DNA from: Spinacia oleracea
Taxonomy: Eukaryota > Streptophyta > Magnoliopsida > Caryophyllales > Amaranthaceae
Length of the DNA stretch: 64,000 nucleotides
Assembly: GCF_020520425.1 (NCBI RefSeq)
Contig: NC_079487.1
Coordinates: 85,937,141-86,001,140 of the forward strand
Direction: 5' to 3'
The position numbers and the translations under genes are program-made. Numbering within the stretch: position 1 is the first letter of the stretch; every line of letters starts with the position of its first letter. Positions 1 through 64,000 of the stretch are shown in pieces. A model generated the notes under the pieces. It did not search any database, was not told the DNA's origin, and worked only from the letters and a program-made list of their open reading frames with translations.

Positions 1-61
1 GTCTTTCGGATTTCCTAACACGTTTCCGAATGGGATCAGGATGTCATTGGGTGCGTTCAGC

Positions 62-70
62 TATATATAA
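62..70 (+). promoter_or_regulatory. TATA box of the antisense ORF in Gypsy 1
   Basis: A clean TATATATAA lies about 90 bp upstream of the ATG at 154 and is followed by a pyrimidine-rich leader (CTCTCTTTTCTTTTTG type), the usual layout of a plant Pol II core promoter. It suggests the antisense ORF has its own promoter, although a neighbouring LTR could also contribute. Only sequence evidence. Confidence 0.5.
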
Positions 71-153
71 GGGCTACATACGTCCCTATTTTCTACTACT
101 CTCAAATTCTCTCTTTTCTTTTTGTTGTGCTTTAATTATTCATTGCTTTTGCC

Positions 154-1952
154 ATGTCGATCCCTACTTTCTCACTCCAACGGACTGTTAGGCGTTGGCT
201 ACGGGCCCTTACTCCCACAGAAAAAGCTTTGTTAAAAGAATACCACTTAGAGGCACTTTTAGGCTTACAACAAATTAATATTGATTATAACTTTCTGCAT
301 GCTGCCCTAAGCTTTTGGGACTCCGATCATCATGTTTTTTCCTTTCGGGGCAACGAAATATGTCCTTTGCCCGATGAATTTGCTGCGATCCTTGGTTATC
401 CTACTAATGCTACTCCTGTTACCCCTGGCACTATTGAAGAGGGTAAAACAACCATAAGGGCTTTCCTAGGACTAGATGATAACATGTTTGCTGAAATTGT
501 TGTAGATGATAAGGTTAACTTGGCAAAACTTGTAAAACATTATTTTAGGCCTAGTAAGAACATGACCGAACAGAAATTGAACATCCGAGCCCTTGTATTT
601 TTCTTGTTGAATCATTATTTGCTGTCGAATAACAATGGTGAGTTCGGTGACATAAGGTTGATCCCCTTGATTAGCCAGATGGAAAGTTGCTATTCTATTG
701 TGTCGTTGGTTGTTGCCGAGACTTTGCTGAGTGCGGATGAGTTGAAGAAGGATGCCAAATCCGAACATTTTAAGGGAAGCCCCCTATTACTACTGGTGAT
801 CGATTTTTCCTTGGGCACGTATACGTCCCTTTTGCATATTTTTTTTTGCCTGGGGCTGAGTTTTAGCGCCCAGGGCTGGGCGCTGGAGTTTTCGGCGCCT
901 GGTCCTGGGCGTTGAAACTGCGCCCCAGGGACCATTTTTTTCATTCTTTTGATTCGATCGTACCTGTTTTTGCAGATTTGGCTTGCGGAACGGCTTAGAC
1001 TTTTGGAAGCTCCTGCCGATCCTAAACATTATCGCCCTATAGCCTTGGGTAACCGAAAATACCTGCACCAAGGTCAGGACGAGGCCGAATGGACCTCCTT
1101 TTTTACTTATGGCATTTGTTCTATTAAGTGGGTGGTACCATGGTGGGGTTTGACTACTATGACAGGGGGTTCTGATGTATCGGTTTATGTTTCTTTGTTG
1201 GGGCTATCTCGTCCCATTTATATTTTCCCTTACCGAGTCATGCGTCAATATGGTTTAAGCAGACTATCCCCTTTTCTGATACGGTACCACCTAAGGTAGC
1301 GGCCTTTTCACAAACACGGGTCTTAGCGTGGGCTAAGTATTATGATGGTCTCCCGCGTTGGGCCGTAGCTACAAATGGCTTTGTGGGTCTTTCTGAAAAC
1401 TACAAGTTGTGGATGAGCTCCGATGATAAAGATGTGAGGACCGAGGCTCGAAATGGGGAGCCGGCTGAGCTTTTGATACCTCGTATTCGTGTTAAATATG
1501 AGGGTCCTGATTCTGCCAGACCTCGTACCTATAGTATTAAGACTGTGAAAGCTCATCCTGATCGAAAGCGAAAGGAAGTTCCTCCCCATTCCAGTTTCAG
1601 GCCTAAAAAGATGCCTAACATGAAGGGGCCTGCTGTTGTTAAAAGAAATGCAAGCTCTCGCGGAGATCGTCGCCGGAACAATGTATGGGTTAGGAAGGCT
1701 CAGCCGCCTGTAGAAACAGTGGCTAGTCTAGTTGATGATAATAATCCTTCTCCCACCATTGCCTGTGCCCTCGAGGCTGAGCGGGCTATAACTGAGAATG
1801 TTTCTGAAGCCTTGGTATCTTTGGAAGTTAGTGTCCAGGAGCCGGTTCTTATGGAGATTGACATTGGGGCAGCGCGGAAGACTGTGGGGGTGGATCCTGC
1901 GAATATTGCCCTCTACAAGACTTTATTTGATGATCCAGAAGAACTAGAGTAG
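154..1952 (+). pseudogene. Antisense ORF of Gypsy 1, plant-mobile-domain/DUF7745-like, with one intron and a frameshift
   Basis: Exon 1 is 154-795 (214 codons). A phase-0 intron of 180 bp (GT at 796, TTTTTGCAG ending at 975) separates it from exon 2 (976-1952). The N-terminal half reads like the plant mobile domain/DUF7745 proteins that accompany Tat-type gypsy elements (for example FWDSDHHVFSFRGNEICPLP, then DEFAAILGYP). The C-terminal part is basic then acidic and looks disordered (KRKEVPPHSSFRPKKMP). The frame is lost near 1265-1290: the reading frame ends at TAG 1297-1299, and the family-like sequence resumes in another frame (VPPKVAAFSQTRVLAW...) to the stop at 1952. The intron holds a GC-rich double-hairpin module. 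Known: extra ORFs, including antisense ones, occur in plant Tat elements. Function unknown; the present copy is broken. Confidence 0.72.
862..918. repeat. Double-hairpin GC module, copy A (inside antisense-ORF intron)
   Basis: Two adjacent imperfect palindromes of the type GCGCCCAGG-CTGGGCGC, joined by a GTTTTCG linker and bordered by TTTTAG and TTGAAA. This copy lies entirely inside the 180-bp intron of the antisense ORF. An outer partial match (CCTGGGGC at 849-856 against GCCCCAGG at 923-930) adds a third stem. Confidence 0.8.
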
Positions 1953-3385
1953 TGTAGTTCTTGCTAGGGTGTAGGTGCCCTCCATTTATTTCAGTCGTGT
2001 TTGTTTTAATTTTTAGCACTCTGTTTTCCTTCTTATTATTTTTTAATAAAGGCGTATTTTTATTTTTCATTTTCATTTATTTTTGTTTCTCCTCTTTTTT
2101 ATGTATTTTATATGTCTAACACTTTTTGCACAAAGAATTTTTTTTTTTTATTTGGACCGAATCCTTGGTAAGGATTGCCTACGTATCTTGTCAGAATCAG
2201 GTCGCGCGTAGTTCTAGCTTTTGAATAAGTTCTAGTATGCCGGATTTCGGTAGATATGCCCTGAGGTGGAAACATATTACTTAGTCGGTCAAATGAGTGA
2301 AGTATTATCATTATTTTCATCTGCTATTTTTTGCCATAAGTCGTGTAAAATATGAAATTCGAAATTCGACTAATTTGTATGGCTATATTCTTGGTTGGTA
2401 AGCCTATTTGGATACGTACTGTACCCCCCAAGTGTTCGTTATTTTTCCGTTGTGTGCGGATAAAATGACGAGCACTTCAGAAAAAAAAAAAAATCAGGCA
2501 GAGAATTTCAACGCCCAGGCTGGGGCGTCAGAAATTTCGGCGCCCAGCCCTGGGCGCTGAAAATGACTTGGGCGGTCAATTTTTGACGCTTTGCTTCACA
2601 TGTTCTTGCATTTCTTTCTCTTTCTCTTTTTTTTTTTGTGCCTTGATATTTTGCTCGTATTTAAAGGCCAATTTTGAGGCTACTTTGGAGGCTTTTTGAC
2701 TGTTAGCGTGAAATGCGTTTTTGTCCGAATCAATTTTTTCTATTCGTGACTCGAAACAGTTTTGAAAATGGGGTTAGGGTGCGGAAGTTATGAAGATCCT
2801 TGTCTAGGTTTTTGAGGTGTTGTTAGTGAAGGGTATGATGGAATCTATGTTTTATGAATCTGTTTTTTTTTTTGGTAACATTTGCATTGTTTTGGATTTT
2901 GATTTCCTTTAATTCTGGGTTTGCATGGATTGACTCTTATGATGACGCTGGTTTGGCTTTTTAGGTTTTGGGGATATGAATGGGATAGTGTGGTTTATTT
3001 TGTGGGTTTCGGGAATTGGTTCCCATGGCACTATTTCAAAACCGAGTGGGCTTTGTTTGTTGGGCCTGGAGTGGGCCGCCTCTTTATTTTTGTATTTTGC
3101 AAGTACATTTGGTGTTTATTTAGTGTTAGAATAAAATTTTTAGGAGAAATATTACGCCTTTATTGATTCGGAAAGTAAGGAAAACACACTGAAATAAAAC
3201 TGACCCATATTCTAAGGGGCCTTAGGACCATCTAAAGTCTCTAGTATTTTTTTTCTATCAATCTAAAGAACTACTAGGCGCTTTTTACTAATGGTGCTCT
3301 ATGTGGCTCAAGCCTTGGGTTTAGTCTCATAAAACTTCGGTCCTTCACCGGTACTCATCTTGAATTCCATTCCTTTTGCATTGAC
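1953..3385. other. Non-coding interval of Gypsy 1 between antisense ORF and protease ORF
   Basis: No convincing ORF. The stretch holds T-rich sequence after the antisense ORF with an AATAAA-like motif near 2045 (its probable polyadenylation region), the second double-hairpin module, and low-complexity T/G-rich DNA to about 3166. Autonomous relatives would carry reverse transcriptase and integrase at this place; nothing of them is recognisable. Confidence 0.6.
2506..2563. repeat. Double-hairpin GC module, copy B
   Basis: Reads TTTCAACGCCCAGGCTGGGG, then CGTCAGAAATTTCGG and CGCCCAGCCCTGGGCGCTGA: two stems with the same linker and flanks as copies A, C and D. It lies in the non-coding gap between the two convergent coding blocks of Gypsy 1. 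Confidence 0.8.
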
Positions 3386-4966
3386 CTACTGATATGTCTT
3401 CACCCATCCGTTCTCGACCTCTTCTAGTGTTGATGCAGGAGAGATTAACCGGGTTGGATCGAAACCTTCATCTTGTAAAGCTAGGGTAGTCATCACAGTC
3501 TCGTTCTCCATAGGCCTCGATTCGTTAAACAATCTCCATAGAGCCTGGTTGTCCAATATTTCAGCTGTTTTAGTCTTGGTGAGGTGGGGTGCCTCATCCA
3601 AGGTGTGGCAGTTATGGAAAATTTCAAATCCGGGTTTTAGCAAGCCATCCTGAACGAAGGGTTCAGGGAAATCACAGCATGGGTGTTCTTCTCCTTCCCG
3701 AACGAACATCCCGTTAAGGGTCCTTTGATATGGGGGAAGGAGGGTGGTTTGTTTGGCTTTGTTAAGGCGTAGCCTAGACAGGCGGTCAGCAATATCTTCC
3801 TCCGTTGGTTCATAACCTAAGCCAAAGGGAGTAGATTTGTCGGGAAAAGGATGGAATGTGTATTCCTTCTTCCTTATGCCCAATGGGGTTCCTGGGAAAT
3901 AACCTTGAGCTAACAGCATTCTAGGGATGACTCGGGATGCATGCGGGTCTAGGAATGCTGGGTCATAATCTTCGATGAACTGGATTGTTTCTTCCATTTG
4001 AAACCCGTAAAGGTCGTCTGCAGTTTCGGCCGTTCCAACCATAGTGCAACCATAGGGCTTGATGTCGATTATTTGAAACTCCGTGGTGCGTGCCACAGGC
4101 CCGGTTTGTATGGTAAAGTTGATTTTTCCCAATACAGGCCTTCGGGAGTTATCATAAGCTCGTACCCCTTGCGTGGAGGTTTGGAAGTCATCGTTTCCTA
4201 GCCCTAAGCAATGGGCGGTTCGCAATGGGCAGACGTTAACCGCCGAACCATTATCTACGAGCGCTAGGGGGATGTTTTGTCCTTTGCATCCAACCACTAG
4301 GTAAAGGGCTTTATTGTGAGCACCCCCCTCTTTGGGTAAGTCTTTATCGGTGAAAACTATGGCCTTTTCTCCGGCATCTCTCGTGACATGGCTAACCAAT
4401 GAGTCAGGTGTGATATCTGTAGGTACTGAGATGAGGTCAAGTGAGCGAATAAGCTTTTCGCGATGTTCCTTTGAAGTACACATAAGATCCCATATGGTAA
4501 TCTCGGCGTTGGTTCTTTTTAGTTGTTTCAGGAGAGGATTTTCAATGACTTCCGCGACGGTGGCGTGCCGTCCATTCTCAGGAGTTTGTCTAACCGGGAT
4601 GTCGTCCATAGGAGGTGGGTGAATATCCGGTTGGTATATTCTTCCGGATCGGGTGAGGTTGTCGACCTCGGGCTGCTGAGGGGTGGTGTCAATGAGAGCA
4701 TACCCGGGCCAAGTTTCAGTGAAGAGGTCCTGGCCCGACACTTGAGATAGGTAAATATCTTCAGCATCATCATTCCACACACCGCACACTTCCCTCTCGA
4801 TTCGATCCATAGGGACCACAGCGAGTGGTGCACCTTGAGGTGTAATATACACCATGGGGTTGAAATTCTCTGGTTGGTCGAGAGAGATGTGACAAGAGCC
4901 GAGTGGGCTCTTGTTGTTGTTGGGTTTGCCAACGTTAGGGAAAGGTATCACTTTATCCTCTATCAT
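3386..4966 (-). pseudogene. Gypsy 1 protease ORF with zinc-knuckle-like start and G-patch-like segment
   Basis: A 526-codon ORF on the minus strand. In the same frame, readable sequence extends upstream of the first ATG to about 5105 and contains a Cys/His motif (YCKFHQGNGHDTENC) typical of the gag end in Tat-like elements. The retropepsin-like core is LALVDNGSAVNVCPL (about residues 235-250), with DNGS in place of the usual DT/SG. Further on, GYFPGTPLGIRKKEY and FGLGYEP resemble the G-patch that follows protease in plant gypsy polyproteins. The ORF ends at 3386 without entering reverse transcriptase. It is cut off from gag (5170-6147) by a TGA and a frame change between 5166 and 5105. Element role: maturation of gag products; probably inactive in this copy. 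Confidence 0.8.
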
Positions 4967-5169
4967 GTCCTGGATCGTATGTTTTAGATTCCAGCAGTTT
5001 TCAGTGTCATGCCCATTTCCTTGATGGAATTTGCAGTAAGTACCTTCGACCCAATATTTGCTTTTGACGGGAGGGTCACGGGTGGGCCTATAGGTCTCAA
5101 CTTTCCTTGATTGGTTAGTCTTTCAAAGGCTTGTACCAAAGTCGACCTGAGTGGGACAAACTTTCGGTC

Positions 5170-6147
5170 TCAGACCCATCTTCCAGGGTTTCTTCGGGTG
5201 GGAGTCTCTTCTACAGCATGGACTTCTTGGGCTTGGGATGTGTTACCCCGATTATAGGTTTTGTTCTTATATGTGGGTTTGCTTTGTATGGTTTTGGCGA
5301 GGTCGTCCTCGATCTTTATTCCCACATCATAAACTCTTTTGAAAGTGTCAAATCCCAGGTACCTAAGGTGTTGTCTGTAAGCCGGGTCCAGGTTGTCAAT
5401 GAATTTTTGGACCAATTCTGTTTCGGGAGGCCTATTGATTAGCTGGGCCGCCTGGTCCCTCCATCTAGCAAAGTAGGTCGTGAAACCCTCGTTTTTCTTT
5501 TGGAAGAGAACTTCCAGCTCGCGCATGGTGACTTGGAAATCCATGTTCGACGAGTATTGCTTGATGAAGACATTGACAAAGTCTTCCCAAGTGGGGAAGA
5601 GCTTAGGGTCCTGGTGATAGTACCATTTGAGCGGCACAGGTTCCAAGGACAAAGGAAAGGCAGGTAAGTACATGGACTTGTCCACGCCTTTCAAGTTCAT
5701 GGCATTCACAAAGCTCAGTAGATGATCACGGGGGTTGTCCGTGGCCTTGAACTTTGGTAAGTCAGATGAACTGAACTTTTCTGGTAGTTTGCCAGGAAAA
5801 GGTTCAGGATCGAGGGAGAAGTTTTTGCTCCCCATGGTTTGCTGTAGGACCATTTTTTCAATCCTCTTCTCGTTATCGAGGTCATTTTTGGCTTGCGCAG
5901 CCGCTAAAGCTTCATTTTCCATTTTTAGTTGGCCCATGAGTCGGGTCATTTGAGCCATCTGCTCTTGCAAATCTTCGATGGACATGTTTGAAGGTACGAA
6001 TCGAGGTTGGGGAAGCGGAGATCCTTGAAATGAGGGATGACGGACGGAGCTTGGAGTCACTAAACCTGGTGTTGGCGATGTATCTTCGAGACGCACTAAC
6101 CGTTGATTCCCTGATCGGCACCAAGTGGCAGGACCAGTCCTAGGCAT
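5170..6147 (-). CDS. gag: Gypsy 1 gag (capsid) ORF
   Basis: 325-codon ORF with an N-terminal Gln/Met-rich coiled-coil-like stretch (MSIEDLQEQMAQMTRLMGQL) followed by the retrotransposon gag domain: PRDHLLSFVNAMNLKG, LKWYYHQDPKLFPTWEDFVN, FQVTMRELEVLFQKKNEGF, TTYFARWRDQAAQLINRPPE. These are recognisable plant Ty3/gypsy gag motifs. It would form the virus-like particle that packages element RNA. The ORF stops at TGA (5170-5172) where homologous sequence continues in frame for some 20 codons, so the C-terminus and zinc-knuckle region are separated from it. The start at 6147 is the first ATG; an internal Met at the coiled coil is also possible. Confidence 0.85.
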   Translation of the reverse strand: MPRTGPATWCRSGNQRLVRLEDTSPTPGLVTPSSVRHPSFQGSPLPQPRFVPSNMSIEDLQEQMAQMTRLMGQLKMENEALAAAQAKNDLDNEKRIEKMVLQQTMGSKNFSLDPEPFPGKLPEKFSSSDLPKFKATDNPRDHLLSFVNAMNLKGVDKSMYLPAFPLSLEPVPLKWYYHQDPKLFPTWEDFVNVFIKQYSSNMDFQVTMRELEVLFQKKNEGFTTYFARWRDQAAQLINRPPETELVQKFIDNLDPAYRQHLRYLGFDTFKRVYDVGIKIEDDLAKTIQSKPTYKNKTYNRGNTSQAQEVHAVEETPTRRNPGRWV

Positions 6148-7345
6148 AAGATAAGCTAAAGTTTAGGTTCCCAAAGTTTCAAGCATTACTTAGTCTAGAC
6201 TTCGACTCTCTGAAATGGTTTTTCACTCTTTCTTTTGTCGGTACACTTTTTGGTTTTTTTTATTTTGGTCATTCTTTGGATTTTCGAAACACTTGCCCGT
6301 GTGACATTCATAGTTATTAGCACGTTCGGTTTTGGTGCCGAGTATTGTCGTCGTAGGAGGCCTAACAACGACACAAAGAGTTATTAATTTTTTTACGAGT
6401 CCCTTTTAAATCGAGTGCTTTTCTTACGCCCTCGTAGCAATTCTTTTTACGAACATTTTTTGTGCTACGTATTTTCCTTTCGCGCGGGTACCGAGGTTGC
6501 TGCGCTTGACCAGAAGGCCAAGCAGCAACTTCAGCGCCCAGCGAGGGGCGTGAGAAATTCTGGCGCCCAGCCAGGGGCGTTGAAAATGCGTCCCTGGTTG
6601 GTTCTCGTTTTCTGTCTTCTGTTTATGTGACTTCGATTTGCGTGCTGGCTTAATAACGTCCTTTACGCGTAACAGCGTTTGTGGGATTCGTTACAGGCCA
6701 TCCCGAGCGTCGCTTATTTTTGTGGCGATCATTCGGGTTTGCGGAACACGTGTTTTGGTATAACTCTTTGGCAAATTAGTCTATGAACATTTGGGCAATT
6801 TTTAAGGTCGTTGGTTTTCCGGGATAGTTTGTCACACACAATCACATATTTCGCTACACATGACTACATTACAAACATGGATTTGAAAGTTAAACATGTC
6901 ACATAGTTTGTGATAGGCTTCTTTGGGTAGTTTATTTGCGCCTGGCTTGGTACCGCTTCTATCGTAGATCCAACACATGCCCCGGTCGAGGTAGTGTCTT
7001 CAACAGACGAATTTCGCCCAAGAGGCCAACCCGCAAGTGCAAGCCAAGGGGGCATGCAGGCGAGAGGGACCTAATGAGCGAGCGATTGGGTTCGGGATAG
7101 GTGTACTACCTGCACAAGTACCAAGTGGGAAACATGCGCGGCTTATGCACCCCCCTATTGGCGAGAAAAGGTATCCTTAGTCCCAACTCCCGAGGGAGCC
7201 GAGATTCGTTATGCGGTTCTGCCCGTTCACATTAATATGCTGATTTTCAGGTCGTCCCAACTTGATGGGGAAATAAACGTGGGGTAGGATCGTTTCACCC
7301 TTCGGCTATTTTGATTACCTACAAGCACGATTATTTCCTTCACTA
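6148..7345. other. Gypsy 1 leader between PBS and gag
   Basis: About 1.2 kb of untranslated leader on the minus strand with no ORF of recognisable family. It contains the third double-hairpin module (6529-6586). A long leader between PBS and gag is common in Tat/Ogre elements. Confidence 0.6.
6529..6586. repeat. Double-hairpin GC module, copy C
   Basis: Reads CTTCAGCGCCCAGCGAGGGG, CGTGAGAAATTCTGG, CGCCCAGCCAGGGGCGTTGA. Same two-stem design as copies A, B and D, with stems weakened by substitutions (GCGAGGGGC). It lies in the gag leader of Gypsy 1. Confidence 0.75.
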
Positions 7346-7363
7346 TCCCCAGTGGAGTCGCCA
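7346..7363 (-). promoter_or_regulatory. Primer binding site of Gypsy 1
   Basis: On the minus strand this reads TGGCGACTCCACTGGGGA, starting two bases after the LTR end. It begins with the TGG complementary to the CCA of a tRNA and resembles PBSs described for Ogre/Tat elements (reported as tRNA-Arg type); the tRNA assignment was not checked here. Confidence 0.65.
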
Positions 7364-8220
7364 CTGTGAGGGGGTCGAAAAAACGCGAGGCTAATGCGTG
7401 ACCTCGTCCCTCGTGGGTGTGACGATTCTTTTTATTCAATCAAGTGTAATTGGATTTCCTGTGAGTTTACACCCAATTGACTAGTAATATAGGAGTCGCC
7501 ATTCAATTTTTAACGACAATGAGAAAAAATGACAAAACCCGGTTATCGTGACATAAAAGGAGTGCAATTATGTTTGACCACGACGGCCGTATGTTCCCTT
7601 GTGATCCCTGGTGTGGGGATCTCTCAACATACACCCGCAAGGTAGAGATTGAGGGTTCGGGGGACTGTAACTACCGAGAGGAGTACTTCGCTCGTCGATA
7701 ACTCCGGAGGCAGGATATCCTTACTAGCTCAGCATAAATAATTGAAGGGACATGTGTTAACTATTAAACTAATCTGAGTTGATTTTAGCAATATGCAACA
7801 TATAATACTAATTCGATCGTGATTATCTGATTTAAATAGCATTAAGGACCTAGCATGATAACCCGATTTCCCAAAAATATTATATTTGTTAGGCGTGATA
7901 GAACAATCAGATTTAGTTAGTTTAACAGTTCATAAAAAGGGCGAGGAAAGCAGTTAAATCATCGAAAAGGGAAACATTACGACGCACCCTTGAGAGGTGC
8001 GTCACGGTTCTCAGAAAACTAACCACTTTGACTTTGCTATTTGTCATTTTTATTTAACGAATCTCAATTATGGGACAGGATACGTTCTGTTCGATTTATG
8101 GATCGATTGCGACAGAACGCGTGAACAGTTTCGCAGCGTGAGGCTTAGGCTAAGGGTTGGAGTCAATACTCAGAATATAATTGTGTGTTGTGTGTCCTTT
8201 TCACGTCGAATTTAGGGGTC

Positions 8221-8228
8221 TATTTATA
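8221..8228 (-). promoter_or_regulatory. TATA box in Gypsy 1 LTR
   Basis: Minus strand CCCTATAAATAGAC, a canonical plant TATA context inside the LTR and in the direction of gag. Confidence 0.6.
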
Positions 8229-8303
8229 GGGAAGAGTTCGTGGAAAGATAGAATTGCAGAGTTCTAATCCACAAAGAATTAGGAAAAAACACGTACCCAG
8301 GTA

Positions 8304-8362
8304 TTTTCAGCGCCCAGGCCTGGGCGCCGAAGATTTCGGCGCCCAGAGCCAGGCGTTGAAAA
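8304..8362. repeat. Double-hairpin GC module, copy D (inside the LTR)
   Basis: The most regular copy: TTTTCAGCGCCCAGGCCTGG, GCGCCGAAGATTTCGG, CGCCCAGAGCCAGGCGTTGA. The first stem (GGCGCCCAGG/CCTGGGCGCC type) is almost a perfect palindrome. It lies upstream of the LTR TATA box with respect to minus-strand transcription. Confidence 0.8.
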
Positions 8363-8824
8363 TAGGGTATGGGCTGTTTTCTTTAGTCAGATTCGGATTC
8401 CTGAAATTCGTAGAGTTTGAGGCTTAATCGAGTCTTTTAGCGCATATCAATTTTATGACGGAATGCGTCTGGGCCCGTTACGAACTCTAGGCTCGTTAGG
8501 ATTTTAATTAATACGTAACTCTTATTTCCGAATCATATTAGGAATAGGATTCTCGCAGTTTTCTATCTCATTTAGGATTTATGTTGGAATGCAACACCTA
8601 ATTCTGACAGGTTTCTATCCTTTATGATTTGCCACTTTTTAGAAGCTACCTTTTACGGCAGTTACTATTTTTAGCAGGTTTCCATAAATAGCAGGTTTCG
8701 GGTGAAATGAAAAGGGGAATTGAGATTCGTTTATTTTATAGGAGATGCGTTGTCAAGTGGAGATTTATGCTTTCATCATCGAACCTTTCCCTTTCGGGAA
8801 TGGGGACAAAAGTAGGTGTCTACA

Positions 8825-9321
8825 AGCGCGGAGCTGTGCGCGTGCGTGCGCGCCGAGACCACGACACAGCAGCAGCGCGGCCCACGGCCCACTGGCTGTG
8901 CGCGTCCGTGTGCTTGGCGTGCGGGCTTGCTAGCCGGCCTTGCCTCATGGCTTGGTCGGTTAGTAAGGTTATGTAAATAACCTTATAACCTAATTTCCAA
9001 CTTAGCAAAAACATAACACAGTACACACAACCCTAGGAGAAAACAGAGAATCCTAATTATCTCTGTGCCTCCATAGTGTGTTCATCCCAAAAGGCAAAGT
9101 ATCTTGATCGATTGTCTAAGCTACGATAATCAAGACGGATCTGAACGTGTCGGTGAACTAAGTAGAGGAACGACAAGTGGAGTTCTTTGTTCGTGTTCGT
9201 TGACATATTATTGTGGAAAACACGCTTCGAATGTAAGTTTGCTTAATCTGTGATTTATACATGTTTCCTGGTTTGGGGATTGTTCCGCACATGTTATTAT
9301 GTTTAACTGTATTCCCCAACA
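8825..9321 (+). repeat. Copia 1 5' LTR (3' part only)
   Basis: Aligns with 17118-17614 with roughly nine differences by eye over about 497 bp, so roughly 98% identity. It ends in CCCCAACA just before the PBS. It contains a GC-rich island (8826-8960). Its upstream half is displaced by Gypsy 1. Confidence 0.88.
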
Positions 9322-9322
9322 G

Positions 9323-9336
9323 TGGTATCCTGAGCC
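9323..9336 (+). promoter_or_regulatory. Copia 1 primer binding site (initiator tRNA-Met type)
   Basis: TGGTATCCTGAGCC one base after the LTR end matches the standard plant copia PBS complementary to initiator tRNA-Met, with one difference from the usual TGGTATCAGAGC pattern. Confidence 0.75.
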
Positions 9337-10200
9337 TTATGTATTCAAAGCATGGATTAGCATGATTATTATTGTTTCTGCATCTGTCGAAAATTTGGAA
9401 TTTTTGTTGATTTTTCGGAGTTTTTACGAATTATTGGATGAATTGCGTAATAATCAGGTCCGAAATAAAAAATGTTCGTTTTTTCGAGTTTTAAAACCCT
9501 AATTTGATTGAAAACTATTTTCTAAGATCAATTGACGGGAACGGAATTGCAAAAACAGGCCTCGAAGTATCGTTTTTTGGGCGTTTTTGTTAATTTTTCA
9601 TTAAAAATTAAAAGTGTCGGATAGTAATTCAATTAAAAGGTCGACCTAAACTACTTGGAATTGCTTGAAATTTTGACACATTGTTTCTGGGTACATGCTT
9701 GATCTATTGTAAAACTTTCAGATTTTTCCGATAAGTATAAACCCTAATTTTTCCTTTCCCTAATTCGTAAAATTTGAAACCCTAATTGAATTTTAATTAA
9801 TTTTGGTTTAATACTTCGGTTAATTGGGAAAGGGGATATAATTTCATGGGTCAGTGGCTAATTTTAAAAATTATTGGATTAAAAGTTTGAATGGTTTCTT
9901 TAATTCTAATCGCACTTAAACCAAATTATTAAAATCTGAAATTTAATTGTTTATGAACGATTTAAAGCTTCGGATTTTATTAATTAAAAGTTCAAACTTT
10001 AAATGTTGATTCGTTCGTTCTTAAAAGTTTGAATATTGTTAGCCCTTGATTTAATAATTTTACGAAATTGGATTGTCGTTAAAGTTTATTGAATCGTTAA
10101 AAATCGTTGTTTTTCGAAAATAAAAATCGTAACTTTTTGAAAAATAAAATTAATGCAAGTTCGTGAACTTAAATTTAATTTTAATTAAGTTGGTCCGTAT

Positions 10201-10570
10201 CACGAACCAAAGGCACGAACACATGTGTGTGGTGGGTGTGTGGCTCGACGAGCCATGCGAGCTACCGTGCGCAATCGAATCGCAGCGACGCGGGCAGCAG
10301 CATGCACGCTGCGTGCCGCGCGCGCTGGGCGAGAGGTCAAGGGCGTGTGTTGCGCGCATTGTAGGGCGCAAGCCCTTACGATGGTGCAGCGATGCGCTAC
10401 GACGAGTCGAGCAAGGCACGCAGGGCAGCAGCGATGCTGAGGGTACGCGTGCACTGGCATGCGATGGGTGCGGGCTATGCTCGCATGCCTCGTAGGCCAA
10501 GCGACGGCTGCGATGGCTGCGGGCTATGCTCGTGTGCCTCGTAGGCCACGCAATGCTAATGGGCTGGGCG
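10201..10570. repeat. GC-rich block in Copia 1 leader
   Basis: GC-rich island (GCGTGCCGCGCGCGCTGGGCGA type) within strongly AT-rich flanks. It yields open frames on both strands only because stop codons are rare in such DNA. It corresponds in position to 26500-27110 of Copia 2. Confidence 0.65.
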
Positions 10571-11269
10571 CAAGCCTAGCCCAAGTAAGCACATGATAAT
10601 TTTTTTTTGTTGGGCTTGACTTATTTGCATTAATTTGGGCTAACGGGATATTTAATTTAATATTTTATTTTCTTGGGCCGGGCAGCGAGTTTTAATTTAA
10701 TATTTCATAATTAATTATCCGGAATAATTATTGGTTTGAGTGGGAGCCACTAAATGAAATTAAAATGAAATAATTAATTTTAATTATTTTCGTAGGTCGC
10801 ATTATTTTAATTAAATTCAATTTTAATTAGAATAAAGTCTAAGGATTAATAATTTGGAAATTGATCAATCTTTTAGGACGTGTTTATGTGAACGTGAATT
10901 TTAATTAATTCACGTAAATACTTGCATATTAACATGGGCCATTCGTTTTAGCACACGAATGGGTGAATGCATAGAATATATATTTTATGTAATGCAGGTA
11001 CTCCAAGTGACTAGTATGGCCAAATTTAGGATAGTTAAATACGGTCTGCGTACCATTCTATCTTTGAATGTAAAGTTTTAAATATGGTCTGCGTACCATG
11101 GAAATTTTGATGTAATTTATTATTTTCAAGTATTTCTAAGTTTAGAACTTTAAGTTAGCATTTGAACAAAGATTCAAGACGATGCCAAGCTAACAAGGAG
11201 GTGATGAAGATTGGATGCTTCAAGACAAGATGTTTTGGGCCATACTAGATCACCATTTATTTATGAAAT

Positions 11270-11272
11270 TTA

Positions 11273-11319
<47 letters not shown>
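11270..11319. repeat. (AT)n microsatellite
   Basis: A run of AT dinucleotides, about 50 bp with one C interruption, in the Copia 1 leader. Confidence 0.9.
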
Positions 11320-11321
<2 letters not shown>

Positions 11322-13865
11322 GCGTGAATGTATGAATGTATGTATGCTTTGCATGAACATGTTGTTTCCTATGAATCGATTAGTTTTAAGTTCACTAAAT
11401 AATCGAACCAACATAGAAACAACTAGGTCTAAGTAATATTGAGTTTAAAAATTGCCTTCCAAATCAACACTTACAAAAATCTAGGGATCTAAGATAGTAG
11501 GTTTACGCTAAAGCGAGGTGCTATTTTAGTTGACTTAGGTGGTAAGGCGTCCTAAAGGAGCACGTTGATTGTGGTTTCAACTCAAACAACAATGGCATTA
11601 TGTTGTGGCAATGGGATAAATTATGGCATTAATTTATTAACCAAGAGTAATTTGGAGATTACTAGCAATAGGTTTTGCTTACCTAAAATCTTAAAATACT
11701 TAAGACATGCTAAAGCTGCTTAAGGATTTAGGACTTTTGGGGTCTTGGAATCGTTTCATTCATTTTGGACCATGTTTTTGCTTTTTGCATGAATGAAATG
11801 TTTAATAGCTTTGATGATTGCGTGAATGCTTTTATTTCAAGTTATTAAAGTATGATAAGTGTTTTTCTTTGCTAGTTCATTTTGTAGAATCGTAAATCTT
11901 CAACCTTATTGCGTTCGGACAATAGAACTGCGATATTTCCTCGATCGATTGGTAACTATTTTGAGAGCGATTCTCAAAGAAAAGGAGAGTGAGAGCGTAT
12001 CTTGAATGCTATTTTCTTATAGTGATCTTCATGGTTGTTTTCAAACTAAAAATTTGAATTGTAGACCAATTGGACCTCATATATTCAGAATACTGGGTAG
12101 TTTTGAAATAATGAAGTATTGAGTTAAAGACTCATGTATAACCAATGGTTAACAACCAATTTTCTTTTGATTCGATAATGAACTAGACTCATTGGATGTG
12201 GTCATTCAAAGTGAATAAAAGAAAGGGACTTTGTACGCATAACAAAGTAAGAAGATCAAGCAAAGAGTAAAATCTTTAGGACTATAAGAAAATGTGCTGG
12301 AAAGGATAGGAAAGGGGAACAAAAGAAATGAATTCAAGATTCAATTTCTACCTTGAAGTTTATGTTAAAGAGAAACGACTTAGCAAATAAACTCCTATGG
12401 TATTAGATTACCGCTTGAGGTTCTAAACTCTTGTTAAGAACTCAAATTCCGGGAGCTAAGTCTGGTAATTGACCTACAAGTGGGAAATGAAGCAAAGTTG
12501 TGCTACATTAACTGTACGGTCATCATGTTTGTTTTAAAGTCCTTCTAAAGGCTGGAACTTAATGGTATTATGTTCCATTAATCATCATAATCAATTTCTG
12601 TTTGGACAACGGAAAGACTCACATTCAAAGTAAACCAAACCTTCGTTAAGTGTTTATTTGAATGAAATGGTCAATTAAGGGTTGAGTCATATGATTGATT
12701 GATAAACAAACGAATCTCTTCACACTCAAACTTCAGAAGGTTCAAATCAAACATTTTGATTTGTGTTCCACATATCTTTGGCAATGTCATACGACCATAT
12801 CAACAAGACAACATTCTAAGATTCCATGGCATGGATTTCTGAAAGTTGGTTAATTTAAGACACGTGGGTCTTGCTTGTTGAGCATGACATAGAAATGGAC
12901 TATTGTTAGAAGTTTCTAGACAATGAAGTTCATGGGCCAAAGATGGATTTTATGACCTACCTATTTCACAAGAATTTGAGAAAATATGGCTATATTTACT
13001 CAAAGTGAAAAGTGTGAAATGCTTCAATGTAATTCACAAAAGGGTATAAAATCAACTTGGCAAGAATTATGGAACATCTAGGCTGGGTCAAGGTGATGTT
13101 TGCATGAGCCAAGAAAGATTATCTAGATTGTTTATATGGCATTATAACAACCGAAGCTCCATAAGAATATGGTATGTCCAAATGGAGAAATCGGAATCCA
13201 TTCGATTAACGATAATCACGACTATTTTCCTATATAGTTTCTAAATGATACTCTCGAGTGACTATCACACTAAACAAGGTTGTCAAAGCTAAGGATAAGA
13301 TGTCATAAGGATTGAACTTCGGTTCAGTACATCTTTTCAGTACATATATATCTAGGGTTGTCGAACCCAGTGGGAGTTAGTGTTTACATCAAACAAACTC
13401 AAGGATAGATATATGTTTCTTTATGAGCGACTCATAGAAACAAAAGGTATTGATTCTACCACAAATCTAAGAACATATGGTTGTTGCTTAAGATAATGTC
13501 TTTTAGGAAACCATCATATTTCCAAAAAGGCAAGTGGGAGAAAAATGACCTCGAATGGAATTCGAGTCAAGCAACAAACAAATGCAGGATACTTAGGAGT
13601 CTTTGGAAAAGCTCCGTACTTAGAAGCCTTTGGAAGAGCTTCATGAAGACTTTAGAAGTGCTTCAAGAGAATCCTAATACTCAAAGGACTTGAGTAATGT
13701 CTTTATAGACACTAACGTTTGATGTTCAATACCTAGGTAAATCGTATAAGGAATGAATTCAACCAAGATAGATACATAGATATCTTGAGGAATGAAAACT
13801 ATGAAGACTTTGGAAAGTTCTTCAAAAACATACGACTTACAGGTTAGCTACGACGAATTAAAAAT

Positions 13866-13942
13866 TCCCAAGTATGGTTTGAGGCCATCAGAAACATAAG
13901 TATGGTTCGAGGCCATACAAAATGGTTTGAGGCCATTTCATC
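13866..13942. repeat. Short tandem repeat in Copia 1
   Basis: Three copies of a unit containing TATGGTTTGAGGCCAT (the second has TTCGAGG) lie in about 75 bp immediately before the 60-bp tandem array. Confidence 0.75.
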
Positions 13943-13980
13943 CAAAGTACCTTCATCTTGAAGAATCAAATCTATGATTT

Positions 13981-14160
13981 GGTTGATTTGCATAAAGGGT
14001 TCACTCCCATTAGTTGCAAACATGTTTTCTAAACATAGAACGTTGATTTGCATAAAGGGTTCACTCCCATTGGTTGCAAACATGTTTTCTAAACATTCAA
14101 CGTTGATTTGCATAAAGGGTTTACTCCCATTGGTTGCAAACATGTTTTCAAAACATACAA
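13981..14160. repeat. 60-bp tandem repeat, three copies, in Copia 1
   Basis: Three near-identical units starting TTGATTTGCATAAAGGGTT and ending AAACATGTTTTCTAAACAT, differing at only a few positions. They keep an open frame on both strands, which is an effect of the repeat and not evidence of coding. No counterpart was noticed in Copia 2. Confidence 0.9.
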
Positions 14161-15800
14161 AGATGATATTGTATACACATACAAAAGAGAAGCTAGATTG
14201 GTAGTTAAAGATTGTAAACAACTTCACGGCGTTGATAATGTTGAAATATTTTTCACCAAGTCGGAATGCTTGAACTATTTTTGATAAATCTAGCAATCAT
14301 TGCATATGGCAATATGATAATTGAAAAACAAAACACCTTACTCAATTGGACTTGAAGAAAGGAATTGTGTACATCACACAATGTAAAAGTTTTGGGTGCT
14401 AGATAAAAGAGCAAGCTTAAGAAATCTATTCGTAGATTGAAGCATGCAAGTGGGAATTGGACCATATTTTTCTAAAAGGCTATTGAGCAATCATAGCTTT
14501 ATGAAAATATGGATCATCTTATAGATGAGGAGTTTAGTGGGAGCTAAGTCCAGTTTATTGGTTCTATATATGAGATACATATCTCTGTATTGAAAATGAC
14601 ATTCAAATTCTAAATGGTTAGATTTGAAAGTATTTGTCAATATTAGAACCATGGGGAAACTTAGAACATACTGGGTTAAAGATCTATTGGATAAGATCTA
14701 AAGCGTTGTTTGGATTCTGTAAAAGTAATTACCAAATCAAACACAATGGAGAGACTCAAAAGAGACTCTCAACCCATATGAGTCAGTCTAAGTTATGAAT
14801 GCTTTAACTAAGTATAAAGCTAGGCTGTTATCACTAAAGTTAAGCATGAAGGACCTTGAAGAGGTGCCTTCACCTTATGTCACATGGCAATGCCAAGATT
14901 TTAGCAAGATTTAGTATCTCTTGAAACAGAATAAAGCTAAAAGTCACATGGATGCATTTTAAAATGCGAATGGTTTTTGCATTACAATCAATCATGTAAA
15001 ATGTGATATATAGATCGCCAAGATAACTCGTGAACATTGGATCGTGACGAGTTTATAGCAATCTCTATTGATCTGGATGAAAGATCATTGGAACAGTATC
15101 AAGAACATCCAATACATTTGGATATGTAGGATTAGCACTTGATAAGAGGAAGTGAAGATAACTAAAGTTTTGATGCTACATGCATTTGCCTAAGCAAAAG
15201 TTGAATCTTGTTGTTAGGCAAACCACAAACATACACGGGCAATTAGGCGTCGTTATTAGAAGGTGGTAACATAGGTTCTAAACCATATGTGATGCATGGG
15301 AAAATGAATCAATGATTAGTTTCCAAGTTCTCAGTTGAAAGATGTATCTCCCACATCTATGTGAACTGGTTGGAGTATTCCAAAAAGGAAGCATCATTTG
15401 AAATTCTACATAATGAATTCATTATTGCCTAAGAAGCAATAAAAGGGAATTGTTTTTAGTGGGAGTTCTTCAATGAACTCAGGTTGATCACAAGTCTGCT
15501 ACCTGGATGATTTTCTATTTTAGATATGATTATCATTCTAAACAGCAACGAAAGACTGGATCATTCTAGAAACATATTCAAAGATCTTTTCATCTTACAT
15601 CGAAAGGCTTTCGATAGAAAAGATGCTAAGGATAGCAAAGTATGATAAACTAAACCTCTGCATTGAATGATACACAACATTTATATGCAGATATGAAATC
15701 ACGTTTGAGTTCCATGAATGTTTTAAGTATTGGGTGAAAGGCCTATATCTGTAAAACATTAAATGCTTGATTTTGGGTTAGAGGCCCACAAATTGGTAAG

Positions 15801-16586
15801 CATTTGGTTTAAACATTTATCATTTATGAAATTATATTTCATAGTTCATTTTATCTTGGTTTAGTATTAAATGATCGATAAGTCCATGTGATTCAAATCA
15901 TTCAAATGGGATGTCAAGATGGATTCTTCGACAAAGAAACACCCATAAGTGAACTTGAATATTGAATTCACAAAAGGATCCCTAATCCAGGTCATTGAAA
16001 GGTGGACGACCAATGACTAATGAAGATTAGATTGCAAGTAGATTACTTAGTTCTGTTTCTTGAACTAGAGTGACTGGATGTCAGAATCTTTTGCATAGAT
16101 ACTTATTGGATCTTGTATCGGATTGACCATGAGAACACTTTAAGAGATTAAAGTCATGTCATAGGTAGTTCTCATTAATGGTAATTAGAAACCGTTCCTC
16201 AGAACATGAGCGATTATGTCTGCTCGTTTGAGAATTAGTTCGCTTTGATACTAGCTAAACGTCGCACCGTAAAAGGAGGCTATAAAAGCAGTTATTGGGC
16301 GTACTATGAATCAAAGTGAGTGTTCATAGATTGCAATAACGGATTGTCCTCCTATCTTTGATAGGATATGGCGTTGTTGTGTAACAAGGCCTCTCGGAGA
16401 TTTAGATACTGTAAAATGCATGGCCGTGCTCAGAATGGTTAGGCTTAACCTTCTGCAAAAGTTTGACAGTTGAACTTTGTAATCCGAGAAACACTTCTGG
16501 ACCTAATAAGGATGGCTTGGATCTTACCTTATGTTCAGTAAGTAACACTAAGTGACAAAGGAATGTGGATGCACACTTGTCTAAAT
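15801..16586 (+). other. Conserved 3' non-coding region of Copia 1
   Basis: Non-coding stretch upstream of the 3' LTR that parallels 32511-33358 of Copia 2: GTCGCACCGTAAAAGGAGGC (16261), TATAAAAGCA, then GAAATGCATGGCCGTGCTC-type sequence and GACAAGTGGGAGA at the end. Conservation between elements with different LTRs suggests a functional RNA or DNA segment. Confidence 0.65.
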
Positions 16587-16600
16587 GACAAGTGGGAGAT
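16587..16600 (+). promoter_or_regulatory. Polypurine tract of Copia 1
   Basis: GACAAGTGGGAGAT immediately before the 3' LTR start TGAAGGAAAT, the place where plus-strand priming occurs in copia elements. The same phrase precedes the Copia 2 3' LTR. Confidence 0.75.
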
Positions 16601-17614
16601 TGAAGGAAATATGTCCTTCACCCAAGGTGCATTAAGTCTAATACCAAGGTTCAGATTAATTGCGAACAATTAATTCAGTGAGATCAAGTGATCGGAACAG
16701 CTAGCTGGAGCAATGCTTCCGATCAGTGAGTTCTAATGGATATTGAACTCACAACTTACTCTTGACTGAACTTACAAGGTCACACCAATGACACGTAACA
16801 GATCACCGGATTAAATGAATCGGAAATTCATTTAATAGCCTTTCGGGATTTAAGTAGGAAACGTATTATACGATACGACCTTGCATGGGAATCGTATATC
16901 GTATCGCGAATATTCGTAAGCTAGGAGAGACGAATAAAGCGTATCGTACGACGGTGATTCGTCGTATACGAAACGATAAATAATATATCAGAAATATATT
17001 TAATCGCGAATATGAGGAGAGGCCATGAGCCGAGTGCACGAAGCACTCAAGGCCCATGGGCGCGCGCACGACTAGGCGAGCAAGCAAAGCAAACGCAGCA
17101 GCAGCGAGGCCCTTGTGGCGCGGAGCTGTGCGCGTGCGTGCGGGCCGAGACCACGACACAGCAGCAGCGCGGCCCACGGCCCACTGGCTGTGCGCGTCCG
17201 TGTGCTTGGCGTGCGGGCTTGCTAGCCGGCCTTGCCTCATGGCTTGGTCGGTTAGTAAGGTTATGTAAATAACCTTATAACCTAATTTCCAACTTAGCAA
17301 AAACATAACAAATTACACACAACCCTAGGAGAAAACAGAGAACCCTAATTCTCTCTGTGCCTCCATAGTGTGTTCATCCCAAAAGGCAAAGTATCTTGAT
17401 CGATTGTCTAAGCTACGATAATCAAGACGGATCTGAACGTGTCGGTGAACCAAGTAGAGGAACGACAAGTGGAGTTCTTTGTTCGTGTTCGTTGACATAT
17501 TATTGTGGAAAACACGCTTCGAATGTAAGTTTGCTTAATCTGTGCCTTATACATGTTTCCTGGCTTTGGGGATTGTTCCGCACATGTTATTATGTTTAAC
17601 TGTATTCCCCAACA
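16601..17614 (+). repeat. 3' LTR of Copia 1 (full length)
   Basis: 1014 bp from TGAAGGAAAT to CCCCAACA. The last ~497 bp match the 5' LTR remnant. The start resembles that of Copia 2 (TGAAGGAAATAATGCCC), so the two elements are related families. A GC-rich block occupies about 17010-17250. Confidence 0.9.
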
Positions 17615-17719
17615 TAAGAGAGGGAAAAGGGAGAGGAATCGTTTCCTTTTCTTCGAGTTAGCCAAACCCAGTAATTTCCGACTATTTTCTTCGATTTTCT
17701 TGTAGAAATAAGTAGAACG

Positions 17720-20022
17720 ATGGTCAAAACGAAGTCAGTTGCGGTGAAGGATAAGGGGGATGCTGGAGTTGATCGGGTTAAGTCACTCAACCCGATCTAC
17801 TCTACTGTGGAAGATCCGATGGCTTTCATCACTCTTGTCGGTCTGCCGCCGTCGGCCGAAGTAAGAATTCCCGGCCAGGAAGACGAAGCCTTGAATTGAC
17901 CAAAAGGCTATGTAGTTATGTACGAGTACCCGTTTACACTGGGGTTTTTGTTTCTTTTTACGCCTTTAGCTAGGTCTTTTGTCGAGGTGTTCCATTTGAG
18001 TCCAGGTCAATTGATGCCTCAGATCTGGCGTATTTTCACTGTGGTGCATAAGGTTACTTCGGGTTGGCGAGTGCCGTTCGATTTGGCCGATCTGATGCAT
18101 ACTTATGATTTAGCGTTGAAAGATTGTAGTCGCTATACTTTGGTGACAAAGAAAGGGAAAAAGAACTTGGGTATCGGGTTGGCTGTGAATGATAGAGGCT
18201 GGCAGAGTCGTTTTGTTTATACAAGGCGTCTTTGGGAGAAGTAGGGAGTTTCTTAGTTGAAGGGTGGACGACGGAAGGTATTTATGTTTTCTTTTTCTGG
18301 GCTTCTGATATTTTACTGAATGTTGTCTTACTTGGCTTTGTTTTGCAGTTGTCGACACATCGTTAGCTGGTCTGAACTCGGATTCTCACGACAAGTATTT
18401 AAGGTTTTTGGGTTACTCTGTTGAGGATAGGTCGTTTAGTCATGACGGAGGTCGCTTGGAAAGTCAGGAGGGGAGTCAGGCTGGTCACGTTGACGAGGAA
18501 GAGGCTGAAGAAGAGACAGTTGGTTTAGTTGGACGTCGGAGGAAGTTGGATTTGTTTGAGGAGGTAGTCGCAAATTCGTCGTCTGCGGAGGAGGAAGAGG
18601 GTGACATGGCTGACACTTCAGGTATTTTGTTTTGTTTTATTTTTTGGTATCTGTTTTTGGGATTTTTTATGTTTGGGGTAGGTTCCTAATGGTTTCGACT
18701 TTTGTTTGTCGAAGAACATACGCTTTCGTCCAAGCCGGTGGCGAGGATGTCGCAAAGCGAGATGATGGAACGGGCGAGGAAAAGGTTGAGGTCGAACAGT
18801 GCTGTTGGTGGGCAAGGTTCGTCGGCTGCGTCTGGTAGTCAGGCGATGCCTCTTGTGCCTCGTTACTCTCAGATAGGTGCGTCGTTTGAGACGCCTGTTG
18901 TCATAGGGGGTGAAGGTTTTCATCCTCTTGCTTCGTCGTCGCCTCCGAAGCCGTTTAAGGTGTCGTCGACTGCTGTCGCTGCTACCAGGCCTCCTGCTGC
19001 GTCGGCCAATAAGTGTCCTGCTAACAAGAGCTTTGTCGAGGATACGGTTGTCACTATGCCCCCGAACTTCTTGGGCGATGGCAAAGGTGTCGTCGTCTTG
19101 CCGTGTGTGGATCGATTGATTTTGCCTTCGACGTATCAGCGCTATCACGAGGTCGTGCCTCTCTTTGTCGCGTCGGGCGCTGCTGAACTTAGTCTGCGGG
19201 TACGTTTGTTTGCTTTGGGTCGTCGCGTGTTATTTTATTTAGTTCATGATATGTGTACATTGGTCGAGTGTCATTTGTTGTCTTGTGACATGTTTCTTTT
19301 TGCAGGCGTCTCAGGCCGCCCTGGCCGTGCATAGGCAGTGTTCTCTGTTGTGCGATGAGCTTACCAACTCCGTGAATCCGGCGGCGGAGGCGAAGAAGGC
19401 GGCGGCTTCTTGGGAAGCTAAGTGGAAGGCTTCCGAGAAGAAGTCGACCGACCTCGCTATGGTGGTCAAGTCAAAAAATGAGCAGCTGAAGGGCAAGGGC
19501 GCGCAGATCGCTGATGCGACGAAGGAGTTAGAGAAAGTAAAGGGGGAATTGGCCTCGACTGTGGAGGAGATGGAAGGGCTGAGGGTCTTGTATGATGCTT
19601 TACAAGAGGAGTTCAAGGATTGCGAGGCGTTGGCCGTGTGGAGGACGAGAGCACAGATGATGTTCTCATGTTTGAAGGGGGAAACTAGTGTTTGGCCATG
19701 CCAAAAGGAAGTGGATGATTATCTGGCCAACGGTGGTACCCTCGATGAGCCGTCGGTGCCGGTAATGGATGCAGACGAGCTGGCAATGGAGGCTGACACT
19801 GCTGGTACAAGCGTAGCCGTCGCTGATGTTACTCCTCTGGTTGAGGACGTTCCTTCTGCAGATCAAGGGAGGGAGGTTCTTACGGAGCGATGCGAGGGGG
19901 ATGTTCCTGTCGTCGTTCCTCAAGAGGTGGTTTTGGCAGACGCGACGGTCGTGGTTGATGTCGTCGTGCCCCAAATTCAGGAGCAAGAGATTTCGGTTCC
20001 CGCCCAAGAAGAGCAAGTGTAA
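17720..20022 (+). pseudogene. Antisense ORF of Gypsy 2, putative-gypsy-transposon (Transposase_28-like) with coiled coil
   Basis: A four-exon-like ORF opposite to gag-pol. ATG is at 17720 and an in-frame TGA at 17897. The next segment (GYVVMYEYPFTLGFLFLF, LARSFVEVFHLSPGQL, VPFDLADLMHTYDLAL) resembles the plant 'putative gypsy type transposon' domain. Probable introns: about 18277-18348, 18624-18710 and 19199-19304 (GTACGT...TTTTTGCAG). The last exon (19305-20022) encodes a long charged coiled coil (EAKKAAASWEAKWKASEKKS onwards) and an acidic Val/Glu-rich tail. Frame breaks occur near 18242. Copia 1 lies 105 bp upstream of the ATG, probably separating it from its promoter. Function unknown; it is a different family from the antisense ORF of Gypsy 1. 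Confidence 0.65.
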
Positions 20023-20610
20023 TAGCTGGTTGGTTTGGACCTTTTGTGTAATAGTTGGTAGTTTGGATATTTGCGTTCTGTTTTCGCAATTTGGATGTTT
20101 TTACTCGTCGTCGATGGCGGCGGCGAGGTGTTTGGATAATTTGTGTGTTTGTGTTTTGGTTTGTATTTTGAAGGTCGTGGCCTCAGGGGTCGCGCAGTTT
20201 GCAGTTTGTTATGACAAGTGTGTTTCTTTTTTACTCGTGCGTTCCTTGTGATTTTTTCATTGTGTCTCGAAGTTTTTTGTTGCGCGTTGTGTAGCAGGTG
20301 TTTTACAAAGAATAGATATTGAAACGATAGAACTATGTGTACGTAAAATAGTACTTGCGTCGTTTGATCATTCGTTGTTGCTCGGGATCTGCTTTGTGTC
20401 GTACGTCGTCGATTCTAGCTACCATTCGTCATGCGTCGCGCATTCTGCAAAAGGAAACATGGGTTGCTAGGAGGATTGGCCGTTGGGGGTGCCAACGGCC
20501 CTCCGATGCTTCAGTCGCGAATGGTTCTAAACGAAAATAAAGCGATAATAAGTAAAGAAAAAGGTAGAAATGACGGTACGACAACTGATAAAACTAGCCA
20601 CGACGAGTGT
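20023..20610. other. Gap between antisense ORF and pol end in Gypsy 2
   Basis: Convergent intergenic region. It holds T-rich sequence after the antisense ORF and no recognisable coding segment. Confidence 0.5.
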
Positions 20611-20820
20611 TCAAAAATGATAGAGTTTAAGGTGTGTAGCGTTCCAGCTTCGGGGGACCGACTTGCCATCTTTGGTGGCAAGTCTGTATGCCCCCTTTCC
20701 AACGATTCTGTCGATCAAGTACGGTCCTTCCCAAGCTGGTGCGAGTTTACCTGCGTTTAGTTCCTTCGTGTTTTGAAATACTTTGCGCAGCACCGAGTCG
20801 CCTTCCTTAAACATTTTCAC
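20611..20820 (-). pseudogene. Residual integrase C-terminal segment of Gypsy 2
   Basis: Encodes FKEGDSVLRKVFQNTKEL, AGKLAPAWEGPYLI, GKGAYRLATKDGKSVPRSWN and ends HLKLYHF then stop. This is the characteristic tail after the integrase core of plant Tat gypsy elements. The zinc-binding and catalytic DDE parts are absent: the segment directly follows the RNase H sequence in another frame, marking an internal deletion at about 20820. Confidence 0.8.
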
Positions 20821-22345
20821 TCTGACGTTCTTGTGCTATCATGTCCCCTTGTGGCGATTTTAGCACGACGCCTAAACCTGCACCACGAAAGTTAGATGAG
20901 CCGTCGACGAAGAGTGTCCATATTTCTTCTATGTTGTTGATGAGTTTGACTTCGTCGTTCGCTATCTTCTCTAAGCCAGGGCTGAAATCTGCTACAAAGT
21001 CAGCAAGGGCCTGCGACTTCAAGGCCGTCCTTGGTTGGTATTTGATGTCAAATCCACTGAGTGCCATTGTCCATTTTTCCATTCGACCTGTCAGTTCTGG
21101 CCTACGCATCACAGACTTAATTGGATAGTTAGTCATCACCACTATTTGGTGAGTTTCAAAGTAATGTCTTAGCTTTTTGGCAGCGGTGAAGAGTGCTAAA
21201 ACGAGTTTTTCGAGAGAGGAATACCTGGTTTCTGCCTCTAGCAAGGACTTACTGATGTAGTAGATGGGAAGTTGTTGTCTTTCGTCTTCTCGGGCTAATA
21301 CTGCGCTGACTGCTGTTGCACTGACGGCGAGGTAAAGTTGCAAGACTTCACCTTCTTTGGGTTTGGACAGGAGGGGTGGTGTCATCAAGTATTTTTTGAG
21401 GTTTTGCAAAGCCATTTCATGGTCGTCGGTCCAGCTGAAACCTTTGTTTTTGCGCAGCACGTCGTAAAACAGGCAACACTTGTCCGACGACCGAGATATA
21501 AAACGGTTTAATGCCGCCACCCGTCCTGTCAAACGTTGTACCTCTTTTATGTTTTTCGGAGATTGGATGTTGATGATCGCTCGTATTTGGTCGGGGCTGG
21601 CCTCGATCCCTCGTTGAGTAACGATGTAACCCAAGAATTTACCCGCCGACACTCCAAAAGAGCATTTAGTTGGGTTAAGTTTCATACCGTACTTCTTTAA
21701 GATTTCGAATGATTGTCGCAGGTGGTCTACGTGGTCGTCTGCTTTCTTTGATTTCACCAGCATGTCGTCGATGTATACTTCCATCGTGTCTCCTAGCTGA
21801 TCTTTGAAGATCTTATTGACCAGTCGTTGGTACGTCGCACCTGCATTTGTAAGACCAAAAGGCATGACTTAATAACAATAAATTCCTCTATCTGTTACAA
21901 AAGAAGTTTTTTCTTGATCCTCTGGGTGCATGAGTATCTGATTGTATCCTGAGTAAGCGTCCATGAAGGTGAGTAGCTTGTGGCCAGCGGTGGCGTCGAC
22001 CATGGAATCTATGTGTGGCAGGGGGAACGGGTCTTTAGGGCACGCTTTGTTGATGTCGGTGAAGTCGATGCACACTCTCCATTTACCATTGTTTTTCCCG
22101 ACAACGACGACATTTGCTAACCAATCTGGGTACTTGACTTCTCTGATCTTCCCTGACTCTATCAGCTTCTGAACCTCTTCGTCTATGATTTTATTCCTTT
22201 CTGGTGCGAATTTCCGTCGCTTCTGTTTTACCGGTTTGAAGTTGGGGTCGACGTTGAGTTTGTGGGTGATGACGTCCGGGCTGATTCCTGTCATATCTTC
22301 ATGCGACCAGGCGAAGCAGTCCAAGTTCTCTTTTAGGAACGACAC
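20807..22345 (-). pseudogene. Gypsy 2 reverse transcriptase and RNase H region
   Basis: Reverse transcriptase begins around [20 protein letters not shown] (22345) with motifs [33 protein letters not shown], a stop (TAA, 21869-21871), then MPFGLTNAGATYQRLVN and the catalytic VYIDDMLVKS. It continues into the gypsy RNase H (KPKEGEVLQLYLAVSATAVS, SLLEAETRYSSLEKL) and a second RNase H start (WTLFVDGSSNFRGAGLGVVL). This arrangement fits Tat elements, known to carry an additional archaeal-type RNase H. The second RNase H is cut short by the integrase-spanning deletion near 20820. Another in-frame stop lies between this segment and the protease (22388-22400). Confidence 0.88.
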
Positions 22346-22477
22346 TAACTGACTTCTGATGTTGTCAGGCAGTGACGCTCCAATCCTTACTACTTAATCT
22401 GGCTTCGTCGGGTCTAGTGCGACTTCGTCGATCTGCTGGTCATCTGGCTCGTTGGTGGTGGACTCAGGCAGTAATTG

Positions 22478-23266
22478 CTAGATGGAGGATTTTGCTGGTT
22501 TTAGTGCGGTTTCGTAGCATTTCTTTGCGTCTCTTTGTTGTCCCTTGATTTCCATGACCCCCCATTTGGTTGGGAATTTGATTGATTGATGGTGCGTCGA
22601 TAGCACTGCTTTCATTTTGTGGATCCAGGGTCGTCCTAAGATGACGTTGTAGGCTGATGGGCAATCGACGACATTAAATTTTGTCATGACGTTGACGCCT
22701 TCTGCATAAGTGGGTAGCGATATTTCTCCAATGGTTCGCAACGACTCTCCACTGAATCCTACCAGAACTGTCGATCTCCTAACAATGTTTTTCTCTTCCA
22801 ACCCCATTTCCTGTAGTGCCTCTAAGAACAGTACGTTGGCTGAGCTTCCGTTGTCGATCAATATCCTTTTTATCAGAGCGTTGCCTATTGGGAGCGATAT
22901 TACCAATCCGTCATGATGTTCTCGTTGTGTGTCTATAGAATCTGAGTCGTCGAAGGTGATAGCCATTGCGGTCAGAGACTTGTGCAGTGCGATCTCGTCT
23001 TCGGTTTGCCCCTCTTCGACGGCTCCAGAATCTCCTCTGTTAATTTTTTTTAGCTGCAGAAGAGGTTAGTCCACAAATATCTGAACCACCGGAAATAACG
23101 TTTACCACTTTATTGAACGCAGGTGGGTCTGGTCGGTCGTTGCTTGTTGTTGGGCCGGGTAGGGCGTCCTTTTCCTTGGTGAATGTTTCCTTTCCTTTGT
23201 CGCTTAGCAGCTCTTTCAGATGCCCCGTTTTTAGGAGATACGCGACCTCCTTTTTAAGGGAGATGC
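22478..23266 (-). pseudogene. Gypsy 2 gag C-terminus and aspartic protease
   Basis: Minus strand from the CACTA junction: gag-tail sequence ISLKKEVAYLLKTGHLKELL, then a frame break at an A8 run (23042-23049), then the protease ORF from 22966. The retropepsin motif is IKRILIDNGSSANVLFLEAL, with the ILGRPW motif further on. A stop ends the segment at 22478. The sequence is the direct continuation of gag at 37863, proving that the CACTA inserted into a formerly continuous ORF. Confidence 0.85.
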
Positions 23267-23287
23267 ATTCACTAGTAGAAAAAACCC

Positions 23288-23625
23288 CTGTTGCAGCGGG
23301 CTTTTAGACCCCTGTTGCAGCGTACATCGTATGCTGCAACTGGGGGGCCTGCAACAAGTCTGAACTTGTTGCAGCGTACACTGTTGCTGCAAATGCAACA
23401 AGTGTGCAAAATTAGCAAAAATCTAGACCTGTTACAACGTACAAATTGTTGTTCGCTGCAATAGGGTAGGTTTGTTGCAGCGAACAACAATTTGTACGCT
23501 GCAACAGACCTACCCTATTGCAGCGAACAACAATATGCCCCCTGCAACAAGTCTTCATTTTAGCCTATTTTCACATACTTGTTGCAGCGTACAAGTATAT
23601 GTCCCCTGCAACAAAGCCGTCTTTT
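23288..23625. repeat. Left subterminal repeats of the CACTA element
   Basis: A dozen or so direct and inverted copies of GTTGCAGCGTACAA-like units. Two long inverted copies around TTGTTCGCTGCAATAGGGTA (23449-23471 against 23499-23525) form a potential large hairpin. Such arrays bind transposase in the En/Spm family. Confidence 0.8.
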
Positions 23626-24397
23626 TGGAGGGAAAATTTTAGTTTTAATTATTTATACCTAGAGTGCCTTGCACCAAATATAGGAACCTGTCAACAACAA
23701 TAATAGAATATCGCAATCTGTAGAACAAATATAAAAACAATAATTGGTGTTTTGTATACATATCCAAAGTGCACGTACTACATTTAATTATATGTTTCAA
23801 TTTCAACGTACGCATACATTTTAATATAAAATATTATTCTATAACATCTAAACCAACTCGATCGCTCACTAGTAGAAAAAACCCTTATTGATCTTCCCTT
23901 CTTCTATTTATCCTTGTTCCAGTTCTGTTGTTTGGCCTTGTTATTTGGGTGTCTTCTTCTGTGTGTATTGCATTTGCAGGTGAGAGTAAAGCTAGGGCTT
24001 TACATGCATCCCTTCAAAAACTTCTGGCTTCAGAGACACTGCCAACAACCAAGGCACCCAAATTAAAAATAAAAAATAAAAATCAAGCTCCATTAAGCAC
24101 GTAGTACAGTGAAATCAAACACATAAGCTCCAAATAAAGTTAAACAAAAAATATCAAAAACGAGATTAAACATTCAAAACACAACATCAATGTATTGTAA
24201 AACAACACCCCTCGACCCAAAAAAACCAGAGAAAATACGGCATCTTAGAGAGCTATATTAGAAGATCAACCATAAAGCCTGTAAAGGCTTACATAGAAAA
24301 GCAAAACAAAACTATATTGCTGCATCAGACTAGAACTCCTACGAGCAACTAGTGTAAACCAGACCTGACTCTGGCATGCTCTGTAAGATCATTCCTT
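23626..24397. other. Left interior of the CACTA element
   Basis: No supported gene. It has AT-rich DNA, a second copy of the CACTA terminal repeat (23867-23884), and an intron/exon-like stretch near 23978 (GCATTTGCAG followed by an open frame of about 27 codons) that may be a captured exon. The sequence next to Copia 2 continues the exon-like frame that resumes at 34723. Confidence 0.5.
23867..23884 (+). repeat. Additional internal CACTA terminal repeat
   Basis: CACTAGTAGAAAAAACCC occurs again 597 bp inside the left end and in the same orientation. No third inverted partner was found, and subterminal repeats do not follow it. It is either a remnant of another CACTA copy or a duplicated end. 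Confidence 0.75.
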
Positions 24398-24710
24398 CAC
24401 TTTGAAGGAAATAATGCCCTTGGTCCAAGTATGCATTCAATGTTAAGTCTAATAAATGCGGTTCAGTATTAATTAACAAGTTAATAATTCAGTGAGATCA
24501 AGTGAGCTGAATGCCTAGCTAGAGGCCGCTTCAGTTCAAGTGGAATTAATGATATTAATCCACAGCTTACTCTTGACTAAACCCGTAGGGTCACACAAAT
24601 AGTACGTAAACGGATCAAGTATTTAATGGCATTAAATACTCCATCTATGGATATTCGGAATCGACGGATCTTGGTTTCAGTGGGAGCTAGATCGTCAAAG
24701 GCAAGCAAAT

Positions 24711-25022
24711 GAATACTCCGGAAACGATGATATTGCCGGAAACGGAAATATGGATCGTATCGGAAATATAAATATTATTCAAGTCGTAGATGTTGCCGGA
24801 AACGGAAACATGGTACGTATCGGAAAATATTATCGGAAATAGAAATATTGCCGGAATCGGAAATATTGCCGGAAACGGAAATATTGTCTGAATCGGAAAT
24901 ATTATCGGAATCGGAAAATAATTCCGGAAACGGAAATATTAAATATTTGTTCGAAACGGAAATTAATTCCGGAATCGGAAATATTAAATATTGTTCGTAT
25001 CGGAAATGAATTCCGGAATCGA
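24711..25022. repeat. Degenerate CGGAAATATT array in the Copia 2 LTR
   Basis: About twenty imperfect units of the type GGAAATATTGCCGGAAACGG. The matching array in the 3' LTR (33682-33955) lacks about two units, the main difference between the two LTRs. Confidence 0.8.
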
Positions 25023-25418
25023 GAATTTAATCGGAAGCGCATCGTACGAATTAGCATCGGACGAGGCCTGCCAGACGAAGGCCCAGCACGAAGTCGGGCC
25101 ATCGCCCAGCAAGCCAAGCGCGACAACCACACGCCAAGCATACGACCAGGCCCCAGCGCAAAAGCCAGGCCCAGCCGAAGCTTGGGCGCGCGCGCGGGGC
25201 TGCGACGAGTGGGCTGGCGCTGTGCGTGGGCCGCAAGGCCTGCGTGCGGTGCTAGCGTATTACTCGAAGTGTGTTACTCGAATCCTAAAGCGTATAGAAT
25301 TCGTTTAATGATTAAATTCCTAATCCTAAAATATAAATTAATTAAATAAGAGTTCCACTAGGATTCTAATTTAATTAATTCGTATCCTAGTAGGATTCCA
25401 ATTCTCTTTCCATACCCC

Positions 25419-25426
25419 TATAAATA
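25419..25426 (+). promoter_or_regulatory. TATA box of Copia 2 LTR
   Basis: CCCCTATAAATATGTGG, a good plant TATA box, present again at 34353-34360 in the 3' LTR. Confidence 0.65.
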
Positions 25427-25784
25427 TGTGGCCTGGGTTCACAATTTATAACGAGTTTTTTCAAGTATTCAAAGTGAGTTTTTGAGAGAAAAATTCAGTC
25501 ACATACCTTGCCTAAAAGTGCCGAAATCATTAGTACCTTAAGGGCGATTCTAGTTGGTAAATCTTAAGGCGGATTCGGACGTGCTGTGGACTATCTACGG
25601 AGGGACGACACTTGGAGTCCTAAAGACTTGTTCTTGTTCGGTTCGGGCGCAGCTAGGGAAGGCACGCAACAAAGAGTATGCTTCTAAACTATGCTATATG
25701 ATTATGTGTAAATAATATGTATTCCTGGCTTAATGGTTGTTTCCGCATGATTTATGAATTGTCATATGTATCATAACCTAACAG

Positions 25785-25798
25785 TGGTATCACGAGCC
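25785..25798 (+). promoter_or_regulatory. Primer binding site of Copia 2
   Basis: TGGTATCACGAGCC one base after the LTR, an initiator-tRNA-Met-type copia PBS. Confidence 0.8.
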
Positions 25799-28544
25799 TC
25801 TTATTATTTTCATAATCTAAATTGCATGAACATGGTTAAATATTACAAATTTGCAAGAATTAAAAGGGGTGATTAATTTTCGTAATTGTTAATTAATTGC
25901 AAATTGCGTTTATTTAATTATACGTACGCAGTTTTTCGGCAGTTTCTTCGTTACTCATCCAAATCGAGTGATTTTTGTGTCAATTCCGCATGTACAAGGC
26001 ATTCTAAAATATTGCCGAACCCAGAATTCTCAAATTCGAAGCCTAACTATGACTTTTCGGAGGTTTTAGTTTTTCGAATGCAAAATTTCGTAAATTTAAG
26101 ATGTTAAATTAAATATTTGCGATTCTTGTTGATAAATCTTGAATTTTTGATTGACCTACTGTATATGTTTAACAAGTTTGAATGTCTAGCCTTGTTAATT
26201 ATGCAATCTAATTTGTAATTATGATTAATTTGTTGAAAATTGGAATAATTTAGAATTAATTTGATTTTCATAATTAGTTATAATTTAATTTGATACCTAT
26301 GATTAAAAACCACCATAAAAATTGTAAATTTATGTTAAATTTTAAATTTTTATGACCTAGACTTGAATCCATGTTAATCGGAAATCAATTGAATAATAAA
26401 TTTTCGATTTTTCGCCATAAAATTATGAAATTAATATTATTTATTAATTTGTCATTAATTTTAAATATAAATTTTTTAAATTTTATGCGTTTCGTTCATA
26501 TAACTTGCACGCACAAAGCAATGGCGCTACGTGTTACCCTTAAAGGGTGTTGTATAGTGCGGGCATGTGACGACGAGCAAGGGAGCTCGTCGCCCATGCG
26601 GCACGAATGCAATGAGCAAGGCCATGGTGCACGAGCACAAGGCAGCAGCCCTGCCTTGTGTAGTGGGCCGTGAGCAATGGACGAATGGGCGAGGGCGAAA
26701 GCAGGCACAGCAGTCGCGTGTGGGCAGCAAGCGAGCTGCGCCACAACACGCACTGCCTCGCGCAAGCGCGCGGAGCCTCTCGCGCAGCGAGCGCAAGCTC
26801 GCGTGCCACGAGTGCTCCGCCCAGCGTCGATGCCTCGCGCAGCGAGCGATGGCTCGCAGGATCGAAGCGCGCACAGCGAGCCCTGGCTCGCATGCAGCAA
26901 GCGATGGCGAGCGAATGTAGCGAGCGATGGCTCGCGTGCATCGAGCGCTGGCGCGCGCGCAGCGAGCACAAGCTCTCGTGGAGCCTTGCGAAGGATAGCA
27001 GCAGCAGCTATGCAACGCAGCGCATGGGCTGCGCGCACATGGCCAGCGATGGCTGTGTGCGTGTGGCCCATGGGCGTGCGATGCGTAGGGTGTTTGCGTT
27101 GCGATTAATTCGTTTTGAAATTTTAATTTAAAATTTTCAGTTTACGTAATTTTAATTAATTTTAAAATTAATAATTTAAATTATTTTCTTGGATTTTAAT
27201 TTTGAATATTGTAATTATAATAAATTTTATTTATTCTAATTATTTTACTAAAATTAAAATCATGAATTAATTTAAATACGACTGAAATTAAATTAAACTT
27301 TTGGATTCAATTATAAATTTATATGAGCTTTAAATTTTAATTAAATTTGTATGTTTCCGGTTAGACTAGAAATACATTTTTATGTTTAAAATTAGTAAAG
27401 CATATGAATTTATTGGTTTGAGTGGGAGCCCTTTTTAGTCATAAACTCTTGATTAGGTCTACAAATCCTTAAGGTTAAAACAACTTGAGTAGAATTAATA
27501 AGGACTGAATAATTGGTAGATTATTGGTGCCCTTGATTAAATGCTGCAAATGTTTACGTGATGCATAATGTGTTTTACTAACCAGCTATGTGGGCCATTC
27601 ATGATAATGAATGGGTGAATGGTATATATTGTATATGTACTGTTTTGCAGGTTATGAAGTGACTAGTATGGCCCAAATAGGATAGAAAATATGGTCTGCG
27701 TACCATTAATTTGAATGTAATTGGTCTAAAGTACCAAAGTTGTTTTTCAATTCAAATATGGTCTGCGTACCATCAAATAGTTGTAATTAGTTTTAATTAT
27801 AGCTTATCCTATTTGAAGAAAATTGTGCCTCCCACGGAGATTTTCAAGACGGACTTTGAAGTTAAAGCTTCAAGATGAAGTCGGGCCATACTAGATCACA
27901 TTTATCTTATGCATGCTTTAAGTTATTTATTGCTTTAAATATGTCTTAAAATGCATGAGATCAAAAGCTTGATTATGTTGCATGATTAAGGATTTTAGTT
28001 CACTTAAAATCTAACCAACATAGTAAGAGCCTTAAGTTCCAAACTTAAAAATTGAGTTATAAGGTGCCATGCCAAAATATACACTTGCTTGGATATCATT
28101 TACATCAATCTAGTAATAATTTTCGCTCAGCGAGGTGTTACTTATTGGTCCTAAAGGGGCAAGGTACACAAATAATTGTGAGTACATGTTAGTTTTGGTG
28201 AAACTCAACGATATAAGTGAGGAGTCCTTTTATGTCGTGGCAAAATCGATAGGTTTACCTAATAAGTTCTTAGACGTACCTATCAACCAAGAATAGTTTC
28301 TAGACTATTAGCAAAAGGCTTTTGCTTACCTAAGATGTTTTAGGATTAAGTCGACAAACTGTGCTTAGTTCTTCAATGATTTTAGGATCTTGGAATCATT
28401 TTATTCACACCTGCCAGAACACATAACTTGAATAAAATGCTTAATAAACATTGAATTATGCATGTATGCTAGAATTTAAGTTTATTAAGAGAAACTGTGA
28501 ATGGTTATTTATTTGTTTATTCTTTTCAATTGTAGTTTTTTAAT
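25799..28544 (+). other. Long leader of Copia 2 with GC-rich hairpin block
   Basis: 2.7 kb without coding content. Landmarks shared in order with Copia 1: AT-rich part; GC block (26500-27110); GGTTTGAGTGGGAGCC (27416-27431); two GGTCTGCGTACCAT (27691 and 27762); and an AGCGAGGTGTTAC phrase (28129). The frames open on both strands in the GC block are a composition effect. Confidence 0.75.
26500..27110. repeat. GC-rich block with repeated self-complementary units
   Basis: The block is built of variants of AGCGAGCGATGGCTCGC, each of which can fold into a short hairpin (GCGAGC...GCTCGC). At least six variants lie between 26780 and 26975. It is sharply bounded by AT-rich DNA on both sides. Confidence 0.75.
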
Positions 28545-31500
28545 ATGGCAAACAACAATTCATTCAACATTCGATCAATTCTCGAAAAGGAGAAATTGAA
28601 CGGGAAAAACTTCCTTGACTGGCAAAGGAACTTGCAAATAGTTCTTATGCAGGAAGAAAAGGAGTATGTCCTAGAAGAGGCGATGCTAGAAGCCGCAGAC
28701 GACGGGGTCACTCAGGCAGCCCTCAATCGTTGGATTGATGCCAACAAGGATGTGAAATGTCTAATGCTCGCCACCATGAGTGCGGATCTGCAGAAAACGT
28801 TCATCAACTCAGATGCTTTCACAATCATCAGTGAGTTGAAGAACATGTTCCAAGATCTGGCTCGAGTCGAAAGATTCGAGACTCATAGGCAAATTCTTGA
28901 GACCAAGCTTAAGAAAGGCGAGCCCGTAAGTCCACATGTTCTCAAAATGATTGGACTCATTGAGAATATGAGTCGGCTGGATCAGAAATTTTCTCAGGAA
29001 ATGGCTATAGACACCATCCTCCATTCTCTTCATAGCGGGTATGATCAGTTCAAACTGAACTACAGTATGAATAGTCTGGACAAAACGCTCACTGAGCTTC
29101 ACGGTATGCTGAAGACCGCTGAAAAGACGCTCAAAAGTGATAAGCAGGATGTGCTTATGGTGCGTGGGGGCAAGTTCAAGAAATCTGGAAAGAAGAGGAA
29201 TGCTAAGAAAGGTGGCAACAAGGCCAGCCCAACTAAGCAAACTGGCGCCAAATCTGTAAAGAGGAAGGTCAGTCAACCCACTTCTGAATCCGAATGCTTC
29301 TACTGCAAGAAGAAGGGGCATTGGAAGAGAGATTGCTTGAAGCTAAAGGAAGATCAGAAGAACGGAACAGTCGTTCCATCTTCAGGTATTTTCGTTATAG
29401 ACTGTATACTTGCTAATTCAACTTCTTGGGTATTAGATACAGGTTGTGGCTCACACTTATGTTCCAATCCACAGGGACTAAGAAGAAGTAGAAAGTTAAG
29501 CAAGGGTGAAGTCGACCTACGAGTGGGAAATGGAGCACGGATTGCTGCATTAGCTGTAGGAACTTACTATTTGTCGTTGCCCTCCGGGCTAGTTTTGGAA
29601 CTGGAAGAATGTTTCCATGTTCCAAGTCTTACTAAAAACATCATTTCAGTTTCTTGCTTAGATGCTAAGGGATTTTCCTTTTTAATAAAAGACAATAGTT
29701 GTTCGTTTTATTTTAAAGAGATGTTTTATGGATCTGCTAGATTAGTCAATGGACTTTATTTATTAGATCACGACAAACAAGTATATAACATAAATACCAA
29801 AAAGGCCAAAAAGGATGATTCAGATCTCACCTATCTGTGGCATTGTCGATTAGGCCATATAAACTTGAAACGCTTAGAAAGACTTCAAAAGGAAGGAATT
29901 CTAGAACCATTTGACTTAGAGGATTATGGTAAATGCGAATCATGTTTACTTGGCAAAATGACAAAGCAGCCTTTCTCTAAAGTTGGAGAAAGAGCAAATG
30001 AACTATTGGGTTTAATCCATACAGATGTATGTGGACCAATGAGTACAAATGCTAGAGGTGGTTTCAGCTACTTTATCACTTTCACTGATGACTTCAGTAG
30101 ATATGGTTATGTCTACCTAATGAAGCATAAGTCTGAATCCTTTGACAAATTCAAGGAATTTCAGAGTGAAGTAGAGAATCAATTAGGCAAGAAGATTAAG
30201 GCACTGCGGTCTGATAGAGGCGGTGAATATCTGAGCTATGAATTTGATGACCATCTGAAAGAATGTGGAATTCTATCAGAATTGACTCCTCCTGGAACAC
30301 CACAATGGAACGGTGTGTCGGAACGGAGGAACAGAACCTTGCTAGACATGGTCAGGTCAATGATGGGTCAGGCCAAACTTCCATTAGAATTTTGGGGACA
30401 TGCACTAAATACAGCTGCACTCACTATAAATAGAGCTCCGTCTAAAGCTGTCGAAAAGACTCCATACGAATTATGGTTTGGAAAGCCTCCAAATGTGTCT
30501 TTTCTTAAGATTTGGGGATGTGAAGTATACGTCAAACGATTAATTTCAGACAAACTTCATCCAAAATCTGACAAATGTATCCTTGTGGGCTATCCAAAGG
30601 AAACAAAGGGGTATTACTTCTACAATACATCTGAGAACAAAGTGTTTGTTGCTCGAGATGGTGTCTTTTTGGAGAAAGATCACATTTCCAAAATGACAAG
30701 TGGGAGAAAAGTAGACCTTGAAGAAATTCGAGTCGAACAACAAACTCTAGAGAATGCTCAAGATGACATTCAGGATGAAACTCAGAGATCTTTAGAAGAA
30801 TCTGGTGAGAATCATGGTCAATCTAGAAATGTTACCCCGCGTAGATCGCAAAGATATAGATCTCAACCGGAAAGGTACTTAGGTATTTTGACGAACGAGA
30901 GCTATGACGTTCTATTACTTGAAAGTGATGAACCTACGACTTACAAATAAGCTATGACGAGCCCTAGCTCCAAGCAATGGCAAGAAGCCATGCAATCTGA
31001 ATTAGACTCCATGTCTGAAAACCAAGTATGGGATTTGGTCGATTTGCCAGATGGCTACCAAGCCATTGGAAGCAAATGGGTTTTCAAACTGAAAAAGGAC
31101 AAGGATGGGAAACTTGAAGTTTTCAAAGCTAGATTGGTTGCAAAAGGTTACAGGCAAGTCCACGGTGTGGATTACGATGAAACCTTTTCACCAGTTGCAA
31201 TGCTAAAGTCTATTCGGATAATGTTAGCAATCGCTGCATATTACGATTACGAAATATGGCAGATGGATGTCAAAACTGCTTTCTTAAACGGCGTTTTAAC
31301 AGAAACTGTGTTTATGACACAGCCTGAAGGTTTTGAGGATCCAAAGAATGCTAAAAAGGTATGCAAGCTAAAGAAGTCAATCTACGGATTGAAGCAGGCA
31401 TCCAGGAGCTGGAATATACGTTTTGATGAAGCAGTCAGTGACTTTGGTTTCATCAAGAACGCAGACGAATCTTGTGTATACAAGAAGGTCAGTGGGAGCA

Positions 31501-32510
31501 AAATTGATTTCCTAGTATTATATGTCGACGACATATTACTTATCGGAAATGACATTCCTATGTTGAACTCTGTCAAGATTTGGCTTGGGAAATGTTTTTC
31601 GATGAAAGATCTAGGAGAAGCACAGTACATATTGGGCATCAAGATTTACAGAGATAGATCTAAAAGGATGATTGGACTTAGTCAAAGAACTTATATCAAT
31701 AAAGTGCTTGATAGGTTCAAGATGGCGGACTCCAAGCGAGGCTACCTACCCATGTCTCATGGAATGACTCTAAGCAAGACTTAGTGCCCAAAAACACTTG
31801 ATGAGCGTAGACGAATGAATGGGATTCCATATGCATCATTGATTGGTTCAATGATGTATGCTATGATATGTACACGCCCGGATGTTGCGTACGCACTCAG
31901 TGCTACGAGCAGATACCAGTCAGACCCAGGAGAGGCGCATTGGACTGCTGCCAAGAATATTCTGAAGTACCTGAAAAGGCACAAAGATGACTTCCTGGTC
32001 TATGGTGGAGATGATGAATTAATTGTTAAAGGCTATACGGACGCAAGTTTCCAAACCGACAAAGATGATTTCAGATCACAATCTGGGTTTGTCTTCTGCC
32101 TCAACGGAGGAGCAGTAAGCTGGAAAAGTGCTAAGCAAAGCACCATTGCGGATTCTACAACTGAAGCGGAGTACATTGCTGCACATGAAGCAGCAAAGGA
32201 AGCTATATGGCTAAGGAAGTTCATAAGTGAACTTGGTGTAGTCCCCTCCATTAAAGGACCAATAGCCCTGTATTGTGATAATAACGGAGCTATTGCACAA
32301 GCAAAGGAGCCTAGACACCACCAGAGAGTCAAGCATGTACTTCGTAGATTTCACCTTCTACGAGAGTTTGTTGAAAGAAAAGAAGTCGAGATAAGCAAAA
32401 TTGGAACTGATGACAACATATCAGATCCATTGACTAAACCTCTGCCGCAGGCGAAGCACAACTCGCACACTGCAGCTATGGGAATCAAGCATATTGGAGA
32501 ATGGCTTTGA
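28545..32510 (+). pseudogene. gag-pol: Copia 2 gag-pol polyprotein with two in-frame stops
   Basis: One frame of 1322 codons from ATG 28545 to TGA 32510, interrupted only by TAA (30948-30950) and TAG (31782-31784). Domains in order: gag (residues ~1-210); CCHC zinc knuckle CFYCKKKGHWKRDC (~251); protease WVLDTGCGSHLCS (~295); pre-integrase HHCC LWHCRLGHINLKRL (~430); integrase with the D, D and E motifs IHTDVCGP, RSDRGGEY and SERRNRTLLDM (~490-595); reverse transcriptase MDVKTAFLNG and YVDDILLIGND (~905-995); RNase H GYTDASF and STTEAEYIAA (~1162-1210). Order protease-integrase-RT-RNase H is diagnostic of Ty1/copia. The first stop falls between integrase and reverse transcriptase, the second in the RT/RNase H connection. 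The copy cannot make a full polyprotein without readthrough. Confidence 0.95.
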
Positions 32511-33358
32511 TGTCTCTGTTTAATGTTTTAAAGTTTTAGAGTTTAAATCTTTGTAAAACATTATTGGTTAATCATTCACAATAAATGAAAGGAATTCATT
32601 TTTCCATTTAATTTGTGGTTTATTAAATGATGAGTCCCTTCAATTTGACGATATATTCAAGATAGACTGTCAGGACCAGTCCTGTGACTAAGAAATGTCT
32701 ATCAAGTGAACTTGAATGTCAAAGGTTGAAAATGGTCCCTAGTCGGAGTTTTCTATAAAATTGGACGCATAGAAAATGTTAGACGACTAGAATGCAAGAT
32801 GACTAGTAGTTCTGTTTCTTGAACTATGTGGACATGGCAATGTCATAATCATTTGCATAGATACTTACTTTGGGAAGACTAGTATCGGACAAGACCTATG
32901 AAACTTTACTGTAAGAGATGAAAATCTGTCATAAGTAAATTTCATTAAAATTATTAGACACTAAATCCTCAATACCTGAGTGATTTGAGATTACTTGTTT
33001 GAGAACTTGCTTTGACGTTGACCAACCGTCGCACCGTAAAAAGAGGCTATAAAGGCAACGCTCAGGTAATCACCTATCAAACGAAGTCTAATCTCAAGAT
33101 CGCAAGATTGGGATTGTCCTCCCATAAATAGGGATGAGATGCTTAAAAGTTGTACAAGGCCACTCGGGGAGCTAGAAACTGTGAAATGCATGGCCGTGCT
33201 CGGATGAATCATAGGCTATGATTATCTGTTTATTTGATCAGTTGAACTCTGAAACCGAGGAACACCTCTGGACATAATAAGGATGACAACTCTTACCTTA
33301 TGTTCAAGAGCAAGCATCGAGCGGCAAAGGAATTAGGAAATGCACACTTGTCCCTAAG
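32511..33358 (+). other. Conserved 3' non-coding region of Copia 2
   Basis: Non-coding, but it shares blocks with Copia 1: GCATAGATACTTA, GTCGCACCGTAAAA followed by GAGGCTATAAA (33028 here, 16261 in Copia 1), GATTGTCCTCC, GAAATGCATGGCCGTGCTC, and the terminal purine tract. Confidence 0.7.
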
Positions 33359-33372
33359 GACAAGTGGGAGAC
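33359..33372 (+). promoter_or_regulatory. Polypurine tract of Copia 2
   Basis: GACAAGTGGGAGAC directly before the 3' LTR. Confidence 0.75.
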
Positions 33373-34717
33373 TGAAGGAAATAATGCCCTTGGTCCAAGT
33401 ATGCATTCAATGTTAAGTCTAATAAATGCGGTTCAGTATTAATTAACAAGTTAATAATTCGGTGAGATCAAGTGAGCTGAATGCCTAGCTAGAGGCCGCT
33501 TCAGTTCAAGTGGAATTAATGATATTAATCCACAGCTTACTCTTGACTGAACCCGTAGGGTCACACAAATAGTACGTAAACGGATCAAGTATTTAATGGC
33601 ATTAAATACTCCATCTATGGATATTCGGAATCGACGGATCTTGGTTTCAGTGGGAGCTGAGATCGTCAAAGGCAAGCAAATGAATACTCCGGAAACGATG
33701 ATATTGCCGGAAACGGAAATATGGATCGTATCGGAAATATAAATATTATCCAAGTCGTAGATGTTGCCGGAAACGGAAACATGGTACGTATGGGAAAATA
33801 TTATCGGAAATAGAAATATTGCCGGAATCGGAAATATTGCCGGAAACGGAAAATAATTCCGGAAACGGAAATATTAAATATTTGTTCGAAACGGAAATTA
33901 ATTCCGGAATCGAAAATATTAAATATTGTTCGTATCGGAAATGAATTCCGGAATCGAGAATTTAATCGGAAGCGCATCGTACGAATTAGCATCGGACGAG
34001 GCCTGCCAGACGAAGGCCCAGCACGAAGCCGGGCCATCGCCCAGCAAGCCAAGCGCGACAACCACACGCCAAGCATACGACCAGGCCCAGCGCAAAAGCC
34101 AGGCCCAGCCGAAGCTTGGGCGCGCGCGCGGGGCTGCGACGAGTGGGCTGGCGCTGTGCGTGGGCCGCAAGGCCTGCGTGCGGTGCTAACGTATTACTCG
34201 AAGTGTGTTACTCGAATCCTAAAGCGTATAGAATTCGTTTGATGATTAAATTCCTAATCCTAAAAGATAAATTAATTAAATAAGAGTTCCACTAGGATTC
34301 TAATTTAATTAATTCGTATCCTAGTAGGATTCCAATTCTCTTTCCATACCCCTATAAATATGTGGCCTGGGTTCACAATTTATAACGAGTTTTTTCAAGT
34401 ATTCAAAGTGAGTTTTTGAGAGAAAAATTCAGTCACATACCTTGCCTAAAAGTGCCGAAATCATTAATACCTTAAGGGCGATTCTAGTTGGTCAATCTTA
34501 AGGCGGATCCGGACGTGCTGTGGACTATCTACGGAGGGACGACACTTGGAGTCCTAAAGACTTGTTCTTATTCGGTTCGGGCGCAGCTAGGGAAGGCATG
34601 CAACAAAGAGTATGCTTCTAAACTATGCTATATGATTATGTGTAAATAATATGTATTCCTAGCTTAATGGTTGTTTCCGCATGATTTATGAATTGTCATA
34701 TGTATCATAACCTAACA
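33373..34717 (+). repeat. 3' LTR of Copia 2
   Basis: 1345 bp, almost identical to 24403-25783 apart from fewer units in the CGGAAATATT array and scattered substitutions. Followed by the CACTT target duplication. Confidence 0.95.
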
Positions 34718-34722
34718 CACTT

Positions 34723-34872
34723 ACCTCCCAGGTTTGATTAAAGTCACTAACATCCTTGATGATGCTAAGCATTGTTTCTTGCAGCTGAGAACCCAATAAC
34801 TTGGAAAAGACATGTACAATACGACAATACAAGTTTGGTAAAGCCAGAGTAGTGTACGATGCAAGCCTTATG
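34723..34872 (-). pseudogene. Captured exon-like fragment in the CACTA element, interrupted by Copia 2
   Basis: On the minus strand an open frame runs ASYTTLALPNLYCRIVHVFS then KLLGSQLQETMLSIIKDVSD to FNQTWEV. It continues across the Copia 2 target site into 24402-24330 with about 20 more codons before a stop. Codon content looks gene-like but I do not recognise the family. It could instead be an exon ending at GGGAG/GTAAGTG. Copia 2 split it. Confidence 0.4.
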
Positions 34873-35835
34873 GTTCTACACAATAATTAACACAACTTAG
34901 CTATACTAGCAAGACAAGAAATAGATTATTCACATAACTATTATGATCAGCCAGTCAAGGACATCAATTTCATCTATTAAAGATTCCTCCAATATCTCGT
35001 TATACCCAACTCAAGCTTTTTAATTGTGATCAAGCAAAAATACAAATTTAACATTTTGTGTTTCAAACATTTCTAATACTAGTAAAAATCACCAACATGT
35101 CAGGGAATTATCATCCTTCTATTAAAAAAAAAGGTTTTCACCAGCACTAAACCACCCTTGAACATTCCATTGAAATCATGACAATAATGCTGAAGAGTTT
35201 CTTTGCAATCATATTATGTATGAGTAACTGGGTAAAGGCTATACACATTCTCATTTTGCTATAAGGAGAGCCTTGTTACTTGTTAAAAACATTAGGGTAT
35301 AAAGGTATTGTATATTAGCATGAGTCAAGAGTCAAGAAAAACGCTTAGCAACTACAAACTCTGAAGCAACATAGAAACTCTAGCATGACCATGATGTTCT
35401 TGATAATATCCAGCAAATGGAGCAGCATCAAAAGTAGGAATTGATGGAGTTTTAATGTTTAAATGAGACTAAGGCTCTTATCAGACATAACTAATTGGTG
35501 ATGCAGACCAAGCCTTTTGTTAGTAAAGCATGCAACCTAATTTTGATACTTTGCAAAGATGGGCAATGATTTTGTTTATTCAAGCTTTGAATCAGATTTG
35601 GTAGCTATTGTATCTCATCAGAACACAGATACTTCTTTAAACACTAAATAAAAAATCTGAGAGAGCCATCAACAAACCCAGCATTATTAAGATGTCAGAT
35701 GCTTTAATCGAGTCAATTCAAATCCAAGAAAAGCACAAGTATGAGACAGGGCAAGTTAACAGTACGTATAACTTAGACACCATAAAGTACAATTTATAAA
35801 TGACAACAAAAAAAGTAGACCCCTAATCAGCTCAC

Positions 35836-35921
35836 ATTTCAGGTAATCTGATGTCAAAGAGTCTGACAGATCCATCAACGAACCTGGCAGAAAATTGACC
35901 TCCATGAACTTGAGAAGCAGC
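35836..35921 (-). pseudogene. Captured WD40 exon resembling RAPTOR
   Basis: After a good acceptor (TTTGTAG) the frame reads AASQVHGGQFSARFVDGSVR then LFDIRLPEM, followed by a GTGAGC donor. The order 'S-QVHGGQ...F-DGSVRL-D-R-PEM' is what I know from the C-terminal WD40 repeats of plant RAPTOR, the TOR-complex scaffold. Only one exon is recognisable, so this is a fragment carried by the CACTA element. Family call is from memory of the motif. Confidence 0.55.
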
Positions 35922-36642
35922 CTACAAATCCAATAAAAAAGTATTAACCAGACATAAAGACAATTGAACAATATGTTAAAGCAGCTATTCATAAAGTTAG
36001 AGAGAGTAACATATGAATTGATAGCAGCGCATACAGAGTTTTGAAGAAAAATTCTATGCAGAGTTTTCTGCTTGAATATTTCAAGAAAATTTGAAGACTA
36101 AGACTAAAACATCATATTCATGCAACATGTAACAAAGGCTTTTTCAAGCGTAGCCCATAAAGGAGATACCAGTGCTAATATGAAACACTATTCCTTTTAA
36201 AACAGATTCCTTGAACATCAACAAAGGCTAGGTTATAATCTGGCACCTTTCATATCAATCTTCATTCATCACTACTATGCACAATAAAATTCTTTCAATA
36301 CCATGATGACTCACCTACCACGTTTCAAGGTAGACACAACAACAACAACTCCTATAGGTTGTGGCGGAGAAATAGTCTTTGACTTCCCTGATAATGAGGG
36401 TTGTCATTAGAAATTTGGAGATATAATTCTATTATATATAAGTCATGATTCATGACAACAAATTGAACTAAAATACATGTATGAAACTCAAGTAACAAAA
36501 AACGCCTCTGTAGTCTTCTTCTCTATATATTTTTTCATGCACTTACCTCTTGTAGATGATATTGCATTGCGCTTTTGAAAGGTTAAATATTCAATGTCAG
36601 GCAGGCATGAAATCTGCATCAAGAGAAAGAAATTAGCTAGAA

Positions 36643-36720
36643 GAAATTGTCTCTGTAATGCAAGACAGAAAATTAGGAACAATTAGGAATAAATTGTCTC
36701 TGTAATGCAAGACAGAAAAT
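36643..36720. repeat. Direct repeat of 30 bp
   Basis: AATTGTCTCTGTAATGCAAG followed by ACAGAAAATT occurs twice with 18 bp between, inside the CACTA element. Confidence 0.9.
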
Positions 36721-37605
36721 TCTACAGATGCCACCAGCAAAAGCTAACTAGAAGTAAAAATTTCAAGCTATTAATGATCAAAGTAATACCTGCGCAACAG
36801 CTAGTTTCACTTCGCATCAAGGGCAAGCTCGAAATAAAGATTTGCACTCAATGCCACAGATATAAAGCATCAAAATTTAAAGAACTAACCCCAAAAAAGC
36901 ACCCCATCACCATCCCAACAGAAATTAAGCATATGCAAGCAGAATCAAATTTCAATGTCCCCCAACTCCTCAATTGACCTAGTAGGTCGAAAATCAAAAC
37001 AAAACGAACACAATTTCATTCCCCCTAACCCTAATTTCCCAAACTTGATGACATTCTAGGGTTTGCGAAAATGAAAATAAAAATTATGTCAAAATTAAAG
37101 GTCGAGAAGATCACCTGAGCAAAACACACCACCCCCGCAACACGAAACCCTTAGATTACAAAATCTATGTCGCAAAACAGCAATCGAAATTTGAAATCCT
37201 TTGCCCTAATTTCCGAAACTAGGGTTTTTTTAGGGCTTGTAAAACGAAACTAAAAAAAACAATTACTTGTTGTGGCGAGGAGAGTGACGGCCGAGCAAGC
37301 ACCAGACTCCCACGACGGGGGAGGACACCGAGGAGAGGAGAGTTTTCAGCGACTGAAAAGTCGTGGTTCAGCCACCGGCGAGGACATCGACGCGACGGGG
37401 GAGATGAGGCAAAACCACACACCCACCGGCGAGGACAGCGACGCAGGGCCGAGGAAGGGCTGAGTTCGACGGCGACGCAGGGCCGAGCAAGGGTTCGACG
37501 GCGAAAAGGTTCCACAATGCTTGGAGAGTTGGAGTTGAGCGCGGGGAATGAACTTCTAAAATTTTAAGATATTAGAATTAAGTATTCACGAAATACGGAG
37601 TCATA

Positions 37606-37841
37606 TTATTGCAGCAACATATTTTGAAACGCGGACCTGTTGCAGGGTACAATAGCAAGTACGCTGCAACAGTGTCTGGATATTGCTGCGGGCTTTAATT
37701 TTGTACGTTGCAATAAACAATTTCGCAGCGAACAATAAAAATTTACGTTGTGACAACCCTTTACAGGTTTTGACCCGCGTTGACCGACTGGTTGTTGCAG
37801 GGTATTAATACATGTACGCTGCAACAAGGGGGCTGCAACAT
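37606..37841. repeat. Right subterminal repeats of the CACTA element
   Basis: Alternating TTGCAGGGTAC and GTACGCTGCAACA units up to the right terminal repeat, matching the left-end arrays in design. Confidence 0.8.
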
Positions 37842-37862
37842 GGGTTTTTTCTACTAGTGATT

Positions 37863-39135
37863 CCTCGGTCGTGTGACCATTATCGCGGTGGAAGTCACAC
37901 CATTTGCTCATGTCCTTCATGGAATCCGGTCTGTCGCTCTTCCGCGGCCATCTGACTGTTCCACCTACATTTTGAAGGGCGTTCACTACACCCCCGATGT
38001 CGATGTTGAAGCCGTAATCGGAGATGTTGGGATGTTCGAACCGTTCATTCCTGTAAACGTTGTTAGTATCATAATATTGATTGACATTTTGTACTTGGTT
38101 TTGTCGATTGTATGGTTGGTGTCGCCAGTTGTTATTCCTCGGGGTGTACGATCTTCTGTCGCTGTTGCCCCCTATCGACCGTTGAGACGCTGTTCGGATG
38201 ACCTCGTCGTCTTCAATTCGCATCTGGGCGGTGGCCCTCGATCGCACCTCTTTGAAGGTTGCACAGGGGTATTTGGTTATTTCCCGGTACAACTCCGAAT
38301 TGGGGATGAGACCTCTTTTGAATGCCTCAATAGCAGTCCTGACATCACAGTTTTTTATACTAATTTTTTCACAATTAAAACGGTTAAAGTAATCGCGTAC
38401 CGACTCAGTTGGCCCTTGAACCAACCGATAGAGATCACTGGTTTGCTTCTCCAACTGGCGACTGCTGGCGAACTGTTGATAGAAGGCGTTAATGAGGTCG
38501 GACAGACAGAAGATGGATCCGGGGGGGACGTTCATGAGCCACTCCAAAGCTGCTCCATCAAGTGTACCGCCGAATGATTTGCACATGACAGGCTCTACTA
38601 GATCGTATGGGATCCCGATCTGCCACATGCGCTGCTTGTAGAAATTGACGTGCCTGTAGGGGTCGGATGTTCCGTCGTACAGGGTGGTCCAGGTGGGGAG
38701 CCGAAGTGTGCGTGGAACTGTCACTCTGGCGATCGCTTCACAGAACGGTGACGCTGCATACCCATCGGTCGGCTCGGTTTCTACCGGTGTAGGCGCTCCG
38801 GGCAGTTTGGTCATCAGCTTCATTAGGCGGGAGTAATGCTTCGTCATGCGTGCATCCATCTTGTTCAGGCGCTGGGTCACTGGGTCAGGGGCCTCTCCGT
38901 CTTCTTCCTCGTGGGGCTCCTCATCATCGGTCAAGTCTTCGAAATCATCAGGCATCTCGAATGTCGGCTTCTTTGGCTTTCCACCTGCTTTGTAACGCGA
39001 CTGGTACTTGGTGCTTTTCACGGAATCGAGCTCCTTCTGGAGATTTTCAATGGATGCCCTTTCTTCGGCCAGCTCTGCTTGGGCCTTTTCGTAAGCCGCT
39101 TTCATCTCTGCGAGCGTCATCTCTCCGGTAGTCAT
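37863..39135 (-). pseudogene. gag: Gypsy 2 gag (capsid), split by the CACTA element
   Basis: Starts at ATG 39135, 37 bp downstream of the PBS. N-terminal coiled coil (MTLAEMKAAYEKAQAELAEE), an acidic linker (DFEDLTDDEEPHEEEDGEAP), then the gag domain: PTWTTLYDGTSDPYRHVNFY, GAALEWLMNVPPGSI, RQLEKQTSDLYRLVQGPTES, VRDYFNRFNCE. It ends in the motif CDFHRDNGHTTEE, where the CACTA inserted; the other half is at 23266 and below. Role: particle formation and RNA packaging. Inactive because interrupted. Confidence 0.88.
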
Positions 39136-39172
39136 GGTGCAAAGGGTGATTTTGTGTGAAACCTAGTTAATG

Positions 39173-39190
39173 TCCCCACAGACGGCGCCA
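39173..39190 (-). promoter_or_regulatory. Primer binding site of Gypsy 2 (tRNA-Lys type)
   Basis: Minus strand TGGCGCCGTCTGTGGGGA is the exact complement of the 3' end of the tRNA-Lys(TTT) located 1 kb away (TCCCCACAGACGGCG plus CCA). Confidence 0.9.
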
Positions 39191-39193
39191 AAC

Positions 39194-39887
39194 TGTTTAT
39201 GCCAAATTTCGTCTAGGGGCGACTTTCGGCTAGGGTCGACACTAACTAAGCAATGAACGAATAAAGCAAATAAAAGAGACACGACACAGAGAAGTGTTGA
39301 CGCGGAAAACCCAGGAATAAGGTAAAAAACCGCGGATAGCTATGAGGCTATCAATCCACTAAGTATCTTCTGTATATTTTTATGAATGTCTATGCTTAAT
39401 CAAAATAACTAATACAAGGAATTCCTTTTGAGTACGAATGTAAATAATGCTTGAGTATTGAGAGCTTCTGTTCACTTCCCCCTTCTAGGGTCATCGTCTT
39501 CCCCTTTTATAAGATAAATTCCAACGGTCGTGTTTGTTGAGAGAATCCCTAGAAGGTAGGAGTCTCCTACTACACGTTCCTTCAGTCTTCAACTGTTTCC
39601 GTGATCTTCTACCATCCCTTGGACTTATTCCAGTGATGTGACGGCGCGGCCCAACTTGGGCTTTGGGCTTAGATTCTAGACCTATCGTTGCCAACCTGTT
39701 CGTCGTGGTTATTCCTCCATCGCCCATATGCCATCGTCAGTCTCTCGTCGCCTATCCTTCGTCACACGACATAATTCTCGACTTGCTCATCCGACGCGGC
39801 ATTACCTGCGACATGAAAGTACCTGATTGACACGACATAGACAAACGACGAAGCAGTTATGTCGTTAGTACGGAAAGTGGGATAACA
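39194..39887 (-). repeat. 5' LTR of Gypsy 2
   Basis: About 694 bp. On the minus strand it probably begins TGTTATCCCAC at 39887 and ends GGCATAAACA at 39194. The inner end is fixed by the PBS. The outer end is inferred from the TG...CA rule and could be off; the 3' LTR is not available for comparison. Confidence 0.65.
39504..39511 (-). promoter_or_regulatory. TATA box in Gypsy 2 LTR
   Basis: Minus strand TATAAAAGGGGAAGACG, a strong plant TATA box at the expected place in the LTR. Confidence 0.6.
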
Positions 39888-40158
39888 TGCACTTAAGTAT
39901 TTTTTTTAATTAAATTAATTGCTGATTAAAAACAATTGAATTGGTGAATTTCTAATCTGAGATTAATATACAAACCAAGTATAGACATTAAAAATTCGAT
40001 AGCACGTGTTGTTGCTTAGAAACGGTAATTTTATTTTGTTCTTTTGTCATCGGCTAACTTTTGCGAATCGTGGTTCAACGCTTCAACGTGTATAGCCGTG
40101 TAGGGAATGTCCTGTAGTGTTATTACATAAATGTTTCCTTACATAACATGTCAACAAT
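39888..40158. other. Host DNA between the transposon block and tRNA-Lys
   Basis: AT-rich, no gene or repeat recognised. The first five bases (TGCAC) are the candidate target duplication of Gypsy 2. A CAA motif lies a few bases upstream of the tRNA, common for plant tRNA genes. Confidence 0.4.
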
Positions 40159-40230
40159 GCCTTCTTAGCTCAGTGGTAGAGCGCGTGGCTTTTAACCACG
40201 TGGTCGTGGGTTCGATCCCCACAGACGGCG
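40159..40230 (+). tRNA. trnK-UUU (nuclear): tRNA-Lys (anticodon TTT)
   Basis: 72-nt cloverleaf: acceptor GCCTTCT/AGACGGC with discriminator G, D-arm GCTC-AGTGGTA-GAGC, anticodon arm CGTGG-CTTTTAA-CCACG, variable loop TGGTC, T-arm GTGGG-TTCGATC-CCCAC. The anticodon TTT in the loop decodes lysine. The gene has internal A and B boxes (TAGCTCAGTGGT and GGTTCGATCC) and a T5 terminator directly after. One acceptor position is unpaired (T4 opposite C69). Its 3' end exactly matches the PBSs at 39173-39190 and 50148-50165. No intron. Confidence 0.93.
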
Positions 40231-40235
40231 TTTTT
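40231..40235 (+). terminator. Pol III terminator of tRNA-Lys
   Basis: TTTTT immediately after the discriminator base, the standard RNA polymerase III stop signal. Confidence 0.8.
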
Positions 40236-40917
40236 GGTCAATTTTTATACTATTAGCCATATCTTTTTTAAAAGTACTGAGGTTATGTTTTCTTCCTTTT
40301 TCTACTGTCGAACTCCTTCAACTTTTTCCTAATTTTTTTCCCCATATAATCACAAATTTTCAGTTGTAAGCAACATTTGTTGTACAGGAATAGGTCTATT
40401 TTACTCAATTTATTTTTAATATATCATGCAAGTACACAACTTAAAATAGGATAAAACAAAATAAGTCAATACGGTCGGAATTTAGATAAAATAAGTTATC
40501 ATAAGTACATTACCTTGTTTGAAAGACAGTTCTTATATGCCTAATTACCTACATGTTGTATCCACTTTTGATAAGTAAATTTTTATTTGCCAAATATAAT
40601 TTATTATTTTAAAAAGTTGAGGAGTATTTTTTTTTAATAGGTAAAGCTGCATCCTTGTAAACAATGATGTAAAATTGTAAATAAGAGTTGATCAATCCTA
40701 CATTCCTAGGGAAGTAGGGAGTAATCCATACGTCTTAATTAAGTATAGTACATAATGCGTAGGTAGTACTTACTCCCATTTTACATAAATTAAAGTAATA
40801 AGAGTTGCATACTTGCATCTCCCTAAATTTAGAAACTTTCAAAGTCAACCCTTTTCTCTTTCTTCCTCCATCGGTCCATCCCCATTTCCCCTTCTCTCTA
40901 GCTTTCCCATCTAAGGG
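40236..40917. other. Upstream region of the first FBT gene
   Basis: AT-rich host DNA with no gene seen. The last 60 bp are pyrimidine-rich (TTCTCTTTCTTCCTCC), fitting a 5' untranslated leader ahead of the ATG at 40918. Confidence 0.45.
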
Positions 40918-43900
40918 ATGAGCTCCAATGAAACAAAGGAGCTCATCACTCCACCTCCACCACCACCACCACCATCGCCGCCGCCATCGAAACCAAAACA
41001 CGGTCCTCGAAACCCAACTCCCTCTCTTCTCCAACCCTTTCAATGGCTCCAAATGCTGTCCTCCACTCTACACCCCACCTTCATCCTAGGAATCATTCTA
41101 GTGTACGGCCTCAACACCGGCTTCTCCGAATCGTACTTTCGTGTAGTTACCGACTACTATTGGAAAGACGTACAAAGAATCAACCCTTCATCAGCTCAGT
41201 TATACATGGGTTTTTACTACATCCCATGGATCTTAAGACCCCTTTGGGGACTACTTACTGATGTATTCCCTATCATGGGATACCATCGTAGGCCTTACTT
41301 TTTCTTCGCCGGGATTATTGGTGTTTCGTCTGCAGTTCTCGTTACCGTCGCTACTACGATACCTGCCAGTTTTGCTCTTCTTTGTTTGATCGGAATTCAT
41401 GGCGGAATGGCCATTGCTACCGCCACAATTGATGCTTCTACTGCCAAGAATAGTATTGAGGTTAAAGAATTAGCAGCTGATTTGCAGAGTCTTTGTGGAT
41501 TTTGCCATTCTTTTGGAGCTTTGTTGGGCTATTCTACTAGTGGGATTCTTGTTCATTTGCTTGGACCTCAGGTATTTTGCTTACATTTTAATCATTATTT
41601 TTAGTTTTTTTTTTCTTTTCCACATGGTAGGCGTAGGAGTCTAAATCTTCTGCCTCGTGCTTTATTAATATTAAAAGTGTAAAATGTGTACATGAGTTGG
41701 TAGAGCAGGCTCCTAAAGAGAGATACAGCGAGTGCAAGGGAGAAATGTTACTAAATTAGATATTGTGCAAATAAATAAGACACCCTAAAATTGAATATGG
41801 GGTATTTTTTTGGGAAATTTTCTATGGTAGCATTATACTTTTGCAAATTCTCATTGGTAACAAAACTTTTGCCACTTTCTCTAAAATAGCATTTATAATT
41901 TAGAATCTCTCTAATCTAACATTATTTTAATAATTTAAACCAAATTAACCAATATAATGCTGACTATGGTTAAACATCAAAAATGACTAAATAATCATCT
42001 TTTTACTATCCTCAAATATACTCAACCTGAAATCTGATATTGTACCCAACTAATATTCAAGTGTTATGTACTTATGTTACCACCTGATCGTGATTCATGA
42101 TCCAGATTTGTGATAAATACAAATCATTCAACTACTCTCGAGTTGTCTTCCCATCTAAAAACTACAAACTCGTCTGTCATACATTTAGTCCAGTCCTATC
42201 CCAACCCCTGAATTTCATTCAACAAGAACAGCAGCCTCAAAGGCAACCTAGGTATAGGTAGTTGATAAAAGAGAACTACACTTTCCCTTTACATCGACTT
42301 TTTAATGTAGATGGATTAGAATATGAAGAAAAAGAAATAACCAGTAGTTCAAACAACCATGACAGCCAAGAAATTATCAAGCAAAAGCGAAATAAATATT
42401 AAGTCCATTGATAACAAGATTTGACATCAAAATTAAGCTTAAAAAATGCGGGTAGATTGATAGAAATTTTCAATAAGAATATAGGACCTCAAATACAGGT
42501 CATGGCAAATTGCTTTGACAGAAGTTTACTTCATGAGTAATAAACCCATCAAGGCTAATTAAGTTCCCGCAAATCAACCTGAAAATCATCCTATTGAATC
42601 GATTTAACCCACAAACAAAGAATTAATCGACCGAAAGTAGCAGAACTTAGGTCGACAAATTTGGGCGAAAATAAGCTAAATGATAATTTGTACAGAAAAT
42701 GAATCAATCAACAAGTTACTGCGAAATTAACAATCACGATTCTACTTCAGTCGACGCAAATTTGAGGTTTAATTTTTCCTAAGAATCAATTACGAGCTTC
42801 ATATTCTGAACCGAAAATTTGAGACGAAAATAGAATTCAATGTTAATTGAACGAAGTGAGGGGTAATTGAACGAAAAAGAAAACTCAGAAGAAGAAAAAG
42901 TCTGGGGAAGGAGAGGAAAGGGATGAGAGGAAATGCATGACGAAGACCATTAAAGAGAAAATGAGGAGTTATTGGGTTTTTTTCCAATTTTTATTTTGAG
43001 GGAATGAGTTAACCATGATTAACTCTAATTAGGTTAATTTGGTAGAAATTATTAAAATAATGTTAGATTAGAGAGATTCTAAATTATTAATGCTATTTTA
43101 GAGAAAGTGATAAAAGTTTTGTTACCAATGAGAATTTGCAAAAGTATAATGCTACCATAGAGAATTTCCCTATTTTTTTTAGGGACAGAGGGTGTATGAA
43201 AATATGAGTGGTTAACTTTTGAAAAAAAATTATCATATGATTTAAAGATATTTACGTTTCAATATTTGAAACTGTGCAAAAAATGAAACAAGACAAACAA
43301 AAGAAATGGAGGGAATACAAATATTAACTAATAAAAAAAGAATGGTAAATAATTATTGTGGATAAATGATTTTCACTCGGTTATAAGTACTTTACGACTC
43401 GTTTGATAGCCGGTAATAAATGTTGGGAATGAGAATAAATTTAAGTATTATTTGACAAGAAAAATAACATAATAATGTCCATAATAATGAAACTTATCTC
43501 ATACATAGTGTTTTTTCTTCATAAAGTTGCGTTCTCACCCAATAGCACTTCCCAAATGGTAATGGAAATTTATAAATAAAATAAAATAATATTAAATGAA
43601 TTATAATTACTATGGAAATGAATGTAGATGTTCCTTACACTACAAGAAAGCGCTTGATTACATTACAAATTTACATACGAATTCATAATCATCGACACCA
43701 TTTTTAACTGGTTACCAAACAAGGCATTAGAGTGATAAAGACTTACGTAGATAATAATTTTCATAGTACCGTATACTAACGTAGGATTGAATTTTTATTC
43801 TATGTGAACGGTATGATGTGAATTATTTGCGAAATCAAAGCTAGTATTGGGGCATCGTTTAGCATTTCTTGGGGAAAGATACAATAATTGTTTTTGTTGA

Positions 43901-46225
43901 TATTTTGTACATTATGCATTGATGTCTTGGCCCTCTTGGACCAATTTTTATGGAAATTGAATAAATCAAACCGTGTCTTTCTAGAAAAAATAAATAGTCG
44001 TATTTAGTTGCTGAAAGATACAACTGGTTCTTTGAGTTCTTTAATTTCATGTCTAAAACAAAATTCAAACCTTTATTTTATTTTGTACGGAGTACATACT
44101 ATGCAGAGTTTCTAGAAAAAAAGGACGCAGCGTAAGACAAAACTAAGTAACAAAATTGGCTTGAAAGTTATATTTTGGTGTATGATAAATTTATTGTACA
44201 CTTTTCGCGTGCAAGATCTTTGATTCCCTCCATAATAGAGTTAGACGTCCATTTGTGAAAAGTTATGGGTGTTGATCGACGAGCTTTCAGATAATTGAGA
44301 TTATATGAAGAATAAGTTGAAAACTTGAATTCATTAGTTGAAGAAAAGTAAAAACAAAATTGCAATCGAAATTAATACTTCGTTTTTTTTCTTTTAGTTG
44401 ACACAATTTTTTTTATTACTTTTACCGACGTAATCTTTTAATCATTAATGGGTAAAAATTATAAAAACGTTGATATTATAAACCTATACTATGAGATGAT
44501 AATAACAAAATCCTACATAACTACTACATATATTTTGTTTAAGTAAGTGTAAATCACAAATGATAGTCAAAGTAGATTATATGAATAATGTCAAAAGTCA
44601 AATTGTGTTATCTAAAAAAGAACGGAGGAAGTAATATATACTGAGTAATAAATTCCTTGGAGTAATAAGAAAATTCCATGTGTCAATGAAAATAAGTGAA
44701 CAAATTGGGAAAGAAAAAAGTTGTCTTAATACCCGAAAATCAATAACCAGCCCTTTTTTTGCTTGCATTAAAATAAATAAATAAATAAATAAAAGCTAAG
44801 GTTTCTATTGGTATTTTTTTTGTTTCCAGTTTTCTGTTTTTTACAAAATTAAAAACCAAAATATGAAAAAATAGTTTTCAGTTTTTTGTTGCTAGTTTTT
44901 AAAAACCAACATGATTACTATAAATATGACTATTCTTAGTTCGTGATTCAATTAAAACCATAAAACCAAAAACTAACTTTTAAACTATAAAACAAAAGAC
45001 TGAAAATTGACAGTGATATGGAACGAGCCTTAAATTTTTTGTTTAATTGTGTGCAATAGTGATCGATTGCTTTAATCTGTTTGCCAATTCTCACTTAATT
45101 TGTAGGAAGCACTCGGGATTTTGATAATCGCACCGGCTTCATTTCTGGTATTGGGATTCGTTATTTATGAATTTAGAGTTGCCAACTCAACTCAAGGTTC
45201 CAAGAAGGTAAGCTATTTCTCTAGTTTTCATAATTTGTATATAGATTCAACTTAAGCTTAAAAACATAATGGTTTAAGCTTTTAATTTGGTGAATAATTG
45301 CATGATGGATGAATCATGTATAAATGTGTAATGCAGGTTGTAGATAGGGTAGGAGGTGCAATGGAAGACATGTATAGAACAATAAAGTTCCCTCAAGTGT
45401 GGAAGCCATCACTCTTCATGTTCTTGTCTCTGGCCCTCAGTTATAGCACTCATGAAGGTCATTTTTATTGGTATACCGATCCTATAGCTGGTCCTGGATT
45501 TTCCAAGGTAATCATCTACTACGTATAATAGTCTTCTCGATTACAGCGACATCCGAAATGGGGTTAAACAGACACTTGAATATGACTTCAATTCGAATGT
45601 GATTGTATTGTAGGAATTCGTGGGAATGATGTATGCAATTGGAGCCGTAGGATCGATGATTGGTGTATTTATTTACCATAGATTCTTAAAAGATTACGCA
45701 CTTATGAGTCTCCTCTTCTACGCTCAACTTCTCTATGCTGCATCCGGAATGTTGGATCTCATGTTCGTCTTAAGATGGAATTTACCACTTGGAATACCCG
45801 ATTCAGTATTCATAATAGTCGAAGAAACTGTTTATCACGTAATAGGTCGAATTCGTTGGATGCCAATGGTAGTTTTGAGCACAAGGCTTTGCCCTTTAGG
45901 CATCGAGGGTACGTTTTTTGCACTACTTATGTGCATCGATAGCGTAGGTTCGCTCTTTTCCAAAATAATAGGAGGAATGGTGCTTCATCTTTTGAATGTT
46001 TCAAGAACTAATTTTACTAATTTGTGGTTAGCAATTTTTCTAAGAAATTGCTTGAGATTTGGTACGATTGCATTCATCTTTCTTGTACCGAATGTAACAC
46101 AACACCACGTTTTCGTTCCTTCGAATAAACATAGTGATAGTACTAGTATAGAGGAAGTTAACTTGGAGCTTGTACCTTTGACTGAAAAATTAGACATTTC
46201 ATTCACAAAAAAGGTTGTCTTGTAA
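40918..46225 (+). CDS. Folate-biopterin transporter family protein, four exons
   Basis: Exons 40918-41571, 45106-45207, 45337-45507, 45614-46225, all GT-AG and phase 0, giving 512 residues. The FBT (BT1) family are major-facilitator-like membrane proteins that move folates and pterins; some are plastidial, most plant members uncharacterised. Family motifs: FILGIILVYGLNTGF, TDYYWKDVQRINPSSAQLYM, IPWILRPLWGLLTDVFPIMG, YHRRPYFFFAGI, then in the last exon MLDLMFVLRWNLPLGIPD and RIRWMPMVVLSTRLCPLGIE. About twelve hydrophobic segments are expected. The N-terminus has a proline run (PPPPPPPPSPPPS) and no obvious signal peptide. Intron 1 is 3.5 kb and holds a Mutator-like element and MITEs. A Pack-MULE starts 66 bp after the stop. 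Exon 1 joins sequence that is split in the paralogue at 56201-60142. Confidence 0.92.
41812..43170. mobile_element. Mutator-like element (non-autonomous) in FBT intron 1
   Basis: Inverted repeats of about 165 bp (start GGGAAATTTTCTATGGTAGC at 41812, complement ending at 43170) and a perfect 9-bp target duplication TATTTTTTT (41803-41811, 43171-43179). Total 1359 bp, no transposase ORF. The interior is AT-rich with a polypurine patch (42880-42960) and no gene recognised; a captured non-coding or UTR fragment is possible. Confidence 0.9.
44379..44631. mobile_element. Stowaway-like MITE in FBT intron 1
   Basis: The ends are complementary: CTTCGTTTTTTTTCTTTTAG with TTGACACAATTT on the left, and AAATTGTGTTATCTAAAAAA with GAACGGAGGAAG on the right, flanked by TA on both sides. 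253 bp, no ORF. The CTCCGT-like ends are typical of plant Stowaway/mariner MITEs. An (AAAT)n microsatellite follows at 44770-44794. Confidence 0.7.
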
Positions 46226-46290
46226 TGGTAGATTTTTTTTTGGCAACGTTGTAAATTGTAATGGTAGATTAATCATACATATTTAACATT

Positions 46291-48781
46291 TGAAAACTTG
46301 TGAAACACTATCTTTAAATTTGGTGGTTTTGTATAAATTTGGTTTGTTTGACTAACACTACCATTTGACGTTTTCCGTTAATGTTTTCTGTCGTGTATCT
46401 CTTCTATTCTTTTAAATATCTTTGTTCCTTTGCCGTTTTGTTCATTTGCCATGTTCAATAACCGTTATAGTGGGATTCAAAGACGTAAAACATTAAAGAA
46501 AAACGTCAAATGGTAATGTTCAAACAAAATAAAATCATAAGAGTTAGGCTTTCTCTCTATAGACTCTTCCCCTCCAAAACATTCTTGGTTTTAGCGCTTC
46601 CTTCATTCTTCTGTTCGGACTCGCCAGAGACGAGGGTGGACGTGCTCATCCTATTCTGCTCTTTCACGGGGTGATTTAGCTTTGTAATAATATTTATTTT
46701 GAGTTCCAAGTCTGTTTGTAGAAGGCTTTTGTGCGTTTCGCCATTTTTATTGTGCTTGAAGGTTAGTTGGTCTTTCTCTTCTTAAAGTGCAAAGAATGGG
46801 TTCGGTGCTGCCATAGCCTTCTATCTTATAGATTTTCTAGATTCTAGTGGTTGATTGAATTTTGGTGTCTTCGCAATTTGTGTTGTTTTTATCAAATATT
46901 AGTTTCTTCATGATGTGCTCTATGGATGTCTATAAGATATTTAGGGAGGAGTTAAATAAGCTACTAAGTGAAGGGGATAATATAACAGATGAAGATGAAC
47001 TTTTGGTTGCACTTCTTGCTAACTTAGAAAACCTAGGAGGGGTTTTGGATTTTGCACTGGAAGTGAAAGAAGAAGGGAACTTTTTTTTTTTTTTTTTTTT
47101 TCTTTTTTTTTTTTAAAGGGTCGTATTTCTGATGCTTTGGAGAAGTATGGATATGTAGGGATCATCCTTGGCTGTTTTGATTTTGAAGAAGAGGAGCATA
47201 TAAACACTTTTTATAATCTTTCTATTTGCATCCTGCTAAATTCAGCTGTTTTTTTTAGTAGGAAAAATGAGTATGAGCAAGTGGATATTATTTGCACAAC
47301 AATATTGGGGTTTGATCCGAACAATGTTAAAGCTCTATACAGGAGAGCCATGGCGGCTGAAGAATCGGGTAGGAGTGACTTTGCTTATTTTGATTTGTTA
47401 TTTTCCTCTGAAGTTGACCCATCTAATCGTGAAGTAGCCGTTAAGCTTGAGAAAATTAAAAGTCCTCTCATGGTGAAGAATGGGAAAGCTAGTGACCATG
47501 ATCATGAGTATTTCCTATTGGGTTTGAGACTTGGTTTATCCCACACTCACAAAAAGGCAAAGAGAAGTGAGGTTGAGATTTGTAATAGTGGGTATGGTCA
47601 AAATCCACAGAATGGGTCTATAAAAGATGAGAGTGAAAATAAGGGTGACTATGAGTCAGTTAAGGATGAAGATGTAAAAGCACAAATTTCAGATATGAAG
47701 GACGAGTAGTTGCAGGATTGTGCAAGTATTGTTGAAGACAATCAAACGAGCGAGGATATGAAAATAGATAGAAATGAGACGATGGAAGATTGTGCGAGTG
47801 TCAACAAATTTGAAAGACCAAATTGACAGTGCCCAAATATCGATTTGTTAACCAAAGAAGGTCGGGCTCCTATCTTACTATTTCACAAAGGATTATGTTC
47901 AACTAAAGCAAGGGAAGTTGGTGCAATATTACAACTCTAAGTTCCATTCTCCTATGACTCTTAGAGTTATTCCTAGTTCAAGGAAGCACCATGAGAGGCC
48001 AAATGAAAATCAGGAACATAACTTGTCAACTTCTACCCTGTCAACCATGGGGATACCGTTCAATAAGCAATGTCCAAGGATCAAGACAAGGATGATAAGT
48101 TAGAGATGGAGATTGGGTTTCCTAAACCTAAGGAGAGCGAAGACCAAAGTGACTCTTCGACCATTGACTCTAGCACGATTAAAGACAACCACGATCAAGT
48201 TGGGTGTATCCAAGTCGTCTTTCAGCAACAAGCATGATCACATGGTATCTTCTCTCACTGAGGAAGAAAAGTCATAACTCTGAATCGTGGAAAGGGAACC
48301 AGAAGAGCGCGATTGAAAATAATAATAAAAAAACTCATGTCATTCTTGTGTTTATGGTGATTGCAAGTTCAAAGTATGAATGAAGAGAAAGCTTGTTGGC
48401 CCTCGAGCTAATTAGGTTCATCGTCCGTTGAAGAAGCCCCTTACTTTGTTGTATACTGGTAGTAGTCTGTGTGGTAGTCTTGTGTCATGTACGTTTAGTT
48501 ACCTCTGTTAGTAGGGTTGAGTCTTGTTACTTCTGTTGTTCTGATAGTGTTAGTTGTAGACTTGTATCTCCCATGAATCAGTTGTAGGCTGATAGTAATG
48601 AACAATGCTTTTTTTTTTTAATCATTATAATGAATGTTTGAATATACTGCCAAAATAAAAGTAAAATGGTAGTGTTAGTCAAACAAGCCAAACTTATAAG
48701 GTAGTAAAATATAATTTTCTTTTTATAAGGTAGCAATTCACAAAACCACCAAAATTAAATATAAGGTTTCACTTAATTTCC
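46291..48781. mobile_element. Pack-MULE-like element carrying a TPR gene fragment
   Basis: Perfect 9-bp target duplication TTTAACATT (46282-46290 and 48782-48790). The ends are inverted repeats: the left 46291-46375 (AATTTGGTGGTTTTGT, GTTTGTTTGACTAACACTAC) pairs with 48655-48781, the left arm lacking about 45 bp. Between them is gene-derived sequence with a UTR-like part, an intronless TPR coding region and trailing sequence, but no transposase. Acquisition of host gene fragments by non-autonomous Mutator-like elements is the definition of a Pack-MULE. It sits 66 bp after the FBT stop codon. Confidence 0.85.
46922..47826 (+). pseudogene. TPR-domain protein fragment (FKBP/co-chaperone-like), broken
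   Basis: A first segment (MDVYKIFREELNKLLSEGDN, DELLVALLANLENLGG, DFALEVKEEGN) runs into a T-rich tract (47083-47114) that breaks the frame. The second segment contains ISDALEKYGYVGIILGCFDF, SICILLNSAVFFSRKNEYEQ, GFDPNNVKALYRRAMAAEES and VDPSNREVAVKLEKIK, which read as three consecutive TPR helices like those of plant FKBP-type peptidyl-prolyl isomerases and other HSP90-binding TPR proteins. A TAG at 47707-47709 is followed by 38 more codons to TGA at 47824-47826. No catalytic FKBP domain is visible. It lies inside the Pack-MULE. Confidence 0.65.
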
Positions 48782-48790
48782 TTTAACATT

Positions 48791-49676
48791 TTGATAACAG
48801 GTAGATTGTTACTTCTTCATTTTCTGACAAGTGTTTATTAAGTTTATCCTATAACCTTTAAAAAGAGAGGACTTGGATTTTTCTATTCACAAAATAGTCA
48901 AAAGACTAAATTATCCTCATTTTTCTTCATGTTTTTTTTTGGCATTTTACTTAAGGATAGTTTAATTACTTCTTTACCCTTAATTTTTGGATGGCGACAC
49001 GTGTCTACCTCCTCCACGTGTGTCCTTCCCTCCTCATCCTTGTGCGTTTTTTATTTTTATTTTTTATTTGTCCTTTGTCCTCTGTTTTTTGTCTGTAATG
49101 AAATGGTGCACTCATCCACCAATCTCCTCTTCAAACCCCTTAGCACTTCTCTCAATCTCTCTGTTAAATTCTATCCAAGATACGATGTATCTCAATTATT
49201 TGTTGAACTTCAAAGGACGTGTAGGTATTTTTCTTCATATATTTTTTCTCAATTTCTGAATCTTCTAGGTTTAGGTTACAATTCGATTTTAGGTCTTTAC
49301 AATTCTATTTTTGGGGGGGGGGGTTTGGAGTTTCAGATACTTATATTCTATCAATTTCTGAATTTTCGTAGGTATTGGTATTTAAAATTCAACTTTTATG
49401 AATTTTTGGTGTTTTAAATTCCTATATAAATTTCGATATTTAGGGGTTTTACTATCTCAATGATGTGTTATACTTTAGGTACTTTTCTTCGTTTATCTTC
49501 TCTCAATTTCTGAATTCTCTAGGTCTAAGTATGTAAAATTCGAATTTTCAAGGTTTTTTTGTTTTAGACTCTTATATTCTATTAATTTCTAAATTTTCTT
49601 AGGTCTTGGTAGTTTAAATTCGATTTTTAGGGGTTTTTCGTTCTTCTCTCAATTTCTGAGTTTTCTTTGTGCAAGT
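48791..49676. other. Host-like DNA with degenerate tandem motif
   Basis: No supported gene. Two CACGTGT (G-box) motifs lie near 49000-49020, followed by short open frames (49099-49259) and an AGGACGTGTAGGT splice-donor-like site, so a remnant first exon is possible. From about 49230 to 49665 the phrase CTCAATTTCTGAATTCTCTA and AATTCGATTTTAGG recur four to five times with variable spacing, and a G13 run is present near 49311. Confidence 0.45.
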
Positions 49677-50145
49677 TGATGTGGCCAAAATTGATAGTCC
49701 ACCCTGGACCAATTACAGAGAAACACGTGGCACCCCCACGCCTACTAGGCAAATTTTTTGAATATGAAGGAACTATACTTGAACGAAAAGAAGAGGCCCA
49801 ACAACTAAAGGCCCAAACCTCATACGACGCACTAAGCCCACTGTCCAAAATACATGATAAGGGACTTAGGTGAAAGGGCAATCGATTCATTCTCACCTAC
49901 CTTATAAATATTATAGATCCCTAGGTGAAAGGGAAATCAATTCATTCCCACCTACCTTAATTATTCTTTTCTGCCTTTTCTCTATAAACTACTTTCTCTC
50001 TCTATCAAATACTTACTTAAGCATCGAAGGGAATATTCCTACGGGGATATTCTTGTTTTGCAGGTTGTAAGAAGATCGTGCCAACGCATACCTGATACCT
50101 CCGTGGAAAGGGTGACACGTCAGCACCAACAAAGTTCCCACACCA
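49677..50145 (+). repeat. LTR of a truncated retroelement (Gypsy 3)
   Basis: Ends immediately before a tRNA-Lys PBS with CACACCA. The start TGATGTGGCC is inferred. It contains a 50-bp tandem duplication (AGGTGAAAGGGMAATCRATT..., 49868 and 49922) and a TATAAATA-like box near 49902. Confidence 0.6.
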
Positions 50146-50147
50146 TT

Positions 50148-50165
50148 TGGCGCCGTCTGTGGGGA
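50148..50165 (+). promoter_or_regulatory. tRNA-Lys primer binding site of Gypsy 3
   Basis: TGGCGCCGTCTGTGGGGA, identical to the Gypsy 2 PBS and complementary to the tRNA-Lys at 40159-40230. Confidence 0.88.
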
Positions 50166-50176
50166 GGTACAGTATC

Positions 50177-50395
50177 ATGGCAGACCTGAAATCTGAAGGT
50201 GAGAGACATGAGGGCGACTCAAGGGAAAGGTGTCCGAGCGAAAGGAGCTCCTCGCGAACTCGTTCTCACAAAGATCTTCAGCCTACTGCTAAGGGCGCAA
50301 CATTAACCATAAGACGAGTAACCACGACACCTCCCAACGCAGTAGCTAGCCGACCTGCTTCAACCAGATTACTACAACAAATGCTACATAGTTAA
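50177..50395 (+). pseudogene. Truncated gag start of Gypsy 3
   Basis: ATG 12 bp after the PBS opens a 72-codon frame rich in charged residues (MADLKSEGERHEGDSRERCP, SERSSSRTRSHKDLQ) as at the N-terminus of plant gypsy gag. It ends where an inverted repeat begins; no capsid domain, pol or second LTR follows. Confidence 0.55.
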
Positions 50396-50420
50396 TGTTG
50401 CGCCCTTAACAGTAAGCTGA
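50278..50420. repeat. Fold-back repeat at the Gypsy 3 truncation
   Basis: The arm TCAGCCTACTGCTAAGGGCG with CAACATTAACCAT (50278-50310) is repeated inverted at 50388-50420 with a few mismatches and a 77-bp loop. It suggests an inverted duplication formed when the element was truncated. Confidence 0.8.
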
Positions 50421-50583
50421 TTACCAATATTATATTATTTCTCACACTTACCTAATAACCCACCTACACCCCTACTCCCTACAACAAATCATTTAAAAAT
50501 TTACGCCCACATTCACCACTCTCCATCACTTACACATTTTTCAATAACAATCAAACGGTGCAAGTATTAAGGGACGGAGGGAG
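50421..50583. mobile_element. Stowaway-like MITE (right end clear)
   Basis: Right terminus ATTAAGGGACGGAGGGAG followed by TA is the standard CTCCCTCCGTCCCT Stowaway end in inverted form. The left end is unclear: CTCCCT at 50475 (preceded by TA) would give a 109-bp element, but the sequence to 50421 also looks like Stowaway interior, so it may be left-truncated. Confidence 0.5.
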
Positions 50584-50786
50584 TAGCTGTTAATTGAAAT
50601 ACACTTCCTCAGTACGGAGTATTTGGGGATTTGATTTGGTCTTTTGCTAGTCGTCGCCCGCCGTAGACCGTGGCCAGTGGGCACTTGTTGGGAGTGCGAG
50701 ATTCTCTCTTTCTGTAATCGCGTTTTGCTGATACCCTTTCCTTATTCAACCTCTGCAACTTCTTCTGGCCGCCCCTATCCTTCAGT
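50584..50786. promoter_or_regulatory. Promoter/leader region of the enhancer-of-rudimentary gene
   Basis: About 200 bp between the MITE and the ATG. The last part (TTCTCTCTTTCTGTAATCGC to CTATCCTTCAGT) looks like a 5' leader. No sharp TATA box. The MITE therefore borders the gene's promoter. Confidence 0.4.
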
Positions 50787-53700
50787 ATGGTACTCGCTCT
50801 TCTCTTTCTCTCTCCTCACCTCCATTTTCATAACTTTCACTGCTTGTTTTTGTTGTAATGATAATTGAGCTCAATTTTTTTCATTTTTTGAACCAACAAC
50901 AAGAAAACGTTATTGTTTATTTGATTTTTGTTGTTATGAATTCTAAAGCTAGGGTTTTAGCAAGAACTTGAGCTTAGTTGTGACAACAAAACGAGACTCT
51001 GTGTTTGCTTGGAATTTTGATAGATGAATACGAAGTTGAGGTTTGGGGATAATTTTTTTGATGATTCTTTTGGTGTTTAGAGTTGTCTGTGAAGTGGAAA
51101 TACATTTATCATGAGGTGATAATGAAAAATTTCTGGAACTTGTTAATTTTTGCAATTGATTTGGGAATTAGGGTTTTGACTTGAAGTTCAGTTCTTGTTT
51201 GTACTTCTGTGGTTGGGTGGATTCCAGTGTAATCAGAATCAAAGTAGTGTAATGATGTGCTTGTATATGTTGTACGGTATATTCATAAAATTCAGTTGGA
51301 TTTATTTATTTATTTAGGAGGTGGGCCGTCGGAGGGGGGGAGGGGGATTGACATAAATTTTGTACTCGTATATGGTGATATTCTAGTATATGAAGTTGTT
51401 GCAATTGAGGTTTTATTTTGCTTGGTGAAGGGTTTGGATTTTCTCATAAATTTTGAGGATTGTTTCAAAAATCTTTAAGGAATTGTGGTCGACCTTCTTT
51501 TCCTGTTTTTCTAGTTGAAGCCTTGGTATAAAGGATGTAGTATTAGAACTAGCTTATTTGGATCATTAGACAGTATGGAAGACTCATTCACACCATAGCA
51601 GACATTGAACAGGCTTTGTAGAATTGATGTTACTCGAGTTTTTTCGTAAGTGTTTAAAACTCAATGAGTTGGAAACGGTCACAAATCACAATGAGTCTTC
51701 TCCATATGTTAGATCATTACGAGATTGACAGGTTTGCTATTGTCAAATCAAATGCATTGAGTTTAAGTGGAGTGTTTTTTTTGTTTTGTTTTGTTTTGTT
51801 CTTTGAGTTTAAATGGAGTTTTTAGTTTTCCTTTCATTGAATGAGCTGAAAACTAGTGGAGTAAGTGATTGATTCTAATGTCTGATTTCAATGAAATTAA
51901 GATGACGGATAATTGGCTGGCTTTACTTCTGTGATTTTTTTTTTGAAAAAACACTCTGTAAATGGTGCTATGCTACTTTAGATCTCTTCATATGGGATGC
52001 ACTCTATGAACTACTGTTTAGTTCAGCTATTTGATCCTGCCACTGATGTGTACTCTACTTACTTATTTGAGCATAAGCTGATCTCTAGAATCCCACTGTA
52101 TTGCAAAAGACCCTTTAGTAATGAAATTGCTTACCATGTTAGATATACACCTATGCCTTTTTCCACCGCCAAGAAAAGTGAGTCAGTAAATTTTGTTTAT
52201 ACAGAGTATGATCTTGGTTATGCGTTTTACTATGTTACTAGGTCCCTTACCAGAAATATACTCTCATGGCTTTAGTAGTTCTGTTGAAATTGTGAGTCAT
52301 TGAACCACCTGTCCAAATTGGTTAGTGCATGAGTCCTGAAAGGCAGAACTGCAGAAATATACTCAACTTTATAATGGATTAGTCGAATGGTTGTACACTT
52401 ATTTTCTGAAGCTAAGTCGAACAATTAGACCTAAAGTTTTTTGCAAATGATGGTCAAGACAGGCAATGGGTTGTGAAAAATTAAAATTGTAATTCATTAT
52501 CCAATCAATCTTATATTCTGCTCCTCTTTATACTGAAGTGCATACTTGAGTAAGGAAATTGATATTCTGTTGTAGGTTTCTCTTAGTTAAATGCGTATCC
52601 TAGTTGTAGGATTATCTTGAAATCAGTGACTGAATGTGCATGATCAAATTCTGGTACTTCAGCACATAGACATGATTGTCATGAACCTAGATGACACTCT
52701 AGGTCAATGTTTGAGCATACTGGAAGTATTTATATAGGAATATCCTGCAAGTGATTTGTAATCGTCTGTGATATGAAATCTTTGGTTTCAAGATCCAAAG
52801 TATGGAAGTAAATCATCATGCATTTTTTTTAAAGGTATGAAAAATGGACAACACATGCTGATCTTAAGTTAAATATTGTGTTGCAGCTACAACTGTGTAA
52901 GATAATTTTCTTTCTGTTTATTAGTAAAATTATATTCAAGCATATGATAAATGAAATAATTATCAACAAGCAAGATGTATTGTGGGCTATCTGATTTTCG
53001 CAGCAATGAATTATGTTAACAGCATTTTCCTGCACGTTTCTCACTTTCTCCAAATAAAATGTATTGGGAGAGAGAAGTCTTGGCTTGTTGATTAACTCTT
53101 TTTTTGTTGATTAACTTGTGATTGCCTTAAAGATGCGTAGTGTGAAGATTTTTTTAACTGTAAATATGACTAGAAAATCTGTGTGTTTTTGCTTTGGAGT
53201 ACCAGTTCGTTACTTCGACTGCATTTGGTATTCATTTGTCTCTCTTGTTCAGTTGGTCCCTACTTTGAGCCTTATCAATCCTTAATGCTTTGGGGTGCTT
53301 ACTGGAGCCATTTTTCAATTTTACAGGATAATAAGCACACAATTATCCTAATGCAGACATCACATAACAGATCATCTCGAACATTTATGGATTATGAGTC
53401 GATAAGCCAAGCAATGGATGGTAGGTTGTTATTTTTGGTTTATTATACAAACTTTAGTACGGGAGTTTGAACTTTTTCATATGAGCTGTTTCATTATTTG
53501 GTAAAAGAAGCTTTACTGGTTGAATGAGGATGAAACCTAAATAAAGGAACCATGCTTACAAGACTTACAATCTTGTATTCATCTATGTCATGTGGGCAAG
53601 GTTTGTAAAAGATCCACCTTACCCTAATCAATTTCAACCAGTAGCGTCTTTTAGACGAACTAAATAATATTAAAAAGATCAATAGTAATTACTAAAGCTG

Positions 53701-54747
53701 GTTTACTCTATCACTACTTATTTCTGATTTTTTTTTCGATGCCTACTTGTGGTATTTTCTTGGGGATAAGTAAATGAAATATGAGTGCAGTACACTTTTT
53801 AATTAATTTATTCCTAAGTTTGTTTGGAAGTCAATCAGGGGCCTAGAAAAAACAGAACATGCTAATTGTACTGAGGAAGCCACAAAGGAATAGAGCACAG
53901 AACACCTAGTAAAACCAAAGGGGGAAACCTGAAACTTGATCAGGATTGAAAGGGGCAGTCACTTTCTAGAATGCGTCTCACCCCGCCACTGACATCATGA
54001 GCAAAGCAAGTGTTTTGAGCTTCTGAACAAAAGCATAAGCTAAACTGAAAAGTTCACACAACAGCAGATCCAACTCCAATAGCCTCTGTTGACTGTAGCA
54101 TCTTAGTCTACCTGCTGAATGACTTGCCTGAGGCAGAAATCTTTTTTGTTTTGTTTACTTGTGCATGTTTCACATGCAGGTATCTGTGCATTGTATGAAA
54201 AGAAGCTGAAGGAGATAAATCCAACCCTCAGAAACATCAGTTATGACATTGGTGACTTGTACAACTTCGTTGATGGGCTTGCTGATTTGAGTGCATTAGT
54301 GTACGTCTCTCATCCTAGCTGTATTTATTTGGATGTATGTTACCATATATTTTATTTCAAATAATTCTCAATGATCAGAAGATTAGCTATTCTGTTAAAG
54401 TTATTTTAATCTGTCATATACTCTGTAGTTGAATGTTATTTTGCAACTACAGCTATCTTTTATTTGTCTTTCATCGTAAGGATTTTTGATACTTGATTTT
54501 AACATGTCTTATTTTCTGAATTATTTAGTTGATCAATTGCCAAATTTGTAGCATATCTTGGTGTTTATTGTATTTTAATTCTGTTCTGTTAATGATTCTA
54601 ATTTTCTCCCGGTTGCTTGATTGCACTGATATTTGTTGTCTTTGTTGTTTGTGTAGTTTTGATCATTCTATTCAGGGTTACTTGCCATATGATAGGGAAT
54701 GGATCAAACAGAGGACACTTCAACGACTCAAAAAATTAGCAAGGTGA
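50787..54747 (+). CDS. ERH: Enhancer of rudimentary homologue
   Basis: Exons 50787-50789 (the ATG alone), 53327-53420, 54180-54300, 54657-54747, all GT-AG, 309 nt in total and 102 residues, the family's normal length. The protein has the conserved segments HTIILMQTSHNRSSRTFMDY, AMDGICALYEKKLKEINPTL, YDIGDLYNFVDGLADLSALV, QGYLPYDREWIKQRTLQRLK. ERH is a small, highly conserved eukaryotic protein that dimerises and acts with RNA-processing/degradation complexes; its plant role is little known. Intron 1 is 2.54 kb with no other gene. The first intron directly after the ATG (ATG/GTACTC) is unusual but yields exactly the conserved N-terminal spacing. An upstream in-frame start was not found in exon 2. 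Confidence 0.9.
50790..53326. other. Large first intron of the ERH gene
   Basis: 2.5 kb AT-rich intron. Short open frames (for example 51997-52275) have no family resemblance. No transposon ends recognised. Ends in TTTTTCAATTTTACAG. Confidence 0.6.
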
Positions 54748-56200
54748 ATCAAGGAGCAAACTGATTTGGGTTCTTGGTTACTGAATCGCTGCAGATCCTA
54801 TTTGCAGTACTGAAAGCATTCTATCTGTAAGAACGGTGTTTATATGCACAAATTTTCTGTAATGTGAAATGTAGTTATTTTACCTTAGGATGTTGAACTA
54901 GATTTGAATCCACAGTTATGATGGCTAAAGATATACAAGGTTTAGAAAATATACACCCAACCGACTGATTTGATATTTAGCCTGTAATTGAATGACAGAA
55001 AATATATCTTTAAACACTATTGTTATCGTAATTAACAAGGCATACGATTGTACGGAGTAGTTATAGAAAAAGATATCCTCCTTTTCTCTAGACTCTAGGT
55101 GTGTATGAGAAAAGAACGGTGGTGACTGGCGAGCCTGTGAATATGTGGCATGTGAACCACCATTGAGCCTGTTGGTTTGGCTACCATGGAATAGTAGACA
55201 TATTCGAGCTAATGATTTTACCAGGATTATCTAATAAATGTACATAAGTGATGTAACAATTCAATTCAATTCAAATTATTTATTTATTTGATTAGTTTTA
55301 GTCTGTACCGAACAAGATTTTGTTTGATTTTGCACTCTAGTGTAAATTAGTTGAAACATGAAAATCTTTTGTTGAAGCATATTGTGACAAAGTCAATAGT
55401 TTTCTACTAGGCTTTTGAGGTCCAATTAGGTGAATTACTGGAGACCAATTGTTGCTCAAAACAAATTGCACAACCATAGTAACAAATTACTCCGTATACG
55501 AATAACTAGTATTTCTCATTACATACAATAATAAGCGTCATACTATTTTAACCTCTCATATTAAAAGAGTCAATGTGATTTAATCGAAGATACCTATACA
55601 TATTGCCCAATTTCTTTCACTCGCCAATCATCTACATCACCACTTTTAGACTTTTAGCATGTTTCAGAAACATAATGTCAGAACATGACAACAAGTTCTG
55701 TTAGTTTTAGAATCTGTAACATAAATTGGTGCATTCAAGCCTAAGAACTTGACTTGCAGAAGCTTTACATGGGAAAAAAAAAAAAGCTGTTAGTTATCTC
55801 TCGGCCTAACGAGTAAGCAGCAGATCATTAGATGTCGATCAGCACAGTCAATCTCAAAATTATCCTCCAACCATCCACACACAGCATTGAAATGAATGGT
55901 ATGTATTCTGATTCAGAAAATGCCTGCTATTACAATTTTTTTTGGTTACAAATCGGTATCAATATTTATGATAATCACATCTGTTTGCGATCAACATGTA
56001 AGTCTTTCTAAAACTTACAATTACAACCAGACATGTTTCACTACAAAAGAATTTGCAGAATGATTGATAGGTACTCCGTATAAAAGAATCAAAATGGTAT
56101 TATCTGTTGCTCTGAAGCTAAGTTCCCTAAAACCAATAATAGTATCTATTTAGACAGATTCTCCCCTAAATCACAAACAAAACAGACTGCGGAATAAATG
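54748..56200. other. Convergent intergenic region ERH/FBT
   Basis: 3' sides of two convergent genes. T-rich and A-rich host DNA; a few TACGGAGTA/TACTCCGTA phrases (55049, 55492, 56073), common in MITE ends in this genome, but no complete element seen. Confidence 0.45.
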
Positions 56201-59200
56201 TCATCTTCTATCGGCACTGGTCATGAGAGATACTAGCTCAATTTTGTCATCATCCGGAATTTCTGTACTTGGGACTTTAGATGGAAGAATGGAAGAGGTG
56301 GGATCAGTCCTAGGTACTAAAAATATTACCAAGAGTGGAGAGATTCTAGCTATGTTACGGATCAGTATGGCTACCCAAAGATTGTCAAATCTTGTTCTTG
56401 TGATTTTCAAAATATTGAGTAACACACCTCCGAACCATGATGAAGAGAACGTACCAATGTTACCAATCGACATGATTAATGCAAAGAAGGTGCCTTCTAT
56501 TCCAGAAGGACAAAGCTTTGAACTGAGAACGAGTAGCGGCATCCATTTGAGCCTCCCAAGAAACTGGAATGCGCATTCATCCAGTACTGCAAATATATGA
56601 TCTGGAATACCAACTATTAAGTTCAATCGTAAAACCAGCATCAAATCAAGCATCCCTGATAGACCTAACAGAAGCTGACTCCAGAAACATAGATCCCGGA
56701 ATGGGTGATCTTTCAAGGCATATTGAAACAGTAGTGATCCCAATATTGCACCAGCTGCACCAATGGAAAGAATATAGCCCACGAATTCCTGCAAATACAA
56801 CTAAGCTATTGTTTTCACCTTTACAAATTAAAAAAGATAATGAAATATAAAGTTTAGACTCAGAAATGTCCAGAATAAGAACAGATGAATTGAAATAAGG
56901 GCTACCGAGTTCATTTCACTCAAATGATGCCTAAAAACTATTAACAACTACACATCCTTAAGGTGGGCATGTTGTATTGAATCAAAGATATCTCTTATTA
57001 GTCTAACTAGTAAAGTGTGTAGATGTTGTCTAATGACCTAGGTTTAAAATTCATAACCAAATTTTTGTACCACGCCCATCATGACCAATTTCGTTCTTTG
57101 ACATTTATAAGCTAATTATTATCCCTCTTTCGTAACATTTATGTGCCTAAAGCATGAGCAACTAATTGTCAAGTAGCCGCAGAGCCACAATCATGACTAA
57201 TAAGCAAACAATCCGTCATACCTGAGAAAAATGAGGACCTGCATCTGAATCAGTATACCAGTAAAACATTCCATCATATATATTGAAACTCATAGCATTG
57301 CTGAGGTATAGATATAGACATGGTTTCCACACATCTGGCAATTTCAGTGTGGCTGTCATGGTTTTGGTTGCATCAAGGAACTTCTTACCAACCTTCAAAA
57401 AAGATCACTACAGTGTTCAGTTATTTACACTAATATGATACAAAAAGGCTAATGGAAAAAGAGACGGAAAAGCGAGCTACCTGTTTGTAAGAGAAGTTTA
57501 CTGTTTGAGGCTCTTGAAGTATGATTCCGACCAGACATACAAGTGCCGCTGGGATTGCCAGCAATCCAAAAACCCCCTTTTGTTCAAAATAGGGAAAATC
57601 TCACATGAAATCATGTATCAAACATGGAAGTGCTTCGTTCTTTTTTTTTAACTATGAATGCAAAGAAAATATATCATTGAAGTAAAGAAATCCACCTTTG
57701 GGCCAATGAAGTGAACCAAAAGACCACTGAGAAAGAATCCCAGGAGTGATCCAGTGGAAGAACTCAATGAACATAAGCTTTGCATGTCAGGAGCAAGATG
57801 TGGATGCTTATTAGAGTTCTGTGCTACACATGCATCAACAGTCACATCTGCTATTGCTGCTCCTGCACTCCCTATTGTTAAAGACAGCACTGCGAAGAAG
57901 ATGTGCATCTGCTGGTGCAAAGATAAGTATAGCATGGGCACTATGCCAAGAATACCTATAACCAACACGATAAAACCGATTAAAACATGTGGTAGAACCT
58001 GAGATCACACATGTACCCTCGCATGTGGTTCAGACTTACAGTAATGTTGAGCAATTAGTGATGGACAGAAGGTAAGACAAAAGTTGCCACCGATTACAAG
58101 AAAAGGCTGGAAATTTGATTCAACTATGTCGTATATACAATAATGAAGTAAATCCCAGTCGAGATTGTGTGGAAAAGAGTGTTAAACTGTACTCAGTAAG
58201 ATATTTCTTTCAAAATGAAACCATTACTTAGTATTCACAGTTCCAACAAACAAGTGAAAACCCCCCAAATCAAAATATTTTGGCAACAGCTGATCAGACA
58301 ATCCTGAAGTCGTAGATTTTTCTTCATTGCTTAAATTAACCTAATTCCTGCATCTAACATGAAAGTACGTAACCTTTCGTCCTGTATTGAGTATGAAGAA
58401 ATGTTCAACTAGTTCCGTCAAGATAAGATAAGTGTGGCACTTCAATTGTGAATGGACTTGAAGTCTTGAACCATAAGAAATCAATAGATAAATCGAATCC
58501 CTGGACTTTTGCTAATCCACAGTTCAGGGATAGTTATTATTTCTTTTTGTTTTTTAGTTTTTTAGATCTGAAGAAAGAGGTAAAACCAAATAAAAAAAGG
58601 CTGAAAATCTGAAATGATCACACTTTTAACATTAGATTACAATAAATTACCTAATGTCTCACACAACTGCTTTCCCTTCCCTTCTTCCTTTGCATTAAGT
58701 AGCAGGCTAATCAGTTGCCTCTAAGACCAAAGTCTTCACAGTTTTAAGATAAGGCTACAACTACAAGAGCCTCTTTGCGATAGGTTACATGCATCCAACT
58801 TCTCCCCTAACAAGGAATTTACAGGCACCATAGATTGGATGGAGTTACAGAACAGCAGAAAGAAAAGAGAAGGATAAACTCCTGGATCTTCAACCGACGG
58901 ATCCATGGTTAAAGATAATCCGTTATCCCCCAGAATTTCAAAGGAAATCAAAGAGGTCAATCTTTTACACTAAAGCCAGCATAAACTCTCGAATACTAAT
59001 ACTTGAACATATCAAAAAGCTTCCAATTACTTCAAGATGTAAGCTTTCATTTTTGAAATTAAATATCATTTAAGATGCACTTTTAACTTAGTGGTAAGCA
59101 TCCCTGATTGAATGATGTCTCTGAAACTGAAGACACTTATAGGAATAGTCTACCAAACGACAACTATCACAGTTCCACTTCAAATTTATTTATCCTGCTT

Positions 59201-60142
59201 TATGTTGGGGATTCCACTTTGTTGTCCGTTTTCTTTATAAATTTTTAAAAAAGACTCCACTTTGTTATCCACTTTCCTTTATTTACTATTTCACACATGA
59301 CTTCTTCAATCCATCCTTCAAACATGAATCTGTAACACAAACATGACACTGCAAGTAGGATGAAAGAAGTCTAATGTCTAATTAAGCTAACAAAATAAGA
59401 TATCAGCAAACTTTCTAAACAACTTCAAAAAGGTAAGTTTGTCCTATGAAGGATCATCATTATTTTTTGGGACCGTTGTTATCAGATAAGACAATAGCGG
59501 CATATTGTCTTCATATTTAACTATTTTTTCAACTCTGCTCCTGACATCAAATTTAGCTAATGCACCCAGCAAAGAGCAGAAGAAACAGCATACTGTAAGT
59601 AATGGAACACTGAAATTCCATTATATAGTTCAGTGACCGAGAACTATTAGCCGATTTGACATCACGATTGAAGCAAAAATATCAACCATTTTCATGTATC
59701 TATTCTATAGAATACCACACAACAAAACAAACAATCATTATCTTCACAAATATGATTAAAATATACCTGCAAATATGAAGTAAGGCCTTCTATGAAACCC
59801 TAGAATAGGAACAACATCTGTCATGAGACCCCAAATAGGCTTAACCATCCAAGGAATTGAAGTAAACCCTTGATAAATCTGTGCCTCAGAAGGCTGCAAT
59901 TTCTGGACATCCTTCATGTAATACTCGGTACCGACACGATTTAGTGCTCCACCCAAACCCTGATTAAATCCATACACAATCACTACCCCAAACACAAAAC
60001 TCCAATGCATCTCTTTAGCAAGCATTTTGAGCCAATTTAGTGGCCCCCTAATATAATCCCAAAACCCAAACTTGGGATCCACTCTAAGTTCTTCTTCGTC
60101 CATTACCTTCAATTTAGCTTCTGGGTTTTCATCTTCAACCAT
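56201..60142 (-). CDS. Second folate-biopterin transporter family protein, five exons
   Basis: Exons (minus) 60142-59767, 57955-57696, 57576-57481, 57392-57222, 56788-56201; GT-AG borders, 496 residues. Motifs of the FBT family: [166 protein letters not shown]. It has about twelve hydrophobic segments. The 57-codon exon and flanking borders match the plus-strand FBT gene exactly in length and phase; the first two exons here are one exon there. ATG at 60142 ([11 protein letters not shown]) is preferred; an in-frame ATG at 60202 would add 20 residues. Introns 1 (1.8 kb) and the C-terminal ones contain no other gene. Confidence 0.92.
57956..59766. other. Intron 1 of the second FBT gene
   Basis: 1.8 kb AT-rich intron without recognised repeats or genes. 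Confidence 0.6.
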
Positions 60143-61629
60143 GACTTTTACAAACACAATCTCAAATGCCAAAGGAAGTAAATTTGAGCACAGAAAAATC
60201 ACAAATCACAACCTGAGTGATATTTCTTGGGAGAATTCACAAATCACTATCTGGGTGACATTTTCTTTGGTCATTTGAGTTCAGAAAATCACCAAGAAGC
60301 TCAAAAATCAGTGCCTTTTCATCTGGGTATGTAAACATTGAACAAAATTGGTCAGATTTAACAATGCAAGATGAAGTAAAACTAAAAAAACTGAATTGAA
60401 ATAATGAAGAAGATAAACTAACCAGTAAACAATCTGCATCAATGAAGCAAGCAAACAATCTGCATCAGTTTGGGATCTTGGATTCTGGGTAAATGGAAAA
60501 AACTCCAACTTAACTGGAATTGATTTGACTTCAACTTCGATGCAGGTGAATATCCTCACATGGGTGTTATTCACATTTTGTTACTTCGGAAAAAGGTAAT
60601 TTCGACCCGAAATTCACAAAAATTCGACGAAATTAGGAAAGCAGGAAATGAATTTTGTGAGTTTGACTTGTTTAGAGGCCCACTTGTGTAGTAATCCGTA
60701 TTACTTGCAATTTTTTAAAAATTATATATGTTAAATCCAACTCTGCTTCTTAATTACAAGTGCCCGAACCTTTCAACTTCCTAGTTAAGAGTAATAATTA
60801 ATTATACATTATTGATCCTATCCTAGCTGGCTAATTGTTGAAAGTTAATTTCGAATGTAATCTTTTAAATAAAGGGTATATAAATTAAGATTGAAGACAA
60901 AAACTTATAAAAACACAGTATATCGTTTATGAATAAAATGAATTTTACGATTTTAAACAAGCTTGGAAAGTTGTGATGCAAATTCAACAAGTTCTTGGGT
61001 CATTTTATAGTATGGTGCCTAACGCTGATGAGCAAGTGAGCAACCATCTTTCGCGATAGTACAAATATCTTCTCAAACAAACCGTTAATGAAATTCACTA
61101 AATATCAACGGGCATAACAATGTTGATCGTTGAATAACTGTAATAGTATTTGGTATTACAATTTACAATAGATAAAAGTAGCATGTGATTATACCTTGTG
61201 ATAAAAGTAGATTTTAATGAAAGTAAGATTTTATTTTGATTTGGAATATAATTTGCCAATACTTGCAATTACACTAAAGTTGTCCAAATTAACGTGATTT
61301 GGAGGGAATACTATGAAAAAGCTAAATCTTGTCCAAAGATTGTCATATGTGCATTGGCTTGGTCAACTCTAACAAATAGCTATATGGCCCATATGCATTG
61401 GCTTGGTCAACTCTAACAATAACGATACGTAATCCGTGCATGATCGTTATACATTTGTTGTTTCCTTTTCTTTTCACCTTACAGAAGTAGTTTCAGATTC
61501 ACATAGTTCAGATAAATTCATATGAAAAATTAAAAACAGCGTCTACTGATTGAAAGGCTTGAAAGAAATTGCCAAAAGAATCAAATCACCCATTCTAAAA
61601 ATACAAATTCCGTAGGAAATGGTGAAAGC
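60143..61629. other. Region between the second FBT gene and the inositol kinase gene
   Basis: Contains the FBT promoter/leader (60143 to about 60650, with a 15-bp direct duplication AAACAATCTGCATCA at 60427 and 60453) and the 3' side of the kinase gene. A 25-bp direct repeat GCATTGGCTTGGTCAACTCT plus AACAA occurs at 61353 and 61396. No gene seen. Confidence 0.5.
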
Positions 61630-62499
61630 CTAGGACCCTTGATTCTGTAAACAATCTTTGTTAGTGTCGGAGATGAATTTGATCAATGAGCAAAGCCCGC
61701 CCAAGAAGTTATGATCAAGAATGCCTTCACCTTCAACAACATGAGCAAAATCAACAAGCTTTATTGCAGGAACCACCTCTTTACCTTTCGCTAGTGATTC
61801 CTTGTCATAAACCATCAAAACTGAGCAAGAATAAAAGTGGTAAATTGTTTGCTCCTCAAACCATGACTTCAGCTCCTGTAACTGTGCCAAAATTCCTGAA
61901 GAACCACCATACACACTTGAAGCAAATGTACTACAACCCGATTCTTTCTTGGAATCTGATGATTGGTTTACTGAGACGAACTTCCTCAAAACCATTCTGA
62001 CATCTTCTGGTTTATACTTTATTGTCACCTTTCGATCAGGCTTCCAATACCCTGATTCCTGACCTTCATAGATTTGTAAACCTGATATCCTAAAACCCAA
62101 AGAAAGACTAGAGGTTATTTTGTCTTTTTTGAGACATTTCTCAATGTACTCATCCGTTGCTTGTGGGTACCAGGTTCTGGACCCAATCTTAAAATCAACT
62201 ATGGATGGATTTTCATACTTTGACATTAAATCTTCTAGAACAAGGTGAGAAAGAGGCCCAGATCCATCAGAAGCATCTAGAAGCTTGGTTCCAAAAGATT
62301 TGGGAAAGAATTTGCGTATGTGATCAGGCACTCTGACATCAGCTGAGAATGTCTTGTAGAATTCAGCTTCTCTTAAGCCTCTTTCATCCTCCTGAAGTGG
62401 CTTGTAGAATAAACCTGTTTCGTCTATGAGTGGGCCAAGCTGCCCATTAAGAGCCTGGTGTCCAGCAACCTGGTGATCTGGGACCTTAAACATTGGCAT
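61630..62499 (-). CDS. IPK2: Inositol polyphosphate multikinase (IPK2 type)
   Basis: 289 residues in one exon, the usual size of plant IPK2/IPMK. It phosphorylates inositol 1,4,5-trisphosphate to tetrakis- and pentakisphosphate (6-/3-kinase activity), in nucleus and cytoplasm. Seen motifs: the N-terminal region KVPDHQVAGHQALNG and ETGLFYKPLQ (ATP-lobe lysine), hinge SHLVLEDLMSKYENPSIVDF, the catalytic PxxxDxKxG (residues 98-106, then SRTWYPQAT), SSLSLGFRISGLQIY, and the metal-binding KLVDFAHVVEGEGILDHNFL near the C-terminus. A single coding exon with an upstream intron in the leader fits what I know of plant members. The start at 62499 gives the conserved N-terminus. Confidence 0.94.
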   Translation of the reverse strand: MPMFKVPDHQVAGHQALNGQLGPLIDETGLFYKPLQEDERGLREAEFYKTFSADVRVPDHIRKFFPKSFGTKLLDASDGSGPLSHLVLEDLMSKYENPSIVDFKIGSRTWYPQATDEYIEKCLKKDKITSSLSLGFRISGLQIYEGQESGYWKPDRKVTIKYKPEDVRMVLRKFVSVNQSSDSKKESGCSTFASSVYGGSSGILAQLQELKSWFEEQTIYHFYSCSVLMVYDKESLAKGKEVVPAIKLVDFAHVVEGEGILDHNFLGGLCSLIKFISDTNKDCLQNQGS

Positions 62500-62522
62500 A
62501 ATTCTCGACCTAGCTATCTATC

Positions 62523-62879
62523 CTGTAATATTCCAAACAAATTTTATTTAGGATGTTCATACAATCATAGTGAAACTAATGCCATTACTTAGTTACTATG
62601 ACACCAAAGACAAGAAAACACCAAGTAAATGCAGTACAATCATCAGGTCATACATAAAATTTAAGCAATTTCCTCACAATACACTTTCAGCTAATAACAG
62701 AGAAATTTATCTGGTACGAAAGTTCAACAAGTATGCAGCCACCGAACGTTTCCTACTAGCCTCACATATGAGGGAAGGGCCGCGAATCATAAGGGTCTTA
62801 GCCCTTGAGCCACAACACCAGTGAGAACATCACAGGAAAAGGAAATAAAAAGGTGGTAAAATCAGATGTAATTCCTTAC
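62523..62879 (-). other. Probable 5'UTR intron of the IPK2 gene
   Basis: Minus strand donor AAGAAG/GTAAGG (62879) and acceptor ATTACAG/GATAG (62523), 357 nt, ending 23 nt before the ATG. Within it, 62745-62822 reads on the minus strand GTTGTGGCTCAAGGGCTAAG, with an A-box-like motif, so a SINE fragment is possible but unproven. Confidence 0.55.
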
Positions 62880-63104
62880 CTTCTTGTTATTATAAGGAAC
62901 GTCACAAAGAACACAAGTTTCAATCACACTTCTTGAAGGATAAATAAATCTAGGTAGGCCGAAAACAAGAACCAAAACAGTATGCATAGCCATCCACTCA
63001 CAGTAATGGTATGCCAAGACAATGAACTACCTACACTATGAACTGGAAGAATTATATCATTCATGCACTCCATCCCTTGAACACATCATATCAAGGGCCA
63101 TAAG

Positions 63105-63317
63105 CTATGTTACTCGGACTCTTCGTTTTACCTCAAGTACCCGTGTCGGATCCTCGACACTTGGACATGGGTATGGGCACTCGGACACTTCATTTTGGTC
63201 TAAAATCAAGGAAATTCTCCACAATTTAGCCGTGTCGGACACTTGGACACGTACCCGTATCCGACACTTGGACACGTACCCGTATCCGATACTCGTACCC
63301 GAGTCTGAGTAACATAG
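63105..63317. mobile_element. hAT-like MITE
   Basis: 213 bp with inverted ends CTATGTTACTCGGACTC and GAGTCTGAGTAACATAG and a perfect 8-bp target duplication GCCATAAG (63097-63104 and 63318-63325), the hAT signature. The interior has direct repeats of GACACTTGGACACGTACCCG (two copies) and related units. No ORF of its own. Similar 'ATGTTRCTCGGACTC' MITEs are widespread in eudicots. Confidence 0.85.
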
Positions 63318-64000
63318 GCCATAAGTGCAAATCGACAATGGTAAACCCCTAAATTGATTGAATTATAAACGTTTTTATTCTAATGCCTCACAAAGATCCA
63401 CCAAGGCAACACACTGCAACAGAGTTATATTATTAGAGTGTATGTACAACACAACTCCATCACTGAACTCTTTGGTGGCGCTTTCTAAAGACTTCACCAA
63501 CTAAACTAACTCGTTAACTATTTTTAAACCCAGATCTTGGGTATTTAGAGTACAACACAACCCCATTTCTGGTCCAGTTTCCCTGATAAGCTAAATACAA
63601 TTGACGTTAGCAGATTGGGTAACTCTCAAGTGATCACTAAAACTATTAAAGAAAGAATCTTAATCTTTACGACTTTACATCTAAAGCTTCTTAGACCTTG
63701 CATGTTGTGGGACCCACACTAGATTGTGTGCTTAATTAAGTACAATTAACGGACGGAACAAACAAATTACGTGCTTAGTTAATTGATCTAGATCCTTTAG
63801 ATCTTCGCACATTTCAGTCATAAACAAATACCAACAATTACTTATACAATTTCATAGCAAAAAGCTCAACACCTGACAATTCAAAGTCATTAATAATTTC
63901 AAACAACAATTAAAAATCTTTGCGCATGTTGTCAAGAAATCATTCAAAACCCAACAAAAAACAGACCCAGAAAGAACACAAAAAATACAGTAATATTACA
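63318..64000. other. Right edge, no gene identified
   Basis: AT-rich sequence, probably the upstream region or another UTR intron of the IPK2 gene (minus strand). No ORF of known family, repeat or RNA gene is recognised up to the edge. Confidence 0.4.

What the first reader, a model, noticed from the sequence alone, without database searches (positions are those of the whole stretch)
862..8362. A double-hairpin GC module repeated in four non-coding intervals of one gypsy element
A ~57-bp unit, two adjacent palindromes of the CGCCCAGG-CTGGGCG type with a conserved GAAATTTCGG linker and TTTCAG/TTGAAA borders, occurs at 862-918 (intron of the antisense ORF), 2506-2563 (between the convergent ORFs), 6529-6586 (gag leader) and 8304-8362 (LTR). 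None is in a coding part and I saw none elsewhere in the window. The copies differ in bases but keep the design, as if the paired structure matters. Possible roles: RNA packaging or dimerisation, a boundary or methylation target, or a small self-copying hairpin parasite of this element family. The role is inference; the repeats are seen.
Basis: partly seen in the sequence, partly recalled or inferred. Interest (0 to 1): 0.78.

Follow-up and report, generated by a model that had tools for sequence, protein, structure and literature searches.

The report
Repeated palindrome module of plant retrotransposon
A 57-base double palindrome recurs in the non-coding parts of one large family of plant jumping genes, including a fixed short distance upstream of both of its promoters, and looks like a repeated control site rather than a mobile hairpin.

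Summary
The four modules are real and homologous; similarity stops at their borders. In the window's own 894-Mb genome the half-module pattern has 7,589 + 7,778 strand hits against 0 for the reversed pattern. This element carries six copies, two just left of the window: both LTRs, gag leader, intergenic spacer, intron of the antisense gene, and upstream of that gene. Sites are fixed: occupied versus shortened 2,647 v 5 (leader), 2,583 v 8 (LTR; 77, 83), 194 v 1 (intron; 88, 93), in the lengths counted. A relative with pol, in which our gag finds no match, has modules at corresponding places. This argues against a self-copying hairpin. Compensatory pairing is absent for the two-hairpin fold and near chance for one long hairpin. 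Instead four half-sites are conserved while palindrome centres vary. Modules end 75-76 bp from the LTR TATA box (23 of 24) and 80-82 bp from the antisense TATA box (8 of 8). Best reading: a repeated DNA operator, comparable to Sirevirus palindromic boxes or VANC target motifs. The binding protein is unknown, and at the leader site the module is no more conserved than its surroundings.

The parts
861..917 (+). module u1, in the inferred intron of the antisense gene; extended by an outer GCCTGGGGC/GCCCCAGG arm
   Evidence: intron RNA folds with z -9.7
2506..2562 (.). module u2, spacer between the convergent genes
6529..6585 (.). module u3, leader between PBS and gag
   Evidence: 2,647 occupied v 5 shortened sites in the genome
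8305..8361 (.). module u4, LTR, 76 bp upstream of the LTR TATA box
   Evidence: 2,583 occupied v 8 shortened
7365..8824 (-). 5' LTR, 1,460 bp, TGTAGACACC...CA; 26 mismatches in 1,457 aligned positions against the 3' LTR at L031:6652-8112
   Evidence: the end abuts a copia LTR
8221..8228 (-). TATA box of the LTR promoter (TATAAATA on the - strand), inferred
   Evidence: one of only two places in 1-8824 with any of the octamers TATAAATA, TATTTATA, TATATATA
62..70 (+). TATA box of the antisense gene, inferred; module u0 ends 81 bp upstream, outside the window
7347..7363 (-). primer binding site TGGCGACTCCACTGGGG, inferred
   Evidence: read; family typicality recalled
5170..6147 (-). gag
   Evidence: Pfam Retrotrans_gag 2.3e-07
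3386..5122 (-). continuation of gag and protease region
   Evidence: open frame; protease inferred from a VDNGSA motif, no Pfam hit
154..795 (+). antisense gene, exon 1
   Evidence: DUF7745 3.7e-06 (26.7 bits, cut-off 26); Plant mobile domain 0.0015, 18.2 bits, below cut-off 34.9
796..975 (+). inferred intron of the antisense gene, holds u1
   Evidence: GT...AG borders in 8 of 8 u1 copies; splicing not shown
976..1952 (+). antisense gene, second exon; reading frame changes within it in this copy
   Evidence: open frames; no Pfam hit for 976-1254

Best explanation
The module is a built-in, vertically inherited cis-regulatory unit of this Ty3/gypsy family. Each 57-bp unit is two 28-bp palindromes, hence four copies of a half-site of the type TTYARCGCC(C)AG. 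I infer that a protein (host factor or element-encoded) binds these half-sites as dimers or pairs of dimers. Shown: one module in each of five non-coding sites, near-complete occupancy at the three sites counted, fixed spacing upstream of both inferred TATA boxes, conserved half-site cores with free centres, little or no compensatory change. Inferred: that a protein binds, and that the unit sets the activity of the LTR promoter and of the antisense promoter together, with the intron, leader and spacer copies acting as further binding sites.
For: Occupancy at three sites; where both flanks were recognised in the fetched blocks the module is present in 8 of 8 (u1), 10 of 10 (u2), 9 of 9 (u3), 23 of 23 (u4). 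Spacing to TATA 75-76 bp in 23 of 24 LTR modules (the 24th, the outer one of a double-module LTR, 148 bp) and 80-82 bp in 8 of 8 u0 copies; the only two such TATA octamers in 1-8824 are these two. A random-placement estimate for two TATA boxes both lying 60-90 bp downstream of a module is 0.0002 (rough, the range was chosen after seeing the data). Core columns 7-10, 19-22, 36-39 and 48-51 are 94-100% identical over 68 distinct modules; palindrome centres 38-68%. In the u3 set (26 distinct, 17 of them picked by flank only) variation is concentrated in columns 15-17 and 32-33. The pol-bearing relative has modules in both LTRs, leader, spacer and upstream of its antisense gene, with LTR spacing 75 and 76 bp. 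Lower divergence than flanks at u1 (0.045 v 0.187; no u1 copy fits the pattern that picked the loci) and in the half of u4 not covered by the pattern (0.022 in 22 of 24 copies, 0.048 with all 24; u4 flanks 0.136).
Against: At u3 the module is not more conserved than the leader as a whole (0.095 v median window 0.093; 596 of 1,160 windows as low or lower), and u0 hardly more than its flanks (0.113 v 0.133). At u1 the value is at the level of the exons (exon medians 0.061 and 0.045; intron median 0.102). Among 100 flank-anchored LTRs the exact module is kept in 39, neighbouring 57-mers in 31 and 22 (the neighbours contain the 12-13 anchor bases, which favours them); 22 keep the module but neither neighbour, 21 keep a neighbour but not the module, so the constraint is moderate. 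In the pol-bearing relative the antisense TATA-like box is only about 20 bp from the module. No known factor was matched to the half-site. No binding, expression or methylation data were available. The conserved-stem, variable-centre pattern would also suit two small hairpins.
Confidence: 0.55

Rival explanations
1. The module works as RNA: a strong hairpin in the genomic RNA or the antisense pre-mRNA, for packaging, dimerisation, splicing or as a dicer substrate.
For: All four window copies fold better than shuffles on both strands (z -3.2 to -9.3). The u1 intron RNA is a 29-bp stem with 3-nt loop plus an 8-bp outer stem, -90.3 kcal/mol for the 180-nt intron, z -9.7. On the + strand u1 has 22 Watson-Crick and 7 G-U pairs and no A-C; over 7 distinct u1 copies 98% of pairs hold.
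Against: No compensatory signal for the two-hairpin fold (83.1% paired v 83.9% in shuffles, n=68). The long hairpin is at chance over all 68 (81.0 v 80.8) and marginal in two subsets: 9 site representatives (36 of 500 shuffles as high) and u0 (8 of 500). The four window copies equal the shuffled mean. The palindrome centres, which would pair in the long hairpin, are the most variable columns. u0 and the 5' LTR copy of u4 lie upstream of the TATA boxes, so outside the transcripts that start there (the 3' LTR copy would be transcribed).
Confidence: 0.17
2. A small selfish palindrome that copies itself into the gaps of this family, like mitochondrial double-hairpin elements or a MITE.
For: Same unit in several unrelated intervals; an LTR with two modules (C1:1155017 block); a single-palindrome site (near C1:266426) and a 1.5-unit site in the pol relative.
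Against: In the lengths counted the three tested sites are occupied in more than 99% of copies. None of the 8 short LTR sites has the 12-13 bp gap of a clean empty site (gaps 17-27 bp, by length only); of the 5 short leader sites 4 keep part of the module and 1 lacks it together with flanking bases. Positions are shared with a relative in which our gag finds no match.
Confidence: 0.12
3. The palindromes are what the host recognises: they raise double-stranded RNA and methylation in the LTR, as proposed for maize Sireviruses, and persist because they are also cis-regulatory.
For: 5-6 CG sites per 57-bp module; strong folding; the precedent is described in PMC10760457 (passages).
Against: No small RNA or methylation data could be examined; a pure liability should be lost, yet occupancy is near complete.
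Confidence: 0.13

Closest known systems
Sirevirus palindromic repeated motifs (RM boxes), Bousios et al. 2010, PMC2829016 (passages and section 9 read)
   Same: Palindromic, CpG-bearing boxes upstream of the TATA box in the LTR, with extra copies upstream of a second gene
   Different: Ty1/copia hosts; core CGG-CCG in all but one of 13; clustered, at least 8 boxes per element. Here Ty3/gypsy, core CGCC-GGCG, one two-palindrome module per compartment, also in an intron, the leader and a spacer
VANC target motifs of VANDAL transposons, Hosaka et al. 2017, PMC5735166 (passages read); PMC10398659 (abstract read)
   Same: Short element-specific motif accumulated in introns, intergenic and terminal non-coding parts; VANC carries DUF1985, and the antisense ORF of the pol relative has a sub-threshold DUF1985 match
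   Different: VANC21 motifs lie in the same orientation in dense tandem arrays that diverge rapidly; here inverted pairs and conserved positions. No binding shown
Repetitive or double hairpin elements of mitochondrial genomes (passages in PMC2800124)
   Same: Small, hairpin-forming, in non-coding gaps
   Different: Those vary in presence between close relatives; these are nearly always present
Retand LTR retrotransposons with antisense ORFs, PMC11963269 (abstract, section 11 part 1, some passages)
   Same: Long region with antisense ORFs before the 3' LTR; non-autonomous members known
   Different: 97% of clusters there have antisense ORFs with TRP28 (abstract); here DUF7745/PMD-like. I saw no such module in the parts read; two occurrences of 'palindrom' in that paper were not shown to me

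Membership tests
Mobile hairpin elements (DHE/RHE, MITE-like) | Presence/absence variation at homologous sites | tested here: not met
   2,647 v 5, 2,583 v 8, 194 v 1; some gap lengths not counted
Mobile hairpin elements (DHE/RHE, MITE-like) | Hairpin-forming short unit in non-coding gaps | tested here: met
Mobile hairpin elements (DHE/RHE, MITE-like) | Clean empty site, with or without target-site duplication | tested here: not met
   short leader sites keep part of the module or lose flanking bases; short LTR sites have the wrong length for clean loss (letters not shown)
Sirevirus RM boxes | Palindromic boxes a short way upstream of the LTR TATA box | tested here: met
   75-76 bp in 23 of 24
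Sirevirus RM boxes | CGG-CCG core in a Ty1/copia Sirevirus | tested here: not met
   core CGCC-GGCG; Retrotrans_gag and Ty3_capsid-like gag
Sirevirus RM boxes | Extra copies upstream of a second gene | tested here: met
   u0, 80-82 bp upstream of the antisense TATA box in 8 of 8
VANC-type anti-silencing targets | Motifs in introns, intergenic and terminal non-coding regions | tested here: met
VANC-type anti-silencing targets | Same-orientation tandem arrays at high density | tested here: not met
   inverted half-site pairs, as a rule one module per site
VANC-type anti-silencing targets | Element-encoded VANC protein (DUF1985) that binds the motif | tested here: inconclusive
   DUF1985 5.4e-05, 23.6 bits against cut-off 35.1, in the pol relative; none listed for the window ORF pieces; binding not testable
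Retand lineage | Antisense ORF with TRP28 domain | tested here: not met
   no PF04195 among hits of the window ORFs scanned; the frame-shifted remainder was not scanned whole
Retand lineage | Reverse transcriptase phylogeny | not tested
   no RT found in the window's element; no tree built for the pol relative

The most novel reading that the evidence does not exclude
The antisense PMD/DUF7745-type gene encodes a factor that binds the module in every non-coding compartment, including its own promoter and intron, and keeps the whole family (gag-only and pol-only members alike) out of silencing: a VANC-like, self-addressing anti-silencing system invented by an LTR retrotransposon.
Probability: 0.14. 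Interest if true: 0.85.

Novelty: new variant of a known kind. Interest (0 to 1): 0.55.

Why it matters
It gives a concrete, testable candidate for how a large plant retrotransposon family wires its two opposing promoters and shares control between complementary non-autonomous members, and it extends palindromic cis-boxes, described for Ty1/copia Sireviruses, to a Ty3/gypsy family with antisense genes of unknown purpose. If the antisense protein binds the module, the question of what these extra ORFs do becomes directly testable.

Tried and rejected
Chance GC-rich sequence: rejected (control pattern 0 hits; E-values). Part of a longer duplication: rejected. Known RNA family: the only Rfam match at gathering score in the window is a tRNA at 40159-40230. 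Subterminal repeats of a CACTA element: such repeats exist in the window (23.3 kb and 37.7 kb) but have another sequence. Relatives in viral contigs (patterns: 0; gag protein: 10 candidates, none confirmed) and genome contigs (0). From memory I compared the half-site with E2F and site-II (TCP) sites and saw no exact match; no motif library was searched.

Limits: the loci (all on contig C1) were picked by a pattern that fixes 24 of the 57 positions, so u2, u4 and u0 conservation is biased; u1 and u3 copies do not fit that pattern. In one search one LTR of the pol relative is counted twice among the 26 u4 rows. For the leader and LTR sites gap lengths 31-54 and over 85, and for the intron 109-129 and over 160, were not counted (a leader count for 30-55 did not complete; the others were not asked); intron lengths run up to the 160 limit, so 194 is a lower bound. 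For the pairing tests 2 of the 68 fetched modules were left out (the half-module at C1_264926:1499 and the shifted one at C1_1380000:10573); without repeats and with the pol relative's copies 51 distinct remained, and 17 of 18 typed u3 modules were new, giving 68. Of the 30 u3 modules shown, 2 with length changes were left out and 10 were already represented. In the u4 half test 2 of 24 copies (the double-module LTR) were left out; the value with them is 0.048. A second-exon piece used was cut one base out of the open frame; its hits are not used.
Full report
Observation. The four modules exist at 861-917, 2506-2562, 6529-6585 and 8305-8361. Pairwise blastn inside the window gives E-values down to 5.9e-10. 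No fifth copy is found in the window, and the similarity stops at the module borders. Each unit is two near-perfect palindromes of about 28 bp, so it contains four copies of one half-site, and the whole unit is also its own imperfect inverted repeat.

Host element. The unit belongs to a Ty3/gypsy element on the minus strand. The 5' LTR is 7365-8824, the primer site 7347-7363 (inferred), gag 5170-6147 (Pfam), and a continuation with a protease-like motif runs to 3386. No RT, RNase H or integrase was found: no Pfam hit in the four frames scanned, and best tblastn E 0.10. An antisense gene (154-1952) scores as DUF7745 and weakly as Plant mobile domain. The left end, fetched from the genome, shows the 3' LTR at L031:6652-8112; the LTR pair differs at 26 of 1,457 aligned positions, and the element is about 12.2 kb long. 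It sits in the LTR of a copia element. Two further modules lie in that left part: in the 3' LTR, and upstream of the antisense gene (u0).

Genome. The window's genome has 894 Mb in 242 contigs. A half-module pattern with 24 fixed positions hits 7,589 forward and 7,778 reverse against 0 for the reversed pattern; a near-palindrome can count on both strands. In 288 kb of fetched blocks (17 blocks) I found 68 modules: 62 with flanks of this element at five sites (u0 8, u1 8, u2 13, u3 9, u4 24) and 6 without. Of the 6, two lie between LTRs of a diverged relative (LTRs starting at C1:1382815 and C1:1392188), two in a pol-bearing relative, and two in a 3-kb block with no element match, whose near flanks resemble the diverged relative by eye. 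The blocks were picked by the pattern on contig C1, so this is not a random sample, and modules outside such elements elsewhere are not excluded.

A complementary relative. At C1:1551545-1564523 lies an element with LTRs 82-92% identical to ours, with RT, RNase H and integrase, an antisense Plant mobile domain gene (1.2e-11), and no match to our gag at E up to 1. It has modules in both LTRs, the leader, the pol-antisense spacer (one and a half units) and upstream of the antisense gene; none was found in its antisense gene's introns. Ours has gag and no pol. That the two kinds help each other is inference.

Fixed, not mobile. Anchoring on flanks, I counted occupied and shortened sites: leader 2,647 v 5, LTR 2,583 v 8, antisense intron 194 v 1. 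None of the 8 short LTR sites has the 12-13 bp gap expected of a clean empty site; their letters were not shown. Of the 5 short leader sites, 4 keep part of the module and 1 lacks it together with flanking bases. In the blocks, every site with both flanks recognised has its module: 8 of 8, 10 of 10, 9 of 9 and 23 of 23. This is the pattern of inherited parts that are sometimes deleted.

Pairing. The lowest-energy fold is one long hairpin. With the four window copies the pairing equals the shuffled mean (86.1 v 86.0%). With 68 distinct modules the two-hairpin fold is 83.1% paired against 83.9% in shuffles, with 3 pairs changed on both sides against 5.2. The long hairpin is 81.0 against 80.8%, with 9 against 7.3. 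Two subsets are marginal for the long hairpin: 9 site representatives, where 36 of 500 shuffles are as high, and u0, 8 of 500. Power is limited because many pairs never vary. The exception is u1: on the strand that would be the antisense gene's pre-mRNA, 29 of 29 pairs hold, 7 of them G-U and none A-C, and the intron RNA is an extreme hairpin (z -9.7).

What is conserved. Over the 68 distinct modules the four half-site cores are 94-100% identical per column, while the palindrome centres are 38-68%. In the 26 distinct u3 modules, 17 of them chosen by flank only, variation sits in columns 15-17 and 32-33. Divergence of module against flank: u1 0.045 v 0.187, u2 0.084 v 0.198, u4 0.044 v 0.136, u3 0.095 v 0.124, u0 0.113 v 0.133. 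Halves not covered by the pattern: u4 right half 0.022 (22 of 24 copies; 0.048 with all), u2 left half 0.136. Among 100 flank-anchored LTRs the exact module is kept in 39, the left and right 57-mers in 31 and 22 although these include the anchors; 22 keep the module but neither neighbour, and 21 keep a neighbour but not the module. Genome-wide exact counts are 2,684 for the module, 1,297 left and 757 right. Against this, windows along the leader show u3 to be average (596 of 1,160 as low or lower), and u1 is at exon level in its gene (565 of 1,896 windows as low or lower; intron median 0.102), while u4 (22 of 1,405) and u2 (16 of 1,377) are among the lowest (u2 and u4 partly biased by the way loci were picked).

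Position. The module lies 75-76 bp upstream of the LTR TATA box in 23 of 24 cases; the 24th is the outer module of an LTR that has two. It lies 80-82 bp upstream of the antisense gene's TATA box in 8 of 8. Only two places in 1-8824 hold one of the TATA octamers sought, and both are these. In the pol-bearing relative the LTR spacing is 75 and 76 bp, and the antisense TATA-like box is about 20 bp away. The TATA boxes are inferred from sequence.

Mechanism. I take the unit for a repeated operator: four half-sites read as DNA by a protein that controls both opposing promoters and also sits in the leader, intron and spacer. Half-site conservation with free centres, weak or no compensation and fixed promoter spacing fit this. 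Two-hairpin RNA or cruciform readings are not excluded, because a stem that hardly varies cannot show compensation.

Known kinds. Sirevirus palindromic boxes lie upstream of the LTR TATA box and upstream of a second gene (PMC2829016, section 9), but have another core, another superfamily and clustered arrays. VANC21 of VANDAL21 binds a short motif in introns, intergenic and terminal non-coding parts (PMC5735166, passages), but in same-orientation arrays. The pol relative's antisense ORF has a sub-threshold DUF1985 match, the domain that paper marks in VANC. Mitochondrial hairpin elements (PMC2800124, passages) differ in being variable in presence. Maize Sirevirus palindromes have been linked to small RNA (PMC10760457, passages; the 2016 paper itself is not held). 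Searches listed (8 to 20 rows each, of 90 to 1,671 papers found) no paper whose title or abstract start describes this module; I read only the papers named here, in the parts named, so I do not claim that it is unpublished.

Noticed in passing
window 23270-37859: A CACTA-type DNA transposon: ends CACTAGTAGAAAAAACCC / GGGTTTTTTCTACTAGTG, 3-bp duplication ATT, GTTGCAGC repeats near both ends, with a copia element (open frames 28536-32510) inside it and sitting inside the gag of a second gypsy element (the CACTA label is recalled).
   Followed up: partly
L044 and L051 (C1:1551545-1564523) against window 1-8824: Complementary partners with similar LTRs and leader: one has gag and protease region without pol, the other pol with no match to that gag.
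   Followed up: partly
L021/L022, C1:1156483-1156621: An LTR in which the single u4 module is replaced by two modules 74 bp apart, the inner one keeping the 75-bp spacing to TATA.
   Followed up: no
L001 1499-1533 and L044 7704-7790: Sites with a single palindrome (half a module) and with one and a half units, so the number of palindromes per site can change.
   Followed up: no
window 855-925: u1 pairs fully on the + strand by using seven G-U pairs and no A-C pair; the other strand folds much worse (-55.9 v -31.0 kcal/mol).
   Followed up: partly
window 2137-2221: An 85-bp stretch upstream of u2 is 93% identical in the pol-bearing relative although blastn found no longer match around it, so it may be another conserved non-coding block.
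   Followed up: no
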